From Acetobacter garciniae (GTDB lineage Bacteria; Pseudomonadota; Alphaproteobacteria; Acetobacterales; Acetobacteraceae): a stretch of DNA of 64,000 nucleotides. The notes beneath the pieces are model-generated. The model saw only the letters and a program-made list of their open reading frames with translations, was not told where the DNA came from and searched no databases. Of the stretch, positions 1-64,000 are shown in pieces (position 1 is the first letter of the stretch; each line of letters opens with the position of its first letter). The stretch is from assembly GCF_017377735.1 (NCBI RefSeq), contig NZ_JAFVMH010000002.1, positions 186,001 to 250,000 on the forward strand, read 5' to 3'. The position numbers were made by a program, and so were the translations under genes.

Positions 1-2
1 CG

Positions 3-2273
3 ATGCGATTACGCTGCCGGACCGGTTTACTTGTAGCTCTTCTTTTTGCCAGCGCGCCTGCATCGGCGGCGGTGCGGGTTGTGGTCGGCCCCACGCCCAT
101 TCCCCACGGGCAGGCGAATGCCGCGGGCGATATCACGATCATGAACGATCGGGTGGCTGTGGCGATTGCGGTAAAAACCGCACCCCCCTGGGCCATTCCA
201 CACGGCGCGCTGATCGATGCGGCACCTGTTACAGGGGGTGTGATCGGCCCCGACCGGGTGACCTTCGCCGACTTCCTGCCCAATAGCTGGAGTGCGTGGC
301 CCAGTGACCGCCAGACCGTCCGGATTGTCGAGGATACACCGGCCGAGGCCATTGTGGAGGCGGTGCGCACATGGGGGCAGGTCGAAATCCGCACGCGCTA
401 TATTCTCAAGGACGCGGATGACAGCGTGCATCTGTCCGTCACCATGACCAATGGCGGGCCCAGGCCGGTGGAAAAGGCGCTGTCGGGCTTTGTGCTGTGG
501 TCGATGGGTGGGTATTTCTTCGGCGTTCCGGGCCTGCCAGACCAGACCGAGGGCCCGGCAGGCGGGGCGCTGGCGGACCGGATCACCGCCTATGATCGGG
601 ACTGGGCCATTGCCATGCACATGCCCGGCTTCGATCGCTTCGGCTTCGGGCAGAAGGACCTCTATCGCCAGACGACCCTTCTGCCCGGGCAGAGCGCTCA
701 GTTCGATGGATGGTTGCAGATTGTCCCGCGCGGTGACCTGGCACCCATTGTCGCCTCTGAAATCCAGCGTGAAGGCCAGGGTGTCGCGCAAATTTCCGGC
801 CGGGTGAGCGGGGCGGATGGCACCGGTCTGGCCGCCCCTGTCGTGGTGGTGGAAAAGAACGGCAGGCCCCTGGCCTGGACGCTGGGGCAGGACGGGCATT
901 ACGCCTTCACGCTCGCCCCCGGTTCCTACCGGTTCTACGCCACGGGTGAGGGCTATGCGAACACGCCCGGCGTTGCCGTGACCCTTGGCAAGGGGGACAG
1001 GCGCACGCAGGATTTTGCGGGGCTTGCACCACCGGGCCGCCTGCATCTTCTGGTGCATGACAGGGCTACGGGCAGGCCGGTCGATGCCAGTATCGCGATC
1101 GAGCAGGGCCAGCGCCCCCTTGTCCAATATCTGGGCCGGCACACCTTCTTTACCGAACTGGACCGGATCGGGCAGGCGGATATTCCGCTGGCCGTGGGCG
1201 ATTATGTTTTTTCCGTCCAGTCCGGTGCGGGCTTTACCGCGCGGCCCGTTCTTGTGAAAGTTCATATTCGCCCGGGCCAGACCAGCACGGAAGATGTCAG
1301 CATCGAGCGTCTTTTCCGCCCCGAGGCGCTGGGCTGGTACACGGCGGATATGCACCACCATTCCGATCAGGCCGATGGCGTCACCCCACCTGCCGATCTT
1401 GCCCGGTCCGAACTGGCGGCGGGGCTGGACCTGCTGCTGGTCAGCGATCACGATCTGACGACAAACCACAGGGCGTTGCAGGCCATCGCGGACCAGCGCG
1501 GTGTGCCGTTCATTCCTTCGGCGGAGTTCTCGCCCTCCTGGGGGCATTTCAATGCCTATCCCCTGCGGCTGGGTGAGCCGTTGCGGCTGGAAATGGCGAA
1601 GGCCACCGCCACCGATGTGTACAGGGAAGCCCGCCGCCTGGGTGCGACGACGATCCAGGTCAACCACCCCGACGCCCCGGGGGAAGGCTACCTGGCAAGT
1701 GTGGACAGGGGGGTTGCGCAAGGCGGGCTGGACCCCGCCTACGACCTGCTGGAAATCAACGGCACAATGCCCGGTGACGACACGAAGGTGCTCAACCGCG
1801 CCTGGGCGTCGTGGACTACAAATCACCCCTATTTCCTGACCGCCGGGTCGGATACGCATGATGTCTGGAACGCCCAATCGGGCAATGCGCGGCTTTACGC
1901 ATATGTGCCGGGCAAGCTGACAGTTACCGGCTTTATCGATGCGGCGCGTCATGGCCACGCCTTTGTCAGCCACGGCCCCCTGATCTTTCCCGATCATATG
2001 TTCGGGGAAACCTTTTTCGCACCCGCCGGCGGCACCGTTGCGCTTGGCTTCGACATTCGCGCCGTCAATGGTCTCAAGCGTGTCTCCATTATCCGTAATG
2101 GCAAGCTCGCGCGCCTGATCGATTATGATGGCAAGCGCGATACAGTCCATGTCACGGTGGATGCGGCAGGCGCGGCAGATGGCTGGTACGCCCTGAGCGT
2201 TGAGGATAAAGCGGGGTGCACCGCCTACACCAACCCGATCTGGGTACGGCCTGGACCAAAACCGGCCCATTGA
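3..2273 (+). CDS. Secreted CehA/McbA-type PHP-domain metallohydrolase
   Basis: 756 aa. An N-terminal signal peptide (about residues 1-22, ending ASA) indicates export to the periplasm. A beta-rich region follows, then a carboxypeptidase-regulatory-like fold near residues 270-345 and a PHP metal-hydrolase domain from about residue 440. Visible metal-site motifs are ADMHHHSDQADG (~447) and VSDHDL (~480), with further His/Glu residues such as SAEFSPSWGHF. In the CehA/McbA family such proteins hydrolyse esters, carbamates or phosphoesters; the natural substrate here is unknown. The ATG lies at the third base of the window, so the ribosome-binding site and promoter cannot be seen and a start further upstream cannot be excluded. 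It is followed by a 188-nt gap before the FAD monooxygenase on the same strand. Family assignment is fairly sure; substrate is not. Confidence 0.85.
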   Translation: MRLRCRTGLLVALLFASAPASAAVRVVVGPTPIPHGQANAAGDITIMNDRVAVAIAVKTAPPWAIPHGALIDAAPVTGGVIGPDRVTFADFLPNSWSAWPSDRQTVRIVEDTPAEAIVEAVRTWGQVEIRTRYILKDADDSVHLSVTMTNGGPRPVEKALSGFVLWSMGGYFFGVPGLPDQTEGPAGGALADRITAYDRDWAIAMHMPGFDRFGFGQKDLYRQTTLLPGQSAQFDGWLQIVPRGDLAPIVASEIQREGQGVAQISGRVSGADGTGLAAPVVVVEKNGRPLAWTLGQDGHYAFTLAPGSYRFYATGEGYANTPGVAVTLGKGDRRTQDFAGLAPPGRLHLLVHDRATGRPVDASIAIEQGQRPLVQYLGRHTFFTELDRIGQADIPLAVGDYVFSVQSGAGFTARPVLVKVHIRPGQTSTEDVSIERLFRPEALGWYTADMHHHSDQADGVTPPADLARSELAAGLDLLLVSDHDLTTNHRALQAIADQRGVPFIPSAEFSPSWGHFNAYPLRLGEPLRLEMAKATATDVYREARRLGATTIQVNHPDAPGEGYLASVDRGVAQGGLDPAYDLLEINGTMPGDDTKVLNRAWASWTTNHPYFLTAGSDTHDVWNAQSGNARLYAYVPGKLTVTGFIDAARHGHAFVSHGPLIFPDHMFGETFFAPAGGTVALGFDIRAVNGLKRVSIIRNGKLARLIDYDGKRDTVHVTVDAAGAADGWYALSVEDKAGCTAYTNPIWVRPGPKPAH

Positions 2274-2461
2274 ATCCGGCGACCACCCCACCCTTTCGCC
2301 CCAGCGCGGCGTGCGATGAAGGGGCGCACCTGCGCCACCCTTGCGCGAGCCCCCTATAGCGTCGCCCTGTGACAGGCAGGGCGGAAACCATCCGGGCCTT
2401 GCGGGGTTTGGGCTGAACAGGCCTGTATCGGGCTGGGTGTTTTCTCCTGCGGGTAAAAACC

Positions 2462-3943
2462 ATGTCGAAGCCTGTTCTTGTCGTGGGTGCGGGGCCGGTG
2501 GGGCTGACCATGGCCGCCGAACTTGCCCGCTACCGCGTTCCCGTCCGGCTGATCGAGACATTGCCCGCGCGCACCGATCAGTCCCGCGCCCTTGCCGTCT
2601 GGTCCCGAACCCTGGAGCTTCTCGATGCCGCGGGCTGCGCCGATGCCTTCGTGGCGACCGGCCTGCATGCCAGCACGCTGGGCATTCATTCGGGCCGGCA
2701 GCGTCTTGCCCGTGTCACGTTCAAGGGGATTGCGTCGTCTTTTCGTTACCTGCTCATTATCGCGCAATCGGAAACGGAACGCCTGCTGGAAGAGCATTTC
2801 CTGACCCTTGGCGGAACAATCGAGCGTACTACCGAACTGACAGGCTTTGTGGATACGGGGGAGGGGGTTACGTGCACCCTCACGCATGCCGGGGGCGAAA
2901 GCGAGCATGTGGATGCAGGCTGGCTCATCGGCTGCGATGGTGCGCATTCCTTCGTGCGGCGCAGGCTTGGGCTGGGTTTTGAAGGCGATACCCTGCCCAC
3001 CGGCTTCATCATTGCCGATACGCGGGTTGCGGGCCTTGCCCTCCCCCCGGACGAGCTGGCCATTTTCTGGCATCATGACGGTGCGGTCATGTTTTTTCCG
3101 ATATCACCCGGCCGCTACCGGATTATTGCCGATATCGGTGCAGCACCGCCGCCTGCAATGGATCTGGGCGTGGTGCAGGCGATTGTCGACCGGCGGGGGC
3201 CGGGGGGTGTCAGCCTGTCCGATCCGCTGTGGCTGTCGCATTTCGGCGTCAACGAACGCAAGGTACGCACCTACCGCGCCGGGCGCGTGTTCCTGGCGGG
3301 GGATGCCGCCCATATCCACAGCCCCGCCGGCGGCCAGGGCATGAATACGGGCATGCAGGACGCCTTCAACCTCGCCTGGAAACTGGCCCTTGTCGTACGG
3401 GGGGAGGCTAGGCCAGACCTGCTGGACAGCTACAGTGCTGAACGCAGTACCGTCGCGCAACAGGTGCTGAACGATTCCGGGCGCATTACCCGGGTTGTCC
3501 TGCTCAAAAACCGCTTGGCCCGGCTGGTGCGCTGCCTTGTCGTGCGTGGGCTTTTCCGTATTCCCATGGTTCCGCGCGCCATTGCCAACCGGCTGGCGGG
3601 GACCAGGGTGGGCTATGCGCACAGCCCCCTCAACGCCGGTTGCGCCACCGGCCTGCGTGGTCCGCGCCCGGGGCAGCGCTTTTGGGCCGATCATCCCTTG
3701 GGGCGCGGGGACGCACCCCGTTTTACACTGGCTGCCACGGATACCCCCGATGTGCGGGTGATCATCGCGCGTCATGCCGCCCTGCTGAACCCCGCTCCAT
3801 GCCCGCCGCCCGATAAAAACGGCATCTGGCTGGTACGGCCGGATGGCTACGTTGCCGCCGCCGCCCGAAGCGCGGACTGGCTGGTGATCGATGCCGCCCT
3901 GGCAAGAATAGCCGCCAGCCCGCCAGTGCCGGAACGTATCTGA
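2462..3943 (+). CDS. FAD-dependent aromatic-type monooxygenase
   Basis: 493 aa, class A flavoprotein monooxygenase of the PheA/TfdB/MhpA group. The N-terminal dinucleotide fold carries GAGPVG (residues ~9-14). The DG motif is at GCDGAHSFVRR (~157) and the FAD ribityl-binding GD motif at FLAGDAAHIHSPAGGQG (~278). These three motifs in order define the family, which hydroxylates phenolic or similar aromatic rings using NAD(P)H and O2. No ring-cleavage enzyme lies next to it, so the substrate cannot be inferred. The C-terminal thioredoxin-like tail found in phenol hydroxylase relatives seems present but short. The start ATG has only a weak ribosome-binding site. A hairpin with a following T-rich stretch sits 40 nt after the stop. 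Confidence 0.85.
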   Translation: MSKPVLVVGAGPVGLTMAAELARYRVPVRLIETLPARTDQSRALAVWSRTLELLDAAGCADAFVATGLHASTLGIHSGRQRLARVTFKGIASSFRYLLIIAQSETERLLEEHFLTLGGTIERTTELTGFVDTGEGVTCTLTHAGGESEHVDAGWLIGCDGAHSFVRRRLGLGFEGDTLPTGFIIADTRVAGLALPPDELAIFWHHDGAVMFFPISPGRYRIIADIGAAPPPAMDLGVVQAIVDRRGPGGVSLSDPLWLSHFGVNERKVRTYRAGRVFLAGDAAHIHSPAGGQGMNTGMQDAFNLAWKLALVVRGEARPDLLDSYSAERSTVAQQVLNDSGRITRVVLLKNRLARLVRCLVVRGLFRIPMVPRAIANRLAGTRVGYAHSPLNAGCATGLRGPRPGQRFWADHPLGRGDAPRFTLAATDTPDVRVIIARHAALLNPAPCPPPDKNGIWLVRPDGYVAAAARSADWLVIDAALARIAASPPVPERI

Positions 3944-3983
3944 AACACGGCGGCCGAGCGCAGCCGCGCGACCAGAATAAAAA

Positions 3984-4019
3984 ATGGAAACCTTACGTTT
4001 CCATGGTTGTTGTTTCTTG
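3984..4019 (+). terminator. Hairpin terminator after the FAD monooxygenase
   Basis: A perfect 8-bp stem (ATGGAAAC / GTTTCCAT) with a 5-nt loop is followed by GGTTGTTGTTTCTT. It lies 40 nt past the monooxygenase stop and 107 nt before the YceI gene, so it probably separates the two transcripts. Confidence 0.5.
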
Positions 4020-4125
4020 TGGCAATCCGGACCGGTAAGGAAGATGCCATAGAAACGGGGGGCCGGGGCCACGACGGATCATGCGGCCCGGTCCATGAAT
4101 TCAGGACTGAACGGAGTAATATTTC

Positions 4126-4743
4126 ATGGCTTACAAGCTGTTTTCCTTGCCTGTGGCAGGTCTTGCACTCGGTCTGGTGGCGGCCAACCCGGCTTGTGCG
4201 CAGGTCGTGACCGATGCGGCGCAGGCCCAGTCCGGCACCTACGATGTCGAGCCCGCGCATACGCAGATCACGTTCTCGGTCCTGCATCTTGGTTTTACAA
4301 ACTATTCCGGTGTTTTTTCCAACGTGTCGGGCACGCTCAGCCTGGATACGAAAAACCCGGCCACGTCCAGACTGTCGGTGAGCATTCCCGTGGCGTCCGT
4401 GCAGACCACAAGTGCCAGGCTGACCGATGAACTCAAGGGCGATCAGTGGTTCGATACGGCAAAATTCCCCGCCGCGACCTTTGATTCGACCGCCATCCGA
4501 ATGACCGGCAAGAACGATGCCGTGGTGACCGGCAACCTGACCCTGCACGGTGTCACCAGGCCCGAAACGCTGCAAGTCCACTTTATCGGGGCGGGCGTGA
4601 ACGCGATGGACAAGAAATACACAGCAGGTTTCGAAGCAACAGCGACACTCAAGCGCAGCGATTTCGGCGTGAAAATGTACGTCCCCTACGTGTCCGATAG
4701 CGTGACGCTGCGCATTGCCGGTGCCTTCGAACGGCGGGACTGA
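4126..4743 (+). CDS. YceI-family periplasmic lipocalin-like protein
   Basis: 205 aa with a cleavable signal peptide (about residues 1-25, ending ACAQ). The mature part matches YceI: it opens with the typical YDVEPAHTQITFSVLHLGF block. It also has the conserved 'FDTAKFPAATFDS' and 'VTGNLTLHGVTRPETLQV' segments and ends in a beta strand before AFERRD. YceI proteins form an extended lipocalin barrel that binds polyisoprenoid lipids such as ubiquinone-type molecules; many are induced by acid or base stress. A GGAG lies nine bases before the ATG, supporting this start. It faces the SDR gene tail-to-tail with one copy of the dispersed repeat between them. Confidence 0.93.
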   Translation: MAYKLFSLPVAGLALGLVAANPACAQVVTDAAQAQSGTYDVEPAHTQITFSVLHLGFTNYSGVFSNVSGTLSLDTKNPATSRLSVSIPVASVQTTSARLTDELKGDQWFDTAKFPAATFDSTAIRMTGKNDAVVTGNLTLHGVTRPETLQVHFIGAGVNAMDKKYTAGFEATATLKRSDFGVKMYVPYVSDSVTLRIAGAFERRD

Positions 4744-4765
4744 TCCACGCAGATACAAGACAGAT

Positions 4766-4845
4766 AAAAGTTTTTGGTGAAGCTTTTTTCAAAAAGCTTC
4801 AAGGAACGTCGCCTTTTTGAAAAAAGGCGACACCTGGAAACTTTT
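4766..4845 (+). repeat. Dispersed double-hairpin repeat, copy 1
   Basis: About 80 bp. Outer arms (AAAAGTTTTTGGTG and its near-complement ending AACTTTT) enclose two hairpins: GAAGCTTTTT-TC-AAAAAGCTTC and GTCGCCTTTTT-GA-AAAAAGGCGAC. It lies between the convergent YceI and SDR genes. The orientation marked + has the AAGCTT hairpin first. Eight copies occur in this window. Confidence 0.9.
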
Positions 4846-4905
4846 ACCGGTTCTTATCAATGCGTTGTTTTGAACCGCTCTTTCAAACTGGCCAGCCGCG
4901 CGGGC

Positions 4906-5763
4906 TTACAACATCGGCCGCCCGCCGGTAACGGGGAGAATGGCCGAACTGATGTAACTGGCTTCGTCCGAGGCCAGGAGAACATAGGCCGGAGCCAGTT
5001 CTGCGGGCTGCCCCGCACGGCCCATGGGCGTGTTCTGGCCGAAGGTCCGCACCGCTTCGGGCGGCATGGTGGAGGGGATCAGCGGGGTCCAGATCGGGCC
5101 GGGGGCGACGGCGTTGACCCGTATGCCCTGCGCGGCCAGAAGCTGGCCCAGCCCTGCCGTAAAGTTCGCAACAGCGCCCTTGGTCGCGGCATAGGCCAGC
5201 AGGTGTTCGGACGGGGATGTCGCGTTGATGGATGTGGTGTTGATGATCGCGGCCCCCGGCTTCATGTGCGGGACGGCGGCCTGGCATAGGAAGAATATGC
5301 TGTAGATATTGGTGCGGAAGGTCCTGTCCCACTCGGCCTCGTCAATATCGGCCAGATTTTCGATACTTTTCTGATGTGCGGCGTTGTTGACAAGAATGTC
5401 GATGCCGCCGAAGGCATCGAGCGTGCGTGCGACAAGGGCCTGGCAATGCTGCCGCTCCGTAATGTCGCCGGGAAGCAGAAGGGCCTTGCATCCGGCTTCC
5501 TCCACCCAGGATGCGCTCTCCTGTGCATCGTCATGTTCATTGTAGTAGGCAATGGCCACGTCGGCCCCTTCGCGCGCGAAGGCGATCGCCACCGCACGCC
5601 CTATGCCGGAATCGCCGCCGGTAATCAGGGCTTTTTTCCCCGCCAGGCGGCCTGAACCCTTGTAGGTGGCCTCCCCATGGTCGGGGCGGGGCCGCATGGC
5701 GTCGGTCCGCCCGGGCGGTTTCTGCTGCTGGGGGGGAAAGCCCTGCTCGGTGTCGGGTGTCAT
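4906..5763 (-). CDS. Short-chain dehydrogenase/reductase of the YghA/GSP39 group
   Basis: 285 aa. It has the extended N-terminus (proline- and glutamine-rich, then RPDHGEATYKGSGRLAGK) typical of the YghA / Bacillus YdaD (GSP39) subgroup of SDRs. The cofactor loop TGGDSGIGRAVA, the NNAAH motif, the catalytic serine region (TTSINA) and the YAATK catalytic motif are all present. These NAD(P)-dependent oxidoreductases are often stress-induced; their substrate is not established. A strong GGAGAGG precedes the ATG. It lies upstream-to-downstream with the DUF4142 and KGG-repeat genes on the same strand, which are also stress-type proteins, though gaps of over 100 nt make one operon uncertain. Confidence 0.9.
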   Translation of the reverse strand: MTPDTEQGFPPQQQKPPGRTDAMRPRPDHGEATYKGSGRLAGKKALITGGDSGIGRAVAIAFAREGADVAIAYYNEHDDAQESASWVEEAGCKALLLPGDITERQHCQALVARTLDAFGGIDILVNNAAHQKSIENLADIDEAEWDRTFRTNIYSIFFLCQAAVPHMKPGAAIINTTSINATSPSEHLLAYAATKGAVANFTAGLGQLLAAQGIRVNAVAPGPIWTPLIPSTMPPEAVRTFGQNTPMGRAGQPAELAPAYVLLASDEASYISSAILPVTGGRPML

Positions 5764-5906
5764 GGGGCCTCTCCATTTTCTTCAGGCGGCACGCGCTGCC
5801 TTGTCGTGCCTGACATGAAAACGACCGCCACGGCCCATGGGCCGGTCATTGCCGATGGGCACGGGGCAAGGCAGCGGGTCCGGTGGCATGGGGTTGATAA
5901 AAAAGA

Positions 5907-6434
5907 CTAATGGGGCAGGGCTTTTGCCATTTTCAGGTGGTCCTCAAGCCGTGGCAGGGTCTGGGTGGCCCAGGTTTTCAATGCCGGGTTGTCGCCATCC
6001 TGGGAATAGCGACGGAAAAGGGACACCGCATCCTCATGTCCCGAAATCTGGTCCTTGCGGTATTCGCGGGTAAAGCTGGTGCCCTGCAGGCCCTTGAGCT
6101 TGTCGAGCGTTGCCTGGTGGCTGTCGTCCATGGCCGTGGGCTGCGTGACCGGCAGGTTGTTGCTGGCGATAATATCCTTCAGATCGGCGGATGTTTTCTT
6201 GTGATCCTGGATCATCGTCGTGGCAAAGGTGTTCAGCGCATGGTCCTGACCCTGAAGGGCCAGTTCGCTGGACTGGATTTCGAACAGATCGCTGACTGTC
6301 GCGATCTTGACGAAATCCGCCGTTGTGGGCGCGGCCCCCACCAAGGCATTCATGCCGGTTTTTTCTGACAGGGATTGCGCTCCTGCGGGCACCGACAGGC
6401 TTAAAGCCATAAGGAGCATGAGACTTTTTTTCAT
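5907..6434 (-). CDS. DUF4142 secreted ferritin-like protein
   Basis: 175 aa with a signal peptide (about residues 1-19, ending AGAQ). The mature protein matches DUF4142, a four-helix, ferritin-like fold. It contains the usual ADFVKIATVSDLFEIQSSELAL opening helix, ATTMIQDHKKTSADLK, and the C-terminal DAVSLFRRYSQDGDNPALKTWA segment. DUF4142 proteins are common in the periplasm of acetic acid bacteria and other alphaproteobacteria; the function is unknown, with a stress role often suggested by context. A GGAG-type site precedes the ATG. Confidence 0.92.
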   Translation of the reverse strand: MKKSLMLLMALSLSVPAGAQSLSEKTGMNALVGAAPTTADFVKIATVSDLFEIQSSELALQGQDHALNTFATTMIQDHKKTSADLKDIIASNNLPVTQPTAMDDSHQATLDKLKGLQGTSFTREYRKDQISGHEDAVSLFRRYSQDGDNPALKTWATQTLPRLEDHLKMAKALPH

Positions 6435-6637
6435 TGGAAGGCTCTCCTAGATCAGGGCGAGAACGAGGGATCGCCCGCCAGCACTCCCTTGGGCGAAACG
6501 CCCCGTGGGCAGGGCTGGTCCCTGAGCAGGACGCCCTGAGCAGGACGATCGGGTCACTGGCTGTGGATTTCTGCTGTTGAGAGGGGTGAAGGTGAACGGC
6601 AAAAGGGCGGCTCCTTGCAGGGGCCGCCCTTCCGGGG

Positions 6638-6922
6638 TCACGTCTTGCCGGAACTGTGCTGGCCACCCTTGTGGGTGGAGTCAGACGCGTGTTTCGACTC
6701 CCCGGTTGATTTCGACGTGCTGTGGGTGCCGGCACCCTGTTTCATCCCTTCGCTGTCTTTGCCGTGGCTGTGTTGCCCGCCTTTCTGCCCGGCTTCCGAC
6801 GCTTTCTTGGGGTCGTTGGCAAAATTGCCCGGGTTATGGGCAGCGCCACCGCCGCCCCGGCTGTCGGCAGGCGCCATCGGGGGGAGGGTGCGGGCGTGAA
6901 CGCCATGGATCTGATAAGACAT
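6638..6922 (-). CDS. Small KGG-repeat general-stress-type protein
   Basis: 94 aa, highly hydrophilic and glycine-rich. It contains the con-10/GsiB-like pattern GGAAHNPGNFANDPKKASEAGQ followed by KGGQHSHGKD, and a second KGGQHSSGK at the C-terminus. Such proteins (E. coli YciG, Bacillus GsiB, fungal con-10) are intrinsically disordered and stress-induced. The reading frame stays open upstream to 7081, but the ATG at 6922 (MSYQIHGV) is preceded by AAAGGAGACGACT, an excellent ribosome-binding site, so this start is chosen. The central Ser/Thr/Lys/His-rich stretch is low complexity. Confidence 0.85.
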   Translation of the reverse strand: MSYQIHGVHARTLPPMAPADSRGGGGAAHNPGNFANDPKKASEAGQKGGQHSHGKDSEGMKQGAGTHSTSKSTGESKHASDSTHKGGQHSSGKT

Positions 6923-7417
6923 AGTCGTCTCCTTTCGCGATTGCAGCGGCTCTGGAGAATGGTGTCGGTCCCCGATCCCATGAGGGTTGCGAGAAAGACG
7001 ATCTCCGCAACGGCCACTGTGAAGCCTCAACGACAGGAAGATAGAGCAGTTGCAGTAAAAATAAGGAAAATATAAATACAATTTGAGTTATTATTTTCAC
7101 GCGGAAAGATTTATACGGTATCGATACCGTAATAATATATCGTTATGCACTGCAAAACATCGAACAGGATCAATGCCCTTCTCCCCCCCCCGGCCTGCGG
7201 GCAGGGTGCCTTGTCGGGCAGGCTGCAAGAGGATCAACCCTTTCATGGAGGCGGGACGATAATATGTTTTGCGCCGTGGAGTGGGACGTTTTTCGTATTG
7301 TCTTTCCTCCTGTCGGGCTTGAGGCGGGGCAGGGAAGGTTGCTCACAATTCCGTGATGTTATCGCCGTCGGGGTCATGCCTTTCGAACCCTTGCCGGCGC
7401 CCCGCATTAAGGGGGGC
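6923..7417. other. Non-coding stretch upstream of the KGG gene and the aldo/keto reductase
   Basis: About 495 nt without a convincing gene. The part from 7040 to 7145 is AT-rich, in contrast to the surroundings, and contains an 18-bp perfect palindrome at 7114-7131. It presumably holds divergent promoters for the KGG-repeat gene (minus) and the aldo/keto reductase (plus). Confidence 0.6.
7114..7131. promoter_or_regulatory. 18-bp perfect palindrome in AT-rich intergenic DNA
   Basis: TACGGTATCGATACCGTA is its own reverse complement over all 18 bases. It lies in an AT-rich divergent intergenic region, 192 nt upstream of the KGG-repeat gene. This is the size and symmetry of a dimeric-repressor operator; no regulator gene is adjacent, so the cognate protein is unknown. 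Confidence 0.45.
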
Positions 7418-8540
7418 ATGACCGATGAGGACCCAATGACAGCAACCCGACGTAATCTTCTCGCACTGTCCGCCCTGGGGAGTGCCGCCGTCCTGATGGC
7501 CCGGCCCGGCCACGCCCAGGGGGGCCAGCAGGCCGGAGATGTCATGCCCACGCTGGGCCCGGTGACCCGCACCGCCCTGCCGGTGAACACAAGCCAGCCG
7601 GGCCAGCGGCTTCGCCCCCTGCACGGATGAGGACGCGCAGGCGACCCTGCAAGCCGCATGGGACTGCGGTGTCCGCTATTTCGATACCTCGCCCTGGTAC
7701 GGGCTGGGGCTGAGCGAGCGGCGTTTCGGCCATTTCCTGCATACCCGCGCGCGCGATGACTTCGTGCTGTCCACCAAGGTCGGCCGCCTGCTGAGCGCGG
7801 CGCCAAAGCCACCGGCCACGATGTGGCATGACCCCTCCCCCTTCGCCTATCGCTATGACTATACGGCCGAAGGCGTGCGCCGCTCGGTGGAGGACAGTCT
7901 GCAGCGGCTGGGGCTTTCGCGGATCGATATCGTCTATATCCACGACCTCTCGCCCGAAAACAGGGATATGGGGGACCATTGGACGACCTATTTCGACCAG
8001 GCGACCAAGGGCGCTATTCCCGAACTGACCAGAATGCGTGAGGAAGGCACCATCAAGGCATGGGGGCTGGGCATCAACACGCCGCAGGCGGCCCTGCGCA
8101 CGCTAGAGATCGGCGATCCCGACATTGTCCTGCTGGCAACGCAGTATTCCATCCTCCATCATGACGAAGCGCTGGAGCAGACCCTGCCCGCCCTGGCGCG
8201 TCGGGGCGTGTCGGTCGTGGTCGGCGCCCCCCTGAACGCAGGCTATGCCGCCGGTCGCGACCGCTATGACTATCAGGGCACCATTCCGCCGGGCATGGCG
8301 CGCAAGCGCGAGCGGATGAGCGTTATCGCCCAGCGGCACGGCGTGGACCTGCGTACGGCCGCCCTGCAATTCGCGACGGCCAACCCGACGGTGGCGGCGG
8401 TCATTCCGGGTGCGCGCAACGCAGCGCAGGTGCAGGCCAACGCGCGCTCCATGGAGGTTGCGATTCCCGCCGCGTTCTGGAGCGAACTGAAGCAGAAAAA
8501 ACTGATAGCCCAGGCCGCGCCGATACCCTCCCAAATATGA
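7418..8540 (+). pseudogene. Tat-exported aldo/keto reductase, frameshifted
   Basis: Two reading frames together give one aldo/keto reductase of the D-threo-aldose 1-dehydrogenase / pyridoxal dehydrogenase group. The 5' part (ATG 7418, preceded by AAGGGGGG) encodes a twin-arginine-like leader TRRNLLALSALG ending in GHAQ and stops at 7630. The remainder continues in another frame from about 7587 to 8540. It carries the catalytic tetrad: Asp and Tyr in RYFDTSPWYG, Lys in STKVGR and His in YIHD. It ends with the family's ARKRERM...LRTAALQFATANP segment. Stops at 7563 and 7584 in the second frame place the shift between about 7587 and 7620. One extra base (or a small deletion) would explain it. 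It may be a true pseudogene or an assembly error; ribosomal frameshifting is unlikely since no slippery site is seen. Confidence 0.8.
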
Positions 8541-8963
8541 GGGAAGATCGCCGCCACGCCGCAGACCCGCCCTTCCTGGCTGGGTTTTTTAGAAATAACG
8601 AGAACGTGATATGACAAGTTAACGTTTTGATAATCAATCTTAACAAAACCTAACCTCGGCCAGAAGTTTATCGCTATATTCAGGAGCTTCCCCCATGACG
8701 GCGATCATTCTCCCCGGCCTGTTTCTGCCGGTCGAAGGATGTGTGCGCCCCCGTCGTGTCGAAGGGTCTTGACCCACGCACCCGTGGCCATGGCCGGTCC
8801 TGCGCGGAACGGGCCCGGTGGGGGATGGGGGGGCGGGTATTCTTTATGACAAGCGTATGAATATATCAGGAAATTTCGGTTCAAAAGTGGCTTTTCAACA
8901 AGGACCGTCCGGCTGGAAGTGGATTGTTGACAGGAACGTCTCGGAAAGCGGAGTGATTTTAGC
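8541..8963. other. Intergenic region upstream of the chemoreceptor
   Basis: 423 nt. The only coding hint is a 25-codon frame from ATG 8695 to 8772, preceded by CAGGAG at a slightly long spacing; nothing identifies it. The segment 8595-8690 is comparatively AT-rich and could hold the promoter of the chemoreceptor. Confidence 0.5.
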
Positions 8964-10847
8964 ATGAATTCCATCAGAAAATTCGGTCTTGTCGGTAAAA
9001 TTGTTGCTGTAACCTGTATTTTTATTCTGATTTGCACCATCTCCGTCACGGTGGTGGTGACCCGTCTTGTCCGGGACAACATGATGCAGATGCTCAACGC
9101 CAGGTTGCATGGCAGCATGCGGACGGCTGCCAGCATTCTCGAGCGCGATATTCCGGGCGTGCATGTGACATGGGGGGCAGGCGGCGCGGTGGAACGCATC
9201 GTGGCCGACGCGCTGCCCGCGCAATATTCCAGCCATGTCATGACCGACACGATCGGGCGCATCACCACGGGGCGGGCGGTCCTGTTCGTGACGGATGAAA
9301 CGGGCAGCGATTTTATCCGCCGCATGACCACCGGCGATGGCGGAGACAACCAGCGCACGCTGGGAACGTCGCTGGCCCACGATAGCCTGCCGTACAAGGC
9401 CATCATGCGCGGGCAGGGGTATGAGGGCGAAACACAGCTTCTGGGCGTGCGCTATTACACCATGTACCAGCCCATCGTTTCTTCGCAGGGGCGGGTGGTC
9501 GGCATTATCAATGTCGCGATCAAGGCGGACGAGGCCGATTCCGTCATCAGCGGGTTTATCCGCACCATCGTCCTGCTTTCCGGCGCGCTGGTGGCGCTGG
9601 CCGCCATCGTAATGGGTTTTGTCACGGCGCGCCTGCTGCGACCGCTGCCGGTTATCGCGGGGTCCATGCGTGTCATTGCCAATGGGGATACGGATACGCG
9701 TGTGCCCTTTACCGAACGCCACGATGAAATCGGGACAATGGCCAGCGCGGTCGAGGTGTTCCGCGTGGCCGCGATAGACAAGGGCCGCCTGGAAGCCGAA
9801 GCCGCCGAAGCCCGCCGCAGGCAGGAGGCCGAACGCCTGGCCGCGCAGAAAAAGGCCGAAGACGCGGCGGCCCGCCTGAAGGTCGCCACCGACACCCTGG
9901 CCATGGGCCTGCGCAAGATGGCGCAGGGCGATCTGTCGTTCCAGATCGATACCGCGTTTTCAGAGGAACTCGATCCGCTGCGCCAGAACTTCAACCACTC
10001 CCTCGCCCAGTTGGCGGAGGCCTTCGCGTCCGTTTCCGGTTCCGCGCATTCCATTGGCGACAGCACGCGCGAACTGGCGACCGCAGCCGATAACCTGTCG
10101 CGCAGGACCGAACAGCAGGCCGCAACGCTGGAAGAAACCTCCGCCGCGCTGACCCAGATCACCCAGCGCGTTCACAAGACCACGGAAGAAACCCGCCAGG
10201 CGCATGAGGTCGTGAACGGCTCGCGCGTCAATGCCGAGCGCGCCAGTGCCGTTGTCGCCAATACGATCGAATCCATCAACCGGATCGATGAATCGTCAAA
10301 AGCCATTTCCAATATTGTCGGCATGATCAACAACCTGGCGTTCCAGACCAATATCCTTGCGCTGAATGCCAGTGTGGAAGCCGCCCGCGCGGGCGATTCC
10401 GGGCGCGGCTTCGCGGTTGTCGCCGCCGAGGTCCGGGCCCTGGCCCAGCGTTCGGCCGAGGCGGTCAAGGAAATTTCCACCCTGATCAACCATTCCGGCG
10501 AACAGGTCAGGGCGGGCGTGTCTTTGGTGCAGGAAACCGGCGATGTGCTGCGCCGAATCGTCGGGCAGGTGGGTGAGATCAACCAATTGGTCTCCAACAT
10601 TGCGGCTGCGGCGGAAGATCAGGCCAGCAGCATTTCCCAACTGAATATTGCCATGAGCAATATGGAACAGACGACCCAGCAGAACGCCGCAGTGGCGGAG
10701 CAAAGTGCCGCGGCCAGCCAGAACCTGGCGAAAATGGGCGGCGAACTGGCCAGCCTGGTGGCCAATTTCAAGCTGGCCGATGCCGCCAGGCCGATCAGGC
10801 GCGGCAATGAAAGGCGCTCCGCCGCCAACCTTGTCCATATCGTCTAA
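8964..10847 (+). CDS. Methyl-accepting chemotaxis protein with periplasmic Cache-type sensor
   Basis: 627 aa. Transmembrane helix 1 spans about residues 10-32 and helix 2 about 194-218. The periplasmic region between them contains a single-Cache-like end ([20 protein letters not shown] followed by [13 protein letters not shown]). A HAMP domain follows helix 2. An Ala/Glu-rich coiled coil (~270-310) and a second HAMP-like unit ([15 protein letters not shown]) follow. The signalling domain then carries the hairpin-tip motif [20 protein letters not shown]. It would sense a small extracellular ligand and signal through CheA/CheW. The C-terminus lacks the CheR/CheB-tethering pentapeptide. GCGGAGTG precedes the ATG. 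No other che genes are in the window, so it is an orphan receptor. Confidence 0.95.
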
Positions 10848-11036
10848 AGGGCGCTGCCGGCGGGCAAGCGGGCGGTGGGTATCCCTGCCTGCGTGCCCGA
10901 AAAACCATGGCACCTCCGGCGTATCGCCGGGGGCATCAGGTGGTTTTTGGCAGAATACGGCCTATAAGGTATGGTGGGTGAAACAGATTACGCAGCCTGA
11001 CCCTGCCCCCGTTTCAGGTCGCCGCACATTGCGAAA

Positions 11037-12326
11037 GTGACGTTGTTCCATATGCCCCAGCTTGACGCGCCCACCGCTATCCAGCCCGTGTTTGATGAAA
11101 GCCTGACCACCAGCGCAGCCCCGCCCATGCTGGGCCTGTCCGCGCTGGTCCGTGCTGCCTTTCACGAGGAAGATATTTCCGTTCATGCGGGCGGATTGCT
11201 CGAGCGCATGAACGCGGCCGATCCCTATGCCATGCTGGACCTCTCTTTAGTCCTGCAACTGTGCTACCAGAAGAAAAGCGGGCTGGACGTTCTGAACACC
11301 GCCTTGAAATTCCGCCAGATATTTCGGATCGCCACGGGGGGTGCGGGTGCTGTCCGGCTGCTGGTCATCAAGACCCCGGGCGACCTTATGGCCAATACGC
11401 CGCTCGAATGCATGCTGGAGAATGCGGGCTTCACCATCGATGTTCTGTATGTGGGGCCGGACCTGCCCTGGCCGTCACGCCTGCCGCCGCACGATGTCGT
11501 TTTCGTAGCCGTGGGCGAGGCGGATTCGCATGTCGAAACACTGGCCCGCCTTGCCACATACCTGCGTGACTGGCCCCGCCCGGTCCTGAATCTGCCTCAG
11601 CGCATTACGCATTTATCCCGGGCGGAGGCCTTCAAGGTGCTGGCCGATGTGCCTGGCCTGTGCATGGCCCCCACCCACCGGATCGATCGGCCGACGTTGC
11701 AGCAGATCGCCGCAGGCAACATTGCGCTGGAGCATGTGCTGGCCGATCTGCGGTTTCCCGTCATTGTGCGGCCGCAGGGGGCCCATGCGGGCATTCATCT
11801 CGCCCGGATCGACACCGCCGCCGATATCGCCCCCTATTTGCAGCAGGTTGAAGGCGGACAGTTCTTTATTGCCAATTTCATGGATTATGCATCGCCCGAC
11901 GGGGTGTTCCGCAAGTTTCGGGTGGTCATGATCGAAGGCAAGCCTTTTCTGGCCCATATGGGCATTTCCCAGCACTGGATGGTTCATTATCCCTATCCGG
12001 AAATGAAGGCCGACCCCGCAAGACGGACGGAAGAAGCCGCGGCCATGGCCGGTTTCGACAGCGATTTCGCGCGCAGGCACGCAGCGACCCTCAACGGTAT
12101 TGCCCAGCATATCGGGCTCGATTACTTCGGTTTCGACTGTGCTGAAATGCCTAACGGAGACCTGCTGGTTTTTGAACTTTCAAACGCGCTGATTATCCAT
12201 GCGATGGATGACACCACGCTGTTCCCCTATAAAATTCCGCAGATGCGTAAAATCTTCGGCGCTTTTCAGGACATGGTGCGGCGCAAGGCCCTTGCGGCGA
12301 GCGCGGCCGTTCTGGCGGGGTCATAG
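11037..12326 (+). CDS. ATP-grasp (RimK-like) ligase of unknown substrate
   Basis: 429 aa, cytosolic. The C-terminal half looks like an ATP-grasp fold. It has the ATP-binding strand FPVIVRPQGAHAGIHLARI, a segment YASPDGVFRKFRVVMIEGK, and a metal-binding end YFGFDCAEMPNGDLLVFELS then NALI. The N-terminal ~200 residues contain a helical part and a Rossmann-like subdomain (LLVIKTPGDLMANTPLECML). ATP-grasp enzymes couple a carboxylate to an amine or thiol via an acyl-phosphate. Proteins of this shape occur next to or fused with TPR repeats in proteobacteria, with no assigned substrate. The GTG at 11037 gives the longest frame; ATG 11052 is an alternative and neither has a good ribosome-binding site. 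No partner gene is adjacent. Confidence 0.75.
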   Translation: MTLFHMPQLDAPTAIQPVFDESLTTSAAPPMLGLSALVRAAFHEEDISVHAGGLLERMNAADPYAMLDLSLVLQLCYQKKSGLDVLNTALKFRQIFRIATGGAGAVRLLVIKTPGDLMANTPLECMLENAGFTIDVLYVGPDLPWPSRLPPHDVVFVAVGEADSHVETLARLATYLRDWPRPVLNLPQRITHLSRAEAFKVLADVPGLCMAPTHRIDRPTLQQIAAGNIALEHVLADLRFPVIVRPQGAHAGIHLARIDTAADIAPYLQQVEGGQFFIANFMDYASPDGVFRKFRVVMIEGKPFLAHMGISQHWMVHYPYPEMKADPARRTEEAAAMAGFDSDFARRHAATLNGIAQHIGLDYFGFDCAEMPNGDLLVFELSNALIIHAMDDTTLFPYKIPQMRKIFGAFQDMVRRKALAASAAVLAGS

Positions 12327-12742
12327 TCCCGCAACCCGCCAGCGGCCTTCTATGCGTGAGGTCGCGCGGCTCGTCACGGCCGGCAGGGCGCATTTCATGG
12401 AATGCAGTCAGCCCTGCACGTTTCCACTGAGGGTATGTTTCCAAAGCATGGCCCGTCTGGCCCCGGCGGTTATGTGTTATTTTTTTATGTCGACTCGGCC
12501 CGCAGTCACCCTGCGCAGAGGGCGGGAATACACGCATGAAGGCGGTTTTCCGCGACTTTTTCCCTCATGTCGGCCCCGGTTTGCCCCCTGGTCGGCCCGC
12601 TGCGTGGCGCAGGCCATTGTTTGTGTTCTGAAATTTAAGTGAAACCGTGCCTTTTTTCGGACATTACATGTTGGCACAGTCCTTATGGACGGGGTCATTT
12701 TTACCCCGCAGGACTATTCTTGGACGTAGAAGGCGATATCTG
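12327..12742. other. Intergenic region upstream of the Spy-like gene
   Basis: 416 nt with no supported gene. Short reading frames here lack coding character. A small hairpin (GGGGT-N7-ACCCC) lies at about 12689-12705, 40 nt before the Spy-like start. Confidence 0.5.
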
Positions 12743-13264
12743 ATGAAAAAAATTATGATGGCGACGGCCCTCGTGGCAGGACTGTCAGCCTTTTCAGGCC
12801 CTTTTGCTCATGCGCAGGATGCGTCTCACGGCGGAACACCCAAGGCGCATAAAGGGTGTGGCCCCATGCATCATGGCTTTGGCATGCCCCCCATGCTCCG
12901 GCTCAAGGGCATCAAGCTGACGGCCGATCAGAAAACGAAGCTGAAGGCGATTTTCGAGGCCAACAAGCCCGCCGACCCCAAGGCTGGCATGGAACAGATG
13001 CATGATCTGCATAAACAGATCACGACCCTGCTGACAACGCCCGGCCCAGTCGATCAGACCAAGCTGCAGGCGCTGGAACAGCAGATCGACACGATGGAAA
13101 GCCAGCACACCGCCAAGCAGCTCCAGACCGCGGTGCAGATCCATGACCTGCTGACCCCCGAGCAGCTCAAGGAAGTTGCAGCCAAGGCCGACATGCCGCC
13201 CAAGCACAAGCATGGCTGCGACATGGAAGAGGGCGCTCCCCCGCCCGAGGATGACGCCAAATAA
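12743..13264 (+). CDS. Spy/CpxP-type periplasmic protein with LTxxQ motifs
   Basis: 173 aa. The signal peptide (residues ~1-25, ending AHAQ) is followed by a His/Met-rich stretch (GCGPMHHGFGMPPM). A helical body contains two LTxxQ-like motifs (KLTADQKTKLKAI and LLTPEQLKEVAAK), the hallmark of Spy, CpxP and related envelope-stress chaperones. The tail again is His/Cys-containing (HKHGCDMEEG), which may bind metal. The frame is open upstream to 12647, but the ATG at 12743 starts the signal peptide and follows AGAAGG. Role by family: ATP-independent periplasmic chaperone or metal/envelope stress protein. No cpx-type two-component system is adjacent. Confidence 0.85.
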   Translation: MKKIMMATALVAGLSAFSGPFAHAQDASHGGTPKAHKGCGPMHHGFGMPPMLRLKGIKLTADQKTKLKAIFEANKPADPKAGMEQMHDLHKQITTLLTTPGPVDQTKLQALEQQIDTMESQHTAKQLQTAVQIHDLLTPEQLKEVAAKADMPPKHKHGCDMEEGAPPPEDDAK

Positions 13265-13328
13265 GGGGCTCTTCCTGAAAATTCCCCTGCTGGCCCCGGT
13301 CGATACCGGGGTCGTAAAGGGTTTTTCA

Positions 13329-13364
13329 CGGGCTGCCGGTTTGACCGGTGGCCCGTTTGTTTTT
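13329..13364 (+). terminator. Rho-independent terminator after the Spy-like gene
   Basis: A GC-rich hairpin (CGGGC-TG-CCGGT loop ACCGG-TG-GCCCG) is followed directly by TTTGTTTTT. It lies 65 nt past the stop codon. Confidence 0.75.
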
Positions 13365-13474
13365 ATGGCGGGTGCCATGCCGGACATGGCGCGAAGGCCG
13401 CCGTGCGTTCCTGCCGGTGGACAAATGATCCCGAACAGGAAAAAATAACCGATTAATCGCCAGGTCCTTTCTGT

Positions 13475-14707
13475 ATGTCCCCCAATACCTCTGCCCCGAC
13501 ACTTTCTCTCTCCTTTCCCATTATTGTGCTGCTCGGGCTGGTCACGGCCATTGGTCCGCTGGCCACAGACATGTATCTGCCCGCTTTTCCCGAACTGGAG
13601 CACGATCTGGGCGGGGGCGCGGGCTCGGCCCAGTTTACGCTGGGTGCGTGGTTCCTGGGGCTTGCCATAGGCCAGTTTTCCATAGGCCCGCTATCGGACC
13701 GATTCGGGCGCAAGGGCCCGCTTGTGGTGGGGCTTGCGGTATTCGGCCTGGCCTCCGTCGGGTGCGCCATGACACGGGACTTCAACCTGTTCTGTTTCTG
13801 GCGCTTTCTGGGTGCACTGGGTGGTTCGGCCTCCGCAGTCGTGCCGCGCGCTGTGGTGCGCGATGTGGCCACGGGTAAAAAGGGTGCGCATATCATGGCG
13901 CAGTTGACGCTGGTGTTCGGCGTCATGCCGATTCTCGCACCCTCCCTGGGCAGCGTGGTGCTCAAATTCGGAAGCTGGCGGGGTATTTTCTGGCTCGGGG
14001 CGGTTTATGCCGCCTTGGGGGTACTCGGCATTGTGTTCATGCTGTCCGATACGCTGGCACCCGAGCGGCGCATTCGCCTGGTGGCGGCCGAAATCCTCTC
14101 GCGTTACGTCACCATCCTGCATGAACCGGTTTTTCTTTCCAACGCGCTGATCACGTCGTTTTCCACCTTTGTCATGTTCGCCTATCTTGCCGCCGCCCCG
14201 ACCCTGTTCGAACAGACACTGCATTTTTCGCCTGGCGGGTTCGGCGCGTTTTTCGGGGTGAACGCCGCCATGTTCATTCTGGGCACGCAGATCAACGGCC
14301 GCCTTGTGCACCGGCTGCCCATGCCCGGTATCCTGCAGGTGGCGATTATCTGGGCGTGTATCGTGGGCTCCGCCTTCGTGGTTCTGGCCATGAGCGGGGT
14401 GGCAGGGGCCGCCCATCCATGGCTGACCTGTTGCCTGGTCACCAGCATGACGGGTGCCCTGGGCTTTGTCGGGCCCAATGGCACGGTGCTGTCCTTTTCG
14501 CGCCATGGGCATCAGGCGGGCAGTGCATCTGCCCTGCTGGGCACCATGCAGTTCACGCTGGGGTCACTGGGCAGCGTGCTGGTGGGGCTTTTGCCGGGTG
14601 GGGGGGCCATTCCCACGGCGCTGGGCATGACGACCGGGGCAGTGGGCATGCTGGCGGGCAACCTGCTGCGCCGTCGTGCTACGGACCAGGCCGAACACGA
14701 AGGGTAA
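13475..14707 (+). CDS. Bcr/CflA-type major facilitator drug efflux transporter
   Basis: 410 aa with twelve predicted membrane segments. The first-loop signature AIGPLATDMYLPAFPELEHDL is characteristic of the Bcr/CflA drug:H+ antiporter group. The MFS A-motif GPLSDRFGRKGPLVVG follows between helices 2 and 3, and WRFLGALGGSASAVVPRAVVRD in helix 4. The family expels bicyclomycin, chloramphenicol, sulfonamides and similar compounds; actual substrates here are unknown. The stop is 8 nt from the convergent lipoprotein gene, leaving no room for separate terminators. Confidence 0.92.
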   Translation: MSPNTSAPTLSLSFPIIVLLGLVTAIGPLATDMYLPAFPELEHDLGGGAGSAQFTLGAWFLGLAIGQFSIGPLSDRFGRKGPLVVGLAVFGLASVGCAMTRDFNLFCFWRFLGALGGSASAVVPRAVVRDVATGKKGAHIMAQLTLVFGVMPILAPSLGSVVLKFGSWRGIFWLGAVYAALGVLGIVFMLSDTLAPERRIRLVAAEILSRYVTILHEPVFLSNALITSFSTFVMFAYLAAAPTLFEQTLHFSPGGFGAFFGVNAAMFILGTQINGRLVHRLPMPGILQVAIIWACIVGSAFVVLAMSGVAGAAHPWLTCCLVTSMTGALGFVGPNGTVLSFSRHGHQAGSASALLGTMQFTLGSLGSVLVGLLPGGGAIPTALGMTTGAVGMLAGNLLRRRATDQAEHEG

Positions 14708-14715
14708 CGCCCCTT

Positions 14716-15120
14716 TTATTGCGAATTCTGGCCCTGGCTGGAAACATTGCCCGGCTTGCCGTAGGTCGTCTGCGTCTGTGGAATAATGGTGTGGCCGTTA
14801 CTCAGCCTGATGGGCCCGGCAACCCCGCCGGATTCGGGGGCTACGACCTCGTATTGATCTTCGGGCTTGGGTGGCGTGCGGGGCTCGCCCGGCTTGCGAC
14901 CGGCCAGCCTGTCCTGTTCGGCGGCCAGGCGTTCTTGTCTTTCCACGTCCTTCTGGGCGGCCCTGCCTTCAGCCTCCGCCGCTTCGGGCAGGAAACGGCC
15001 GGGGCGTTCGGGGGGCAGGTCGATATTGTCGCCCTCGATCGGGACATGGCACGCGGCCAGCAGGGGAACCGTGAGCAAAAGGCAGCCAAGCACCCTGCTG
15101 ATCTTTTTTTCACAGGACAT
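14716..15120 (-). CDS. Small proline/glutamate-rich lipoprotein
   Basis: 134 aa. It has a lipoprotein signal with lipobox LLAAC at about residue 23 after MSCEKKISRVLGCLL. The mature chain is charged and low-complexity (Glu, Arg, Pro), probably with a short coiled coil (AEAEGRAAQKDVERQERLAA), and ends in a Gln/Asn/Gly-rich tail. No family is recognised. An in-frame GTG at 15138 could add six residues; ATG 15120 is preferred because it gives a compact signal peptide. It is the last gene of the ybbN-LON-Trm112 group and may be co-transcribed. Confidence 0.65.
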   Translation of the reverse strand: MSCEKKISRVLGCLLLTVPLLAACHVPIEGDNIDLPPERPGRFLPEAAEAEGRAAQKDVERQERLAAEQDRLAGRKPGEPRTPPKPEDQYEVVAPESGGVAGPIRLSNGHTIIPQTQTTYGKPGNVSSQGQNSQ

Positions 15121-15155
15121 GCGCGAGGTCCACACCACGGTAGGGAAAAAGGCGG

Positions 15156-15341
15156 TCAGCCTTCGATACGGCGGGCTTCGTCGGGCAGCATGACGGGAAT
15201 GCCATCGCGGATGGGAAAGGCAAGACCGGCCTTCTCGCTCACCAGTTCGTTCGTGGCGGCGTTGTACACCAGCGGTCCTTTTGTCACGGGGCAGACCAGA
15301 ACGGATAAAAGCCGCGCATCGAGCGGTGCGGTATCGGTCAT
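15156..15341 (-). CDS. Trm112 family protein
   Basis: 61 aa. It matches the bacterial Trm112/UPF0434 (YcaR) family: [17 protein letters not shown], then [20 protein letters not shown] and LPDEARRI. The eukaryotic relative activates methyltransferases; bacterial members are small helpers of unclear function. Only one of the usual zinc-binding cysteines (VCPVTKG) is visible, which is normal for the bacterial group. It follows the LON-domain gene closely (25 nt), an arrangement common in alphaproteobacteria. Confidence 0.9.
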
Positions 15342-15366
15342 CAACTCAGTATCCCATAGAAGTTTC

Positions 15367-16074
15367 TCAAGACGGTGGGCCTTCGGGTTCCGGCCCGGCC
15401 ATGTCCAGCAGGGTTTGCAGCACCCTGACCCGGTCGGTCAGGCTTGTGGCATCCAGCAATGCCTGTTTTTCCGCCGGAGGGAAAGGACAGATCATGGGCA
15501 GCGTGACCAGCAGCATGCTGTCATCCATCTGTTCGATCAAGGACCAGCGCGCGTCGAGTCCCCTTTTTTCGAAATACCGGCGCATGGACGCCAGAAGCTG
15601 CGTGCGGTCGAACGGTTCGGACGGGATTTCGTTCAGGTCCCCCGTGAAGGAGGACACATCGATCCGCGCCACCCTGTAGCCGCGCCGCAGCCCCGTCTCG
15701 CGCAGAAGCCGAAAGCGCGTGACCCCGGTCAGGGTCACGGCGTAGGTGCCATCCGCGCGTTCGGTAAAGGAGGTAATGCGCCCCAGCGTGCCGATGGGGT
15801 AAAGCGGGGGGGCCTTGTTGTCCTCGTCGTCTTCCTCCCGCCAGCGGGGCTGGATCAGCCCGACCAGGCGGTTGCTGGCCAGCGCGTCTTCCATCAGGGC
15901 GATGTAGCGCGGTTCGAACACATTGAGCGGCAGCCGCCCGCGCGGCAGCAGCAGCACGCCGCTAAGCGGGAACAGCCCCGCTTCGGGCGGCATGTCGGCC
16001 AGCGTCATGTCCCCCACGCGCGGAACCTGGCGGGGGATATCGTCATCCACAAAAGGCGGAAGGGCGGAAGGCAC
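15367..16074 (-). CDS. LON-domain (ATP-protease substrate-binding-like) protein
   Basis: 235 aa. It consists of an isolated Lon N-terminal-type domain: [21 protein letters not shown] then [20 protein letters not shown] and [21 protein letters not shown]. The ATPase and protease parts of Lon are absent, so it is not a protease. Such stand-alone LON proteins may bind unfolded substrates. The start is a GTG two bases after the ybbN stop, implying translational coupling; an internal ATG about 22 codons in is the alternative. It sits between the thioredoxin-TPR gene and Trm112 on the same strand. Confidence 0.88.
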
Positions 16075-16076
16075 GC

Positions 16077-17033
16077 TCAGGAAAACAGGAGCGAGGACAG
16101 GCGCCGACGGGCCACAAGCGTTGCCGGGTCGTCATGCCCCCAGGCTTCGAAAAAGCGCAGGAGCTGCTGGCGGGCTGCCCCGTCCTTCCAGGTGCGATCG
16201 GCCTTGATCACGTGCAGAAGCTCGCTCGCCGCGTCTTCGCGTCGGCCGGCCGCGTTCAGGGCGGTGGCCATTTCGCACCGGGCCTCGTAATCCTCGGGGT
16301 TGGCGGCCAGGCGGGCCTTGATGTCTTCCATTTCCTCGGCGGCCTGGCGCCCTTCCTTTTTCAGCTCCAGGGCAGCGCGGGCCCCGGCCACATCGGGGGA
16401 CTGGGCAATTTTTTCGGGCACGTCGGCCAGGGCGGCGGCGGCCGATTCCTCATCATCCAGGGCCAGCATGGCGCGGATCAGCCCACCCCAGGCCTTGGGG
16501 TTCTCGGGTTCTTCCCCGATCACGGCGGAGTAGAGTTCGGCGGCTTCCCCCGGGCGGCCTTCCTCAAGGGCCAGATCGGCGTCCTTGAGGCGTTCGGTGG
16601 CGGGCAGCGTGCCCCCGCCACTGGTCTTGAGCAGCCCTTCGACGAATTTCTTGATCTCGCTTTCGGGCAGCGCACCCTGGAACAGGTCAAGGATCTGCCC
16701 TTTCCAGAACGCGGCCACCAGCGGAATGGATTGCAGCGGCAGCCCCACCTGCGCAAGCTGGGCCACCAGCGCCTGGTTGGCTTCGATATCGATCTTGACC
16801 AGGTTGACCTTGCCGCGCGCGGCCGTCACCACTTTTTCCAGAACGGGGGTCAACTGCTTGCACGGGCCACACCATTCGGCCCAGAAATCCACCAGAACGG
16901 GCACCGTGCGGCTGGCTTCGAGAACGTCCTGCATGAAGGTGGCCTGGCTGCCGTCCTTGATCACGGGTGCCCCGCTTGCGGCCCCACCCGGGGTTGCGCC
17001 CCCGCTTGCCGGTTGGCCGATGAGCTGTTCCAT
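16077..17033 (-). CDS. ybbN: Thioredoxin-TPR co-chaperone (YbbN/CnoX-like)
   Basis: 318 aa. The N-terminal thioredoxin domain (about residues 30-135) keeps the full active site WCGPCK and the VDFWAEWCGP block. E. coli CnoX has lost it, but many alphaproteobacterial members retain it. The C-terminal half is TPR-like (ALEEGRPGEAAELYSAVIGE, NPKAWGGLIRAMLALDD) and ends in the typical LRFFEAWGHDDPATLVARRR motif. It protects proteins from oxidative damage and passes them to GroEL/DnaK (family knowledge). The frame extends 8 codons upstream, but ATG 17033 has GAGGAAAG six bases before it. It leads the ybbN-LON-Trm112 group. Confidence 0.92.
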   Translation of the reverse strand: MEQLIGQPASGGATPGGAASGAPVIKDGSQATFMQDVLEASRTVPVLVDFWAEWCGPCKQLTPVLEKVVTAARGKVNLVKIDIEANQALVAQLAQVGLPLQSIPLVAAFWKGQILDLFQGALPESEIKKFVEGLLKTSGGGTLPATERLKDADLALEEGRPGEAAELYSAVIGEEPENPKAWGGLIRAMLALDDEESAAAALADVPEKIAQSPDVAGARAALELKKEGRQAAEEMEDIKARLAANPEDYEARCEMATALNAAGRREDAASELLHVIKADRTWKDGAARQQLLRFFEAWGHDDPATLVARRRLSSLLFS

Positions 17034-17313
17034 CAGGTTCTTTCCTCGCTCTGGCATGCCGCGCCAAGGTGGTGGCGGGCGTTTGTGCTGTTCGCTGTCC
17101 TAGATGGTCAATCATAACGGCAAGTGCAATGGCAAGTCAGCCCCGTCGGCGCAGGGATTTGCGGCCCGCATGGCAGGTAACGGCAGCAGGCAGGCGGGGC
17201 GGGAGACAGTGTAGGGCAGGTCGGCCCGTTGATCGGGCAGCGGGCTGGGAATGTCCGCGCAGCTCCCGGCCGCCCTGCGCGCTCGCCGCGGCTTGCAGGC
17301 ACGGGCAAGGGCT

Positions 17314-17688
17314 TCAGGCGAAGACGACAAACAAGGCCAGGATGACTGCCAGCAGCGCGACAAGCACGGTCAGGAACGGCAAAAGGCGGCTTTGCGGCAG
17401 GTCTGTCTCCTGCCGCATGGCATGTTCGGCGCGGGCCCAGCGCAGATACGCCATGGCCGAAATCAGGGTTGCGCAACAGAACAGCACCATGGCCAGCACA
17501 AGCCGGAGCCGGGGTGAAGCCAGGGAGGCCGAAAACTGTTCCAGCGCCACCGCCCCCACAATCAGCCCCATGGCGGTTCTGATCCAGGCCAGGAAGGTGC
17601 GTTCATTCGCCAGCGAAAAGCGGTAATCCGGTCGTGTGCCGCTTTGCCACCATTTGAGCGGCTCCGGCCTGTCGGCGGGGCGTTGCAT
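17314..17688 (-). CDS. DUF202 (YidH-like) inner-membrane protein
   Basis: 124 aa, three predicted membrane helices. The N-terminal RFSLANERTFLAWIRTAMGLI block is the signature of DUF202, the family of E. coli YidG and YidH. No biochemical function is established. It begins four bases after the choline-sulfatase stop on the same strand, so it is almost certainly co-transcribed with betC. E. coli yidG and yidH lie beside the sulfatase-like gene yidJ, so the linkage of DUF202 and sulfatases recurs. Confidence 0.9.
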   Translation of the reverse strand: MQRPADRPEPLKWWQSGTRPDYRFSLANERTFLAWIRTAMGLIVGAVALEQFSASLASPRLRLVLAMVLFCCATLISAMAYLRWARAEHAMRQETDLPQSRLLPFLTVLVALLAVILALFVVFA

Positions 17689-17692
17689 GGTC

Positions 17693-19216
17693 TTACGCGC
17701 CGCGCGGGTATCGCTTGGAATGTTCGAGAATATTCAGGTCCATATGGTTGCGCATGTAACTTTCGGATGCCAGCTTCATCGGCTGGTAGTCCCACGGGTA
17801 ATAGGCCCCCTGGCGGAGCGCGTCGTAAACCACATGGCGGCGTGCCTGGCTTACGCGGACCTCCGCATCGAACCGTGCAAGGTTCCAGCGCGCGTTCATG
17901 GCCGCCATCATGCGCAGTTTTATCTGTGTGCAGGCCGGATCATCCGCGCGGTTGACGCGTTCGTGCGGGTCTTCCTCCACATTGGTCAGGATCGGGGGGT
18001 CAAGCTCGCACAGCACAAGTTTCCACGGCCCGTCCCGCAAGGCCACCAGCGGGGCGTAAGATCCTTCGGCCGCGTATTCCATGGGCACGGGCGCGCGCGT
18101 GCCCTGGCCGCGCGCAAGGGCCATCAACCCTTCTCCATCCAGCCCGGGCAGCGCGCTGGCGGGGTCCAGCCCCGCGAGTTCGAGCAGTGTCGGCAGAACG
18201 TCCAGCGTGGAGACTGGCGTGTCCACCCGCCCGGGTGCCAGGCCCGGGGCCGAGATCAGCAGCGGAATACGGGCCGAGCCTTCGAAAAAGCTCATCTTGA
18301 ACCACAGGCCGCGTTCGCCCAGCATGTCCCCGTGATCGGACAGGAAGAGAATGACGGTGTTGTCCAGCATCTCGCCACGTTCGAGAATATCGAGCAGCTC
18401 GCCTATTTTTTCATCGACATAGGACAGGTTCGCGAAATAGGCGCGGCGCGCGCGGCGGACCATTTCGGGCGTGACATCGCTTGCCGCATAGTCGCTGGCC
18501 AGCATCAGGCGCTTGGAATGCGGGTCCTGCTCATCGAAGGGAATGGGGGGCACGACCGGGTCCAGGGCGGGGCAGTCTTCGTAAAGATCCCAGAACCGCT
18601 TGCGGGCCACATAGGGGTCGTGCGGGTGGGTGAAGCTGACTGTCAGGCACCAGGGGCGGTCATCGGCCCGGCGTGAGAGATCGTACAGCTTGCTGGCCGC
18701 GTGATAGGCCACGCTATCGTCGAATTCGAGCTGGTTGGTAATTTCCGCAACCCCGGCATCCGTCACGGAGCCCAGGTTATGATACCACCAGTCGATCCGT
18801 TCACCCGGCTTGGTATAATCGGGGGTCCAGCCGAAATCGGCGGGGTAGATATCGGTTGTCAGGCGTTCTTCAAAACCGTGGAGCTGGTCGGGGCCGACAA
18901 AATGCATCTTGCCCGACAGGGCCGTGTAATACCCGCCCCGGCGCAGGTAATGCGCAAAGGTGGGCACCCCGGCGGCGAATTCAGCCGCGTTGTCGTAAAC
19001 CCCTGTGCTGCTGGGCAGCATCCCGCACATCAGCGCCGCGCGGGAAGGCACGCAAAGCGGGCTTGGCGTATAGCAGTTGGTAAACCGGACAGATCTTTCA
19101 GCAATTTTTTTGATATTGGGGGTGTGGAGAAAATCGGCCGGACCATCGGGGAACAGCGTTCCATTCAACTGGTCCGCGACCACGACAAGAATATTGGGTC
19201 TGGCAGCGGTCTTCAT
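17693..19216 (-). CDS. betC: Choline-sulfatase
   Basis: 507 aa, type I sulfatase. It starts RPNILVVVADQLNGTLFPDG, with metal-ligand Asp in ADQ. The modified-Cys motif CVPSRAALMCG (formylglycine site C-x-P-S-R) is near residue 70. Other conserved parts are FLSDHGDMLGERGLW and the C-terminal NPWDYQP-like segment (YYPWDYQPMKLASESY) characteristic of choline sulfatases. It hydrolyses choline-O-sulfate to choline and sulfate in the cytoplasm. The frame is open to a GTG at 19273, but family alignment favours ATG 19216. It lies 101 nt after the choline-binding protein gene and 4 nt before a DUF202 gene. No betA/betB or formylglycine-generating enzyme is in the window. Confidence 0.93.
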   Translation of the reverse strand: MKTAARPNILVVVADQLNGTLFPDGPADFLHTPNIKKIAERSVRFTNCYTPSPLCVPSRAALMCGMLPSSTGVYDNAAEFAAGVPTFAHYLRRGGYYTALSGKMHFVGPDQLHGFEERLTTDIYPADFGWTPDYTKPGERIDWWYHNLGSVTDAGVAEITNQLEFDDSVAYHAASKLYDLSRRADDRPWCLTVSFTHPHDPYVARKRFWDLYEDCPALDPVVPPIPFDEQDPHSKRLMLASDYAASDVTPEMVRRARRAYFANLSYVDEKIGELLDILERGEMLDNTVILFLSDHGDMLGERGLWFKMSFFEGSARIPLLISAPGLAPGRVDTPVSTLDVLPTLLELAGLDPASALPGLDGEGLMALARGQGTRAPVPMEYAAEGSYAPLVALRDGPWKLVLCELDPPILTNVEEDPHERVNRADDPACTQIKLRMMAAMNARWNLARFDAEVRVSQARRHVVYDALRQGAYYPWDYQPMKLASESYMRNHMDLNILEHSKRYPRGA

Positions 19217-19317
19217 TCCGGTACTTTCACGACAGTTTCGGGGGTAAGGAAATTCTTCAGGCGCCTGTTTCACAACGATGCGCTGATAAAGGGTGGCAAA
19301 AGTCCTGGGGGGCGCCT

Positions 19318-20277
19318 TTACAAGCCAATCGCCGTTCTGACGGCGGCCAGGCCGGGTTTTCCGTCAAGGGTGGTTACACCTTCAAGCCAGGGGGCAAGTG
19401 CGTCCGGGTGGGTATTCAGCCAGGATCTGGCTGCGGCCTTCGGGTTGCTGTGTTCGTCCATAATGGCGCTGATCAGGGCGTTTTCCATCGGCAGATCGAA
19501 TTTCAGGTTCCGGAACAGCCTTGCCGCATTCGGGCATTGGGCAGACCATCCGCTACGCGCAACGGTGCGGACAGACCCGCCACCATAGTTCGGGCCAAAA
19601 TAGGCATCGCCACCGGAAAGATAGGTGATGGCGAATTTTTCGTTCATGGGGTGCGGGCTCCAGGCCAGGAAGACAATCCATTGCTTGCTTCGCTCCGCCC
19701 GTGAAACCTGCGCCAGCATGCCCTGTTCGCTGGATTCGATCAGTGTCCAGCCTTTCAGTTCGGGGCTTGGCCCGGCAATCATTTTTTCAATCGTGATGTT
19801 TGCCGGCGCTCCGGGTTCGATGCCGTAAATCTTCTTGCCAAATTTATCGGCGTTGGCGGCAACGTCCTTGAAATCCCTGATCCCCGCATTGGCCACGTAG
19901 TCGGGAACGGCCAGGGTGAATTTTGTCCCCACCAGATTGGTGGCCAGGACCTCTATGGCGTTGGTCCGGTTCAGGTCTTCAATAAAATTCTGTTGCGCAG
20001 GCATCCAGTTTCCCAAAAAAACATCGGTATTCCTGTTTTTCAGGGTCTCGTAGCCGATTATGACCGACAGCATCCTGACATTCTGGACATAACCCAGCGC
20101 ATCGAGCAGGACACCGGCCACGGCATCGGTTGCGGTAATATCGATCCATCCGGGGTCGGACATGTTCACGGTCTTGCAGGCTGCGGCGTCCTGTGCCGCA
20201 GCAACGGGGCTTATGGCCGTGAAGACAGCAAGGGCCAGGGCGGCCAAACCAGTTCGATGTGTAAACGAATATGTCAT
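19318..20277 (-). CDS. choX: Choline ABC transporter periplasmic binding protein
   Basis: 319 aa. It has a signal peptide (about residues 1-30, ending AAAQD). The body resembles ChoX/OpuAC glycine-betaine-type binding proteins: DPGWIDITATDAVAGVLLDAL, then FLGNWMPAQQ (ligand-box Trp), YGIEPGAPAN and VFLAWSPHPMN. ChoX uses aromatic residues to cage the quaternary ammonium of choline. The frame runs open to 20475, but ATG 20277 begins a clean signal peptide and has GAGG six bases before. The permease and ATPase (ChoW, ChoV) are not in the window, so the importer must be completed elsewhere or the locus is reduced. Confidence 0.9.
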   Translation of the reverse strand: MTYSFTHRTGLAALALAVFTAISPVAAAQDAAACKTVNMSDPGWIDITATDAVAGVLLDALGYVQNVRMLSVIIGYETLKNRNTDVFLGNWMPAQQNFIEDLNRTNAIEVLATNLVGTKFTLAVPDYVANAGIRDFKDVAANADKFGKKIYGIEPGAPANITIEKMIAGPSPELKGWTLIESSEQGMLAQVSRAERSKQWIVFLAWSPHPMNEKFAITYLSGGDAYFGPNYGGGSVRTVARSGWSAQCPNAARLFRNLKFDLPMENALISAIMDEHSNPKAAARSWLNTHPDALAPWLEGVTTLDGKPGLAAVRTAIGL

Positions 20278-20801
20278 GACAACCTCGTCTGGACGATGAA
20301 AAACGGACGGCCTGTCGTCCTTCATCCTGCTTTGGCCCAGGATAAGATCATCAAATGGCAGGGGTTGTGAAGCTACGGCGTTTTTATGCCTTCCATAAAC
20401 CAGGCTTATGCCACCGCAGTGGCCAGCCTGCTCGTAGGCGTGCCGTGCAACAGGGCAGGGACATGCAAACTTCATGAAGAAGGACGGCCCAACGTCCAGG
20501 GCCGTTTCAACACAGCCTGCCGCGCAATACCGTATAAAAGTTTTTGGGTGTCGCCTTTTTTCAAAAAGGTGATGGTCTTTGAAGCTTTTTGAAAAAAAGC
20601 TTCACCAAAAACTTTTCTGGAGTGATGGGATATTTCAGGGGCCGACTTTGGGGGCATCCTTCCATTACAGGGAAGGGCCGCAGGGGCAGCGCATGGAGGT
20701 GGTACGCACAGGAAGCGGGCCGGAGGTTCATGCCCATACGGCCCAAGTGCTGATCGCAAGCCATAAGGTCAGGCTTGAGCAGGGATCACGTCCGCGTCAT
20801 G
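20278..20801. other. Intergenic region upstream of choX
   Basis: 524 nt without a supported gene. It holds a dispersed-repeat copy at 20536-20616 and must contain the choX promoter in the 20280-20500 part. No clear operator was seen. Confidence 0.55.
20536..20616 (-). repeat. Dispersed double-hairpin repeat, copy 2 (inverted)
   Basis: Same element, inverted: the GTCGCC-type hairpin comes first, then the AAGCTT hairpin, enclosed by AAAAGTTTTTGGGTG and CACCAAAAACTTTT arms. It lies 3' of the minus-strand DUF202 gene at 20802. Confidence 0.9.
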
Positions 20802-21113
20802 CTACAGGGAATGGCGGCACACATCCAGAACATGCAATGTGGCGGCCAGGGCCACGCCGCAGGCAATGGTAAGCTGCCGCGTGCGGTCCGTGGCCGTGCT
20901 CAGCTCATTGTCCTTGTACCAGCCCAGCCTGTGGTTGCTGCATGAGAACATGAAGGCGGCCAGAAGCGAAAGGACCAGGCCGGCCAGAATATCGGCGGTA
21001 CTCATGCGCCGTATGCCAAGGCGCAGGAGCAGCAAGGCGACAAAAACGGTCAGGAAACTTGTCCGAGACCAGGCAAGCCCCGTTCGTTCCCGCTGAACGC
21101 CACGATCTTTCAT
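20802..21113 (-). CDS. Second DUF202 (YidG-like) membrane protein
   Basis: 103 aa with three predicted membrane helices. The opening QRERTGLAWSRTSFLTVFVALLLL is the DUF202 signature in its YidG-like form. It is shorter than the DUF202 protein at the other end of the locus. It lies between the LysR regulator and choX on the same strand, so the two DUF202 genes bracket choX-betC much as yidG/yidH accompany yidJ in E. coli. Function unknown. Confidence 0.85.
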   Translation of the reverse strand: MKDRGVQRERTGLAWSRTSFLTVFVALLLLRLGIRRMSTADILAGLVLSLLAAFMFSCSNHRLGWYKDNELSTATDRTRQLTIACGVALAATLHVLDVCRHSL

Positions 21114-21203
21114 GGGTCTGTCTTATGCCGCTTGGCAGGTCGTCCGCCAAGGACGAATGTTGGCCCCAAAGACTGGTTCAATCAACGCATCGATAAAAAA
21201 GAT

Positions 21204-21279
21204 AAAAGTTTTTGGGTGTCGCCTTTTTTCAAAAAGGTGATGGTCTTTGAAGCTTTTTGGAAAAAGCTTCACCAAAAAC
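21204..21279 (-). repeat. Dispersed double-hairpin repeat, copy 3 (inverted)
   Basis: Same element as copy 2 in orientation. The 3' outer arm is degenerate (ACCAAAAACGCTT). It lies 40 nt beyond the LysR stop codon (minus strand). Confidence 0.88.
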
Positions 21280-21318
21280 GCTTGGGCATTGGAGCAAGTG
21301 CGGGGTGTGTTCAAAAAA

Positions 21319-22224
21319 TCATGATTGAGACGTTTTCCTGACCGAGGCCATGATCCAGTTCACCAGATCGCGCGCCGGTTCGGAAATATGCGGGGCCGTC
21401 AGCAACCAGTAGCCGCTATCGGGGCGGCAAAGGGGGGCGCCCAGGGCGACAAGCGTGCCATCGGCCAGGGAGTCATCCACAAGGCCGGTCCAGCCCAGTG
21501 CGATCCCGTGGCTGGCAATGGCGGCCTGAATGACAAGGTTATAGGTGTTCAGCGTAATGTCACGCGGGCTTGGCGTGCGGGTCGTGCCGGTGGCCGCGAA
21601 CCAGTCCGCCCAGGTGAACCAGGGTGGATTGGGGGCGGTGTCCAGGTGCAGCAGGGGCATGTGGCCGATTTTTTCGGGGTTTTTGTCCAGTTCGTGGCGC
21701 TGCACGAAGCGCGGACTTGCGACGGGCACCACTTTTTCTTCAAAAAGCTGTTCGGCCCCTTTGGGAACATCGGCACGCGCGCCGAACAGAACGCCCACAT
21801 CCTCGATCTCGTCATCATGCGGGTCGATGGTGGTGGAGGCGATAATATGCACTTCCGTATCCGGGTGAAGCTGACGAAACTGGGCGACGCGCGGCATCAT
21901 CCAGCAGGAGGCAAAGCCGTAATCGGTAAAAAGCCGTATGGCGGACTGGCGCCCCATGCGGCGGATCACCCGCGCGCCGGAATCGATCTCGGACACGCAA
22001 ACACCTGCCGCGCGGTGCAGAAGCCGCCCGGCGGGGGACAGCACGCTGCCCCTGTGGCCACGGGTCAGGAGCGGGGTTTCAAGCTGCGCTTCAAGCGACC
22101 GGATCGTGTAGCTGACGGCAGGCTGCGACAGGCCAAGCTCACGCGCCGCCGCCGTCAGGCTGCCCAGGCGGCCGACGGCTTCAAAAACACGAACCCAGCC
22201 AAGGTCCAGGGGGCGTTCCGTCAT
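21319..22224 (-). CDS. LysR-family regulator, choline-sulfate utilisation type
   Basis: 301 aa. The N-terminal winged helix-turn-helix (LGSLTAAARELGLSQPAVSY followed by TIRSLEAQL) and an effector domain similar to GcvA (IRLFTDYGFASCWMMPRVAQ) are visible. The sequence resembles the LysR regulators that accompany betC in choline-O-sulfate loci, and its position upstream of the DUF202-choX-betC genes agrees. It would sense choline or choline sulfate and activate the cluster. It is divergent from uvrA; the 260-nt gap contains a 7-bp inverted repeat (ATATGGC 22252 / GCCATAT 22293) that might be part of its binding site. Confidence 0.88.
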   Translation of the reverse strand: MTERPLDLGWVRVFEAVGRLGSLTAAARELGLSQPAVSYTIRSLEAQLETPLLTRGHRGSVLSPAGRLLHRAAGVCVSEIDSGARVIRRMGRQSAIRLFTDYGFASCWMMPRVAQFRQLHPDTEVHIIASTTIDPHDDEIEDVGVLFGARADVPKGAEQLFEEKVVPVASPRFVQRHELDKNPEKIGHMPLLHLDTAPNPPWFTWADWFAATGTTRTPSPRDITLNTYNLVIQAAIASHGIALGWTGLVDDSLADGTLVALGAPLCRPDSGYWLLTAPHISEPARDLVNWIMASVRKTSQS

Positions 22225-22484
22225 AATCCTTCTTTATGCAGGTCATAGGAAATATGGCTGTATTGCTGCTTCTTGCATTTAAGAATCTTATTGCCATATC
22301 AGCAAGGCAAAAGACCGGCCGCATGAGGCAGGCGTGGTTCAACAGGCTGTACCGGCGGCGGTGCGGCGCGTTTCCTTATGCCCTGTGGCCCTGAAAACGC
22401 CGTGGCATGCGCTTTCATCCATTGCGCGCGGGTGGGTACAGACGGCATACTAGGGACAAAACAGGAACGGCGGCAGAGCGATTT

Positions 22485-25346
<2,862 letters not shown>

Positions 25347-25352
25347 GCAGGC

Positions 25353-26177
25353 ATGCGTTTGAGGAATTTTTCTGCCCTGGTGCTGGCTGGCATGGCGTTG
25401 TGCGCAGCCCATGGCGCCCGCGCGCAATCATCCTGCCCCGCGGAGCAGAGCGTCGTGTTCGAGCGGCTGAGCTGGACGGAAATCCAGCAGGACATAGGCT
25501 GCGGTTTTACGACGATCATCATCCCCGTGGGGGGCACGGAACAGAGCGGGCCGTATATCGCGGTGGGCAAGCACAATGTGCGCGCCGGGGCCCTGGCCGA
25601 ACGGATCGCGCAAAAAGCGGGCCGGACCCTGGTGGCCCCGGTCGTGGCCTATGTGCCCGAAGGTTCGACCTCGCCCCGCACGTCGCATATGCGTTTTGCC
25701 GGAACAATCAGTATTCCGACTGATGTTTTTGAAAAAATGCTGTCCTCGGCAGCCGAGAGCTTTCGTGTGCAGGGGTTCAGGCTTGTGGTGCTGCTGGGGG
25801 ATCATGGCGGGTACCAGGCGGCGTTGCGCAAGGTGGCGGATACGCTCAACCCCGCATGGCGCAAGACGGGGGCCCGGGTTTTATACGTGCCGGAGTATTA
25901 CGAGGTCGTTCCCCACCAATATGCCGACTGGCTGCGGCAGAAAGGGTACGGCGCGGATGTGGGCAAGCATGCCGATCTGAGCGACACGTCCCTGATGCTG
26001 GCGGTGGACCCGGGCATGGTGCGCGAACAGGCCCTGCGCCAGGCGCCACCCCCAACCCCCGCACAGGGTATTTACGGGGGCGACCCCAGGCCGGCCACGC
26101 CGGCACTGGGCCGCCCCGGGCTGGACATGCAGGTGCGTGCGGCCCTGACCGCCATCGAACAGGCCCGTGCGCCCTAG
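25353..26177 (+). CDS. Secreted creatininase-family protein with altered metal-site motif
   Basis: 274 aa with a signal peptide (residues ~1-24, ending ARAQ), unlike classical cytosolic creatininases. The family metal motif, normally E-Q-H-G-P-H, reads GGTEQSGPYIAVGKHN, so two usual histidines are Ser and Tyr. Other family parts are intact: RTSHMRFAGTISIPTDVFEK and LLGDHGGYQAAL. Family members are metal amidohydrolases (creatinine, formamidopyrimidine and mycofactocin-type peptides). The changed ligands suggest an atypical or lost metal centre, or use of GKHN as replacement. It is six bases downstream of uvrA and may be co-transcribed, though functionally unrelated. A dispersed repeat follows. 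Confidence 0.85.
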   Translation: MRLRNFSALVLAGMALCAAHGARAQSSCPAEQSVVFERLSWTEIQQDIGCGFTTIIIPVGGTEQSGPYIAVGKHNVRAGALAERIAQKAGRTLVAPVVAYVPEGSTSPRTSHMRFAGTISIPTDVFEKMLSSAAESFRVQGFRLVVLLGDHGGYQAALRKVADTLNPAWRKTGARVLYVPEYYEVVPHQYADWLRQKGYGADVGKHADLSDTSLMLAVDPGMVREQALRQAPPPTPAQGIYGGDPRPATPALGRPGLDMQVRAALTAIEQARAP

Positions 26178-26543
26178 GGGGCAGCCTTCCAGCAAGTTAC
26201 TGATAAAAAAGATAAAAGTTTTTGGGTATCGCCTTTTTTCAAAAAGGTGATGGTCTTTGAAGCTTTTTGAAAAAAGCTTCACCAGAAACTTTTAAAAATG
26301 TGCGAAATATTTCCCGGATCGGCTTTTAAAGCAATCTCTTAGGCACCGTTCCTGGGGTTCTCTTTGGCGCGGGCGTGTCGGGGCCCCTGTGCTGCTATAA
26401 GAATGGTGCTTTTTGCCGCACCCTGCGGACCCCTTCGGCGCAAAGCCACCTGATGGACGTTGCCTGCGCCACATGCTAGAGACGGCGGGATTTTCCGTAC
26501 GGTTTTCCAGCGTTAGGTCAACAGGCGCAAAGGTTCGAAGACG
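26178..26543. other. Intergenic region before the beta-propeller gene
   Basis: 366 nt with no gene. It holds a dispersed repeat at 26214-26293. The remaining 250 nt presumably contain the promoter of the beta-propeller gene. Confidence 0.55.
26214..26293 (-). repeat. Dispersed double-hairpin repeat, copy 4 (inverted)
   Basis: Inverted orientation. The first hairpin has a G-to-A change (GGGTATCGCC). It lies 36 nt after the creatininase-family stop. Confidence 0.9.
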
Positions 26544-27719
26544 ATGGGTGTAAAGCAGTATCTGGTGGCTGCGAGCGCGATCGCCGCTCTCATGGTCCCT
26601 GCCGTGCAGGGCCAGGCCCAAACGGGCGCCACGGGCCCGGCCGTGCAGACCATCGCAGGCATGCCGCCGGTCATCGACCCGCAGAACCTGTATAGCGAGA
26701 CATCGCCCGCGCATCTGTCCCCCGTGGTGGCGGATGACCCCGCACGGATCTATGTGCCGAACCTGCGTTCGAACGATGTGTATGTGATCGACCCCGCCAC
26801 CAACAAGGTGGTGGACCGTTTCCCCGTTGGCAAAAGCCCCCAGCATGTCGTGCCGTCATGGGATCTGCGGACCCTGTGGGTCACGAACAATGCCGAAGGC
26901 CGGACCGATGGCAGCCTGACCCCCATTGACGCGCATACCGGCAAGCCTGGTGCGCCTGTCGCGGTGGACGATCCGTACAACATGTATTTCACGCCCGATG
27001 GCAAATCCGCCATTGTGGTGGCCGAAGCGCGCAAGCGCCTGGATTTTCGCGACCCGCACACCATGGCCTTGCAGCAATCGGTCGACGTGCCGGATTGCGC
27101 GGGCGTGAACCATGCCGATTTTTCCATAGACGGCCGCTACGCCATTTTCACCTGTGAATTCGGTGGCCATCTGGTCAAGGTCGATACCGTCAACCACAAG
27201 GTTCTGGGCTATCTCAAGCTGTCTTCGGGCGGCATGCCGCAGGATATCCTGATCTCGCCCAACGGCCGCACATTCTATATTGCCGACATGATGGCTGATG
27301 GCGTGTTCACGGTGGATGGCGACAGCTTTACCGAAACCGGGTTCATCCATACCGGCGTGGGCGCGCATGGCCTGTATCCCAGCCGCGATGCGACAAAGAT
27401 GTATGTGGCCAATCGCGGGTCGCACAAGGTGCATGGCAAGCCGCACAGCAAGACCGGTGGCGTGTCGGTGATCGATTTTGCCACCAACAAGGTGGTGGCG
27501 GACTGGCCCATTCCCGGTGGCGGCAGCCCCGACATGGGCAATGTCAGCGCGGATGGCAAAAGCCTGTGGCTGTCCGGCCGGTTCGATGACGTGGTCTACC
27601 GGATCAACACCGAGGACGGCAGCATGATCAAGATTCCGGTAGGGGCCGAACCCCATGGCCTGACCGTCTGGCCCCAGCCGGGCCGCTATTCCATCGGCCA
27701 TACGGGTATCCTGCGCTAG
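26544..27719 (+). CDS. Secreted YncE-type beta-propeller protein
   Basis: 391 aa with a signal peptide (residues ~1-27). The mature protein is a YVTN/YncE-like seven-bladed propeller. Repeating blades are visible as IYVPNLRSNDVYVIDPATNK, LWVTNN, GGVSVIDFATNKVVADWPIP and LWLSGRFDDVVYRINTEDG. Such proteins bind DNA, ligands or partners in the periplasm. In acetic acid bacteria they often sit near quinoprotein systems, but none is adjacent here. Function is not known. A strong GC-rich hairpin follows the stop. Confidence 0.88.
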   Translation: MGVKQYLVAASAIAALMVPAVQGQAQTGATGPAVQTIAGMPPVIDPQNLYSETSPAHLSPVVADDPARIYVPNLRSNDVYVIDPATNKVVDRFPVGKSPQHVVPSWDLRTLWVTNNAEGRTDGSLTPIDAHTGKPGAPVAVDDPYNMYFTPDGKSAIVVAEARKRLDFRDPHTMALQQSVDVPDCAGVNHADFSIDGRYAIFTCEFGGHLVKVDTVNHKVLGYLKLSSGGMPQDILISPNGRTFYIADMMADGVFTVDGDSFTETGFIHTGVGAHGLYPSRDATKMYVANRGSHKVHGKPHSKTGGVSVIDFATNKVVADWPIPGGGSPDMGNVSADGKSLWLSGRFDDVVYRINTEDGSMIKIPVGAEPHGLTVWPQPGRYSIGHTGILR

Positions 27720-27724
27720 CATAT

Positions 27725-27759
27725 GACGGGGCTGGGCCTGTCTTGGGCCCCAGCCCGTC
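27725..27759 (+). terminator. Strong GC hairpin after the beta-propeller gene
   Basis: GACGGGGCTGGGCC pairs with GGCCCCAGCCCGTC across a short loop with one or two bulges. No T-run follows, so it may act as an mRNA-end hairpin or a Rho-dependent pause rather than an intrinsic terminator. Confidence 0.5.
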
Positions 27760-27960
27760 ACGCGACCGGGCGTATGGCTGACCTGCGTCGGGCTGGGGCT
27801 GCAAGCCGGTCCAGTCTCCGCAAGGCGGCTTGCGGTCCGATACGTCGCACGGCTAAGCCTGTGGGGAAGAATTTTTTATACCGGACTTGTCTTGTCCGTA
27901 TTCCGGTGCCAACTGGAAGACAGCACCCACCGACACAGTCTTGCGAACGGACCCCTCGAT

Positions 27961-28521
27961 ATGTTCATAGAAACCGAAGGCACGCCCAACCCCGCCACGC
28001 TCAAATTCCTGCCCGGCCGCGCCGTGATGGGCGATGCGGGCACGATCGATTTTATCGATGCGGATGCCGTAGGCGGTCGTTCCGCGCTGGCCGAAGCGCT
28101 GTTCGCCATTCCCGGCGTGTCGCGCGTGTTCCTGGGGAATGACTTTGTGTCCGTCACCAAGGCGGACACGGTCGAATGGGACGAACTGCGCGGGCAGGTG
28201 CTTTCCACCCTGATGGATCATTTCGTCGCAGGTCGCCCGGTCGTGGCCGAGGGCGTTGGCGTGACGGAAGAAGCCATTGCCCCCGAAGATGCGGAAATCG
28301 TCGTCCAGATCAAGGACCTGCTGGACACCCGCGTGCGCCCGGCCGTGGCGGGGGACGGGGGCGATATCGTCTTTCGTGGCTATCGCAACGGGGTCGTACG
28401 TCTGACCATGCAGGGGGCATGTTCGGGCTGCCCGTCTTCACGCGCCACCCTCAAGCACGGGGTGGAAAACATGCTCCGCCATTACGTGCCCGAAGTGGTA
28501 TCCGTCGAACAGGTGGACTAA
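27961..28521 (+). CDS. NifU/Nfu-type iron-sulfur cluster protein
   Basis: 186 aa. The N-terminal Nfu_N domain begins MFIETEGTPNPATLKFLPG, and the C-terminal NifU domain carries the cluster-binding CxxC in GACSGCPSSRATLKHGVENM. The protein carries a 4Fe-4S cluster to target apoproteins such as lipoyl synthase and aconitase (family knowledge). The reading frame is open to 27892, but the family always begins at MFIETE, so 27961 is chosen despite a weak ribosome-binding site. It is upstream of a nitroreductase and tsaB on the same strand. Confidence 0.95.
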   Translation: MFIETEGTPNPATLKFLPGRAVMGDAGTIDFIDADAVGGRSALAEALFAIPGVSRVFLGNDFVSVTKADTVEWDELRGQVLSTLMDHFVAGRPVVAEGVGVTEEAIAPEDAEIVVQIKDLLDTRVRPAVAGDGGDIVFRGYRNGVVRLTMQGACSGCPSSRATLKHGVENMLRHYVPEVVSVEQVD

Positions 28522-28725
28522 GCTCAACCCCACCAAGGCAGACCAGCCACGCGGAACCCGGCAGGGCCTGTCGGGTGCATGCGGGGTTTGGACTGCGTAC
28601 CCGGTCGTGGGTAAGGGGCCGTGGGCCCCGGGCCCGTCAGGCCGGGTGGTGCCCTCAGCATTCGGTCGAACAGGACCGGGCGGAGCAAAGCAGGGCCGGA
28701 CAGGCACAACGAAGACGGAGCGGAT

Positions 28726-29310
28726 ATGTTGGATGAGAGCGGGCTTGATGGCATGTTCAGAACGGCGCGCACGCCCCGGCGCTGGACAACCCGCCCGGTC
28801 GAGCCGCATCTTCTGCGCCAGCTTTACGATCTGGTGTGCCTGGGCCCGACATCGGGGAACTGTAGCCCGGCGCGTTTTATCTTCCTCACCGGCTCGGACG
28901 CGCGCGAAAAGCTGCGGCCTGCCCTTTCGGCGGGCAATGTCAACCCGGTCATGGGTGCGCCGCTGATCGTTATCGTGGCGCATGACCCCCTGTTTTTCGA
29001 ACAGCTCCCCTATCTCTCGCCCCAGGAAGACCTGCGCCCGTGGTTTGCGGCAGATGTCGGCCTGTCGGAGGAAACGGCGTTCCGTAACGGCACGTTGCAG
29101 GGCGCCTACATGATCATGGCGGCCCGCGCATTGGGGCTGGACGTATTGCCGATTTCAGGCTTCGACCAGTCAGCGGTGGAGGACGCCTTCATGGCCGAAT
29201 CCGGCTGGCGCGCCAATTTCCTGCTCTGCCTGGGCTATGGCGATCTGGGCAGCCTGCCCCCCCGTGCCCCGCGCCTGGCGTTCGAGCAGGCCTGCGTCGT
29301 GGTGGACTGA
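28726..29310 (+). CDS. Nitroreductase-family protein (RutE/HadB-like, malonic semialdehyde reductase type)
   Basis: 194 aa, FMN-binding nitroreductase fold. It has the RutE/HadB subgroup pattern: ARTPRRWTTRPVEPHLLRQL, GPTSGNCSPARFIFL, then FRNGTLQGAYMIMAARALGL followed by PISGFD. In E. coli RutE reduces malonic semialdehyde in pyrimidine breakdown; no rut genes are nearby, so the role here is open. A GGAG sits five bases upstream of ATG 28726. Its stop TGA directly abuts the tsaB ATG, indicating translational coupling with tsaB. Confidence 0.9.
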   Translation: MLDESGLDGMFRTARTPRRWTTRPVEPHLLRQLYDLVCLGPTSGNCSPARFIFLTGSDAREKLRPALSAGNVNPVMGAPLIVIVAHDPLFFEQLPYLSPQEDLRPWFAADVGLSEETAFRNGTLQGAYMIMAARALGLDVLPISGFDQSAVEDAFMAESGWRANFLLCLGYGDLGSLPPRAPRLAFEQACVVVD

Positions 29311-30315
29311 ATGCCCGGCGAAACGGCCTTGCACCCTGGCGGCCACCCCCAGCGCATTCTGGTTCTCGACGGCAGCCCGGCGGGGGAGAATGCCTGCGGC
29401 ATGGCGGCCTGTGTGGTGCACGACGGCCAAAACCTGGCAATTTCCGCCCAACGGGTGGAGGCAGGGCGCCAGGCAGCGGAAGGCATTGCCCTGATCGCGG
29501 CCGATGTGCTGGCGCAGGCAGGCTGGCACAAGGCAGCCCCAGGCCCGCGCGACGGCGCTGCTCTGCTCAGCACGGGCTCGCAAGCGGATGATGGCACCCA
29601 TAACGCGCAGGCCCCGACTCGGTCGGCCACTGCCGATGCTGATCGGGCGGGTGATACGCTTTCGAATAATCCGGAACTGAAGGGCACCGCGCCCGATTGT
29701 GTGGCTGTGGTGGTGGGGCCGGGTTCCTTTACGGGGTTGCGGGCGTCCTGCGCCGTGGCGGCGGGTTACGCGCTGGGTGCTGGCGCGCAACTGGTGGGGG
29801 TAACACGGGGCGAAGCCCTGGCCCCGGCGCTGGAGGCCGAACTGGCCCGGCACAACGGCTCTGGCAACGGAACTGTGACCCACCCTGACACCGGTAGCAC
29901 GGCGGCCCGCACGGGCAGCGGTTCCGCTGATGGAGAGGACGGTTCGGGTCGCGGCCCGCATGGTGACGCCACAGGTGCAGCAGGGCAGGGGCTGGACGGC
30001 TGGCTGGTCATTACCGCCGCCCGCCGGGGCCGTGTGTTTGTGGAAGACCGGTTTGGCGTGCGCGCCGTGGCCGAAGCACAGGTGCCGCCCGCCTTGCTGG
30101 CAGGCCGGTGGCTGGTCGCGGGGGAGGCGCGCGGCGCACTGCCCTTGCCCGGCGCGGTGTTCAGCGACCTGACCCACCCCACGGCCGAACAGATTGCCCA
30201 TGCGGCCCTGCAACGCCTGGCGGGTACGCTGCCGACGCGTGAGGCCCTGCCTTTATACGTGGACCCGCCTGAGGCCAAATTGCCTGCCGAAGGGCTGCGG
30301 GCCACCCCGGTATGA
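29311..30315 (+). CDS. tsaB: tRNA threonylcarbamoyladenosine complex subunit TsaB, with two long inserts
   Basis: 334 aa, about 100 residues longer than usual. The ASKHA-fold core is clear: RILVLDGSPAGENACGMAAC, then VVVGPGSFTGLRASCAVAAG, LVGVTRGEALAPALEAELA and WLVITAARRGRVFVEDRFG. Two low-complexity insertions interrupt it: residues ~74-128 (Ala/Gly/Asp/Thr-rich) and ~181-229 (Gly/Ser/Thr/Asp-rich). TsaB pairs with TsaD to make t6A37 in ANN-decoding tRNAs. The inserts lie at surface loops by alignment and contain no frameshift, so the gene is probably functional. The ATG follows the nitroreductase TGA without a gap, and rimI lies downstream, the usual partner. Confidence 0.92.
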   Translation: MPGETALHPGGHPQRILVLDGSPAGENACGMAACVVHDGQNLAISAQRVEAGRQAAEGIALIAADVLAQAGWHKAAPGPRDGAALLSTGSQADDGTHNAQAPTRSATADADRAGDTLSNNPELKGTAPDCVAVVVGPGSFTGLRASCAVAAGYALGAGAQLVGVTRGEALAPALEAELARHNGSGNGTVTHPDTGSTAARTGSGSADGEDGSGRGPHGDATGAAGQGLDGWLVITAARRGRVFVEDRFGVRAVAEAQVPPALLAGRWLVAGEARGALPLPGAVFSDLTHPTAEQIAHAALQRLAGTLPTREALPLYVDPPEAKLPAEGLRATPV

Positions 30316-30438
30316 AACCTCGGCAGCCTCGCCTCCGGTTCTGGCTCGACATGCCCGCATCTACCCCGCACCTGTTCCCCAATGAGCCCGCCCTCGTGTC
30401 GGCTCGATGAGCCTGCCTGATATGAACGCGCCCGCCGC

Positions 30439-30975
30439 ATGGGTGTGCCGATTACAGCGAGCATGCTTGTGCGCCCTGCGTTTGAGCACGCGCAATACCT
30501 GCCAAGCACAGCCATGCCCGGCGTGATCGAAAAAGCCGGCGTCGCCCATGCGGGCGTGCTGGCGGCCCTGCACGAACAGTGTTTTCCCCCCGCCGACCGC
30601 TGGAACGCCTCGGCCATGGCGGAGCTTCTGGCCCTGCCTGGAGTCGCGGCCGCGCTGATCTGCGAAGGCGGCCAGCCCGCCGGATTCGTCATGCTCCGCT
30701 GCGTGGTGGATGAGGCCGAAATCCTGACCCTGTGTGTCCTGCCTGCCTGTCGGCGGCGGGGGCTGGCACGCCAACTCCTGGCCCATGCCCTGGCCATGGC
30801 GTGCGATCTGGGGGCAGGCACTGTTTTCCTGGAAGTGTCGGTGCGCAACCCGGCTGCCACGGAACTGTACGCCCAGGCCGGATTTACCCGCCAGGGGCTG
30901 CGCAAGGCCTATTACCCGGACGGATCGGATGCCCTGATTCTGTCCTGCGCGTGCGGCGAACGAAAGGCCGATTGA
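30439..30975 (+). CDS. rimI: Ribosomal-protein-alanine N-acetyltransferase-like GNAT protein
   Basis: 178 aa in the longest form. The GNAT fold is seen from about residue 30: AALHEQCFPPADRWNASAMA, ILTLCVLPACRRRGLARQLL (acetyl-CoA-binding R-x-x-G-x-A loop) and VFLEVSVRNPAATELYAQAG. The end, FTRQGLRKAYYPDG, is the RimI hallmark. RimI acetylates the N-terminus of ribosomal protein S18. Position next to tsaB is the standard arrangement. The start is uncertain: ATG 30514 would give the normal RimI N-terminus (MPGVIEKAG); neither it nor 30439 has a clear ribosome-binding site. Confidence 0.85.
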   Translation: MGVPITASMLVRPAFEHAQYLPSTAMPGVIEKAGVAHAGVLAALHEQCFPPADRWNASAMAELLALPGVAAALICEGGQPAGFVMLRCVVDEAEILTLCVLPACRRRGLARQLLAHALAMACDLGAGTVFLEVSVRNPAATELYAQAGFTRQGLRKAYYPDGSDALILSCACGERKAD

Positions 30976-31027
30976 CCTTGCCGCGTCCTACGGGGGTGGA
31001 AGTGCGGTCAGTCACGTATAAGTCAAA

Positions 31028-31060
31028 AAATATGTATATCTAAAATTTAAAATATGTATA
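31028..31060. repeat. Short direct repeat in AT-rich convergent gap
   Basis: AAATATGTATA occurs twice (31028-31038 and 31050-31060) in a strongly AT-rich stretch (31015-31072) between convergent rimI and purD. No gene is present. It could be a bidirectional transcription end or a remnant of foreign DNA. Confidence 0.4.
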
Positions 31061-31166
31061 AGAATACCCCCAGCGAACAAGAAGAAGGGGTTAACCCTCT
31101 CTCCCCGCTATTTCCCCCACAAGCTCAGGCGTTGCGGCCTACCCCGAAAAGCAGGCCGGTGGGGAC

Positions 31167-32435
31167 TTAAAGGGCCTTGTCCCCGATATCCGTACGCCAG
31201 ACGGCTCCGGGCCAGGAAATGGCTTTCACACCCGCATAGGCGCGGGCCTGTGCTTCGGCCACGGTCTGCCCCAGCGCACAGACGGCCAGAACGCGCCCGC
31301 CTGCCACAATCAGTTCGCCCGCCATGTCCTGGCGCGTGCCGGCCTGGAACACATGCACGCCCTCCAGCGCGTTGGCATTGTCGATTCCGTGGATAACAGC
31401 GCCTTTTTCGGGCTCGCCCGGATAACCGCGCGCGGCCATGACCACACAGACCGATGCCTGGTCCGAAAACGTGATGGGTGTGGTATCCAGCCGGTCCTCG
31501 GCCAGGGCCTTGAGTGCGGGCAGCAGGTCCGATGTCAGGCGGGGCAGCAGGGCTTCGGCCTCCGGGTCCCCGAAGCGGACATTATATTCGATCAGCGAAG
31601 GGCCCTTGTCGGTCAGCATCAGCCCCGCGAAGATCACGCCACGGAACGGTGTGCCGCGCCGCGCCATTTCGCGCAGCATGGGGCGCACCAGCAGGTCCAG
31701 TGCCGCTTCCTGTTCTGCCGGGCCGAACCCCTTGGGGGGGGAGACCGCACCCATGCCACCGGTATTGGGGCCGGTATCGCCATCGCCAATGCGCTTGTGG
31801 TCCTGGGCGGCGCCGATCAGTGTTGCCGTCTCCCCCGCGCAGAAGGCGAAAAGCGAGACCTCCTCCCCCACAAGGCAGTCCTCGATCACCACGCTGCGCC
31901 CGGCATCGCCCAGCGCGCCACCGGTCATCATGTCGGTAATGGCGGCTTCGGCCTGCGCCACGGTTGTCGCCACCACAACACCCTTGCCCGCCGCCAGCCC
32001 GTCGGCCTTGACCACGATCGGCGCACCTTTGGCGCGCACATAATCAATGGCCGGGGCGGCTTCGGTAAAGCGTTCCCATGCCGCGGTGGGAATACCCGCC
32101 GCATCGCAGATTTCCTTGGTAAAGCTCTTGCTGCCTTCAAGCTGGGCGGCGGCGGCACTGGGGCCCGCGCAGGCCAGCCCGGCCCGGGCACAGGCATCGG
32201 CCAGGCCCGCCACCAGCGGGGCCTCCGGGCCGGGCACTACCAGGTCCACCTGCTGTTCCTTCGCGAATGCGACAAGGGCGGGCACGTCCTGCACCCCGAT
32301 CGGCACGTTGATGCCAAGGGCCGCCGTGCCCGGGTTGCCCGGTGCGATGAACAGGGCCGACAGGTCGGGCGAGCGCGCCAGTGTCTGGGCCAGGGCATGT
32401 TCGCGCCCGCCCGATCCAACCAGAAGTACGCGCAT
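31167..32435 (-). CDS. purD: Phosphoribosylamine-glycine ligase
   Basis: 422 aa, standard GARS length. N-terminal MRVLLVGSGGREHALA, then PGNPGTA and VVPGPEAPLVAGLADA. The ATP-grasp core has PIVVKADGLAAGKGVVVA and VEEYL-equivalent IEDCLVGEEVSLFAFC. The C-terminal part has YNVRFGDPEAEALLPRL and GYPG. It makes glycinamide ribonucleotide, step two of purine synthesis. The frame extends 18 codons upstream, but ATG 32435 follows GGGAGAAAAAG and fits the family. Divergent from xseA with a 65-nt intergenic region that must hold both promoters. Confidence 0.97.
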   Translation of the reverse strand: MRVLLVGSGGREHALAQTLARSPDLSALFIAPGNPGTAALGINVPIGVQDVPALVAFAKEQQVDLVVPGPEAPLVAGLADACARAGLACAGPSAAAAQLEGSKSFTKEICDAAGIPTAAWERFTEAAPAIDYVRAKGAPIVVKADGLAAGKGVVVATTVAQAEAAITDMMTGGALGDAGRSVVIEDCLVGEEVSLFAFCAGETATLIGAAQDHKRIGDGDTGPNTGGMGAVSPPKGFGPAEQEAALDLLVRPMLREMARRGTPFRGVIFAGLMLTDKGPSLIEYNVRFGDPEAEALLPRLTSDLLPALKALAEDRLDTTPITFSDQASVCVVMAARGYPGEPEKGAVIHGIDNANALEGVHVFQAGTRQDMAGELIVAGGRVLAVCALGQTVAEAQARAYAGVKAISWPGAVWRTDIGDKAL

Positions 32436-32500
32436 TCTTTTTCTCCCGCTTTCGATGTCCGCTCTTTTCAGGGCGAGCGTCTGTAGCATAGGTTGGCGCC

Positions 32501-33970
32501 ATGCACGAAGAGCTTGGAAACATCCCCCCTGCCCAGGGGCCCAATGGCGGCAATGTTCCCGAATATAGCGTGTCCGAAATTTCGGGCGCGATCCGCCGCA
32601 CGCTGGAAGGCACGTTCGGCCGCGTGCGCGTGCGCGGCGAGATTACCGAATTCAAGCGGTATCCGTCGGGGCATCTGTATTTTTCCCTCAAGGATGAGCA
32701 GGGCAAGATTTCCGGCGTGGTGTGGCGCGGTTCGGTCTCGCGCCTGGGGCTGGTGCCCGAAAACGGGGTGGAAATTATCGCCACGGGCAAGATCTCGGCC
32801 TATGGCGAGCGTTCGAGCTACCAGTTGGTGGTCGAACGCATGGAATATGCGGGCGAAGGCGCGTTGCTGGCCCGCATCGAACGCCTGCGGCTGAAACTGG
32901 CGGAAGAAGGCCTGTTCGATACGCGCAGCAAGCGGGCCATACCCATGCTGCCCCGCGTGATCGGGGTCGTGACATCAGCCCAGGGGGCGGTGCTGCATGA
33001 TATCCGCACAACCTTGCGCCGCCGCTTTCCCCGCCCTGTGCTGGTCTGGCCGGTGCCGGTGCAGGGGGAGGGGGCAGCCGCCCAGATCGTGGCGGCGATT
33101 AACGGATTCGACCGGCTGGACGGCACCGGCCCCATCCCCCGCCCCGATGTGCTGATTATCGCGCGCGGCGGTGGCTCGCTCGAAGACCTGATGGCTTTTA
33201 ATGACGAAGCCGTGGTGCGTGCGGCGGCGGCCTGCCGCATTCCGCTGATTTCCGCCGTGGGGCACGAGATCGATACCACGCTGATCGACTTCGCCGCCGA
33301 CCGCCGCGCCCCCACCCCCACGGCCGCGGCGGAAATGGCCGTACCCGTGCGCACGGAACTGCTGGCCGATATCGAACACCGCGCCGCGCGCGCCCTGGGT
33401 GCGCTTTCGCGCATGCTCCAGGGTGTGCGCATCAGGCTCGACCGTGCGGCAGGCGGGCTGCCCGACCTGCCCAGCCTGTTGCAGACCGCCCGCCTGCGGC
33501 TGGATGAAAGAAGCCACAGGCTTGGCGTGGCCCTGCCAGCCCTGGCCCAGCGCCGCCGGGCCGATCTGGTCGCGGTGGAGCGGCGCATGCCCGCGGTGGA
33601 AACCCTGCTGGCCGGGCGGGGCACGCGGCTTGCGGTGCTGGGCAATGCGCTGGGGGCGGGGCTGCGCAATACGCTCCAGCGCCAGGGCAGCCGCCTGGGG
33701 CAGGCACGGGTTACGCCGGCCCCGCTCATGGCCATCCTGCGCGAAAAGCGCTTGGCCCTGGGTGGGGCCGGGCGGCAGCTTGAGGCCGTCTCCCCCCGGG
33801 CGGTGCTGGCACGCGGCTACGCGCTGGTGAGTGCTGGCGGCCACCCCGTCACGCAGGCCAGGGCCCTGAAGGATGGCGAGCGGGTGGAACTGACCTTTGC
33901 CGATGGCACGCGCGATGCCGTCATCGGTCGGGGTGGGGCCGTGCCGGTGCAGGGTGCGCTGGATTTTTAA
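32501..33970 (+). CDS. xseA: Exodeoxyribonuclease VII large subunit
   Basis: 489 aa. The N-terminal OB-fold (VSEISGAIRRTLEGTFGRVR, GHLYFSLKDE) precedes the catalytic domain. That domain has VIGVVTSAQGAVLHDI, IARGGGSLEDLMAFNDE and VGHEIDTTLIDFAADRRAPT, all conserved in XseA. The C-terminal helical stalk and the ending VLARGYALVSAGG are also typical. With the small subunit XseB (not in this window) it degrades single-stranded DNA in both directions. Translation likely starts at ATG 32501. Confidence 0.97.
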   Translation: MHEELGNIPPAQGPNGGNVPEYSVSEISGAIRRTLEGTFGRVRVRGEITEFKRYPSGHLYFSLKDEQGKISGVVWRGSVSRLGLVPENGVEIIATGKISAYGERSSYQLVVERMEYAGEGALLARIERLRLKLAEEGLFDTRSKRAIPMLPRVIGVVTSAQGAVLHDIRTTLRRRFPRPVLVWPVPVQGEGAAAQIVAAINGFDRLDGTGPIPRPDVLIIARGGGSLEDLMAFNDEAVVRAAAACRIPLISAVGHEIDTTLIDFAADRRAPTPTAAAEMAVPVRTELLADIEHRAARALGALSRMLQGVRIRLDRAAGGLPDLPSLLQTARLRLDERSHRLGVALPALAQRRRADLVAVERRMPAVETLLAGRGTRLAVLGNALGAGLRNTLQRQGSRLGQARVTPAPLMAILREKRLALGGAGRQLEAVSPRAVLARGYALVSAGGHPVTQARALKDGERVELTFADGTRDAVIGRGGAVPVQGALDF

Positions 33971-34096
33971 GAATGGCCACGGCCCATGGAAAAGCCCGGC
34001 CGTTCCCACCCGGTTGAGCCCGCCCGTGCAACGGGGCTATGCTGGGCACAGAAAAAATGCGGCGGGGCGGTTGGCCCGCGCCGTGCTGAAAGGCTG

Positions 34097-34447
34097 ATGC
34101 GTATGCCCCGGTTATATTCTGCCCTTGTTGTTCCCTGCCTGCTGGCTGGCCTTGGGCTTGCGGGGTGTACCAACCCCACGCCACCTGCGCGCATACCGCC
34201 GCAAAGTTTCGCCCCGGGGCTTGCCGCAGAAGCCGCCAACCCCAATGAAAGCACGCTTACGAACGATCCGTCCGCCCCACTGAATACGCCGCTTTGCGGC
34301 ACCGCCGCGCGGGAGGGCATGGCCATGGCGGTGCAGAACTATCCCCAGCCCCTGGCCGTGGGGAGCACCTGCACGCAGAATGCGTGCTTCAACACCCAGA
34401 CGGGCACCTATATCGCCGCTGACGGCACCCGCCGGGTGTGCCGCTAA
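34097..34447 (+). CDS. Small lipoprotein, unknown function
   Basis: 116 aa. It has a lipoprotein signal peptide with lipobox LGLAGC at about residue 24. The mature part is Pro/Ala/Asn-rich with several cysteines (LCGTAAREG, STCTQNACFNTQTG) that could form disulfides. No family is recognised. The frame is open upstream to 33986, but ATG 34097 (or 34103) follows GAAAGG and starts the signal peptide. It lies alone between xseA and tRNA-Leu, followed by a dispersed repeat. Confidence 0.7.
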   Translation: MRMPRLYSALVVPCLLAGLGLAGCTNPTPPARIPPQSFAPGLAAEAANPNESTLTNDPSAPLNTPLCGTAAREGMAMAVQNYPQPLAVGSTCTQNACFNTQTGTYIAADGTRRVCR

Positions 34448-34477
34448 AAAGCCTGCCCCGAAATCGGATTCACAGAC

Positions 34478-34557
34478 AAAAGTTTCTGGTGAAGCTTTTT
34501 TCAAAAAGCTTCAAAGACCGTCGCCTTTTTGAAAAAAGGCGACACCCAAAAACTTTT
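34478..34557 (+). repeat. Dispersed double-hairpin repeat, copy 5
   Basis: Plus orientation, AAGCTT hairpin first. It is 30 nt after the lipoprotein stop and about 135 nt before tRNA-Leu. It differs by one base in the first arm (AAAGTTTCTGGTG). Confidence 0.9.
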
Positions 34558-34693
34558 ATCATTACTTATCAAAAGGTTGTTTGGGCGGGGTGTTCAGCAG
34601 GCGCGAGGCGTAACCGACGCCTGCGGCACCCTGCCAGCAACGACTGCGAAACCCTTTCCCGCACGGCGTTTTGCTGGTAGGGGAAGACAGTTC

Positions 34694-34777
34694 GCGAGAG
34701 TGACGGAACGGTAGACGTAGTCGACTCAAAATCGACCGCCGCAAGGCATGGGGGTTCGAATCCCCCCTCTCGCACCA
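34694..34777 (+). tRNA. tRNA-Leu (anticodon CAA)
   Basis: 84 nt including encoded CCA. The 7-bp acceptor stem GCGAGAG / CTCTCGC, discriminator A and CCA are present. The anticodon stem GTCGA/TCGAC encloses loop CTCAAAA, giving anticodon CAA (decodes UUG). The T arm is GGGGG-TTCGAAT-CCCCC. An extended variable region (CGCCGCAAGGCAT) identifies it as a class II tRNA, consistent with leucine. It ends 27 nt before the serC start codon. Confidence 0.93.
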
Positions 34778-34804
34778 TGTTTTCCCCTCTCCCGGCCCGA
34801 GGTC

Positions 34805-35983
34805 ATGAACGCCCCTTTCCCTTCCGTGCTGTCCCGTCCCGCGACCCGCCCGTTCAATCCGTGCTTTTCCTCCGGTCCGTGCGCCAAGCGCCCCGGCTGG
34901 GATGTGTCGGCCCTGGCCGGTGCGCTGGTTGGCCGGTCGCACCGCTCGGCCGAGGGCCGGGCGCGCCTGAATGAGGTCATTGTGCGTTCTGCTTCCACCC
35001 TGGGCGTGCCCGAAGGCTGGAAAGTGGGAATCGTGCCCGCATCGGATACGGGGGCGATGGAAATGGCGCTGTGGTCCCTGCTGGGCCCGCGCCCGGTGGA
35101 TGTTCTGGCGTTCGAGAGCTTTTCGGCCCTGTGGGCGCAGGATATCGTCAGCCAGCTCAAGCTGGACAATGCCCGGGTGTTCAAGGCCGATTACGGCAGC
35201 CTGCCCGATCTGGCGCAGGTGGACTGGGCGCATGATGTCGTCCTGGCCTGGAACGGCACCACCTCGGGCGTGTGCCTGCCGCATGCCGACGTTATTCCCC
35301 CCACCCATGACGGGCTGGTGATCTGTGACGCCACATCGGCCGCCTTCGCCATGGACCTGCCATGGGACCGGCTGGATGTGGTCACCTGGTCGTGGCAGAA
35401 GGCGCTGGGGGGTGAAGCCGCACACGGCATGATCGCCCTTTCCCCGCGCGCGCAGGCCCGGTTGGAGACGTTCCAGCCCCCCCGTGCATTGCCGAAAATT
35501 TTTCGCCTGACTGCCAAGGGTGCGCTGATCGAGGGCATCTTCAAGGGCGATACCATCAACACCCCGTCCATGCTGTGTGTTGAAGACGCGCTGGACAGTC
35601 TGGAATGGGCCCGTTCGGTCGGGGGGCTGGAGGGGCTGAAGGCCCGCAGCCAGGCCAGCCTCGCCGCAGTCAGCGAGTGGGTGGCCCGCACGGACTGGGT
35701 GGAATTCCTGGCCACGAACAAGGCCGAACGGTCTTCGACCTCCATCTGCCTGCGCATTGTCGCCCCGTGGTTTCTGGCCCTTGAACGCCCGGCCCAGATG
35801 GCGGCGTTGAAAAAGATGCTGGCCGTGCTGGAACACGAAAAAGTGGCGTTCGATATCGGCAGCTATCGCGACGCACCGGCGGGCCTGCGTATCTGGGGTG
35901 GGGCCACGGTGGAACCGGCCGATGTTGCAGCCCTGCTGCCCTGGCTGGACTGGGCGTTCGCCCAGATCACCCCTGCCGCGTAA
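34805..35983 (+). CDS. serC: Phosphoserine aminotransferase
   Basis: 392 aa, the longer alphaproteobacterial/archaeal-type SerC. N-terminal [20 protein letters not shown], then GRSHRS and [17 protein letters not shown]. The PLP-binding lysine is in [16 protein letters not shown]. It converts 3-phosphohydroxypyruvate and glutamate to phosphoserine. The frame runs open into the tRNA, but ATG 34805 follows CCGAGG and fits family alignments. The usual partner serA is not adjacent. Downstream is a dispersed repeat, then the convergent hutG. Confidence 0.95.
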
Positions 35984-36056
35984 AGCCGGGGCGGATACGG
36001 CCCCATACGCGCCAGAATAAGAGGCTGATAAAAACAGCCGTTGATCAATAAAATAG

Positions 36057-36137
36057 AAAAGTTTTTGGTGAAGCTTTTTTCAAAAAGCTTCAAAGACCAT
36101 CACCTTTTTGAAAAAAAGGCGCCACCCAAAAACTTTT
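36057..36137 (+). repeat. Dispersed double-hairpin repeat, copy 6
   Basis: Plus orientation, in the convergent gap between serC and hutG. The second hairpin is slightly mismatched (ATCACC / GCGCCAC). Confidence 0.9.
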
Positions 36138-36175
36138 ATACATTGCCCGAGCTTTTAAACGGCCCGGGCAGGCTG

Positions 36176-36973
36176 TCAGGGCCGCCAGCGGGCAGCCTGG
36201 TCCAGAAGCTTTGCAAGCACTGCGCTCACCTTGCGGGTCTTGGCCTCATCGATCGGCCAGGGTGCCGCTTCGTGGGCGAGGTAGATATGCTGCGCTTTTT
36301 CAAGCTGGATGGTATGAATGTTCTGTTCAGGCTGGCCGTAATGCCGTGTGGTGTATCCACCCTTGAAACGGCCGTTCAGAACATGAGAAAATTCCTTTTC
36401 CTGTGCAGCGGTTTCTACAACCGGGGTAATCAGGCTGCCTGCGCAGGATGCCCCGTCATTGGTGCCGAAGTTCAGGTCCGGCAGGGCGCCGTCGAACAGG
36501 CGGGGCACTTCGGTCTTGATGGAATGGCCATCCCACAAAATGGCCCAGCCCCACTGCGCTTTTAACCGCGCCAGTTCTGCGGCCACGGCGTCGTGATAGG
36601 GTTGCCAGTAATGGCGGCGGCGGTCTTCGATCTCGGCGGTGTCGGGGGCCTGGCCCGGCTCGTAGATGGCGCTGCCGTCAAAGCTGAGTTCGGGCACAAG
36701 GCCGGTCTTGGGGCGGCCGGGATAAAGAACGGCATCGTCCGGCCCCCGGTTGAGGTCGATCACATAGCGCGAATAATTGGCGCGCAGCACACCTACGCCC
36801 AGATCGGGCGCGCAGCTGTACAGCCGCTCCATATACCAGTCCGTATCGGGCAGTTGCCGGCCGTATTCCGTCATGCGTTCGGCCATGCCGGGGGCAAGTT
36901 CCGTGCCCGCATGGGGCAGGGTGACAAGAACGGGTGCGTGGCCCTGCGTGAAAGTGAAAACAGGTGCGGTCAT
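36176..36973 (-). CDS. hutG: N-formylglutamate deformylase
   Basis: 265 aa, formylglutamate amidohydrolase (FGase) family. Motifs: VLVTLPHAGTELAPGMAERM, DTDWYMERLY, RYVIDLNRGPDD, AILWDGHSIKTEVPRLFDG and TRHYGQPEQNIHTIQLEKAQ. It releases formate from N-formylglutamate, giving glutamate, the last step of the five-enzyme histidine route. The frame extends upstream, but ATG 36973 (MTAPVFTF) matches the family, with GGAG ten bases before. It is 17 nt downstream of hutF and forms an operon with it. Confidence 0.95.
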   Translation of the reverse strand: MTAPVFTFTQGHAPVLVTLPHAGTELAPGMAERMTEYGRQLPDTDWYMERLYSCAPDLGVGVLRANYSRYVIDLNRGPDDAVLYPGRPKTGLVPELSFDGSAIYEPGQAPDTAEIEDRRRHYWQPYHDAVAAELARLKAQWGWAILWDGHSIKTEVPRLFDGALPDLNFGTNDGASCAGSLITPVVETAAQEKEFSHVLNGRFKGGYTTRHYGQPEQNIHTIQLEKAQHIYLAHEAAPWPIDEAKTRKVSAVLAKLLDQAARWRP

Positions 36974-36990
36974 GCGGGCTATGTCTCCTG

Positions 36991-38418
36991 TCAGGAACGA
37001 AGGGCCATGATGGCATGGCGGAATGCGGCTGTAATGTGAATTTCGTTGATATGGCGGCCATCGCGCACCACCCACGCCCCGTGGCACAGCACATCGCTGA
37101 CAGGCAGGGTGGGGCTGGCGAAAATCGCGCTGTCCAGAACGGCGTCCCCCTTCAGCCCGGGTAGGGACAAATCGTCTTCACGCAGGATGCAGGCATCGGC
37201 CCGCTGGCCCACGGCAAGCTGACCCGCCGCCGCCGGCCCCACTGGAGCGCCGGGGCTTGCGGGGTGCGCTGCCCCCAGCCCGCAGGCCTGGGCACCGCCC
37301 GCAAGGGCCTGGCTGTACAGGAACTGCCCGATCGATCCGGTCTGGCCCGTGGGCAGGGCCTGGCAGCGCTTTTGTGTCGCCAGCCTTTGTCCGTATTCGA
37401 GCAGGCGCAGTTCCTCCGCCGTGCTCAGCAGCACGTTGCTGTCGCTGCCAATGCCAAAACGCCCGCCTGCGTCGATATATTTTTCAAGCGGGAACAGGCC
37501 GTCCCCCAGATTGGCCTCGGTTATCGGGCACAGGCCCGCAACTGCGCCCGAGCGGGCAAGCCGTGTGGTCTCCTGCGCGTCCAGATGGGTGGCATGGACC
37601 AGGCACCAGCGCGCATCCACCGGCATTTCATCAAGCAGCCAGGCGACCGGCCTGCGGCCCAGAGCGCGTTCGCAATCTTCCACTTCCTTGACCTGTTCGG
37701 CAATGTGGATGTGGATCGGGCAGTCCTGTGGGGCCAGGCGCAGCATTTCGCGCATGTCCGCATCACTGACGGCACGGAGCGAATGCAGGGCGACACCGGT
37801 CCTGACAGCGGGGTGATCGGGATACTGTGCGGCAATGTCGGACAGGATGCGGGCAATAAAATCCGGTGTGCTGGCAAAGCGTTTTTGTTCCGGGGCCAGC
37901 GGGCGGCCGAATCCCGCATGGCGGTACAGGGTTGGCAGCATGGTCATGCCAATACCCGCCTGCCGCGCGCCCTCGATCACGCTCAGCGCCATTTCCGCCG
38001 GTTGGGCGTACGCTGCGCCATCGGGCGCGTTGTGCAGGTAGTGGAATTCCGCCACCTGCGTAAACCCGGCCTTGAGCATGTCCATGTAAAGCCGGGCTGC
38101 AATGGCGCGCAGCGTGTCCGGCGTGATGCGCGCGGCCAGGCCATACATCTGTTCGCGCCAGGTCCAGAAGGAATCCGACGGGTGATGCCTTGCCTCCGTC
38201 AGCCCCGCCATGGCGCGCTGGAAGGCGTGCGAATGCAGGCTGGGCAGCGGCGGCAGAGCAATATCGGCCCGTATGTCCTGCGGCTGTGGCCGGCCCTGCG
38301 GTTCGACTTGCGTGAAGAACCCCTGCGCGTCGAAGCTTAGGCGCACATTGTCGTGCCATCCGTCAGGCAGCAGGGCCTGTTTGGCGAAAAAGGAAGAAGA
38401 ACCCACCGACTGAGACAT
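36991..38418 (-). CDS. hutF: Formimidoylglutamate deiminase
   Basis: 475 aa, amidohydrolase superfamily. Metal-site motif LPSLHSHAFQRAMAG, then SFWTWREQMY, VAEFHYLHNAPDG, VALHSLRAVSD, IHIHIAEQVKEVEDCE, WCLVHATHLD and GIGSDSNVLLS. HutF converts N-formimidoyl-L-glutamate to N-formyl-L-glutamate and ammonia. Together with HutG this defines the five-step pathway rather than the HutG-formiminoglutamase route. It is divergent from hutI; a promoter with a HutC-like operator in its spacer lies 60-88 nt upstream. Confidence 0.97.
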   Translation of the reverse strand: MSQSVGSSSFFAKQALLPDGWHDNVRLSFDAQGFFTQVEPQGRPQPQDIRADIALPPLPSLHSHAFQRAMAGLTEARHHPSDSFWTWREQMYGLAARITPDTLRAIAARLYMDMLKAGFTQVAEFHYLHNAPDGAAYAQPAEMALSVIEGARQAGIGMTMLPTLYRHAGFGRPLAPEQKRFASTPDFIARILSDIAAQYPDHPAVRTGVALHSLRAVSDADMREMLRLAPQDCPIHIHIAEQVKEVEDCERALGRRPVAWLLDEMPVDARWCLVHATHLDAQETTRLARSGAVAGLCPITEANLGDGLFPLEKYIDAGGRFGIGSDSNVLLSTAEELRLLEYGQRLATQKRCQALPTGQTGSIGQFLYSQALAGGAQACGLGAAHPASPGAPVGPAAAGQLAVGQRADACILREDDLSLPGLKGDAVLDSAIFASPTLPVSDVLCHGAWVVRDGRHINEIHITAAFRHAIMALRS

Positions 38419-38478
38419 GGACCCGCCTGTTTGGAGATCGGTTTTCTGGAAGAACGTTGCGTTACGATCTGCTTAGAA

Positions 38479-38506
38479 CTAGACATGTATAGATGTATGA
38501 GGTCAA
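38479..38506 (-). promoter_or_regulatory. hutF promoter with HutC-like operator in the spacer
   Basis: Reading the minus strand: -35 TTGACC (38506-38501), five bases, operator CATCTATACA (38495-38486), one base, then -10 GTCTAG (38484-38479). The plus-strand form of the operator is TGTATAGATG, a degenerate TGTA-N2-TACA. The geometry is identical to the phyH-like and TonB-receptor promoters. It sits between divergent hutF and hutI and may control both. Confidence 0.6.
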
Positions 38507-38521
38507 GGGCGGGATCGGGAG

Positions 38522-39784
38522 ATGCGCATGTGGGATCGGTTGTGGATCGACATCAATCTGGCGACGGACGCCACAGGCACCGGCCAGCCGGGAGGTGACG
38601 ATTTTGGCACGATCCCTGACGGCGCCATTGCCGTAAAGGATGGGGTCATCGCCTGGGTCGGATCGCGCGCGGACCTGCCCGGCACGCCCGAAAGCCTGGC
38701 GGCCGAGGTTCTGACCTGCGGTGGCCAGTGGATGACGGCAGGGCTGGTGGACCCGCACACCCATCTCGTCTTCGGGGGCGATCGAAGCGGGGAATTCGCC
38801 GAACGTCTGCAAGGCGTGTCCTACCAGGAAATCGCGCGCAGGGGTGGGGGCATCCTGTCCACCGTGCGCGCCACGCGCGAGGCGAGCGAGGAAGACCTGC
38901 TCCAGAGCACGCTCAAGCGCGCACGCACGCTGGTTGAAAACGGCGTGACCACGGTCGAGATCAAGTCCGGCTATGGGCTGCGGCTGGAAGATGAACTCAA
39001 GCAGTTGCGGGTGGCCCGTGCGGTGGGTCGGCACCTGCCCCTGCGGGTGCACACAACCTTCCTGGGCGCGCATGCCCTGCCGCCGGAATTTGCCGGGCGT
39101 CAGGCGGATTATGTCACCCATTTATGCAATGACATGCTGCCCGCCGTGGCCCGGGAAGGGCTTGCCGACAGTGTCGATGCGTTTTGTGAAACCATTGCCT
39201 TCACCCCTGCCGAGGTGGAGCAGATCTTCACCGTCGCGCGCGGGCTGAACCTGCCTTTGCGCCTGCATGCGGACCAGATGTCCGACCTGGGGGGCAGCGC
39301 GCTGGCCGCACGGTGGGGTGCGCTCTCGGCCGATCATGTGGAATACGCGACCGAGGCCGGGGCCCGCGCCATGGCCGAAGCGGGCACGGTGGCCATGCTG
39401 CTGCCCGGCGCGTTCTATTTCGTGCGCGAGGAAAAGCAGCCGCCCGTCGCCCTGTTCCGCAAGCATGGGGTGGCCATGGGGCTGGCCACGGACTGCAACC
39501 CCGGCACCTCCCCCATCCTGACCCCCACGGGCGTCATGAACATGGCCTGCACCCTGTTCCGCCTGACCCCGGGGGAGGCCCTGGCCGGGCACACCCATAT
39601 CGCGGCCCGGGCGCTGGGCCTGGCGGACACGGTGGGCCGCCTGCGTGTGGGAATGGCGGCGGACATGGCGTTGTGGGATATCGCCGGCCCGCATGAACTG
39701 TCCTACTGGATCGGCGGTGTGCGGCCCACAGGCCGTGTGTTCGCGGGCCAGCCGGATTGCCAGCCGGCCCGCCAGCCGGACTGA
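38522..39784 (+). CDS. hutI: Imidazolonepropionase
   Basis: 420 aa, amidohydrolase superfamily. Motifs: GLVDPHTHLVFGGDRSGEFA (metal His pair), GGGILSTVRATREASE, TTVEIKSGYGL, FLGAHALPPEF, LRLHADQMSD and LATDCNPGTSPI, the last containing the metal-binding Asp. It hydrolyses 4-imidazolone-5-propanoate to N-formimidoylglutamate. The C-terminus ends in a short Pro/Gln-rich extension (QPDCQPARQPD). It starts the hutI-hutC pair; hutC begins 75 nt downstream. Confidence 0.97.
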   Translation: MRMWDRLWIDINLATDATGTGQPGGDDFGTIPDGAIAVKDGVIAWVGSRADLPGTPESLAAEVLTCGGQWMTAGLVDPHTHLVFGGDRSGEFAERLQGVSYQEIARRGGGILSTVRATREASEEDLLQSTLKRARTLVENGVTTVEIKSGYGLRLEDELKQLRVARAVGRHLPLRVHTTFLGAHALPPEFAGRQADYVTHLCNDMLPAVAREGLADSVDAFCETIAFTPAEVEQIFTVARGLNLPLRLHADQMSDLGGSALAARWGALSADHVEYATEAGARAMAEAGTVAMLLPGAFYFVREEKQPPVALFRKHGVAMGLATDCNPGTSPILTPTGVMNMACTLFRLTPGEALAGHTHIAARALGLADTVGRLRVGMAADMALWDIAGPHELSYWIGGVRPTGRVFAGQPDCQPARQPD

Positions 39785-39859
39785 TAGTCCATTTCAACGG
39801 TGGTTAAGGCGTGGCGGCCTGTGGCACCATGGGGTCTCTTTTCTGGATAGGGTAAAATC

Positions 39860-40585
39860 GTGTCGCAGGTTTTAGGAAAAGACAAGCCCACGGCCCGGTA
39901 TGAACAGGTCAAGCTGTATATTACCGAGCAGATCGAAACCGGCAAATGGGGCATTGGCCACCGCCTGCCGTCCGAAAGTGAGCTGGTCGAACAGCTTGGC
40001 GTCTCGCGCATGACCGTGCATCGCGCCCTGCGCGAACTCACGGCCGAAGGGGTCGTGACCCGTGCGCAGGGGGTGGGCACCTTTGTGGCGGAACCCGCGC
40101 AGCGGGTCGAGTTGCTGGAACTGCGCGATATTGCTGACGATATTCTCTCCAACGGTCATGTGCACAGCACCCGGATCATCACGCTCGATACGATCCGCGC
40201 CGATAGCGACCTGGCCACCGCCTTCGGCCAAAGACCCGGTGCCCGCCTGTATCATTCCATTATCGTCCATTACGAGGACGACACCCCCTTACAGGTGGAG
40301 GAACGTTTCGTCTCCTCCCATTTCGCGCCGGATTATTTGGAACAGGATTTCTCCCAGACCCATCCGCACCGCCACCTGTCCGCCATCGCCCGGCCGGAGG
40401 AAATCGAACACGTGGTGTTCGCCGTGACCCCCAGCCTGGATATCTGCCAGTTGCTTGAACTGGACGAACCCGAAGCCTGCCTGCAGCTCATGCGCCGCAC
40501 CTGGGTGGACGGGCGCGTGGTGATGAAGGGTATCTTCACCTATTCGGGCAGCCGCTACAGCTTTGTGGGCCGCTACCGGCCCTGA
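39860..40585 (+). CDS. hutC: Histidine-utilisation repressor, GntR family
   Basis: 241 aa. The N-terminal winged helix (PTARYEQVKLYITEQIETGK, LPSESELVEQLGVSRMTVHR, ALRELTAEGVVTRAQGVGTF) is followed by a UTRA effector domain (LYHSIIVHYEDDTPLQVEER, HRHLSAIARPEEIEHVVFAV). This is the HutC subfamily; urocanate is the usual inducer and binds the UTRA domain. Start is a GTG at 39860, with GGATAGGG upstream. Its likely targets are the five TGTA-N2-TACA-like sites found in this island. Confidence 0.96.
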   Translation: MSQVLGKDKPTARYEQVKLYITEQIETGKWGIGHRLPSESELVEQLGVSRMTVHRALRELTAEGVVTRAQGVGTFVAEPAQRVELLELRDIADDILSNGHVHSTRIITLDTIRADSDLATAFGQRPGARLYHSIIVHYEDDTPLQVEERFVSSHFAPDYLEQDFSQTHPHRHLSAIARPEEIEHVVFAVTPSLDICQLLELDEPEACLQLMRRTWVDGRVVMKGIFTYSGSRYSFVGRYRP

Positions 40586-40689
40586 CCAAGTGCGGCTGGC
40601 GGCAGGGTGCGGGAACCGCCAAGCCAGGCTGAAGACGCATAGCGGGACAAAGGTTTTTTCGATCGGGGGCTGATCGTTACGTTTTCAAG

Positions 40690-40738
40690 TTGACAGGGGC
40701 GTCCGACCTGCGGCACATGAATGTATATACAAGTACAG
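40690..40738 (+). promoter_or_regulatory. hutU promoter region with palindromic HutC-like operator
   Basis: TGTATATACA at 40722-40731 is a perfect 10-bp palindrome fitting TGTA-N2-TACA, the hut operator form known from pseudomonads (recalled, not searched). A -35-like TTGACA lies at 40690-40695. The -10 is unclear, so the operator probably overlaps the transcription start. It is 21 nt before the hutU ATG. Confidence 0.6.
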
Positions 40739-40752
40739 TCAAGGTGTGCGCC

Positions 40753-42438
40753 ATGAGTAGCCCAACGTCATCCCGCCTTTCCAATGATCGTGTCATCCGC
40801 GCGGCCCACGGTTCGCAGCTTACCGCGAAAACCTGGCAGACCGAAGCGGCCCTGCGCATGCTGATGAACAACCTGGACCCCGAAGTGGCGGAAAAGCCCT
40901 CCGAACTGGTTGTCTATGGCGGTATCGGCCGCGCGGCCCGCAACTGGGACTGTTACGACCAGATCGTCGAAAGCCTGAAGGGCCTGGAAGCGGACCAGAC
41001 GCTTCTTGTCCAGTCCGGCAAGCCGGTGGGCGTGTTCCGCACGCATGAAAACGCGCCGCGCGTGCTGATCGCCAATTCCAACCTGGTGCCGCATTGGGCG
41101 AACTGGGACAAGTTCAACGAACTCGACCGCGCAGGGCTGATGATGTACGGCCAGATGACGGCGGGTTCGTGGATCTATATCGGCAGCCAGGGCATTGTTC
41201 AGGGCACGTACGAAACCTTTGTCGAAATGGGCCGCCAGTATTACGGCGGCGACCTGACCGGCCGCTGGATCCTGACCGGTGGCCTGGGCGGCATGAGTGG
41301 CGCGCAGCCTTTGGCCGCCGTCATGGCCGGGGCTTCCATGCTGGCGGTCGAATGCGAACCGGGCCGGATCGAAAAACGCCTGCAGACCGGCTATCTCGAC
41401 CGCAAGGTGGACACGCTGGACGAGGCGCTGGAAATTATCGACGCCGCCTGCAAAAGCGGCAAGCCGGTCTCTGTCGGGTTGCTGGGCAATGCGGCCGAAG
41501 TGTTCCCCGAACTGGTGCGGCGCGGTATCCGCCCCGACGGCGTGACCGACCAGACATCGGCCCATGATCCGCTCAACGGCTACCTGCCCGCGGGCTGGAC
41601 GCTCGAACACGCCGAGAAAATGCGTATCACGGACCCTGCCGCGGTTGAGAAAGCCGCAAAGGAATCCATGAAGTTGCATGTCGAAGCCATGGTGGCCTTC
41701 CACCGCATGGGTATTCCCACCTTCGATTACGGCAACAACATCCGCCAGATGGCGTTCGAGGTCGGCTGCGAGGATGCGTTCGCCTTCCCCGGTTTCGTTC
41801 CCGCCTATATCCGCCCGCTTTTCTGCCGTGGCGTGGGCCCGTTCCGCTGGGCAGCCCTGTCCGGCGACCCGGAAGACATTTTCAAGACCGATGCCAAGGT
41901 CAAGGAATTGTTGCCTGACGACAAGCATTTGCACAACTGGCTGGACATGGCGCGCGAGAAGATCCACTTCCAGGGCCTGCCCTCACGCATCTGCTGGGTA
42001 GGGCTGGGCGATCGCCATCGCCTTGGTCTGGCGTTCAATGAAATGGTGGCCAAGGGTGAACTCAAGGCCCCCATCGTCATCGGGCGCGATCATCTGGACA
42101 GCGGGTCCGTCGCCAGCCCCAACCGCGAGACCGAAGCCATGCGCGACGGTTCGGACGCCGTATCCGACTGGCCGCTGCTGAACGCGCTGCTCAACACCGC
42201 TTCGGGGGCCACATGGGTGTCCCTGCATCATGGCGGCGGCGTGGGCATGGGCTTTTCGCAGCATTCGGGCATGGTGATCGTAGCCGACGGTACGCAGGAC
42301 GCCGCCCAGCGGCTTGAACGCGTGCTGTGGAACGACCCGGCCACCGGCGTCATGCGCCATGCCGATGCGGGGTACGACATTGCCGTAGCCTGCGCACATG
42401 AAAAAGGGCTCGACCTGCCCATGATTACAAAAGGCTGA
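40753..42438 (+). CDS. hutU: Urocanate hydratase
   Basis: 561 aa, standard length. Conserved blocks: [52 protein letters not shown]-type [57 protein letters not shown] and [19 protein letters not shown]. It uses tightly bound NAD+ to convert urocanate to 4-imidazolone-5-propanoate. The frame opens at 40690, but ATG 40753 gives the normal N-terminus. It is separated from hutC by a 167-nt promoter region and followed six bases later by hutH. Confidence 0.98.
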
Positions 42439-42443
42439 GACAC

Positions 42444-43991
42444 ATGGCCAACAGTTTCGTTCTGACACCCGGCCAGCTTGACCTGGCCACCCTGCGTCGC
42501 TTCGTGTTTGAAAGCCCGTCCGTGACGCTGGACCCCGCAGCCCTCGATATCCTGGCCGAAGCCGCGCGTTCGGTCGACCGGATCGTGGCAGGTGGGGCCG
42601 CCGTTTACGGTGTGAACACAGGGTTTGGCAAGCTGGCCAAGACCCGTATCCCCGATGACAGGCTGCGTGACCTGCAACGCAACCTCGTGCTCAGCCATGC
42701 GGCGGGTATCGGCAAGCCGCTGCCCGAACGGGTCGTGCGTCTGATCCTGTTGCTCAAGGCCAATGGGCTGGGGCGTGGTTTTTCGGGCGTGCGTCCGCAG
42801 ATCGTGCAGCTGCTGCTGGACATGCTGGACCGTGGCGTCATTCCCGTCATTCCCGAAAAAGGTTCGGTCGGGGCTTCGGGCGACCTGGCGCCGCTGGCGC
42901 ATATGTCCGCCGTGCTGATCGGTGAGGGTGAAGCCTTCTTCAACGGCGAGCGCCTGCCGGGTGCGAAGGCCCTGCGTGCCGCAGGGCTTGAGCCGATCGT
43001 ACTCGGCCCCAAGGAAGGGCTGGCACTGCTCAACGGCACCCAGACCTCCACCGCGCTGGCGCTGGTGGCCCTGTTCGATGCCGAGCAACTGTTCCAGGCC
43101 GCATTGGTCACCGGGTCGCTCACGCTGGATGCCGCGCGCGGCACGGATGCACCGTTCGACCCGCGCCTGCACACGCTGCGGGGCCAGACCGGGCAGATCG
43201 AATGTGCCGCCGTCTATCGCGACCTGATGCAGGGTTCGGGCATTCGTGCCTCCCACCTGGTGGATGACGAACGCGTGCAGGACCCGTACTGCCTGCGCTG
43301 CCAGCCGCAGGTCATGGGGGCGGCACTGGACAGCCTGCGCCATGTCGCACGCGTGCTGCTGGTGGAAGCCAATGCGGTGTCCGACAACCCCATTCATTTC
43401 CCCGATACGGATGAAATGATTTCGGGCGGCAATTTCCATGCCGAACCCGTCGCCATCGCCGCCGACCTGATGGCGATCGCGGTGTCCGAAATCGGCGCGA
43501 TTGCCGAACGTCGCCTGGCCCTGCTGGTCGACCCGAGCATGAGCGGCCTGCCACCCTTCCTGGTCAATGACAGCGGCGTGAACTCCGGCTTCATGATCGC
43601 GCAGGTGACGGCCGCCGCCCTGGCGTCGGAAAACAAGACCCTGGCCCACCCGGCCAGCGTGGACAGCCTGCCCACATCCGCCAACCAGGAAGACCATGTT
43701 TCCATGGCCACGTTTGCAGCACGGCGCGTTGGTGATATCAACGACAATGTGCGCACCATTCTGGGAATCGAGTATCTGGCAAGCGTGCAGGGCCTGGACT
43801 TCCTGGCCCCGCTGACATCCTCCGCCGCCCTGGTGCGGGTGGCGGCGGCCCTGCGTGAACAGGTGCCGTTCTTCGCCCAGGACAGGCTGTTCACCACGGA
43901 TATGGAAGCAGCCAATGCCCTGATCGCATCGGGTGTGCTGACAAAGGCCGTGGCCGATACACGGGTTCTTCCAACGCTAGAGGCAGTCTGA
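42444..43991 (+). CDS. hutH: Histidine ammonia-lyase
   Basis: 515 aa. The MIO prosthetic group forms from A144-S145-G146 in [19 protein letters not shown]. Other family blocks: [46 protein letters not shown] and [13 protein letters not shown]. It deaminates L-histidine to urocanate, the entry step. The stop TGA overlaps the ATG of the following hydroxyacid dehydrogenase by one base (TGATG), a strong sign of translational coupling between the two. Confidence 0.98.
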
Positions 43992-45133
43992 TGGATGATG
44001 GCGCGTTTGCCGGGTTTTCGGAACAAGCGCGCCGTCGCCTGCCGCGATTATTTGCCGACTATATTGACGGGGGTGCGCATGGTGAACGCACCATGGCGCG
44101 CAACCGCGCGGCGTTCGGGCAATGGGGTATCGTGCCGCGTGGGCTGCGCGATGTTTCCTCCATAAACCTGGCCACGCAGTGTTTCGGCCGGTCCTGGGCG
44201 TTGCCGGTCTTTCTTGCGCCCCTGGGCTTTGCGGGCATGTTCCATGCCCATGGCGAACAGGGTGCGGCCTATGCCGCCCACAAGCGGGGCGTGGGCATGG
44301 GGGTTTCGACCTTTTCCATTGCCCCCATGGAAAAAGTGGCTGCCACCGGCGCCGATCTCATGGCGCAGATCTATGTCTTCCGTGACCGCGCGCTCACGCG
44401 CGACATGCTGGAGCGTGCGCGGGCTTGCGGCATGGACGGCATTATCCTGACAATCGATACCGCCATTACCCCCGTGCGCGAACGCGATATGCGCAACGGG
44501 TTTCGCCATCTTTCACGGCCCACGGCAACACAGATGGCGGGGCTTCTGCGCCATCCCTCCTGGCTGTATGGGCAGGTGCGGGGTGGGGCCATGCCGAATG
44601 TGGGCAATATTGCGGGCTATACCGGTTCGCGCGGGGTCATGGCCCAGGCGCGTGATGTCGTCGCCCAGATCGATGCGGGCCTGGACTGGGATGACCTGGC
44701 CTGGCTGCGCGCGACCTGGGGCGGCACGCTTGTCGTCAAGGGGATCATGCACCCCGATGATGCCATCCGTGCCGCCGAAATCGGGGCCGATGGGCTGATT
44801 ATCTCCAACCATGGCGGCCGGCAGATGGACCCCGCCCCGGCCACGCTGGATGTCCTGCCCGCAATCGCCCAGGCCGTGGGCGGGCGCGTCGATATCATGC
44901 TCGACAGTGGCATCCGCCGCGGGGGGGATGTGGTTGCAGCCCTTGCTTTGGGGGCCCGTGCGGTCTCCATCGGGCGGCCCTGGGCCTGGGGGCTTGCCGC
45001 CGGCGGGGCACGCGGCGTGGGTCTTGTGCTCGATACGCTGGCGCGTGAAATAAGCGATGTCATGGCGCTGGCGGGCCTGCCCGATATTGCGGCCGTGCGG
45101 GCCGCGGGCCGCAACGCCCTGTGGCGATTCTGA
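43991..45133 (+). CDS. FMN-dependent L-2-hydroxyacid dehydrogenase coupled to hutH
   Basis: 380 aa, LldD/glycolate oxidase family. N-terminal LPRLFADYIDGGAHGERTMA, then FLAPLGFAGMFHAHGEQGAA, IILTIDTAITPVRERDMRNG, LVVKGIMHPDDAIRAAEIGA and the catalytic-His motif IISNHGGRQMD (His ~274), followed by DSGIRRGGDVVAALALGARA. The family oxidises L-2-hydroxy acids (lactate, mandelate, glycolate) to 2-oxo acids. Its start overlaps the hutH stop and it ends the hutU-hutH transcription unit. This suggests an imidazole substrate such as L-imidazolelactate rather than lactate; that is inference from context only. Confidence 0.92.
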   Translation: MDDGAFAGFSEQARRRLPRLFADYIDGGAHGERTMARNRAAFGQWGIVPRGLRDVSSINLATQCFGRSWALPVFLAPLGFAGMFHAHGEQGAAYAAHKRGVGMGVSTFSIAPMEKVAATGADLMAQIYVFRDRALTRDMLERARACGMDGIILTIDTAITPVRERDMRNGFRHLSRPTATQMAGLLRHPSWLYGQVRGGAMPNVGNIAGYTGSRGVMAQARDVVAQIDAGLDWDDLAWLRATWGGTLVVKGIMHPDDAIRAAEIGADGLIISNHGGRQMDPAPATLDVLPAIAQAVGGRVDIMLDSGIRRGGDVVAALALGARAVSIGRPWAWGLAAGGARGVGLVLDTLAREISDVMALAGLPDIAAVRAAGRNALWRF

Positions 45134-45168
45134 TCCGGGCGGTTCTGACCCGCCCGGGACCGGCAGAC

Positions 45169-45248
45169 AAAAGTTTTTGGTGAAGCTTTTTTCAAAAAGC
45201 TTCAGGGGATGTCACCTTTTTGAAAAAAGGCGACACCCAAAAACTTTT
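45169..45248 (+). repeat. Dispersed double-hairpin repeat, copy 7
   Basis: Plus orientation, 35 nt after the hydroxyacid dehydrogenase stop and between convergent transcription units. Confidence 0.9.
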
Positions 45249-45283
45249 ATTCCTCTCTATCAAAGCCCTGTTTTGAAGCGGCC

Positions 45284-46240
45284 TCAGCTTGCCTCGGCCT
45301 TGGGTTTTTGCGATTCCCGTATGCGGCCGATGATATAGTCACCGGCCGAGACGGGTTCGAAAAATGCCTTTGTCCCTTCGGGAAGGTTCAGGTCGCGCGG
45401 GTCGACGATCGCGTCGTAGTCCGGGTCGTAGAATGTCGCGATCGACAGGCGTTCCTTGCCCGAACGGTTCGTGACCCGATGCATGTTGGAATGATAGCGG
45501 TTGTTCGACCACCGGCACAGAAGATCGCCGATATTGATGACAAGCGTGCCCGGTATGGGCGGTGCGGGAATCCAGTTGCCATCCGCGCCCTGTACGTCCA
45601 GCCCGCCAACGCCATCCTGCCAGAGCAGCGTAATGCACCCGTAATCGGTATGGGGGGCAACACCGAACTGGTCGTGCTCGCGTTCGGGCGGGTGGGGCGG
45701 GTACCAGATGGCCTGCGTGCGCTGGAGCGGGCGGTCGTATTTCCCCACGAAAAAATCAGGCGCAATGCCCAGCGAACACGCGACCGAGCGCAGCAGCGCC
45801 TGCCCGCAAACCCCCACGGCGTTGAAATAATCCATCATCGCCGTCCGGAAGGCGGGACGGCCCGCGGGCCACTGGTTGGGGCCACGCAGCGGCTGCCCGG
45901 CAAGAACGGCCGGATCGTCGGGCGGAAGTTCCAGCCCGATCTGGAAAAATTCCTTATAATCGGGGTTATCGGCCCCATACATGATCGTGCGGTTGAGCGC
46001 GTTGAATCCGCGCACGGCCTCCTTTGGCTTGCAGGCCAGTTTTTCTTCCATGGGGGCGTGGAAGAAATCCATCGCTTCGTGGCGGACGCGTTCGATCAGT
46101 TCGTCGGGAATGCCGTGGTTGCGGACATAGCAAAAGCCGGATGTGGTGAAGGCGTGGCCGATCTGCGCACCCGCCGTGGCATAGTCGCCCTGCAATGCAA
46201 GGCCGAGATCGATGATGGGGAGATAGGCGGTCTCGCTCAT
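45284..46240 (-). CDS. Isopenicillin-N-synthase-family Fe(II)/2-oxoglutarate-type oxygenase
   Basis: 318 aa. The N-terminal DIOX_N region (LPIIDLGLALQGDYATAGAQ, GFCYVRNHGIPDELIERV) is followed by the 2OG-Fe(II) core. Iron ligands are H197 and D199 (APHTDYGCITLLWQDGVGG) and H254 (NMHRVTNRSGKERLSIATF); R264-x-S266 is the 2-oxoglutarate/co-substrate-binding pair. Such enzymes hydroxylate, desaturate or cyclise small molecules. It is the last gene of the hisC-like / FAD-dehydrogenase / hutD unit, whose promoter carries a HutC-like site. The substrate is therefore likely an imidazole compound, but this is not shown. The ATG lies 27 nt after the hutD stop. Confidence 0.9.
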   Translation of the reverse strand: MSETAYLPIIDLGLALQGDYATAGAQIGHAFTTSGFCYVRNHGIPDELIERVRHEAMDFFHAPMEEKLACKPKEAVRGFNALNRTIMYGADNPDYKEFFQIGLELPPDDPAVLAGQPLRGPNQWPAGRPAFRTAMMDYFNAVGVCGQALLRSVACSLGIAPDFFVGKYDRPLQRTQAIWYPPHPPEREHDQFGVAPHTDYGCITLLWQDGVGGLDVQGADGNWIPAPPIPGTLVINIGDLLCRWSNNRYHSNMHRVTNRSGKERLSIATFYDPDYDAIVDPRDLNLPEGTKAFFEPVSAGDYIIGRIRESQKPKAEAS

Positions 46241-46267
46241 GATATACCTTGTCTCTGAATAGGGTTC

Positions 46268-46846
46268 TCAGGATAGGGAGGGAAGAAGAACGGCCACGAG
46301 GCGGCCTGCATGACCCGCCCGCCGCATGGCGCGCAGTGGCTGTCTGCCTGTCGGCCCCATGGCGATCATGCCCGGTGTCAGCGCCTGCTCGTATCCTTCA
46401 AGCCGCCATGTGCCGTGCACGGGCAGGAGAAAAGCCATGTGCCCGCCAGGCATGTCGGCCGACTGGGCATGGCAGTGCATTTCAGCCCCAAAGGTGGGGG
46501 CGGCCATGAGATTGAAGGCCTGCACGGGCGTGCCATGGCAACCGGCGAAAACGGCATCCTCCCCCGAAAAATGCACGATATCGCCAGAATTCTGCAAAAC
46601 CTGCGGGCCCGTGGCCAGCCCGGTCAGCGTCAGCCTGCCATCGCACGCCAGGGCCAGGCTGCGTGCAAAGCCCGGAAAGAACGAGAAAGCGCAGTCCTGC
46701 GTGATGGAGGCCAGGCTGATGCGCCATACGGCCCCCGCGACCCCGTACCGATCCGCCGGGCTGATGGCGATTTCACGCGTCTTGCCCGCCCCGTTGCGCC
46801 AGGCCGAAACGGGAAAACTGTCCAGTGCGGCAAAGGTCATGCTCAT
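46268..46846 (-). CDS. hutD: HutD/Ves family protein
   Basis: 192 aa, double-stranded beta-helix cupin-like. The signature WRNGAGKTREIAISP and the block VWRISLASITQDCAFSFFPG are those of HutD/Ves. In Pseudomonas, HutD limits the maximal level of hut expression, perhaps by binding N-formylglutamate (family knowledge). Its ATG overlaps the stop of the upstream FAD-dehydrogenase gene by four bases (ATGA), so they are translationally coupled. Its presence ties this minus-strand operon to histidine breakdown. Confidence 0.93.
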   Translation of the reverse strand: MSMTFAALDSFPVSAWRNGAGKTREIAISPADRYGVAGAVWRISLASITQDCAFSFFPGFARSLALACDGRLTLTGLATGPQVLQNSGDIVHFSGEDAVFAGCHGTPVQAFNLMAAPTFGAEMHCHAQSADMPGGHMAFLLPVHGTWRLEGYEQALTPGMIAMGPTGRQPLRAMRRAGHAGRLVAVLLPSLS

Positions 46847-48306
46847 GCGGGCTGGCAGGCCTTGGGGTGGGCGGCAACGGCGGGCAGCAGCTTACCGGGG
46901 TTGAGAATGCCATTGGGGTCCAGCGCATGCTTGATGGCGCGCATGACATCCAGGGCTACAGCATCGTGTTCGTCGGGCATGAACTCCATCTTGGCCAGCC
47001 CCACCCCGTGTTCACCGCTGGCCGAGCCGCCGAGCGAGAGCGCGCGGGCGATAATCCTGCGGTCCAGCGCGTGGGCTTTGGCAAGCCAGTCCTCCCCTTC
47101 GGGGACAAGCATGACCGTATGGAAGTTGCCATCGCCGATATGCCCGACAATGGGGGCGGTAATGCCCGAATCCTCGATGTCCTTCTTGGCCCCCAGGATC
47201 ATGTCCGTCAGGGCGGAAATGGGAACGATGGCATCGGTGGAAATGCCTGTATAACCGGGCCGGTACGCAAGGCACGCCCAGTAGACGGCATGCCGCGCCT
47301 TCCACAGTTCGGCACGTTCCTGTTCACGCGTGCTCCAGGTGAAGGCGGAGCCGTGGTTTTCGGCCACGATATCCTCGACAAGGGCCACCTGCTCGCGCAC
47401 GGCTTCCGGCCCGCCTGCGAATTCGAAGAACATGGTGGGGACGGGGCGGAACCCCTCAAGCTTGGAAAAGCGGATGCACGCATCCATCTGCACGTCATCG
47501 AGCAGTTCCATGCGTCCGATGGGCACGCCCATCTGCATGACCTGCACGGCGGTGTTGACGCAATCGGCCAGCGTGTCGAACTGGCAGACGGCGGCGGCCA
47601 GGGTCTCGGGCACGCCATGCAGGCGGACCTGCACTTCCGTGATGATGCCCAGCGTGCCTTCCGATCCGATCATCAGGTGCGTGAGGTCATACCCCATGGC
47701 CGACTTGCGCACCCGCCGACCCACCTGCATGACACGCCCATCGGCCAGAACCACCGTCAGCCCCAGCACGTTTTCACGAATGGTGCCGTAGCGTACCGCC
47801 CCCGTGCCCGATGCGCGCGTGGCGCACATGCCGCCGATCGTGGCCTCACCCCCCGGATCGACGGGGAAGAACAGCCCTTCGTCGCGCAGGTAGGCGTTCA
47901 GGGCCTGGCGGGTCACGCCTGCCTGCACGCGGCAGTCCATGTCCCCGGCATTGACCTCCAGCACCTTGTCCATGCGCGACAGGTCTATCGAAATGCCGCC
48001 TTCAATGGCGTTGACCTGCCCTTCAAGCGAGGTACCGGCACCAAACGGCACAACGGGGGCGCGCCAAGCGTTGCACACGCGCAGGATCTGCGAAACCTCC
48101 TGCGTGCTTTGCGCGAAAATGACCGCGTGGGGAAAATGCCGGGCGTGATAGCCCTCCCCATGCGCGTGCTGTTCGCACACGGACGGGTTGCGCGACAGGC
48201 GCTCGGCAAAATGCGGGGCCAGTTCGGCAATGGCGGCGTCGATGCGTTGCGGTACGGTCAGGGTCTGGCTTGTCATGTCGGATGTTCGCGTATCTGCTGT
48301 TGTCAT
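46843..48306 (-). CDS. FAD-linked D-2-hydroxyacid dehydrogenase (GlcD/LDHD-like)
   Basis: 487 aa. The N-terminal PCMH-type FAD-binding domain shows VVPFGAGTSLEGQVNAIEGG, ATIGGMCATRASGTGAVRYG and HLMIGSEGTLGIITEVQVRL. The C-terminal cap has GHIGDGNFH and SGEHGVGLAKMEFMP (metal/substrate His residues) and ends DPNGILNPGK. Relatives oxidise D-lactate, D-glycolate or other D-2-hydroxy acids and pass electrons to quinone or cytochrome. It is co-transcribed with a HisC-like aminotransferase upstream and hutD (4-nt overlap) downstream. Oxidation of D-imidazolelactate to imidazolepyruvate is the context-based guess. Confidence 0.92.
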   Translation of the reverse strand: MTTADTRTSDMTSQTLTVPQRIDAAIAELAPHFAERLSRNPSVCEQHAHGEGYHARHFPHAVIFAQSTQEVSQILRVCNAWRAPVVPFGAGTSLEGQVNAIEGGISIDLSRMDKVLEVNAGDMDCRVQAGVTRQALNAYLRDEGLFFPVDPGGEATIGGMCATRASGTGAVRYGTIRENVLGLTVVLADGRVMQVGRRVRKSAMGYDLTHLMIGSEGTLGIITEVQVRLHGVPETLAAAVCQFDTLADCVNTAVQVMQMGVPIGRMELLDDVQMDACIRFSKLEGFRPVPTMFFEFAGGPEAVREQVALVEDIVAENHGSAFTWSTREQERAELWKARHAVYWACLAYRPGYTGISTDAIVPISALTDMILGAKKDIEDSGITAPIVGHIGDGNFHTVMLVPEGEDWLAKAHALDRRIIARALSLGGSASGEHGVGLAKMEFMPDEHDAVALDVMRAIKHALDPNGILNPGKLLPAVAAHPKACQPA

Positions 48307-48330
48307 GTCCGGGATGGACCCGGTTCTGGT

Positions 48331-49533
48331 TTATGCCTCGACGGGAGCCCGTGTGCCAGTCGGCCCTGCGCCCGTCAGCCCGGTGCCAGTCGGCTGCGCG
48401 GATGCGGGGTGTGCGGCCAGGATCGCGCTCAGGGCTGCGACAAAGCGCGCATTGTCCTCGGGCAGGCCGATGCTGACCCGCGTCCAGTGCGTGTAGCCCC
48501 GTTCCTTCCAGGGTTTGACGATAATGCCCTGGTGCAGAAGGGCTTCGGCCAGATCGCCCGACGATATTTCAGTCTCGAAGAACAGGAAGTTGCCGTAGGA
48601 GGGAGCGACTTTCAGCCCCAGCCGGACAAGTTCGGCGCGCAGGCTCTCACGCGCCTGGTTGGTTTTTTCAATGCTCCGGCGCATTTCTTCCAGGCCGTCG
48701 AGCGCACCCAGGGCTGCAAGCTGGGCGGCAATATTGGTGTTGAACGGATCGCGCACCCGGCCCAGCGTCTGGGCAATGGCGTCGTCGGAGGTAATGGCGT
48801 AACCGATCCTGAGCCCGGCCAGACCATACGCCTTGGAGAAGGTGCGCAGCACGATCCACGGGCGCGCCTGTTCCCGCAGGATGGCCTGTGCATTGGGGTA
48901 GGCGGGGTCCGTTTCGGCGTATTCGCGGTAGGCTTCATCCACCACGATCAGGCAGTCGGCAGGGCAGGCGGCAACAAGGGCGCGCAAATCGTCCGCCCCC
49001 ATCATGCAGCCCACCGGATTGGACGGGTTGGCGAAGACCAGCAGCTTGACGGGCTGGGCCACGGCCGCGCGCAGGGCTTGCAGATCGAATTCGCATTCCG
49101 CCGTGACCGGCACCGCGTCCACCACGCCACCCATCATCTCGGCGGTCAGGATATGCAGCCCGAAGGAGGGCAGGACGGTCACGACCCGATCGCCCGCGCT
49201 GACATAGGCTTCCGGTATCATGCGAATGATCTGTTCCGAACCGTTGCCCAGCACGATGCGGGAGGGGGATTCGCCCACATGCCGGGCCAATGCATCCTTG
49301 AGCGCCTGGTCGGCCTCGGGGTAGAGTGCCACCTTGTGGCCAAGCCCGGCCAGCGCCGCATGAACGGGCGAGGGCGCGCCGTAGGGGTTTTCGTTGCTGC
49401 CCAGCTTGCTGATGGCGGATACGCCGTAACGGGCCTGAACGGCCTGGGTGCTGAGCCCCGCATTATAGGGCGGCAGATGCGCCACTTCCGGCCGGCAGGC
49501 GGGTGCGCAAGAACTGGCGGGTTTGGCGGACAT
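48331..49533 (-). CDS. HisC-like aminotransferase in the hut regulon
   Basis: 400 aa, PLP-dependent class I/II aminotransferase of the histidinol-phosphate type. Motifs: AISKLGSNENPYGAPSPVHA, GNGSEQIIRMI, VFANPSNPVGCMM, VVDEAYREYAE, the PLP-lysine motif RTFSKAYGLAGLRIGYA and RDPFNTNIAAQ. HisC-type enzymes also transaminate histidine and aromatic amino acids. No other his biosynthetic gene is near, and it heads an operon with hutD behind a HutC-like operator. It therefore more likely interconverts histidine and imidazolepyruvate than serves biosynthesis. ATG 49533 follows CAGGAGA. The C-terminal Pro/Thr/Gly-rich tail is unusual. Confidence 0.88.
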   Translation of the reverse strand: MSAKPASSCAPACRPEVAHLPPYNAGLSTQAVQARYGVSAISKLGSNENPYGAPSPVHAALAGLGHKVALYPEADQALKDALARHVGESPSRIVLGNGSEQIIRMIPEAYVSAGDRVVTVLPSFGLHILTAEMMGGVVDAVPVTAECEFDLQALRAAVAQPVKLLVFANPSNPVGCMMGADDLRALVAACPADCLIVVDEAYREYAETDPAYPNAQAILREQARPWIVLRTFSKAYGLAGLRIGYAITSDDAIAQTLGRVRDPFNTNIAAQLAALGALDGLEEMRRSIEKTNQARESLRAELVRLGLKVAPSYGNFLFFETEISSGDLAEALLHQGIIVKPWKERGYTHWTRVSIGLPEDNARFVAALSAILAAHPASAQPTGTGLTGAGPTGTRAPVEA

Positions 49534-49556
49534 GACCGGTTTCTCCTGTTCAATCT

Positions 49557-49566
49557 TGTACATACA
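49557..49566. promoter_or_regulatory. HutC-like operator upstream of the hisC-like gene
   Basis: TGTACATACA fits TGTA-N2-TACA exactly, within the longer near-palindrome CTTGTACATACAAG (49555-49568; six-base arms perfect). It lies 23 nt before the hisC-like start codon on the minus strand. A clear -35/-10 pair is not evident. Confidence 0.65.
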
Positions 49567-49691
49567 AGCACATTGGAATTTGTTGGTCGAGCGGAATTAT
49601 TCCCATCTTTCCGTCTGGGGAAAAGAGCGCAATGTTTGTATGGGGCCTCGGGATTATCAGGAAAAATATCCCCGATCATTTCGAAATGAGA

Positions 49692-49719
49692 TTGACCGAT
49701 CTTGTACAGACAACATAGA
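49692..49719 (+). promoter_or_regulatory. phyH-like operon promoter with HutC-like operator in the spacer
   Basis: -35 TTGACC (49692-49697), five bases, operator TGTACAGACA (49703-49712), one base, -10 CATAGA (49714-49719): a 16-bp spacer. The layout is the same, base for base in spacing, as the TonB-receptor and hutF promoters. The predicted transcript starts about 30 nt before the ATG at 49757. Confidence 0.6.
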
Positions 49720-49756
49720 GTTCCCTCAGTTTCAGCCGCATAGGAATCACTGGGCT

Positions 49757-50572
49757 ATGACGCAGATGGTATCGGCCATTCCCGGGTTCGAACAAGTCGA
49801 GTCTTTCCAGCGTGACGGCGCTGTCGTGCTGCGTGGCGCGTTCGCCCCCTGGGTTGAAATCCTGCGCGCGGGCATCGACCGCCTGATGGCTGACCCCAGC
49901 CCGCTCGAACGGTCCTACCAGCCCGAAGGCTCGGCCCCGTTTTTCCAGGATCTGTGCAACTGGCAGCGTATTCCCGAATTCCGCGACTTCGTGGAACGCT
50001 CCGGCGTGGGGGGGATTGCAGCAGCCCTCATGCGCGCGCGGGAGGTCAGGTTTTTCCATGACCACGTGCTGGTCAAGGAACCGGGCTCCTCCGTTGTCAC
50101 ACCCTGGCACCAGGACCGGCCCTATTATTGCGCGCGCGGGCCGCAGACCGTCAGCTTCTGGATCCCGCTCGACCCCGTGCCCGCGTCCTGCGCGCTGGAA
50201 TGCGTGGCGGGTTCGCATAAATGGGGCATGGATCACAAGCCAATGCGCTTCGATGGCACCCCCCTTTACGCCGATGACGACAGCACCCCCATGCCCGATA
50301 TCGACGCCAACCGCGATGCGTACCGTATCCTGGGCTGGGACATGGCCCCGGGCGATGCGGTGGCCTTTGATTTCGGAACCGTTCATGGGGCCGCGGCCAC
50401 CGTGGGGGCGATCAACCGGCGGCGGGTGTTCTCCGCCCGGCTGGTGGGGGAAGGTGCAACCTTTGCCGACCGTAACGGCAAGGGGTCGCCGCCGCTGGCA
50501 CATCTGACCCTGCACGACGGAGACCCGCTGGTGGGTGAGGATTTTCCCGTTCTGTATTCCGTTTCGGCGTGA
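49757..50572 (+). CDS. Phytanoyl-CoA dioxygenase (PhyH) family oxygenase
   Basis: 271 aa. Iron ligands are H118 and D120 in TPWHQDRPYYCARG and H210 in FGTVHGAAATVG; RRRVFSARLVG holds the 2-oxoglutarate-binding Arg. Opening block FQRDGAVVLRGAFAP is typical. The family includes ectoine and phytanoyl-CoA hydroxylases and demethylating enzymes acting on small amino-acid derivatives. It is the first gene of a five-gene unit with an amino-acid ABC importer (start of the binding protein overlaps its stop as GTGA) and an NCS1 permease. An upstream open frame reaches 49523 but would cross the promoter, so ATG 49757 is chosen. The substrate is presumably what the importer brings in. Confidence 0.88.
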   Translation: MTQMVSAIPGFEQVESFQRDGAVVLRGAFAPWVEILRAGIDRLMADPSPLERSYQPEGSAPFFQDLCNWQRIPEFRDFVERSGVGGIAAALMRAREVRFFHDHVLVKEPGSSVVTPWHQDRPYYCARGPQTVSFWIPLDPVPASCALECVAGSHKWGMDHKPMRFDGTPLYADDDSTPMPDIDANRDAYRILGWDMAPGDAVAFDFGTVHGAAATVGAINRRRVFSARLVGEGATFADRNGKGSPPLAHLTLHDGDPLVGEDFPVLYSVSA

Positions 50573-51438
50573 GGGCGCGCCACCTTTTCTGGGGGCTTGC
50601 GGCCATGGCGCTGGCATGCGCGCCTGCGGCCCATGCCGGCTGCCTGGACGATATCCGGGCCGCCGGGGTCATGCGGGTGGGCAACGGGCTGCTGGGCGCG
50701 CATCCCTCCCTGTGGCAGGACAGGGACGGGGTCTATCACGGGATCGACGCGGATGTGCTGAGCGAGCTGACCCGGCGCATGGGCCTGCCCCGTTCGGAGT
50801 TCATCATTACCGAATGGGCCACCATGGTGCCGGGGCTCAAGGCCGGGCGGTGGGATATCATCCTGTCCGACACCAACATCACGCAGGAACGGCACGTGCT
50901 GGGGCATGTGCTGTTCTCCACACCGTATTTCATGCTCTACGACTATATCATCGTCCCGCAGGATTCCCCCATCCACACCCTGGCCGACATGAAGGGCAAG
51001 GTGATCGGCTCCGTTTCGGGCACGAACGATTCCGCCACCGCCCACAGGCTTGTCGAACAGGGAATTGGCGCGTCCGTGGCTGATTACGATACGTTCGGCG
51101 ACCCTTTCATTGCCCTGCGCAACGGGCAGATCGACGCCATTGTGGTGGACCAGGGCACGCTTCAGGCACAGCGGCCGCATTTTCAGGGATTGCGCACGAT
51201 CGGCGATCCGGTGTTCTACACGCCCAAGCCGCAATGGGCCAAGGCGGAAGCCGCCGCGTCCTACCGGCTGGGGAGCGAAGGGGTTGTCGTGCGCGAAGCC
51301 TGTCCGGACCTGCTGGCGGCGATCAATACCGCACTGGCGGGCATGCGGGCGGACGGGACGCTGCGCGCCATTCTCAAACGCTACGATGTGTGGGAACCCC
51401 AGCAGGACCACCTGATCAAGGGCCCGGGACAGGATTGA
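50569..51438 (+). CDS. Amino-acid ABC transporter substrate-binding protein
   Basis: 289 aa, SBP_bac_3 family. Signal peptide about residues 1-22 (ending AHAG), then CLDDIRAAGVMRVGNG, DGVYHGIDADVLSELTRRMG, ITQERHVLGHVLFSTPYFML and DMKGKVIGSVSGTNDSATA. The GTG start overlaps the PhyH stop (GTGA). Together with the following permease and ATPase it forms a polar-amino-acid-type importer. Genomic context suggests histidine or an imidazole derivative. Confidence 0.93.
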   Translation: MRARHLFWGLAAMALACAPAAHAGCLDDIRAAGVMRVGNGLLGAHPSLWQDRDGVYHGIDADVLSELTRRMGLPRSEFIITEWATMVPGLKAGRWDIILSDTNITQERHVLGHVLFSTPYFMLYDYIIVPQDSPIHTLADMKGKVIGSVSGTNDSATAHRLVEQGIGASVADYDTFGDPFIALRNGQIDAIVVDQGTLQAQRPHFQGLRTIGDPVFYTPKPQWAKAEAAASYRLGSEGVVVREACPDLLAAINTALAGMRADGTLRAILKRYDVWEPQQDHLIKGPGQD

Positions 51439-51447
51439 GCGCGGCGC

Positions 51448-52158
51448 ATGTATAATTTCTTTTTCCATGAAGTGCCCGAGCATCTTCCCTTTCTGCTCCA
51501 GGGCGCGCTGGTCACGATCGAGCTGTCCCTTATCTCCATGGCGCTGGGCATGGTGCTGGGGTTCTGCGTGGCCGTGGGGCGCATGGCCGCCAGCCGCCTG
51601 GTGCGCTGGCCGCTCGATGCGGTGGTCGAGGTCGTGCGTGACACGCCGCTGATCGTGCAGTTGCTGCTGATCTATTTCGCCCTGCCCGAAATCGGGATCG
51701 TGCTCAATGCGTTCTGGGCGGGTATCGCGGGGCTTACGCTCAACCTTGCCGCCTATCTGTCCGAAGTGTTTCGCGCAGCCATACTGGCGGTGGATAGCGG
51801 GCAGCGGCAGGCGGCGGTTTCGCTTGGCATGTCGCGTATTGCGGTCTATCGCCGGGTGATCATCCCGCAGGCGGCCCTTGCGTCCCTGCCCACGCTGGGC
51901 GGGTATTTCATCGCCCTGCTCAAGGACTGTTCCCTCGTATCGTTCATTTCGGTCAACGAACTGCTGCGCCACGCGACCATCGTCATTTCGGATACGTTCG
52001 ACAGCATGAACACCTATATCATGGTGGCCATCATCTATTTCATCATGAGCTTTGCCAGCGCGCGCGTCATTCGCTACATCGAACTGCGGCTGACCCCGTC
52101 GGATCGTCGCCAGACCATCAGCGTGCCGCTGACCATGGACAAGGAAGGTGCGCGATGA
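51448..52158 (+). CDS. Amino-acid ABC transporter permease
   Basis: 236 aa, HisM/HisQ-type permease. The N-terminal LLQGALVTIELSLISMALGM opening is typical of PAAT permeases, as are VRDTPLIVQLLLIYFALPE and the EAA loop REAA-equivalent SLGMSRIAVYRRVIIPQAA. About five membrane helices. A single permease gene is present, so it probably acts as a homodimer. Starts 9 nt after the binding protein; its stop overlaps the ATPase start by four bases (ATGA). Confidence 0.93.
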   Translation: MYNFFFHEVPEHLPFLLQGALVTIELSLISMALGMVLGFCVAVGRMAASRLVRWPLDAVVEVVRDTPLIVQLLLIYFALPEIGIVLNAFWAGIAGLTLNLAAYLSEVFRAAILAVDSGQRQAAVSLGMSRIAVYRRVIIPQAALASLPTLGGYFIALLKDCSLVSFISVNELLRHATIVISDTFDSMNTYIMVAIIYFIMSFASARVIRYIELRLTPSDRRQTISVPLTMDKEGAR

Positions 52159-52949
52159 CCGGCCAGAGCGGTGAACACAGGGCCGAATCCGCGCCTATCC
52201 TGACAATTCGCGGGTTGCACAAGGTTTTTCGGGGGAACCCTATCCTTAAAGGCGTGGACCTTTCCCTGCGTGAAGGTGAGATCGCCTGCCTGATCGGCTC
52301 AAGTGGTGCGGGCAAGTCCACCATCCTGCGCTGCATCAACTTTCTCGAACGCCCCGATGCGGGGGAAATCACGGTGTTCGGCACGCCGCTGTGCTGGCAG
52401 GCGGGCGAATGCGTGCAGATCGCGCCCGAGCGCACCGTGCAGGCGGCCCGGGCCCGCATGCCCATGGTGTTCCAGCATTTCAACCTGTTCTCGCACCGCA
52501 CGGTGATGGAAAACGTGATGGAAGGGCAGGTCGTGGTTCTGCGCCGCAGCAAGGCCGAGGCCCGTGCGCGTGCCCGCGACTGCCTGGCCCGCGTGGGCCT
52601 GCTGGACCGTTCGGATTTCTACCCCCGCCAGCTTTCGGGCGGGCAGCAGCAGCGTGTGGCCATTGCCCGCGCCCTTGCCATGTCGCCCAGCCTGATCCTG
52701 TTCGACGAACCGACCAGCGCGCTGGACCCCGAACTGGTGCAGGGCGTGCAGAGCGTGATCCGCGATCTGTCGGCCGAAGGCATGTCGATGCTGATCGTCA
52801 CCCACGAAATGCGCTTCGTGCGCTCCATTGCGCAAACGGTCCATTTCTGCGAAGGCGGCCGGATTGCGGAGAGCGCTCCGGTCAGTGAAATTTTTGGTTC
52901 GGACGCGCATGAGCGAATCCGCGCGTTCATGGAGGTCACTCATGGTTGA
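52155..52949 (+). CDS. Amino-acid ABC transporter ATP-binding protein
   Basis: 264 aa, GlnQ/HisP-type. Walker A GSSGAGKSTILR, signature LSGGQQQRVAIARAL, Walker B LILFDEPTSALDPELV and the switch His in VTHEMRFVRS. The insertion between Walker A and Q-loop (CWQAGECVQIAPERTVQAAR) is as in HisP-like proteins. Couples ATP hydrolysis to uptake through the adjacent permease. ATG lies within the permease stop (ATGA). Confidence 0.95.
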   Translation: MTGQSGEHRAESAPILTIRGLHKVFRGNPILKGVDLSLREGEIACLIGSSGAGKSTILRCINFLERPDAGEITVFGTPLCWQAGECVQIAPERTVQAARARMPMVFQHFNLFSHRTVMENVMEGQVVVLRRSKAEARARARDCLARVGLLDRSDFYPRQLSGGQQQRVAIARALAMSPSLILFDEPTSALDPELVQGVQSVIRDLSAEGMSMLIVTHEMRFVRSIAQTVHFCEGGRIAESAPVSEIFGSDAHERIRAFMEVTHG

Positions 52950-52982
52950 GCCCCGTCTTTTCCCGTGTGGAACATTTGGGTC

Positions 52983-54377
52983 ATGACAGTGCAGGCAGGT
53001 ACGACGGAGCACGGCCCCGACTTTCTTCCCGATTCTGCGGTCGAATTCCAGACGATCTATCCCGTGGCGGAATCCGAACGGCACGGCCGGGCGCGGGACC
53101 TGTTCGCCCTGTGGTTCGGCGCGAATATGACCATGCTGACCGTGACCACGGGTGGCGTCATGCGCGGCACGTTCCATCTTTCCCCCATGGCCGCCCTGCT
53201 GGCCGCCGTGGTGGGGAACCTGGTCGGCGGGCTTTTCATGGCGTTGCATGCGGCCCAGGGGCCCCATCTTGGCATTCCGCAGATGGTGCAGTCCCGCGCG
53301 CAGTTCGGCATGCTGGGGGCGGCCCCCATGACAGCGCTGATCGTGATCATGTTCCTGGGGTTTTCCGCGTCCAATCTCGTCTTGGGGGCCCAGGGACTGG
53401 CCAGCATGGACAGCCATCTCGGCGGGGTGCCGGGTATGGTTGTCGTGGCCCTTCTCTCGCTTGTGCCGGCTGTTCTGGGCTACCGGGCCATACATGCCGC
53501 AACCCGCGTGGCCTCGCTGTTCTGCGGGTCGGCGGTGCTGATCTGCCTTGTCGTGGCCCTGCGCCATGTCCCGCTGGATACCGGCTGGTGGCTGGGCGAC
53601 GGGCATGACACGCTGCCGGGTTTTCTGGGGGCGATGTCGCTGGCCGCCTTGTGGCAGATCGCCTACGCGCCCTATGTGTCGGATTATTCGCGCTATCTGC
53701 CCAGCAGTCGCGCGGGCGAACGCCTGGCGTTCCATGCCACCTACTGGGGCTGCGCGCTGGGGTCGTTCGTGGCCATGCTGGTAGGCATTGTCACCGGTGC
53801 TAATGTCACCTCCGTGCTGCACCACGAACTGGGGGGCTTTGCCGCACCGATCCTGGCTGTCCTGGCCCTTGGTATCATCATCGCCAATGCCATGAACCTG
53901 TATTGCGGTGCGTTGTCGTCCATTACCGTGTTCCAGACCGTGGCCCCGGGCCGGCATTTCGGCCCTTCATGGCGGATCGGGCTGACCATAGGGTTGCTGG
54001 TCCTGGCCCTGGTCGAAGCCATTGCCATGGCGGGGCAGTTCGATGCGGCCTATACGGGTTTTCTCGAACTGCTCATGGCCATCATGGTGCCGTGGTCGGC
54101 AATCAACCTGGTGGACTATTACGTCTTGCGCCACGGCGCGTATGACCTGCCGTCTTTCTTCGCGCGCGATGGCGGGGTTTACGGGCGGTTCAACATACGT
54201 GCCCTGTTGTCCTACGCATTCGGCCTGCTCGCACAGATTCCCTTTCTCGCCAATGAGCTTTATGAAGGCCCCGTGGCAAAGGCGTTTGGCGGGGCCGATC
54301 TGTCCTGGGTTTTCGGGCTGGCCCTGACGGCTGTTGTCTACTGGCTGGCGATGCGTCGGGGCAACACGGTCATTTAA
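52983..54377 (+). CDS. NCS1-family permease (cytosine/allantoin type)
   Basis: 464 aa, about twelve membrane segments. The NCS1 block ESERHGRARDLFALWFGANM, the helix-3 part GIPQMVQSRAQFGMLGAAPM and WQIAYAPYVSDYSRYLP identify the family, which takes up nucleobases, hydantoins and related heterocycles. In pseudomonad hut loci an NCS1-type permease has been linked to urocanate uptake (from memory). Here it is the last gene of the phyH-ABC unit, so urocanate or another imidazole is a likely cargo. ATG 52983 is chosen over a GTG at 52965. It lies 33 nt after the ATPase gene. Confidence 0.92.
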   Translation: MTVQAGTTEHGPDFLPDSAVEFQTIYPVAESERHGRARDLFALWFGANMTMLTVTTGGVMRGTFHLSPMAALLAAVVGNLVGGLFMALHAAQGPHLGIPQMVQSRAQFGMLGAAPMTALIVIMFLGFSASNLVLGAQGLASMDSHLGGVPGMVVVALLSLVPAVLGYRAIHAATRVASLFCGSAVLICLVVALRHVPLDTGWWLGDGHDTLPGFLGAMSLAALWQIAYAPYVSDYSRYLPSSRAGERLAFHATYWGCALGSFVAMLVGIVTGANVTSVLHHELGGFAAPILAVLALGIIIANAMNLYCGALSSITVFQTVAPGRHFGPSWRIGLTIGLLVLALVEAIAMAGQFDAAYTGFLELLMAIMVPWSAINLVDYYVLRHGAYDLPSFFARDGGVYGRFNIRALLSYAFGLLAQIPFLANELYEGPVAKAFGGADLSWVFGLALTAVVYWLAMRRGNTVI

Positions 54378-54401
54378 TTGCATATCCGACATGAATTGTT
54401 G

Positions 54402-54429
54402 TTGACTATACTCGTATAGACAACATAGG
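54402..54429 (+). promoter_or_regulatory. TonB-receptor promoter with HutC-like operator in the spacer
   Basis: -35 TTGACT (54402-54407), five bases, operator CGTATAGACA (54413-54422), one base, -10 CATAGG (54424-54429), spacer 16 bp. It also contains a palindrome CTATAC-TC-GTATAG (54406-54419). The spacing is identical to that of the phyH-like promoter. Leader of about 110 nt before the receptor start. Confidence 0.6.
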
Positions 54430-54547
54430 CTTTTCCATAAGCAACAAGGGCCAGCGCGGCGTCTGCCGGATATGTGTCGGGCAAGCAGGATCCGGCGCGC
54501 CCCGGTTCGTCCTTGATATTGAAACGTGGTGTGTACAGGTGAATAAA

Positions 54548-57055
54548 ATGCGAAGCATCTCGTTATCGAAACTCTGTCTGTTTTCGACCACGCTCGTCTC
54601 CCTCGGGGCTGGTGCGGCTTTTGCGCAGGACGCATCTGCCGGGGGTAAAAAAGCCGCCCTCAAGGCGCATCAGGCCGCGCACTCCACAGCGCAGGCCAGT
54701 GCCCATGCCGCAGCGCCCGCGGCCACCGCACCGTCGGCCAAGGTTGCGGCCACGGGCAAGCCCGCCACTGGCAAAGCGGCCGCGTCCAAGGAACCGGCCT
54801 ATTACCTCAGCTCCACGTCTGAAACCTATGACGTCAAGGCCCATCATATCACGCGCGGAGCATTGGTAACGGTCAGCCAGAAGCTGCTGTCCCAGGCACC
54901 CCCGGGCACAAACCCGCTGAAGACGCTGGGCCAGTTGCCCGGCGTGATGTTCCAGGCCGCGGACGGGCAGGGTATTGATATCTGGTCCCAGCAGTTCTTC
55001 ATGCATGGTTTCCAGCAGTCGGAAGTCGGCTTTACGCTCGACGGCATGCCCATGGGCGAACAGTCCTTGCGAAATTACAATGGCCTGAACGCCATTTTGG
55101 CAATTTCGTCCGAAAACGTGGCGCGGATCGATGTTTCGCAGTCCGCTGGGGCTGAATCGGTGGCGGCCACCAACAATCTGGGTGGCTCGCTGGCCTATGT
55201 CTCGCGCGATCCATCGCACAAGCTGGGCGGCACGGTCAGCCAGGGTTTTGGCAGCTACGGCAATTATCACACCTTTATCCGTTTCGAGAGCGGCGACCTG
55301 AACAGGACCGGCACGCGCTTTTATACCTCTTATATGCGCCAGGACGGCCAGATCTGGAAAGGTACGGGCGATCAGTTCATCCAGCAGGTCAACGCCAAGC
55401 TGGTGCAGCCCCTGGGTGAGGAAAGCACCCTTTCGGCCTTTTTCGACTGGGCGGACGAACACCAGTTCTCCACACCCGATGCTTCGCCCGAGGTTATTAA
55501 AAAAGCGGGTTATAACGTCACCAACTATTACAACGGCAAGCAGAGCGGCCTTCAGGCGGCGATCAATGCGGCCAACAACATCTTCCCGTCGTCCTTCGCG
55601 GGCCTGGCCGACCCGGAAGATTCCGCCTATTACGATGCGACGCTCAACAGCTCGGATTATTTCGGTGGGGTCAAGGCGCATCTCAAGCTCAATGACCACG
55701 TGACGTGGGACACCACGGCCTATGGGCACGGTGAAACCAACCAGTCCACCTGGACCACGCCGTATTTTCCCTCCCCCAACGGTTCGCCGTTGTCGGAACT
55801 GCGCAAGGCGCCGGGGATCCGCCGGTTCGGCATTATCTCGCAGGCGCAATATGCCACCCGCACCAACGAACTCAGCGGGGGTGTTTGGTACGAAAACAAC
55901 AGCTACCAGTCCCCCGAATATGATTTCGAGATGCCCAATATCGTGAACGGGCAATTGACCTCGGCCCTGCCCAATCCGCTGAACTACTGGAAAAACCCGT
56001 TCGCCAAGATCTTCAACCAGGATTACAACACCAACACCTTTACTGCCTTCGTGCAGGATACGTACCATCCGGTCAAAAACCTTGCCCTGCATTTCGGCTT
56101 CAAGTCCGTGCTCAGCACCACGCGTGTGGGCAATGGCTATGCCAATCCGGACTATTACGGCGCGGGCACGGAGCTTGCCAGCGGCGTGGGCCTGACAACC
56201 GCAAAGCCGTTCCTGCCGCATATCAGCGCGGATTGGAATTTCCTGAAACATCATGAACTGTTCTTTGATATTTCAGAGAACGTGCACACCTATGCCGAAT
56301 GCGGGTTCAAGACCTGTGCATCTCCGTTCGCGGTCACGCAGGCGGCGTTCGACGCCGGGCGTTCGTCCTTCCGCCCCGAAACGGACTGGACCTACGCCGT
56401 CGGGTATCGGTATTCCTCGCAGCGGGTAGGGCTGTCGCTTTACGGCTACCGCACCAACTTCAACAACCGGTTGCAGCAGATCACCTCCGGCTCCTCCGTC
56501 AATCCCATTTCCACCGTGGCCAATGTGGGCGGTGTCACCATGAACGGCGTGGATGCCGGGCTGACCGTCATGCTGCTGCCGCGCCTGACCTTTACCAACA
56601 GCTTCAGCTACAACCACGCGACCTATGACAACAACCTGGTCGAAGCGGGCGTTTCCTACCACACCAAGGGCGTGCAGATCATCAACTACCCGCGCTTCAT
56701 GTACAAGACGCGCCTGTCCTATGTGTATCAGGGGCTGACAGCCTATGCCGATGCCAGCTTCACCAGCCACCGTAATTTCAGCTATGTGGGCGACGTGAAG
56801 GTTCCGGCCTACTGGATGTCCGATCTGGGCCTGCAGTACAATTTCAGCCGGATCCCGGCGGTGGAACGCGGGCTGAACCGTGTCAAGGATCTGACCCTGT
56901 CTTTCAGCGTCACGAACTTGCAGAACACCCATTATATTTCGACCATGGGTGAAAACGGCAACCCGGTCAGCATTTCGCAGGGGGCCCTGGCCTATCAGTC
57001 CTTCCTGATCGGCGCCCCGCGGATGTTCTTCGGATCGATCAGCGCGAATTTCTAA
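54548..57055 (+). CDS. TonB-dependent outer-membrane receptor in the hut island
   Basis: 835 aa. Signal peptide (about residues 1-27, ending AFAQ), then an unusual Ala/Lys/Pro-rich linker (~28-85). The plug domain follows (LLSQAPPGTNPLKTLGQLPG, GIDIWSQQFFMHGFQQSEVG, FTLDGMPMGEQ, VAATNNLGGSLAYVSRDPSH). A 22-strand barrel ends in an aromatic terminal strand (FFGSISANF). It imports a ligand too large or scarce for porins using TonB energy. A HutC-like site in its promoter and its place between the NCS1 permease and an M20 deacetylase suggest a histidine-containing or metal-imidazole ligand. GTG 54539 could be an earlier start, but AGGTGA is correctly spaced before ATG 54548. Confidence 0.92.
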   Translation: MRSISLSKLCLFSTTLVSLGAGAAFAQDASAGGKKAALKAHQAAHSTAQASAHAAAPAATAPSAKVAATGKPATGKAAASKEPAYYLSSTSETYDVKAHHITRGALVTVSQKLLSQAPPGTNPLKTLGQLPGVMFQAADGQGIDIWSQQFFMHGFQQSEVGFTLDGMPMGEQSLRNYNGLNAILAISSENVARIDVSQSAGAESVAATNNLGGSLAYVSRDPSHKLGGTVSQGFGSYGNYHTFIRFESGDLNRTGTRFYTSYMRQDGQIWKGTGDQFIQQVNAKLVQPLGEESTLSAFFDWADEHQFSTPDASPEVIKKAGYNVTNYYNGKQSGLQAAINAANNIFPSSFAGLADPEDSAYYDATLNSSDYFGGVKAHLKLNDHVTWDTTAYGHGETNQSTWTTPYFPSPNGSPLSELRKAPGIRRFGIISQAQYATRTNELSGGVWYENNSYQSPEYDFEMPNIVNGQLTSALPNPLNYWKNPFAKIFNQDYNTNTFTAFVQDTYHPVKNLALHFGFKSVLSTTRVGNGYANPDYYGAGTELASGVGLTTAKPFLPHISADWNFLKHHELFFDISENVHTYAECGFKTCASPFAVTQAAFDAGRSSFRPETDWTYAVGYRYSSQRVGLSLYGYRTNFNNRLQQITSGSSVNPISTVANVGGVTMNGVDAGLTVMLLPRLTFTNSFSYNHATYDNNLVEAGVSYHTKGVQIINYPRFMYKTRLSYVYQGLTAYADASFTSHRNFSYVGDVKVPAYWMSDLGLQYNFSRIPAVERGLNRVKDLTLSFSVTNLQNTHYISTMGENGNPVSISQGALAYQSFLIGAPRMFFGSISANF

Positions 57056-57076
57056 GGGTTCTGATATAGGCAAGCA

Positions 57077-57116
57077 GGGCCGGGGCGCGCTATCGTGGCG
57101 GGCCCCGGCCCTTTTT
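57077..57116 (+). terminator. Rho-independent terminator after the TonB receptor
   Basis: A perfect 10-bp GC stem (GGGCCGGGGC / GCCCCGGCCC) with a 15-nt loop is followed by TTTTT. It closes the receptor transcript, so the M20 gene downstream needs its own promoter or read-through. Confidence 0.85.
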
Positions 57117-57150
57117 CATTCCCATGCCGATACAGGAGCGCGTCCATCCC

Positions 57151-58311
57151 ATGTCGTTACTGCCCAGCCAGAATGCCCTTGATTGGATCAGCCGGCTGAT
57201 CGCCTATCCCAGCGTGTCCTCTGCTTCCAATCTCGACCTGATCGGGGATGTGGCCGAGCATTTCACAGGTCTGGGCATGGAAGTGGCGCTGACCCAGAAT
57301 GATGAGGGGACAAAGGCCAACCTGTTCGCCACCCTGCCGGGGCGTTCGGGTGCGTATCTGAACGGGCTGGTGCTTTCGGGTCATTCCGATGTCGTGCCCG
57401 TGCTCGGGCAGGACTGGGCATCCGACCCGTTCGAAGCAACGCTCAAGGACGGCAGGCTGTATGGGCGCGGGGCCTGCGACATGAAGGGTTTTCTGGGCGT
57501 GGCCACCGCCCTGGCCGAGGATTTCGCGCGCAAACAGCCCCAGGATCCGGTGCATTTTGCCTTTTCGTTCGACGAGGAACCGGGCTGCCTGGGCGCCCCC
57601 CTCATGATTCGCGACCTGGTGGCGCGGGGCTACCATCCGCGCGCGTGCATCGTGGGCGAACCGACGGACATGGCCCCCGTCACGGCCCATAAGGCATCGC
57701 GCGTGTTCGAATGCATGGTGGTGGGCAAGTCCAGCCATTCCTCCCGCCCGCAGGACGGGGTGAACGCCATCAACTATGCCGCGCGGATTATTGAATTCCT
57801 GCGCGTGCTGGCCGAATCCTTCCGCGCCGAGGAAGGGCAGGACATGGCGTTCGACCCGCCGTACAGCACGGTCTCGGTCGGTACGATCGAGGGGGGGATT
57901 TCATCAAACACCGTTGCCCCTTCATGCTTTTTCACGTTTGAATTCCGCGCCCTGCCTAACCATAGTGCCGACGCCATAGAAGGCGCGATCCGCACGCATA
58001 TCGAGACCGAAATTCTCCCGCTCATGCGTGCCCAGGACCCCCAGGCCGGGGTAACGCTGCGCCGCCGCGCCAATGTGCCCGCCCTGGCCAGCCGCACGTG
58101 TGAGGCGCTGGACGTGGTCAAGGCCAAGCTGGATAGCCAGACCTGCTCATGCGTATCCTACGGGACGGAAGCGGGCATGTTTCAGGGTGTGGGGATCGAC
58201 ACGCTGGTCTGTGGCCCGGGCTCGATCGTGCAGGCCCACAAGCCGGACGAATATGTCACGCTGGAACAGCTTGCCCGGTGCGAACGCTTCCTGCGCGCCA
58301 TCGTGACCTGA
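57151..58311 (+). CDS. argE: Acetylornithine-deacetylase-type M20 peptidase
   Basis: 386 aa, the usual ArgE length. Metal-site motifs: LSGHSDVVPV (His/Asp), GRGACDMKGFLGVA (bridging Asp), SFDEEPGCLGA (catalytic Glu pair) and GPGSIVQAHKPDEYV (His ligand). The dimerisation domain KSSHSSRPQDGVNAI is present. ArgE removes acetyl from N-acetylornithine; close relatives deacetylate other N-acyl amino acids. Given its place in the histidine island it could act on N-acetylhistidine or another N-acyl histidine, but a plain arginine-synthesis role cannot be excluded. ATG 57151 follows CAGGAG by 12 bases; ATG 57124 has no such site. Confidence 0.88.
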   Translation: MSLLPSQNALDWISRLIAYPSVSSASNLDLIGDVAEHFTGLGMEVALTQNDEGTKANLFATLPGRSGAYLNGLVLSGHSDVVPVLGQDWASDPFEATLKDGRLYGRGACDMKGFLGVATALAEDFARKQPQDPVHFAFSFDEEPGCLGAPLMIRDLVARGYHPRACIVGEPTDMAPVTAHKASRVFECMVVGKSSHSSRPQDGVNAINYAARIIEFLRVLAESFRAEEGQDMAFDPPYSTVSVGTIEGGISSNTVAPSCFFTFEFRALPNHSADAIEGAIRTHIETEILPLMRAQDPQAGVTLRRRANVPALASRTCEALDVVKAKLDSQTCSCVSYGTEAGMFQGVGIDTLVCGPGSIVQAHKPDEYVTLEQLARCERFLRAIVT

Positions 58312-58339
58312 AAAACCGTACAGCATGCCCTAAACAGAA

Positions 58340-58418
58340 AAAAGTTTTTGGTAAAGCTTTTTTCAAAAAGCTTCAAAAACCATCACCTTTTTAAAAAAGG
58401 CGACATCCAAGAACTTCT
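58340..58418 (+). repeat. Dispersed double-hairpin repeat, copy 8
   Basis: Plus orientation and the most degenerate copy (GTAAAGCTT; closing arm ATCCAAGAACTTCT). It lies 28 nt after the M20 stop and between convergent genes. Confidence 0.85.
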
Positions 58419-58543
58419 ATTCTCATCGACTGAGGAGTGTTTTGAAACCGCCCGCCTGGAGCGGGACTGCCCAACGCGACAGATCCCCCACAGGCATGGG
58501 GGCGGCCCGAAAAGGACTGCCCCCATCCGTGGGTGGAAAAAGC

Positions 58544-59935
58544 TTAGAACGGGTCGTCCAGCCCCACGATGTCGATCAGCTTCGTGTTGACAAATTCCTT
58601 CAGCCCCAGCCCCAGCAGTTCGCGCCCGAAGCCCGAGCGCTTGACGCCGCCAAAGGGTAGGTCGGCCTTCACCATGGTGGGGTGGTTGATATACACCATG
58701 CCGGTATCGATCTGGCGGGCCAGTTCCGCGCCGCGTTCCTCATCGGCGGTGAAAATGGAGCCACCCAGCCCGTAGGGCGAGTCGTTGGCGATTTCAATCG
58801 CATGTTCGGCATCGCGCGCGCGGAACAGCATGGTCACGGGGCCGAAGAATTCCCACAGCCGGGCGGGGTTGTTCTCGTCCAGTTCGCTCAGCAACACCGG
58901 GCGGAAGAAACAGCCCTTGTTGGGCATTTCCAGCGGAATTTCTTCAGCCTTCGCGCCATGCGCCACGGCATCGGCCACCTGCTGCTTCAGCCCCTCGACC
59001 GCCCCGCGTGAGGACAGGGGGGCCAGCGTGGTGTTGGGGTCCATCGGGTCGCCCATGCGCAGGGCCGCAACACCCTTGCGGTAGCGTTCGACAAAACTGT
59101 CGTAAATGCCGTCTTCCACGATCATGCGCTTCGCACTCACGCAGACCTGCCCGGCATTCCAGTGGCGGCCGAAGACGGCCCATTTCACGCTTTTTTCCAG
59201 ATCGGCATCGGCCAGCACGACCATGGCATCGGACCCGCCAAGCTCCATGGTGCATTTCTTCAACGCAAGCCCCGCTTCGGACGCCACCTTGGCCCCCGCA
59301 CCTTCCGATCCGGTCAGGGCCACGCCGCGCACACGCGGGTCGGCTATCACGGTGTTGAGCTGTTCATGCGTGGGATACAGGTTCTGGAACCCGCCTTCGG
59401 GCAGGCCGGCATCGCGCATCAGCTTGTCCATCAGGGCGGCTGACTGCGGCACGTTGGAGGCGTGCTTGAGAATGACGGTGTTCCCCGCCGCAAGCTGCGG
59501 CGCGATAATGCGGGCCACCTGATAATAGGGGAAATTCCACGGCTCGATCGCCAGGATAATGCCCTGCGGTTCGAACACGATCTTGGCACGCCCTTCCTTG
59601 AGCGAGGCCACGGGCAGGATCTCGGCGGCCAGGAGCCGCTCGGCGTTCAGGGCGTAATATTCGAAAATGGCGGCGGACAGTTCGGTTTCGGCCTGCGCTT
59701 CGGCAAAGAGCTTGCCCATTTCCACGGTCAGGAGTTTTGCGTACTCATCCAGATTGGCGCGCAGGATATCGGCGGCGTTCTGCAGGATGCGCGTGCGCTG
59801 GGCAATGGGGGTGTTCTTCCATGTCTGGAAGGCGGCATGCCCCTTGGCCAGGGCGGTTTCGATGTCGGCAGGGGTGGTGTTGGGGAAAACCTTGAGCTGT
59901 TCCTCGGTAAACGGATTGATGGTCGCGTATGCCAT
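58544..59935 (-). CDS. NAD(P)-dependent succinate-semialdehyde dehydrogenase (Sad/GabD-like)
   Basis: 463 aa, aldehyde dehydrogenase superfamily, subgroup of E. coli Sad (YneI). Motifs: IEPWNFPYYQVARIIAPQLA, LTGSEGAGAKVAS, catalytic-Glu motif TMELGGSDAMVVLADAD, catalytic-Cys motif NAGQVCVSAKRMIVED and ending ADLPFGGVKRSGFGRELLG. It oxidises succinate semialdehyde to succinate. Acetic acid bacteria of this group use such an enzyme with an alpha-ketoglutarate decarboxylase to bridge an incomplete TCA cycle (general knowledge, not shown here). ATG 59935 follows AAGGA; the frame extends ten codons upstream. Confidence 0.93.
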   Translation of the reverse strand: MAYATINPFTEEQLKVFPNTTPADIETALAKGHAAFQTWKNTPIAQRTRILQNAADILRANLDEYAKLLTVEMGKLFAEAQAETELSAAIFEYYALNAERLLAAEILPVASLKEGRAKIVFEPQGIILAIEPWNFPYYQVARIIAPQLAAGNTVILKHASNVPQSAALMDKLMRDAGLPEGGFQNLYPTHEQLNTVIADPRVRGVALTGSEGAGAKVASEAGLALKKCTMELGGSDAMVVLADADLEKSVKWAVFGRHWNAGQVCVSAKRMIVEDGIYDSFVERYRKGVAALRMGDPMDPNTTLAPLSSRGAVEGLKQQVADAVAHGAKAEEIPLEMPNKGCFFRPVLLSELDENNPARLWEFFGPVTMLFRARDAEHAIEIANDSPYGLGGSIFTADEERGAELARQIDTGMVYINHPTMVKADLPFGGVKRSGFGRELLGLGLKEFVNTKLIDIVGLDDPF

Positions 59936-60447
59936 GCTTATCGTTCCTTCTGGTTCGTGGCCCAATCTGTCTCTGGCCCAGTGTGTCAGGCTCTGTGCTT
60001 ACGGACAATGCGGCCCCGGGCATGGCCGCCCTTCGGCCGATCGAGCCGGGGCCAGGCTGTTGCTGACCGGAGCTTGCGCATGGGCCGGCGGGTGAACTGC
60101 CCCATGCGCAAGCCCCGGCCTGCCGAAAATCCGATGGTGTGTTCAAGCCCGGACAACAAGCCCTGACAGGCCCGAGCAGGTGGCGCCCTGCGGCCCGGGC
60201 AAAGGCCGCCATAAGTGGGGGCAGACCATGCCCGGGTCGCGGGCTGGTGCGGTGGCAGGGTTTTCATCCCCACCGGGACTTTATAAAACCACCGGCCGGG
60301 ATACGGGAACCCCCTGCCAGCCCCGGCTGCCCAGTTGTGATGTCTTCAGGGCCGCCACCGTTCATTGAGGCAAAAAGGCCGCGAACTGTGGAAAGGTTCC
60401 CCCTGCTCGCGCCTTTGTTACCGGCAGGGGGCAGGCTGGGGCGTGGG
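59936..60447. other. Hairpin-rich non-coding stretch between SSADH and pntB
   Basis: 512 nt with no supported gene. It contains two nested inverted repeats: GGCCCCGG (60012-60019) with CCGGGGCC (60046-60053), and a 13-bp stem at 60072-60113. It must hold the pntB 3' end signal and the SSADH promoter (both minus strand). Confidence 0.55.
60072..60113 (-). terminator. 13-bp hairpin downstream of pntB
   Basis: GCTTGCGCATGGG pairs perfectly with CCCATGCGCAAGC across a 16-nt loop. It is 335 nt past the pntB stop and 137 nt before the SSADH gene. There is no T-run, so terminator function is only a possibility. Confidence 0.4.
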
Positions 60448-61863
60448 TCAGGTGCTGCCCAGCGCCTTGACGGCCTCAACCATTTTGGACAGCACGGCCT
60501 GCGCATCCCCAAAGACCATGGTGCAGTTCTTCTGGAAGAAGAGCGGATTCTCGACGCCGGAATAGCCGGTGCCGGACCCGCGCTTGATGACGAAGACCTG
60601 ATGCGCCTTGTAGGCGTTCAGAATGGGCATGCCGTAAATGGGCGACGCCTTGTCGGTCAGCGCTTCGGGGTTCACCACATCGTTCGCGCCGATGATCAGG
60701 GCGGCATCGGTGGTGGCGAAGCTGTCGTTGATGTCCTCCATGTCGTAGATCATGTCGTACGGCACGCCCGCTTCGGCCAGGAGCACGTTCATGTGCCCGG
60801 GCATGCGCCCGGCAACCGGGTGGATGGCGAACTTCACGTCCACCCCGGCGGCGACCAGGATCTTGACGAACTCGTACAGCTTCTGCTGTGCCTGGGCCAC
60901 GGCCAGCCCGTAACCCGGCACGATGATGACACTGGCGCCATACCGCATGGTGGTTGCGGCATCGGCCGGGTCGGCGGCGGTCATTTCCCCTTCCGGGCCT
61001 TTGCTGCTGCCCCCTGTTTCGCCGAAATTGCTGAACAGCACATTGGTCAGCGAACGGTTCATGGCCTTGGCCATCAGCGCTGTCAGCAGAGTGCCGGACG
61101 AACCCACCACCATGCCCGCGATCATCAGTGCCGGGTCGTTCATGATATAGCCTTCAAGCCCGACCGCCAGCCCCGTAAAGGCGTTGTAGAGCGAGATCAG
61201 CACCGGCATGTCCGCCCCGCCAATGGGCAGGGTCATGCACACACCCAGCAGCAGGGCCGCGCCAAAGAACAGGTCGCGCGGCAGTTCGGCTGATGGGGTT
61301 GCGTAGCGCATGACCGTCAGCACGGCCAGCACCACGGTGGCAGCGAACAGGGCGGCGTTGAAGGCGCGCTGCCCGCTAAAGCGGAAGGGTTTTCGTATCC
61401 GCCCGTCCAGCTTGGCCCATGCGATGAGAGAACCGCTGAGCGAGATACAGCCGATCAGCGCGCCGATGACCGTCACACTCAGCGGCAGCAGGGGAATATC
61501 GTGGTTGCCCAGCAGTTCCACGGCGGCCAGGGCGGCGGCCGAACCACCCCCCATGCCGTTGAAGATGGCGACCATCTGGGGCATGCTGGTCATCTGCACG
61601 GTGCGCCCGCGCCAACCCGCCCACAGGCTGCCCAGCAGCAGGGCTACAACGCCCAGCCCGACATTGACCAGCAGGTTGGGCCGCGCTTCGGGCGTGATGT
61701 TGAACAGGTTGAGGAACGTGGCGGCGACCACGAACAGCATGCCGTAGCCGGCAGCGACAATCCCCGCCACCGCCGTCACGGGCGAGGACATGGCCTTGAG
61801 GCCGTAAATAAACAGGCCGGAGGCGACAAGCCCGCTCAGCCCAACGCAATATTCGACAAACAT
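60448..61863 (-). CDS. pntB: NAD(P) transhydrogenase subunit beta
   Basis: 471 aa. The N-terminal half has about eight to nine membrane helices (FVEYCVGLSGLVASGLFIYG, NGMGGGSAAALAAVELLG). The C-terminal domain III binds NADP(H): IVPGYGLAVAQAQQKLYEFV, FAIHPVAGRMPGHMNVLLAE and DVVNPEALTDKASPIYGMPI, then VIKRGSGTGYSGVENPLFF. Works with PntAA and PntAB to drive NADPH formation from NADH using the proton gradient. The ATG is one base after the pntAB stop. Confidence 0.98.
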   Translation of the reverse strand: MFVEYCVGLSGLVASGLFIYGLKAMSSPVTAVAGIVAAGYGMLFVVAATFLNLFNITPEARPNLLVNVGLGVVALLLGSLWAGWRGRTVQMTSMPQMVAIFNGMGGGSAAALAAVELLGNHDIPLLPLSVTVIGALIGCISLSGSLIAWAKLDGRIRKPFRFSGQRAFNAALFAATVVLAVLTVMRYATPSAELPRDLFFGAALLLGVCMTLPIGGADMPVLISLYNAFTGLAVGLEGYIMNDPALMIAGMVVGSSGTLLTALMAKAMNRSLTNVLFSNFGETGGSSKGPEGEMTAADPADAATTMRYGASVIIVPGYGLAVAQAQQKLYEFVKILVAAGVDVKFAIHPVAGRMPGHMNVLLAEAGVPYDMIYDMEDINDSFATTDAALIIGANDVVNPEALTDKASPIYGMPILNAYKAHQVFVIKRGSGTGYSGVENPLFFQKNCTMVFGDAQAVLSKMVEAVKALGST

Positions 61864-61864
61864 C

Positions 61865-62224
61865 TTACGGCTGGCCCTGTTTTTCTTGTCCGGGTTTTTC
61901 TTGTTCCGGTCTTGCCGGTTCGGCTTTCTGGCTGGGGCGGAACATGGCCAGCATGCGGTCTGTCACCACATAGCCGCCCATGACGTTGCCAGCCCCCAGG
62001 AACACACCCACAAAGCCGATGGCCTGTTCGGCGATACTGGTGGCATTGAACAGCGCGTTGAGTGCGCCGATCACGATAATGCCGTGAATGAAGTTCGAGC
62101 CTGACATCAGCGGCGTATGCAGGATGGAGGGCACGCGGCTGATCACGACATAGCCCGTGAAGGCGGCCAGCATGAAAATATACAGGGCAATGACAAAGGT
62201 CATGGATGTCACGCTCGCCATCAT
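61865..62224 (-). CDS. pntAB: NAD(P) transhydrogenase alpha subunit, membrane part
   Basis: 119 aa with three to four membrane helices (FVIALYIFMLAAFTGYVVIS, TPLMSGSNFIHGIIVIGALN, GNVMGGYVVTDRMLAMF). This is the separate PntA2 membrane polypeptide found in alphaproteobacteria such as Rhodospirillum. It ends in a charged Glu/Gln/Pro tail. Its ATG overlaps the pntAA stop (ATGA). Confidence 0.96.
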   Translation of the reverse strand: MMASVTSMTFVIALYIFMLAAFTGYVVISRVPSILHTPLMSGSNFIHGIIVIGALNALFNATSIAEQAIGFVGVFLGAGNVMGGYVVTDRMLAMFRPSQKAEPARPEQEKPGQEKQGQP

Positions 62225-63369
62225 GCGTTCTCCGCCGGGCTGCCTTCGACCAACAGCCTTGCGGCGTCGTTCGTAATGGCCCCGTCATGGGTCAGGGTGG
62301 TGCCGGTTATGACGGCATCGGTAAAATCAGGGGCGAGCGTGCCGTCATGCACGACCTGTTCGAGCAGGGCGTAAATGTTCTTGGCGTAAAGCTCGCTCGC
62401 CTGCGCCGCCAGGCAGGAGGGCAGGTTGGTGGGGCCGACCAGTGTCACCGGGCCAATCTTCACCACCTCACCCGCCTGCGCGCCTTCGCAGTTGCCCCCG
62501 CTGGGTGCGCCCATGTCCACCACGACAGAGCCTTCCTTCATGGCGGCAAGCTGGGCGGCATCGATCAGGCGCGGGGCGCGGCGGCCGGGTATTGCCGCGG
62601 TGGTGATGATCATGTCCGCCTGGGCGATATGCTGGCTCAGCACCGCGCGGACCTTGGCTTTTTCCTCATCCGTCAGTTCGCGGGCGTAGCCGCCGGCGCC
62701 CGTGGCATCCACACCGGTATCGACGAACTTGGCCCCGACCGAGGCCGCCTGTTCGCGCGTTTCGGGGCGTACGTCATACCCTTCGCAGATCGCGCCCAGC
62801 CGGTGGGCCGTGGCCAAAGCCTGCAAGCCCGCAACCCCAAGCCCCATGACCAGCACCCGGGCCGCGCGGAGCGAGCCCACGGCGGTTGTCATCATCGGCA
62901 GGATCTTCTGCATGTGCACGCTGCCCAGCAGGGGCGCGTAATAACCCGCAAGGGCCGCCTGGCTGGACAGCGCGTCCATGGCCTGCGCCCGGCTGATGCG
63001 CGGGATCATTTCCATGGCGAAGGTGGTGATCCGCCCGTCGCGCAGGGCTTTGACAAGCTCGGGCTGGTTCTGCGCGTAAATGAAGGATACCAGCAGGCTG
63101 CCCGGCTTCATGGCCCTGATTGTCTCTATGGCGGGTGGCTGCACGGACAGGACGATATCCGCCCCGCCCACCAGGGCCGGAATGTCCGCAACCAGGCTTA
63201 TCCCTGCCTTGGCGTAGGTATTGTCGGGGTAGGTGGCCGCGGTTCCGGCACCTTGCTGGGCGACAAGGCTTGCCCCCAGCTTGGCCAGGCGCTGGGCCAC
63301 GGCGGGGATCATGGAAACCCGTTTTTCATCGGGCTGGGTTTCCTTGAGGATGGCGATTGTAAGGCTCAC
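62221..63369 (-). CDS. pntAA: NAD(P) transhydrogenase alpha subunit, NAD-binding part
   Basis: 382 aa, soluble domain I, homologous to alanine dehydrogenase. Motifs: AILKETQPDEKRVSMIPAVA, VSFIYAQNQPELVKAL, RISRAQAMDALSSQA, RVLVMGLGVAGLQALATAHR (NAD-binding fold), YDVRPETREQAASVGAKFVD and DMGAPSGGNCEG. It transfers hydride from NADH to NADP+ on PntB. The GTG at 63369 matches the family start; an open frame reaches ATG 63471 but adds an unlikely Arg/Pro-rich extension. First gene of the pntAA-pntAB-pntB operon. Confidence 0.96.
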   Translation of the reverse strand: MSLTIAILKETQPDEKRVSMIPAVAQRLAKLGASLVAQQGAGTAATYPDNTYAKAGISLVADIPALVGGADIVLSVQPPAIETIRAMKPGSLLVSFIYAQNQPELVKALRDGRITTFAMEMIPRISRAQAMDALSSQAALAGYYAPLLGSVHMQKILPMMTTAVGSLRAARVLVMGLGVAGLQALATAHRLGAICEGYDVRPETREQAASVGAKFVDTGVDATGAGGYARELTDEEKAKVRAVLSQHIAQADMIITTAAIPGRRAPRLIDAAQLAAMKEGSVVVDMGAPSGGNCEGAQAGEVVKIGPVTLVGPTNLPSCLAAQASELYAKNIYALLEQVVHDGTLAPDFTDAVITGTTLTHDGAITNDAARLLVEGSPAENA

Positions 63370-63869
63370 TTTGGGTTCTGATCCGCTCTGGCGGTAAAAC
63401 AGCACAGGAAACACGCGCTGGAAGGGGGCCTGAGCCTGAACGCCCCCCGGCCGCGCGCGTTTCATGATCACACCGCGTGCTGTTTTTTTTGCTGTTTTTG
63501 CCGCGCTGATTGTGTTGAAACCATGATTGTTACAACAAGCACCGGAAGCGGCTCAATATTTTTTTTGTTTTCGTATAGAACCTAGTTGCGTTGCCTATGA
63601 ATGGGGCACACATCGGAGGGTGGCAGTGCGGGTTCGCGGGTGCCGGACCGGGGTGCCGCCCCAGAGTCCTCCGGCAGGGCGGGTGCGCCGTCGCGACCGA
63701 GTCCCCCCAGCATCGGGCACGAGTCGGGGGGCGGGGTGGCTTGGCTGTGCCCCGCCGGGCGCATGGTGCGGGGCAATTCCCTTTGCGGGGGGAATCGTCT
63801 AGGGTCTGCGGCCAAATCATCCGGCCTCGTCGCGGGCCGGTATCATCACGAGATCGGAAAAGGTGGATC
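63370..63869. other. Divergent intergenic region between pntAA and asd
   Basis: 500 nt without a supported gene. Short frames here lack recognisable similarity. It should contain the divergent promoters of pnt and asd; the 63480-63590 part is AT-richer than its surroundings. Confidence 0.5.
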
Positions 63870-64000
63870 ATGGGTTATCGGGTTGCTGTCGTGGGTGCCA
63901 CGGGCGCAGTGGGGAGGGAAATCCTCAAGACATTGGCCGAACGGGAATTCCCGGTGGACGATATCGTGGCGCTCGCCTCCCCCCGTTCGGCGGGGCGCGA
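63870..64000 (+). CDS. asd: Aspartate-semialdehyde dehydrogenase (5' part)
   Basis: Only the first 43 codons lie in the window. They encode [20 protein letters not shown] and [20 protein letters not shown], the NADP-binding start of Asd. AAGGTGG lies just upstream of the ATG. Asd makes aspartate semialdehyde for lysine, threonine and methionine synthesis. The gene is cut by the end of the window. Confidence 0.92.

Follow-up and report, generated by a model that had tools for sequence, protein, structure and literature searches.

Imidazolepropionate is classically described as an inducer of the hut system that is itself not metabolised. The Coote and Hassall group is said to have described an NADP-linked imidazolyllactate enzyme, and we know of no genes for the imidazolyllactate route of Pseudomonas testosteroni (now Comamonas testosteroni), an organism whose degradation of imidazolyl-lactate and imidazolylpropionate was reportedly the subject, by its title, of a 1973 paper by Coote and Hassall (Biochem J 132:409; cited in PMC3953581 and PMC9157411). 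Transporters of the COG1457 family and TonB type are reported members of the HutC regulon, and the portion of that source used here names no hisC, glcD, lldD or oxygenase gene among HutC targets, except, in two species, for the operon of histidine biosynthesis (PMC5343134).

We analysed a hut island in a 64,000-nucleotide stretch of Acetobacter garciniae DNA (the window). In acetic acid bacteria hut is joined by genes that probably convert imidazolelactate to histidine and thereby open it to degradation, and other bacteria have other versions of these genes. We favour, at a probability of roughly two in three, a reading in which they make up a branch feeding into the hut pathway. An LldD-like FMN dehydrogenase would oxidise an L 2-hydroxyacid, most likely imidazolelactate, to imidazolepyruvate; a GlcD/LDHD-like FAD/metal dehydrogenase would convert the D form of the same hydroxyacid to the same 2-oxoacid; and a HisC-like aminotransferase, running in the direction of the amino acid, would yield L-histidine for degradation by HutH, HutU, HutI, HutF and HutG. 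HutC may repress the branch, with derepression upon urocanate formation, ABC, NCS1 and TonB systems may import the compounds, and two Fe(II)/2OG oxygenases would probably feed further imidazole compounds into the same route.

Layout of the island and its HutC-type operators

The five-step hut pathway is complete in the island, with hutH, hutU, hutI, hutF and hutG together; hutF and hutG scored above NCBIfam cut-offs, and hutI, hutU and hutH were assigned by reading and conserved position (identities below are those in four relatives).

36176..37087, minus strand: hutG, N-formylglutamate deformylase (TIGR02017, 331 bits against a cut-off of 278.75)
36991..38418, minus strand: hutF, formimidoylglutamate deiminase (TIGR02022, 562 bits against 413)
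38522..39784, plus strand: hutI, imidazolonepropionase (sequence reading and position; 70-82% identity)
39860..40585, plus strand: hutC, GntR-type repressor (sequence reading; same position, 82-90% identity)
40744..42438, plus strand: hutU, urocanase (sequence reading; 87-96% identity; start approximate, with an ATG at 40753 as an alternative)
42444..43991, plus strand: hutH, histidine ammonia-lyase (sequence reading; 85-89% identity)

The genes of the proposed branch, with the oxygenases and transporters, follow.

43991..45133, plus strand: lldD-like FMN L-2-hydroxyacid dehydrogenase, predicted L-imidazolelactate dehydrogenase (PF01070, 414 bits)
45284..46240, minus strand: ipns, predicted IPNS-like Fe(II)/2OG oxygenase (PF14226 and PF03171; 3' of hutD, same strand)
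46268..46846, minus strand: hutD, Ves-like (PF05962, 86 bits)
46843..48306, minus strand: glcD, FAD D-2-hydroxyacid dehydrogenase, predicted D-imidazolelactate dehydrogenase (PF01565 and PF02913)
48331..49533, minus strand: hisC-like aminotransferase, predicted imidazolepyruvate/histidine aminotransferase (PF00155)
49757..50572, plus strand: phyH, predicted hut-linked PhyH-type Fe(II)/2OG dioxygenase (PF05721, 97 bits)
50569..51438, plus strand: ABC transporter solute-binding protein, SBP_bac_3 (PF00497, 87 bits)
51448..52158, plus strand: ABC transporter permease (sequence reading; order conserved)
52155..52949, plus strand: ABC transporter ATPase (sequence reading; order conserved)
52965..54377, plus strand: NCS1-family permease (PF02133, 164 bits; in 13 of 14 named relatives)
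54539..57055, plus strand: TonB-dependent receptor (sequence reading; same position and 70-79% identity in 14 of 14 named relatives)

The initial annotation had placed the start of lldD inside the hutH stop codon, and the two do share bases (TGA at 43989-43991, ATG at 43991, giving TGATG); the 4-nt overlap that it described between glcD (46843-48306) and hutD (46268-46846), both on the minus strand, is likewise present. Its family assignments for lldD, hisC, glcD and hutD were confirmed by a domain search (FMN_dh, Aminotran_1_2, FAD_binding_4 with FAD-oxidase_C, and HutD, respectively), and it overlooked the two oxygenases and the transporters: the block also takes in the IPNS-like and PhyH-like Fe(II)/2OG enzymes, an ABC transporter of the amino-acid type, a TonB receptor and an NCS1 permease. 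On the reverse strand hisC-glcD-hutD-ipns form a closely spaced row, and a divergent row, phyH-sbp-perm-atp-ncs1, runs from 49757 with its own operator-like site. Spacing and overlaps suggest co-transcription of the branch genes; promoter and terminator scans gave counts not clearly above those of shuffles (3 found against 3.2 expected, and 13 against 10.4).

The following HutC-type sites lie in the island.

40720..40733, no strand: HutC-like operator upstream of hutU, AATGTATATACAAG, 2 mismatches
49555..49568, no strand: HutC-type operator, perfect palindrome CTTGTACATACAAG, 21 bp upstream of hisC
49701..49714, no strand: HutC-like operator upstream of phyH, CTTGTACAGACAAC, 2 mismatches

The published HutC core, in the part of the source used here, is TGTA-N2-TACA (PMC12977541). 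A motif scan located the exact CTTGTANNTACAAG motif at 49555-49568, which bears out the HutC-like operator proposed earlier for hisC-glcD-hutD. Operator matches numbered 4 against 0.45 expected, a count reached in 0 of 100 shuffles; the fourth, with 2 mismatches, lies at 12719, beyond the island. A hutC gene, the exact predicted site at hisC and the near predicted sites at hutU and phyH mark the island as a predicted HutC regulon. A similar site precedes hutU in seven scanned loci (L053-L058 and L060) from Brytella, Gluconacetobacter, Komagataeibacter and Asaia. The phyH site (at most 3 mismatches, at most 70 bp from the estimated phyH start) recurs in 13 of 14 named acetic acid bacteria and in 7 of 8 other scanned loci, where the weight lies in the recurring position, 3-mismatch matches within a few hundred bases being not rare by chance.

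The two dehydrogenases and the aminotransferase

A point against the favoured reading is that the LldD, GlcD and HisC families between them have broad substrate ranges, with many 2-hydroxyacids, 2-oxoacids and amino acids. LldD belongs to the FMN L-2-hydroxyacid dehydrogenase superfamily, combining PF01070 with Y24, Y128, R165, K250, H274 and R277, which we take to be the catalytic residues and which are identical across the acetic-acid-bacterial hut rows. Its scores lie below the curated L-lactate dehydrogenase LldD cut-offs (PRK11197, 315.9 against 376; NF033901, 284.7 against 550). The gene directly follows hutH in 12 of the 12 named acetic acid bacteria (of 14) whose stretch reaches hutH, and an LldD-type gene also stands right after hutH in 4 of 8 Halomonas-type loci. 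A single origin was not rejected by an AU test (p 0.296), and recruitment of LldD in the two groups therefore cannot be called independent. We dropped the LldD side-chain pocket as evidence for an imidazole substrate because a non-hut paralogue encoded in this genome (L002) has identical residues at the nine active-site positions compared.

The nearest solved relative of GlcD in a profile search was mouse LDHD (499 bits; E 1e-148, against 3e-47 for D-2-hydroxyglutarate dehydrogenase), and its score for the glycolate oxidase GlcD equivalog fell short of the cut-off (TIGR00387, 330.5 against 567.9). Mouse LDHD is described, in the part of the source used here, as a general D-2-hydroxyacid dehydrogenase with key residues R347, H398, H405, E442 and H443 (PMC10589216). 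All 24 acetic-acid-bacterial rows, a count that includes repeats, have the counterparts R338, H389, H396, E432 and H433, and the metal and carboxylate residues are common to both enzymes. The pockets differ, with V101, W351 and I407 in LDHD (residues from that same partial source) and L94, Y342 and V398 here, and GlcD, unlike LDHD, is part of hut. The GlcD pocket in acetic acid bacteria resembles that of non-hut kin; another GlcD subfamily has a more polar pocket of greater width (A/G in 20/20, N in 19/20 and T/S in 19/20 rows) that would suit imidazole.

This other D-2-hydroxyacid dehydrogenase adjoins the same HisC clade in hut operons of other genomes, either internally or as the last genes: hisC-glcD2 lies inside the operon at L148 and L172 (where the glcD2 match is split in two pieces) and at its end at L147, L170 and L173. 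The recruitment of two distant GlcD subfamilies next to this clade, as placed by a quick tree, makes D-2-hydroxyacid oxidation beside hut look selected. The tree rows went from 94 to 65 on removal of repeats, short rows and the short stretches L001-L009, and to 53 on removal of alternate background rows. Hut enzymes or hisC occurred at none of 14 control GlcD loci (0/14), which were the fetched part of the matches to the same family.

For hisC the best start is 49533 (AGGAG 9 bases upstream of the ATG; 400 aa), not the longest-ORF start at 49563. The product shares its family (PF00155) with histidinol-phosphate aminotransferase HisC and differs in its catabolic setting, its separate clade and the presence of a second HisC homologue elsewhere in the genome. 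Scores lie below the biosynthetic HisC equivalog cut-offs (PRK05166, 493.7 against 540; TIGR01141, 269.1 against 276.55), and the nearest solved relative is a putative phenylalanine aminotransferase. The hut-linked HisC forms a separate, rare clade in a tree of 50 rows (62 before repeats and short rows were dropped; LldD, 31 to 23), drawn without L072, L155 and L153 (in-frame stop near the aligned start). For stretches that are short or truncated, the "hut/nohut" labels of the HisC and LldD trees cannot be relied on; L006-L009, L071 and L074 are the same cassette type, cut short in the stretch. The clade carries a K-x-W motif (a reading that leaves out L151), where the other HisC homologues read have R-H (3/4) or K-N (1/4).

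Linkage to hut elsewhere, oxygenases and alternative readings

Lack of a conserved gene order had been set beforehand as an outcome that would refute the proposal; the order is conserved, and 14 named acetic acid bacteria keep the cassette with nearly every gene in place. Outside those 14, hut enzymes lie within ~10 kb of the HisC-clade gene at 21 of 27 loci (20 of 27 without a weak edge hit, hutF of L152) and are absent from 6; a GlcD-type gene lies within ~10 kb at 21 of 27, at a distance of 300 nt or less at 14 of 27, and is absent from 6. Four rhizobial loci combine HisC-GlcD with a Rieske oxygenase, with no hut genes seen, and one genome outside the acetic acid bacteria has the order hutG-hutF-hisC-glcD-hutI-hutD-hutU-hutH-hutC.

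An oxygenase from one of three unrelated families is near 15 of the 27 HisC-clade loci, and we regard the oxygenases as the more novel part of the island. In ipns, H197-x-D199...H254 and R264-x-S266, presumably with the roles of IPNS-like motifs, are invariant in five orthologues. PhyH is assigned as a PhyH dioxygenase by its domain and the H-x-D...H triad, found in 79 of 79 aligned relatives (of 80 loci); its closest fold is MysH, a PhyH-family dioxygenase of mycosporine biosynthesis, from which it differs in its hut-linked setting. At 47 of 80 loci PhyH has a HutC-like gene or hut enzymes nearby, and the 33 of 80 with neither include many short contigs, the SAR116 group, and the truncated stretches of L071 and L074. 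Its neighbours in other lineages (TRAP, NMT1-type ABC, SDR, luciferase-like and M20 peptidase) agree on no substrate. We rejected an obligate pairing of PhyH with HisC-GlcD: clade HisC was found in 1 of 14 PhyH genomes checked, chosen from the 80 loci, and the two parts are thus separable.

The oxygenases perhaps act on imidazolepropionate or N-methylated imidazoles. One tentative and rather doubtful extension is a full aerobic route under HutC control for imidazolepropionate and related imidazole acids, in which a hut-regulated oxygenase (PhyH or the IPNS-like enzyme, and elsewhere one of Rieske type) would hydroxylate the side chain to give imidazolelactate, which the flavin dehydrogenases and HisC would take to histidine. 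PhyH would then be a hut entry enzyme across Alpha-, Beta- and Gammaproteobacteria.

We consider it unlikely that the branch serves a histidine derivative other than imidazolelactate, for instance imidazolepropionate or a betaine or N-methylated histidine, on which PhyH, IPNS or a Rieske enzyme would act first by hydroxylation or demethylation, with GlcD and HisC taking the product. The oxygenases at 15/27 loci, the position of PhyH at 47/80 and its MysH-like fold would fit such a role, but hisC-glcD also accompanies hut genes with none of the three oxygenases nearby, and clade HisC was found in that single PhyH genome. General salvage of aromatic 2-hydroxyacids (phenyl-, indole- and imidazolelactate from yeasts or lactic acid bacteria), with hut as one of several outlets, appears quite unlikely: the genes lie in or beside hut operons at 21/27 loci and carry a HutC-type operator, and no Phe, Tyr or Trp catabolic genes were recognised in the cassette, against which stand the putative phenylalanine aminotransferase as nearest HisC structure and the generality ascribed to LDHD in the cited part of PMC10589216. 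By-product clean-up, with GlcD acting on D-2-hydroxyglutarate or glycolate and LldD on lactate, from the oxygenases or elsewhere, and HisC transaminating between histidine and glutamate, is improbable despite the family names and the island's two 2OG-family oxygenases, given the GlcD scores (330 against 568 bits for glycolate oxidase; closer to LDHD than to D-2-hydroxyglutarate dehydrogenase) and the hut association that remains without a nearby oxygenase of the three families at L147, L148, L170 and L173.

Comparison with described histidine pathways

A literature search of open-licence papers found the gene branch in none among the matches listed. Histidine catabolism is a textbook pathway, and a conserved side entry recovering hydroxyacids would be easily overlooked, since the families that its enzymes match carry the names histidinol-phosphate transaminase, glycolate oxidase and lactate dehydrogenase. 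The hut-linked PhyH family has imidazolepropionate or methylated histidines as candidate substrates, and imidazolepropionate is a microbial metabolite associated in the literature with human and animal metabolic disease.

Compared with the described HutC regulon and five-step hut pathway, the island has the same complete set, HutC, HutD and operator sites, and hisC, glcD, lldD and the oxygenases are additional here, as judged from the portion of the regulon source used. The proposed imidazolelactate feeder branch has chemistry similar to that of the Pseudomonas testosteroni route; here, flavin dehydrogenases are proposed for both enantiomers, with a HutC-type operator. Through this resemblance the branch would be a genetic version of a route type already known, offering candidate genes for an old biochemical observation and correcting annotations in several lineages.

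Layout and operators of the hydroxyacid branch

In the 3.8-Mb genome of Acetobacter garciniae, the lldD start lies inside the hutH stop (TGATG, common to both genes at 43989–43993), hutD and glcD overlap by 4 nt, and a 24-nt gap separates the end of hisC from the start of glcD. For hisC, which has a second homologue elsewhere in the genome, a start at 49533 is preferred, with AGGAG upstream. The genes and overlaps described in the initial annotation are all present, but that description overlooked transporters, a TonB receptor, and two oxygenase genes, the first of which encodes an Fe(II)/2OG enzyme:

45284–46240, same strand as hisC-glcD-hutD, behind hutD: IPNS-like oxygenase gene (ipns)

The second, encoding a PhyH-type dioxygenase (phyH), heads a divergent row: the genes of an SBP_bac_3 ABC transporter come next, then that of an NCS1 permease, and the TonB receptor gene lies after the row.

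The operator ascribed to the hut repressor HutC is a perfect HutC-type palindrome (49555–49568), 21 bp upstream of the hisC start, and near-palindromes of this type occur at 49701 and 40720. With up to two mismatches allowed, the motif matches four times in the window, where 0.45 matches would be expected by chance and none of 100 shuffles gives as many; one of the four, at 12719, falls outside the island. The palindrome is compatible with the published HutC core TGTA-N2-TACA (PMC12977541).

Conservation and catalytic residues

The cassette genes occur together in 14 named acetic acid bacteria and in four relatives compared separately, three of which coincide with members of the 14; the closest cassettes are those of Komagataeibacter, Gluconacetobacter, Brytella, and Asaia. 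All 14 named loci carry lldD, ipns, hutD, glcD, hisC, and phyH, 13 carry NCS1, and the hutH-lldD neighbourhood recurs in 12, the remaining two stretches ending just beyond lldD. Six Acetobacter loci place the lldD segment beyond the TonB gene, four of them together with hutH; the cassette parts thus remain together despite rearrangement.

In a quick tree, the acetic-acid-bacterial GlcD clusters with Acetobacteraceae proteins resembling mouse LDHD, and long, well-supported branches part it from GlcD2, the distant subfamily at other hut loci. For mouse LDHD, PMC10589216 describes residues R347, H398, H405, E442, and H443; all 24 acetic-acid-bacterial rows, counting repeats, retain the aligned GlcD equivalents (R338, H389, H396, E432, and H433), and the same five are retained in 20 GlcD2 hut rows. 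The side-chain pocket of these 20 rows (A/G in 20, N in 19, T/S in 19) is wider and more polar than that of LDHD (W351, S365, and I407, from the same paper). The acetic-acid-bacterial HisC joins a family, f43 (90/95), within a mostly hut-linked clade. Readable rows of this clade have a K-x-W motif, which may bear on substrate choice; of four further HisC homologues from these genomes, three have R-H and one K-N. By the GlcD tree, two distant D-2-hydroxyacid dehydrogenases were recruited next to hut and to HisC enzymes that are themselves related, an argument that activity, rather than mere neighbourhood, is under selection. For LldD, a tree test did not reject a single origin of the two groups.

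The HisC clade outside acetic acid bacteria

The clade is rare: at E ≤ 1e-85, a set of 398 Pseudomonadota genomes gave matches in 12 (window genome counted), and at E ≤ 1e-95 three families gave them in 9/150, 4/101, and 5/100 genomes. We compared 27 loci, namely all 26 distinct matches outside the window genome and one Pandoraea locus. A hut enzyme lies nearby in 21 (one a weak edge match), a HutC-like gene in 17, a GlcD-type gene in 21 (within 300 nt in 14), and a PhyH, IPNS, or Rieske type oxygenase in 15.

Gene orders at fetched HisC-clade loci
L148: hutG-hutF-hisC-glcD2-hutI-hutD-hutU-hutH-hutC
L147, L170: hisC-glcD2-hutG-hutF-hutI
L173: hutI-hutF-hutG-glcD2-hisC
Halomonas-type L081, L088, L091, L096, L150, L175–L177: ipns / hutH-(lldD2)-glcD2-ABC-hisC-(phyH)-hutC, some parts optional

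As a control, 14 further GlcD loci from the same family as the window were compared, and none had hut enzymes or hisC nearby. As counter-evidence, six of the 27 loci are without hut enzymes and six without a GlcD gene. Four of the hut-less six are rhizobial and pair HisC-GlcD with a Rieske oxygenase and reductase.

Related gene sets were also seen. In rhizobial L156–L159, the Rieske oxygenase (VanA_C) and reductase precede hisC-glcD2 and an ABC transporter, with no hut genes seen; a Rieske gene of 61% identity lies near hutC-like, hisC, and hutH genes (L155), and one of 60% adjoins phyH (L117). Pandoraea terrae (L066/L194, one genome) has a hut operon with hisC, ABC, and ipns-glcD2 at one site, while a second site carries phyH-ABC and hutC-like genes. 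PhyH relatives (55–59% identity) in L089 and similar SAR116 loci lie in a conserved neighbourhood of SDR, epimerase, and enolase-family genes, with no hut genes seen. HisC matches at E ≤ 1e-70 came from 127 plasmid records (e.g., Sinorhizobium 49, Klebsiella 31, Escherichia 18, and Enterobacter 13), three of which were viewed for context. On E. coli plasmid pYUSHP6-3 (NZ_CP073770.1; L199:7622–11371), with mer genes nearby, a 3' hutU remnant (82% identity over 83 residues to the end of window HutU) stands first; then come genes for HisC (49%), for an FMN alpha-hydroxy acid oxidase whose identity to Halomonas-type LldD is 49%, and for an iron alcohol dehydrogenase. A Shinella plasmid (L201:624–10155) carries a HisC relative (45%) and no glcD, beside genes annotated as hutC, hisD, alcohol dehydrogenase, PotD-type ABC transporter, and SDR-like dehydrogenase, perhaps a related route for a different imidazole compound.

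Proposed route and known systems

The branch most likely feeds imidazolelactate through histidine into the hut route under HutC repression. LldD and GlcD would oxidize L- and D-imidazolelactate to imidazolepyruvate, HisC would convert this to L-histidine, and the hut enzymes would carry it to urocanate and onward, with HutC repressing the whole branch. These substrates, the flux, and the regulation are predicted from sequence, in which the anatomy, conservation, operator sites, and catalytic residues are directly seen.

A comparative HutC study (PMC5343134) reports, in its available portion, transporters including COG1457 and TonB types; unlike the HutC-linked cassette of the window, that portion includes no such branch enzymes. 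Among the matches listed from an open-licence library, no paper described this gene branch. The genetic module, its spread, and its oxygenases therefore appear undescribed as far as the open-licence search reaches. The chemistry belongs to a type already known, resembling earlier work on imidazolyl-lactate and imidazolylpropionate degradation in Pseudomonas testosteroni.
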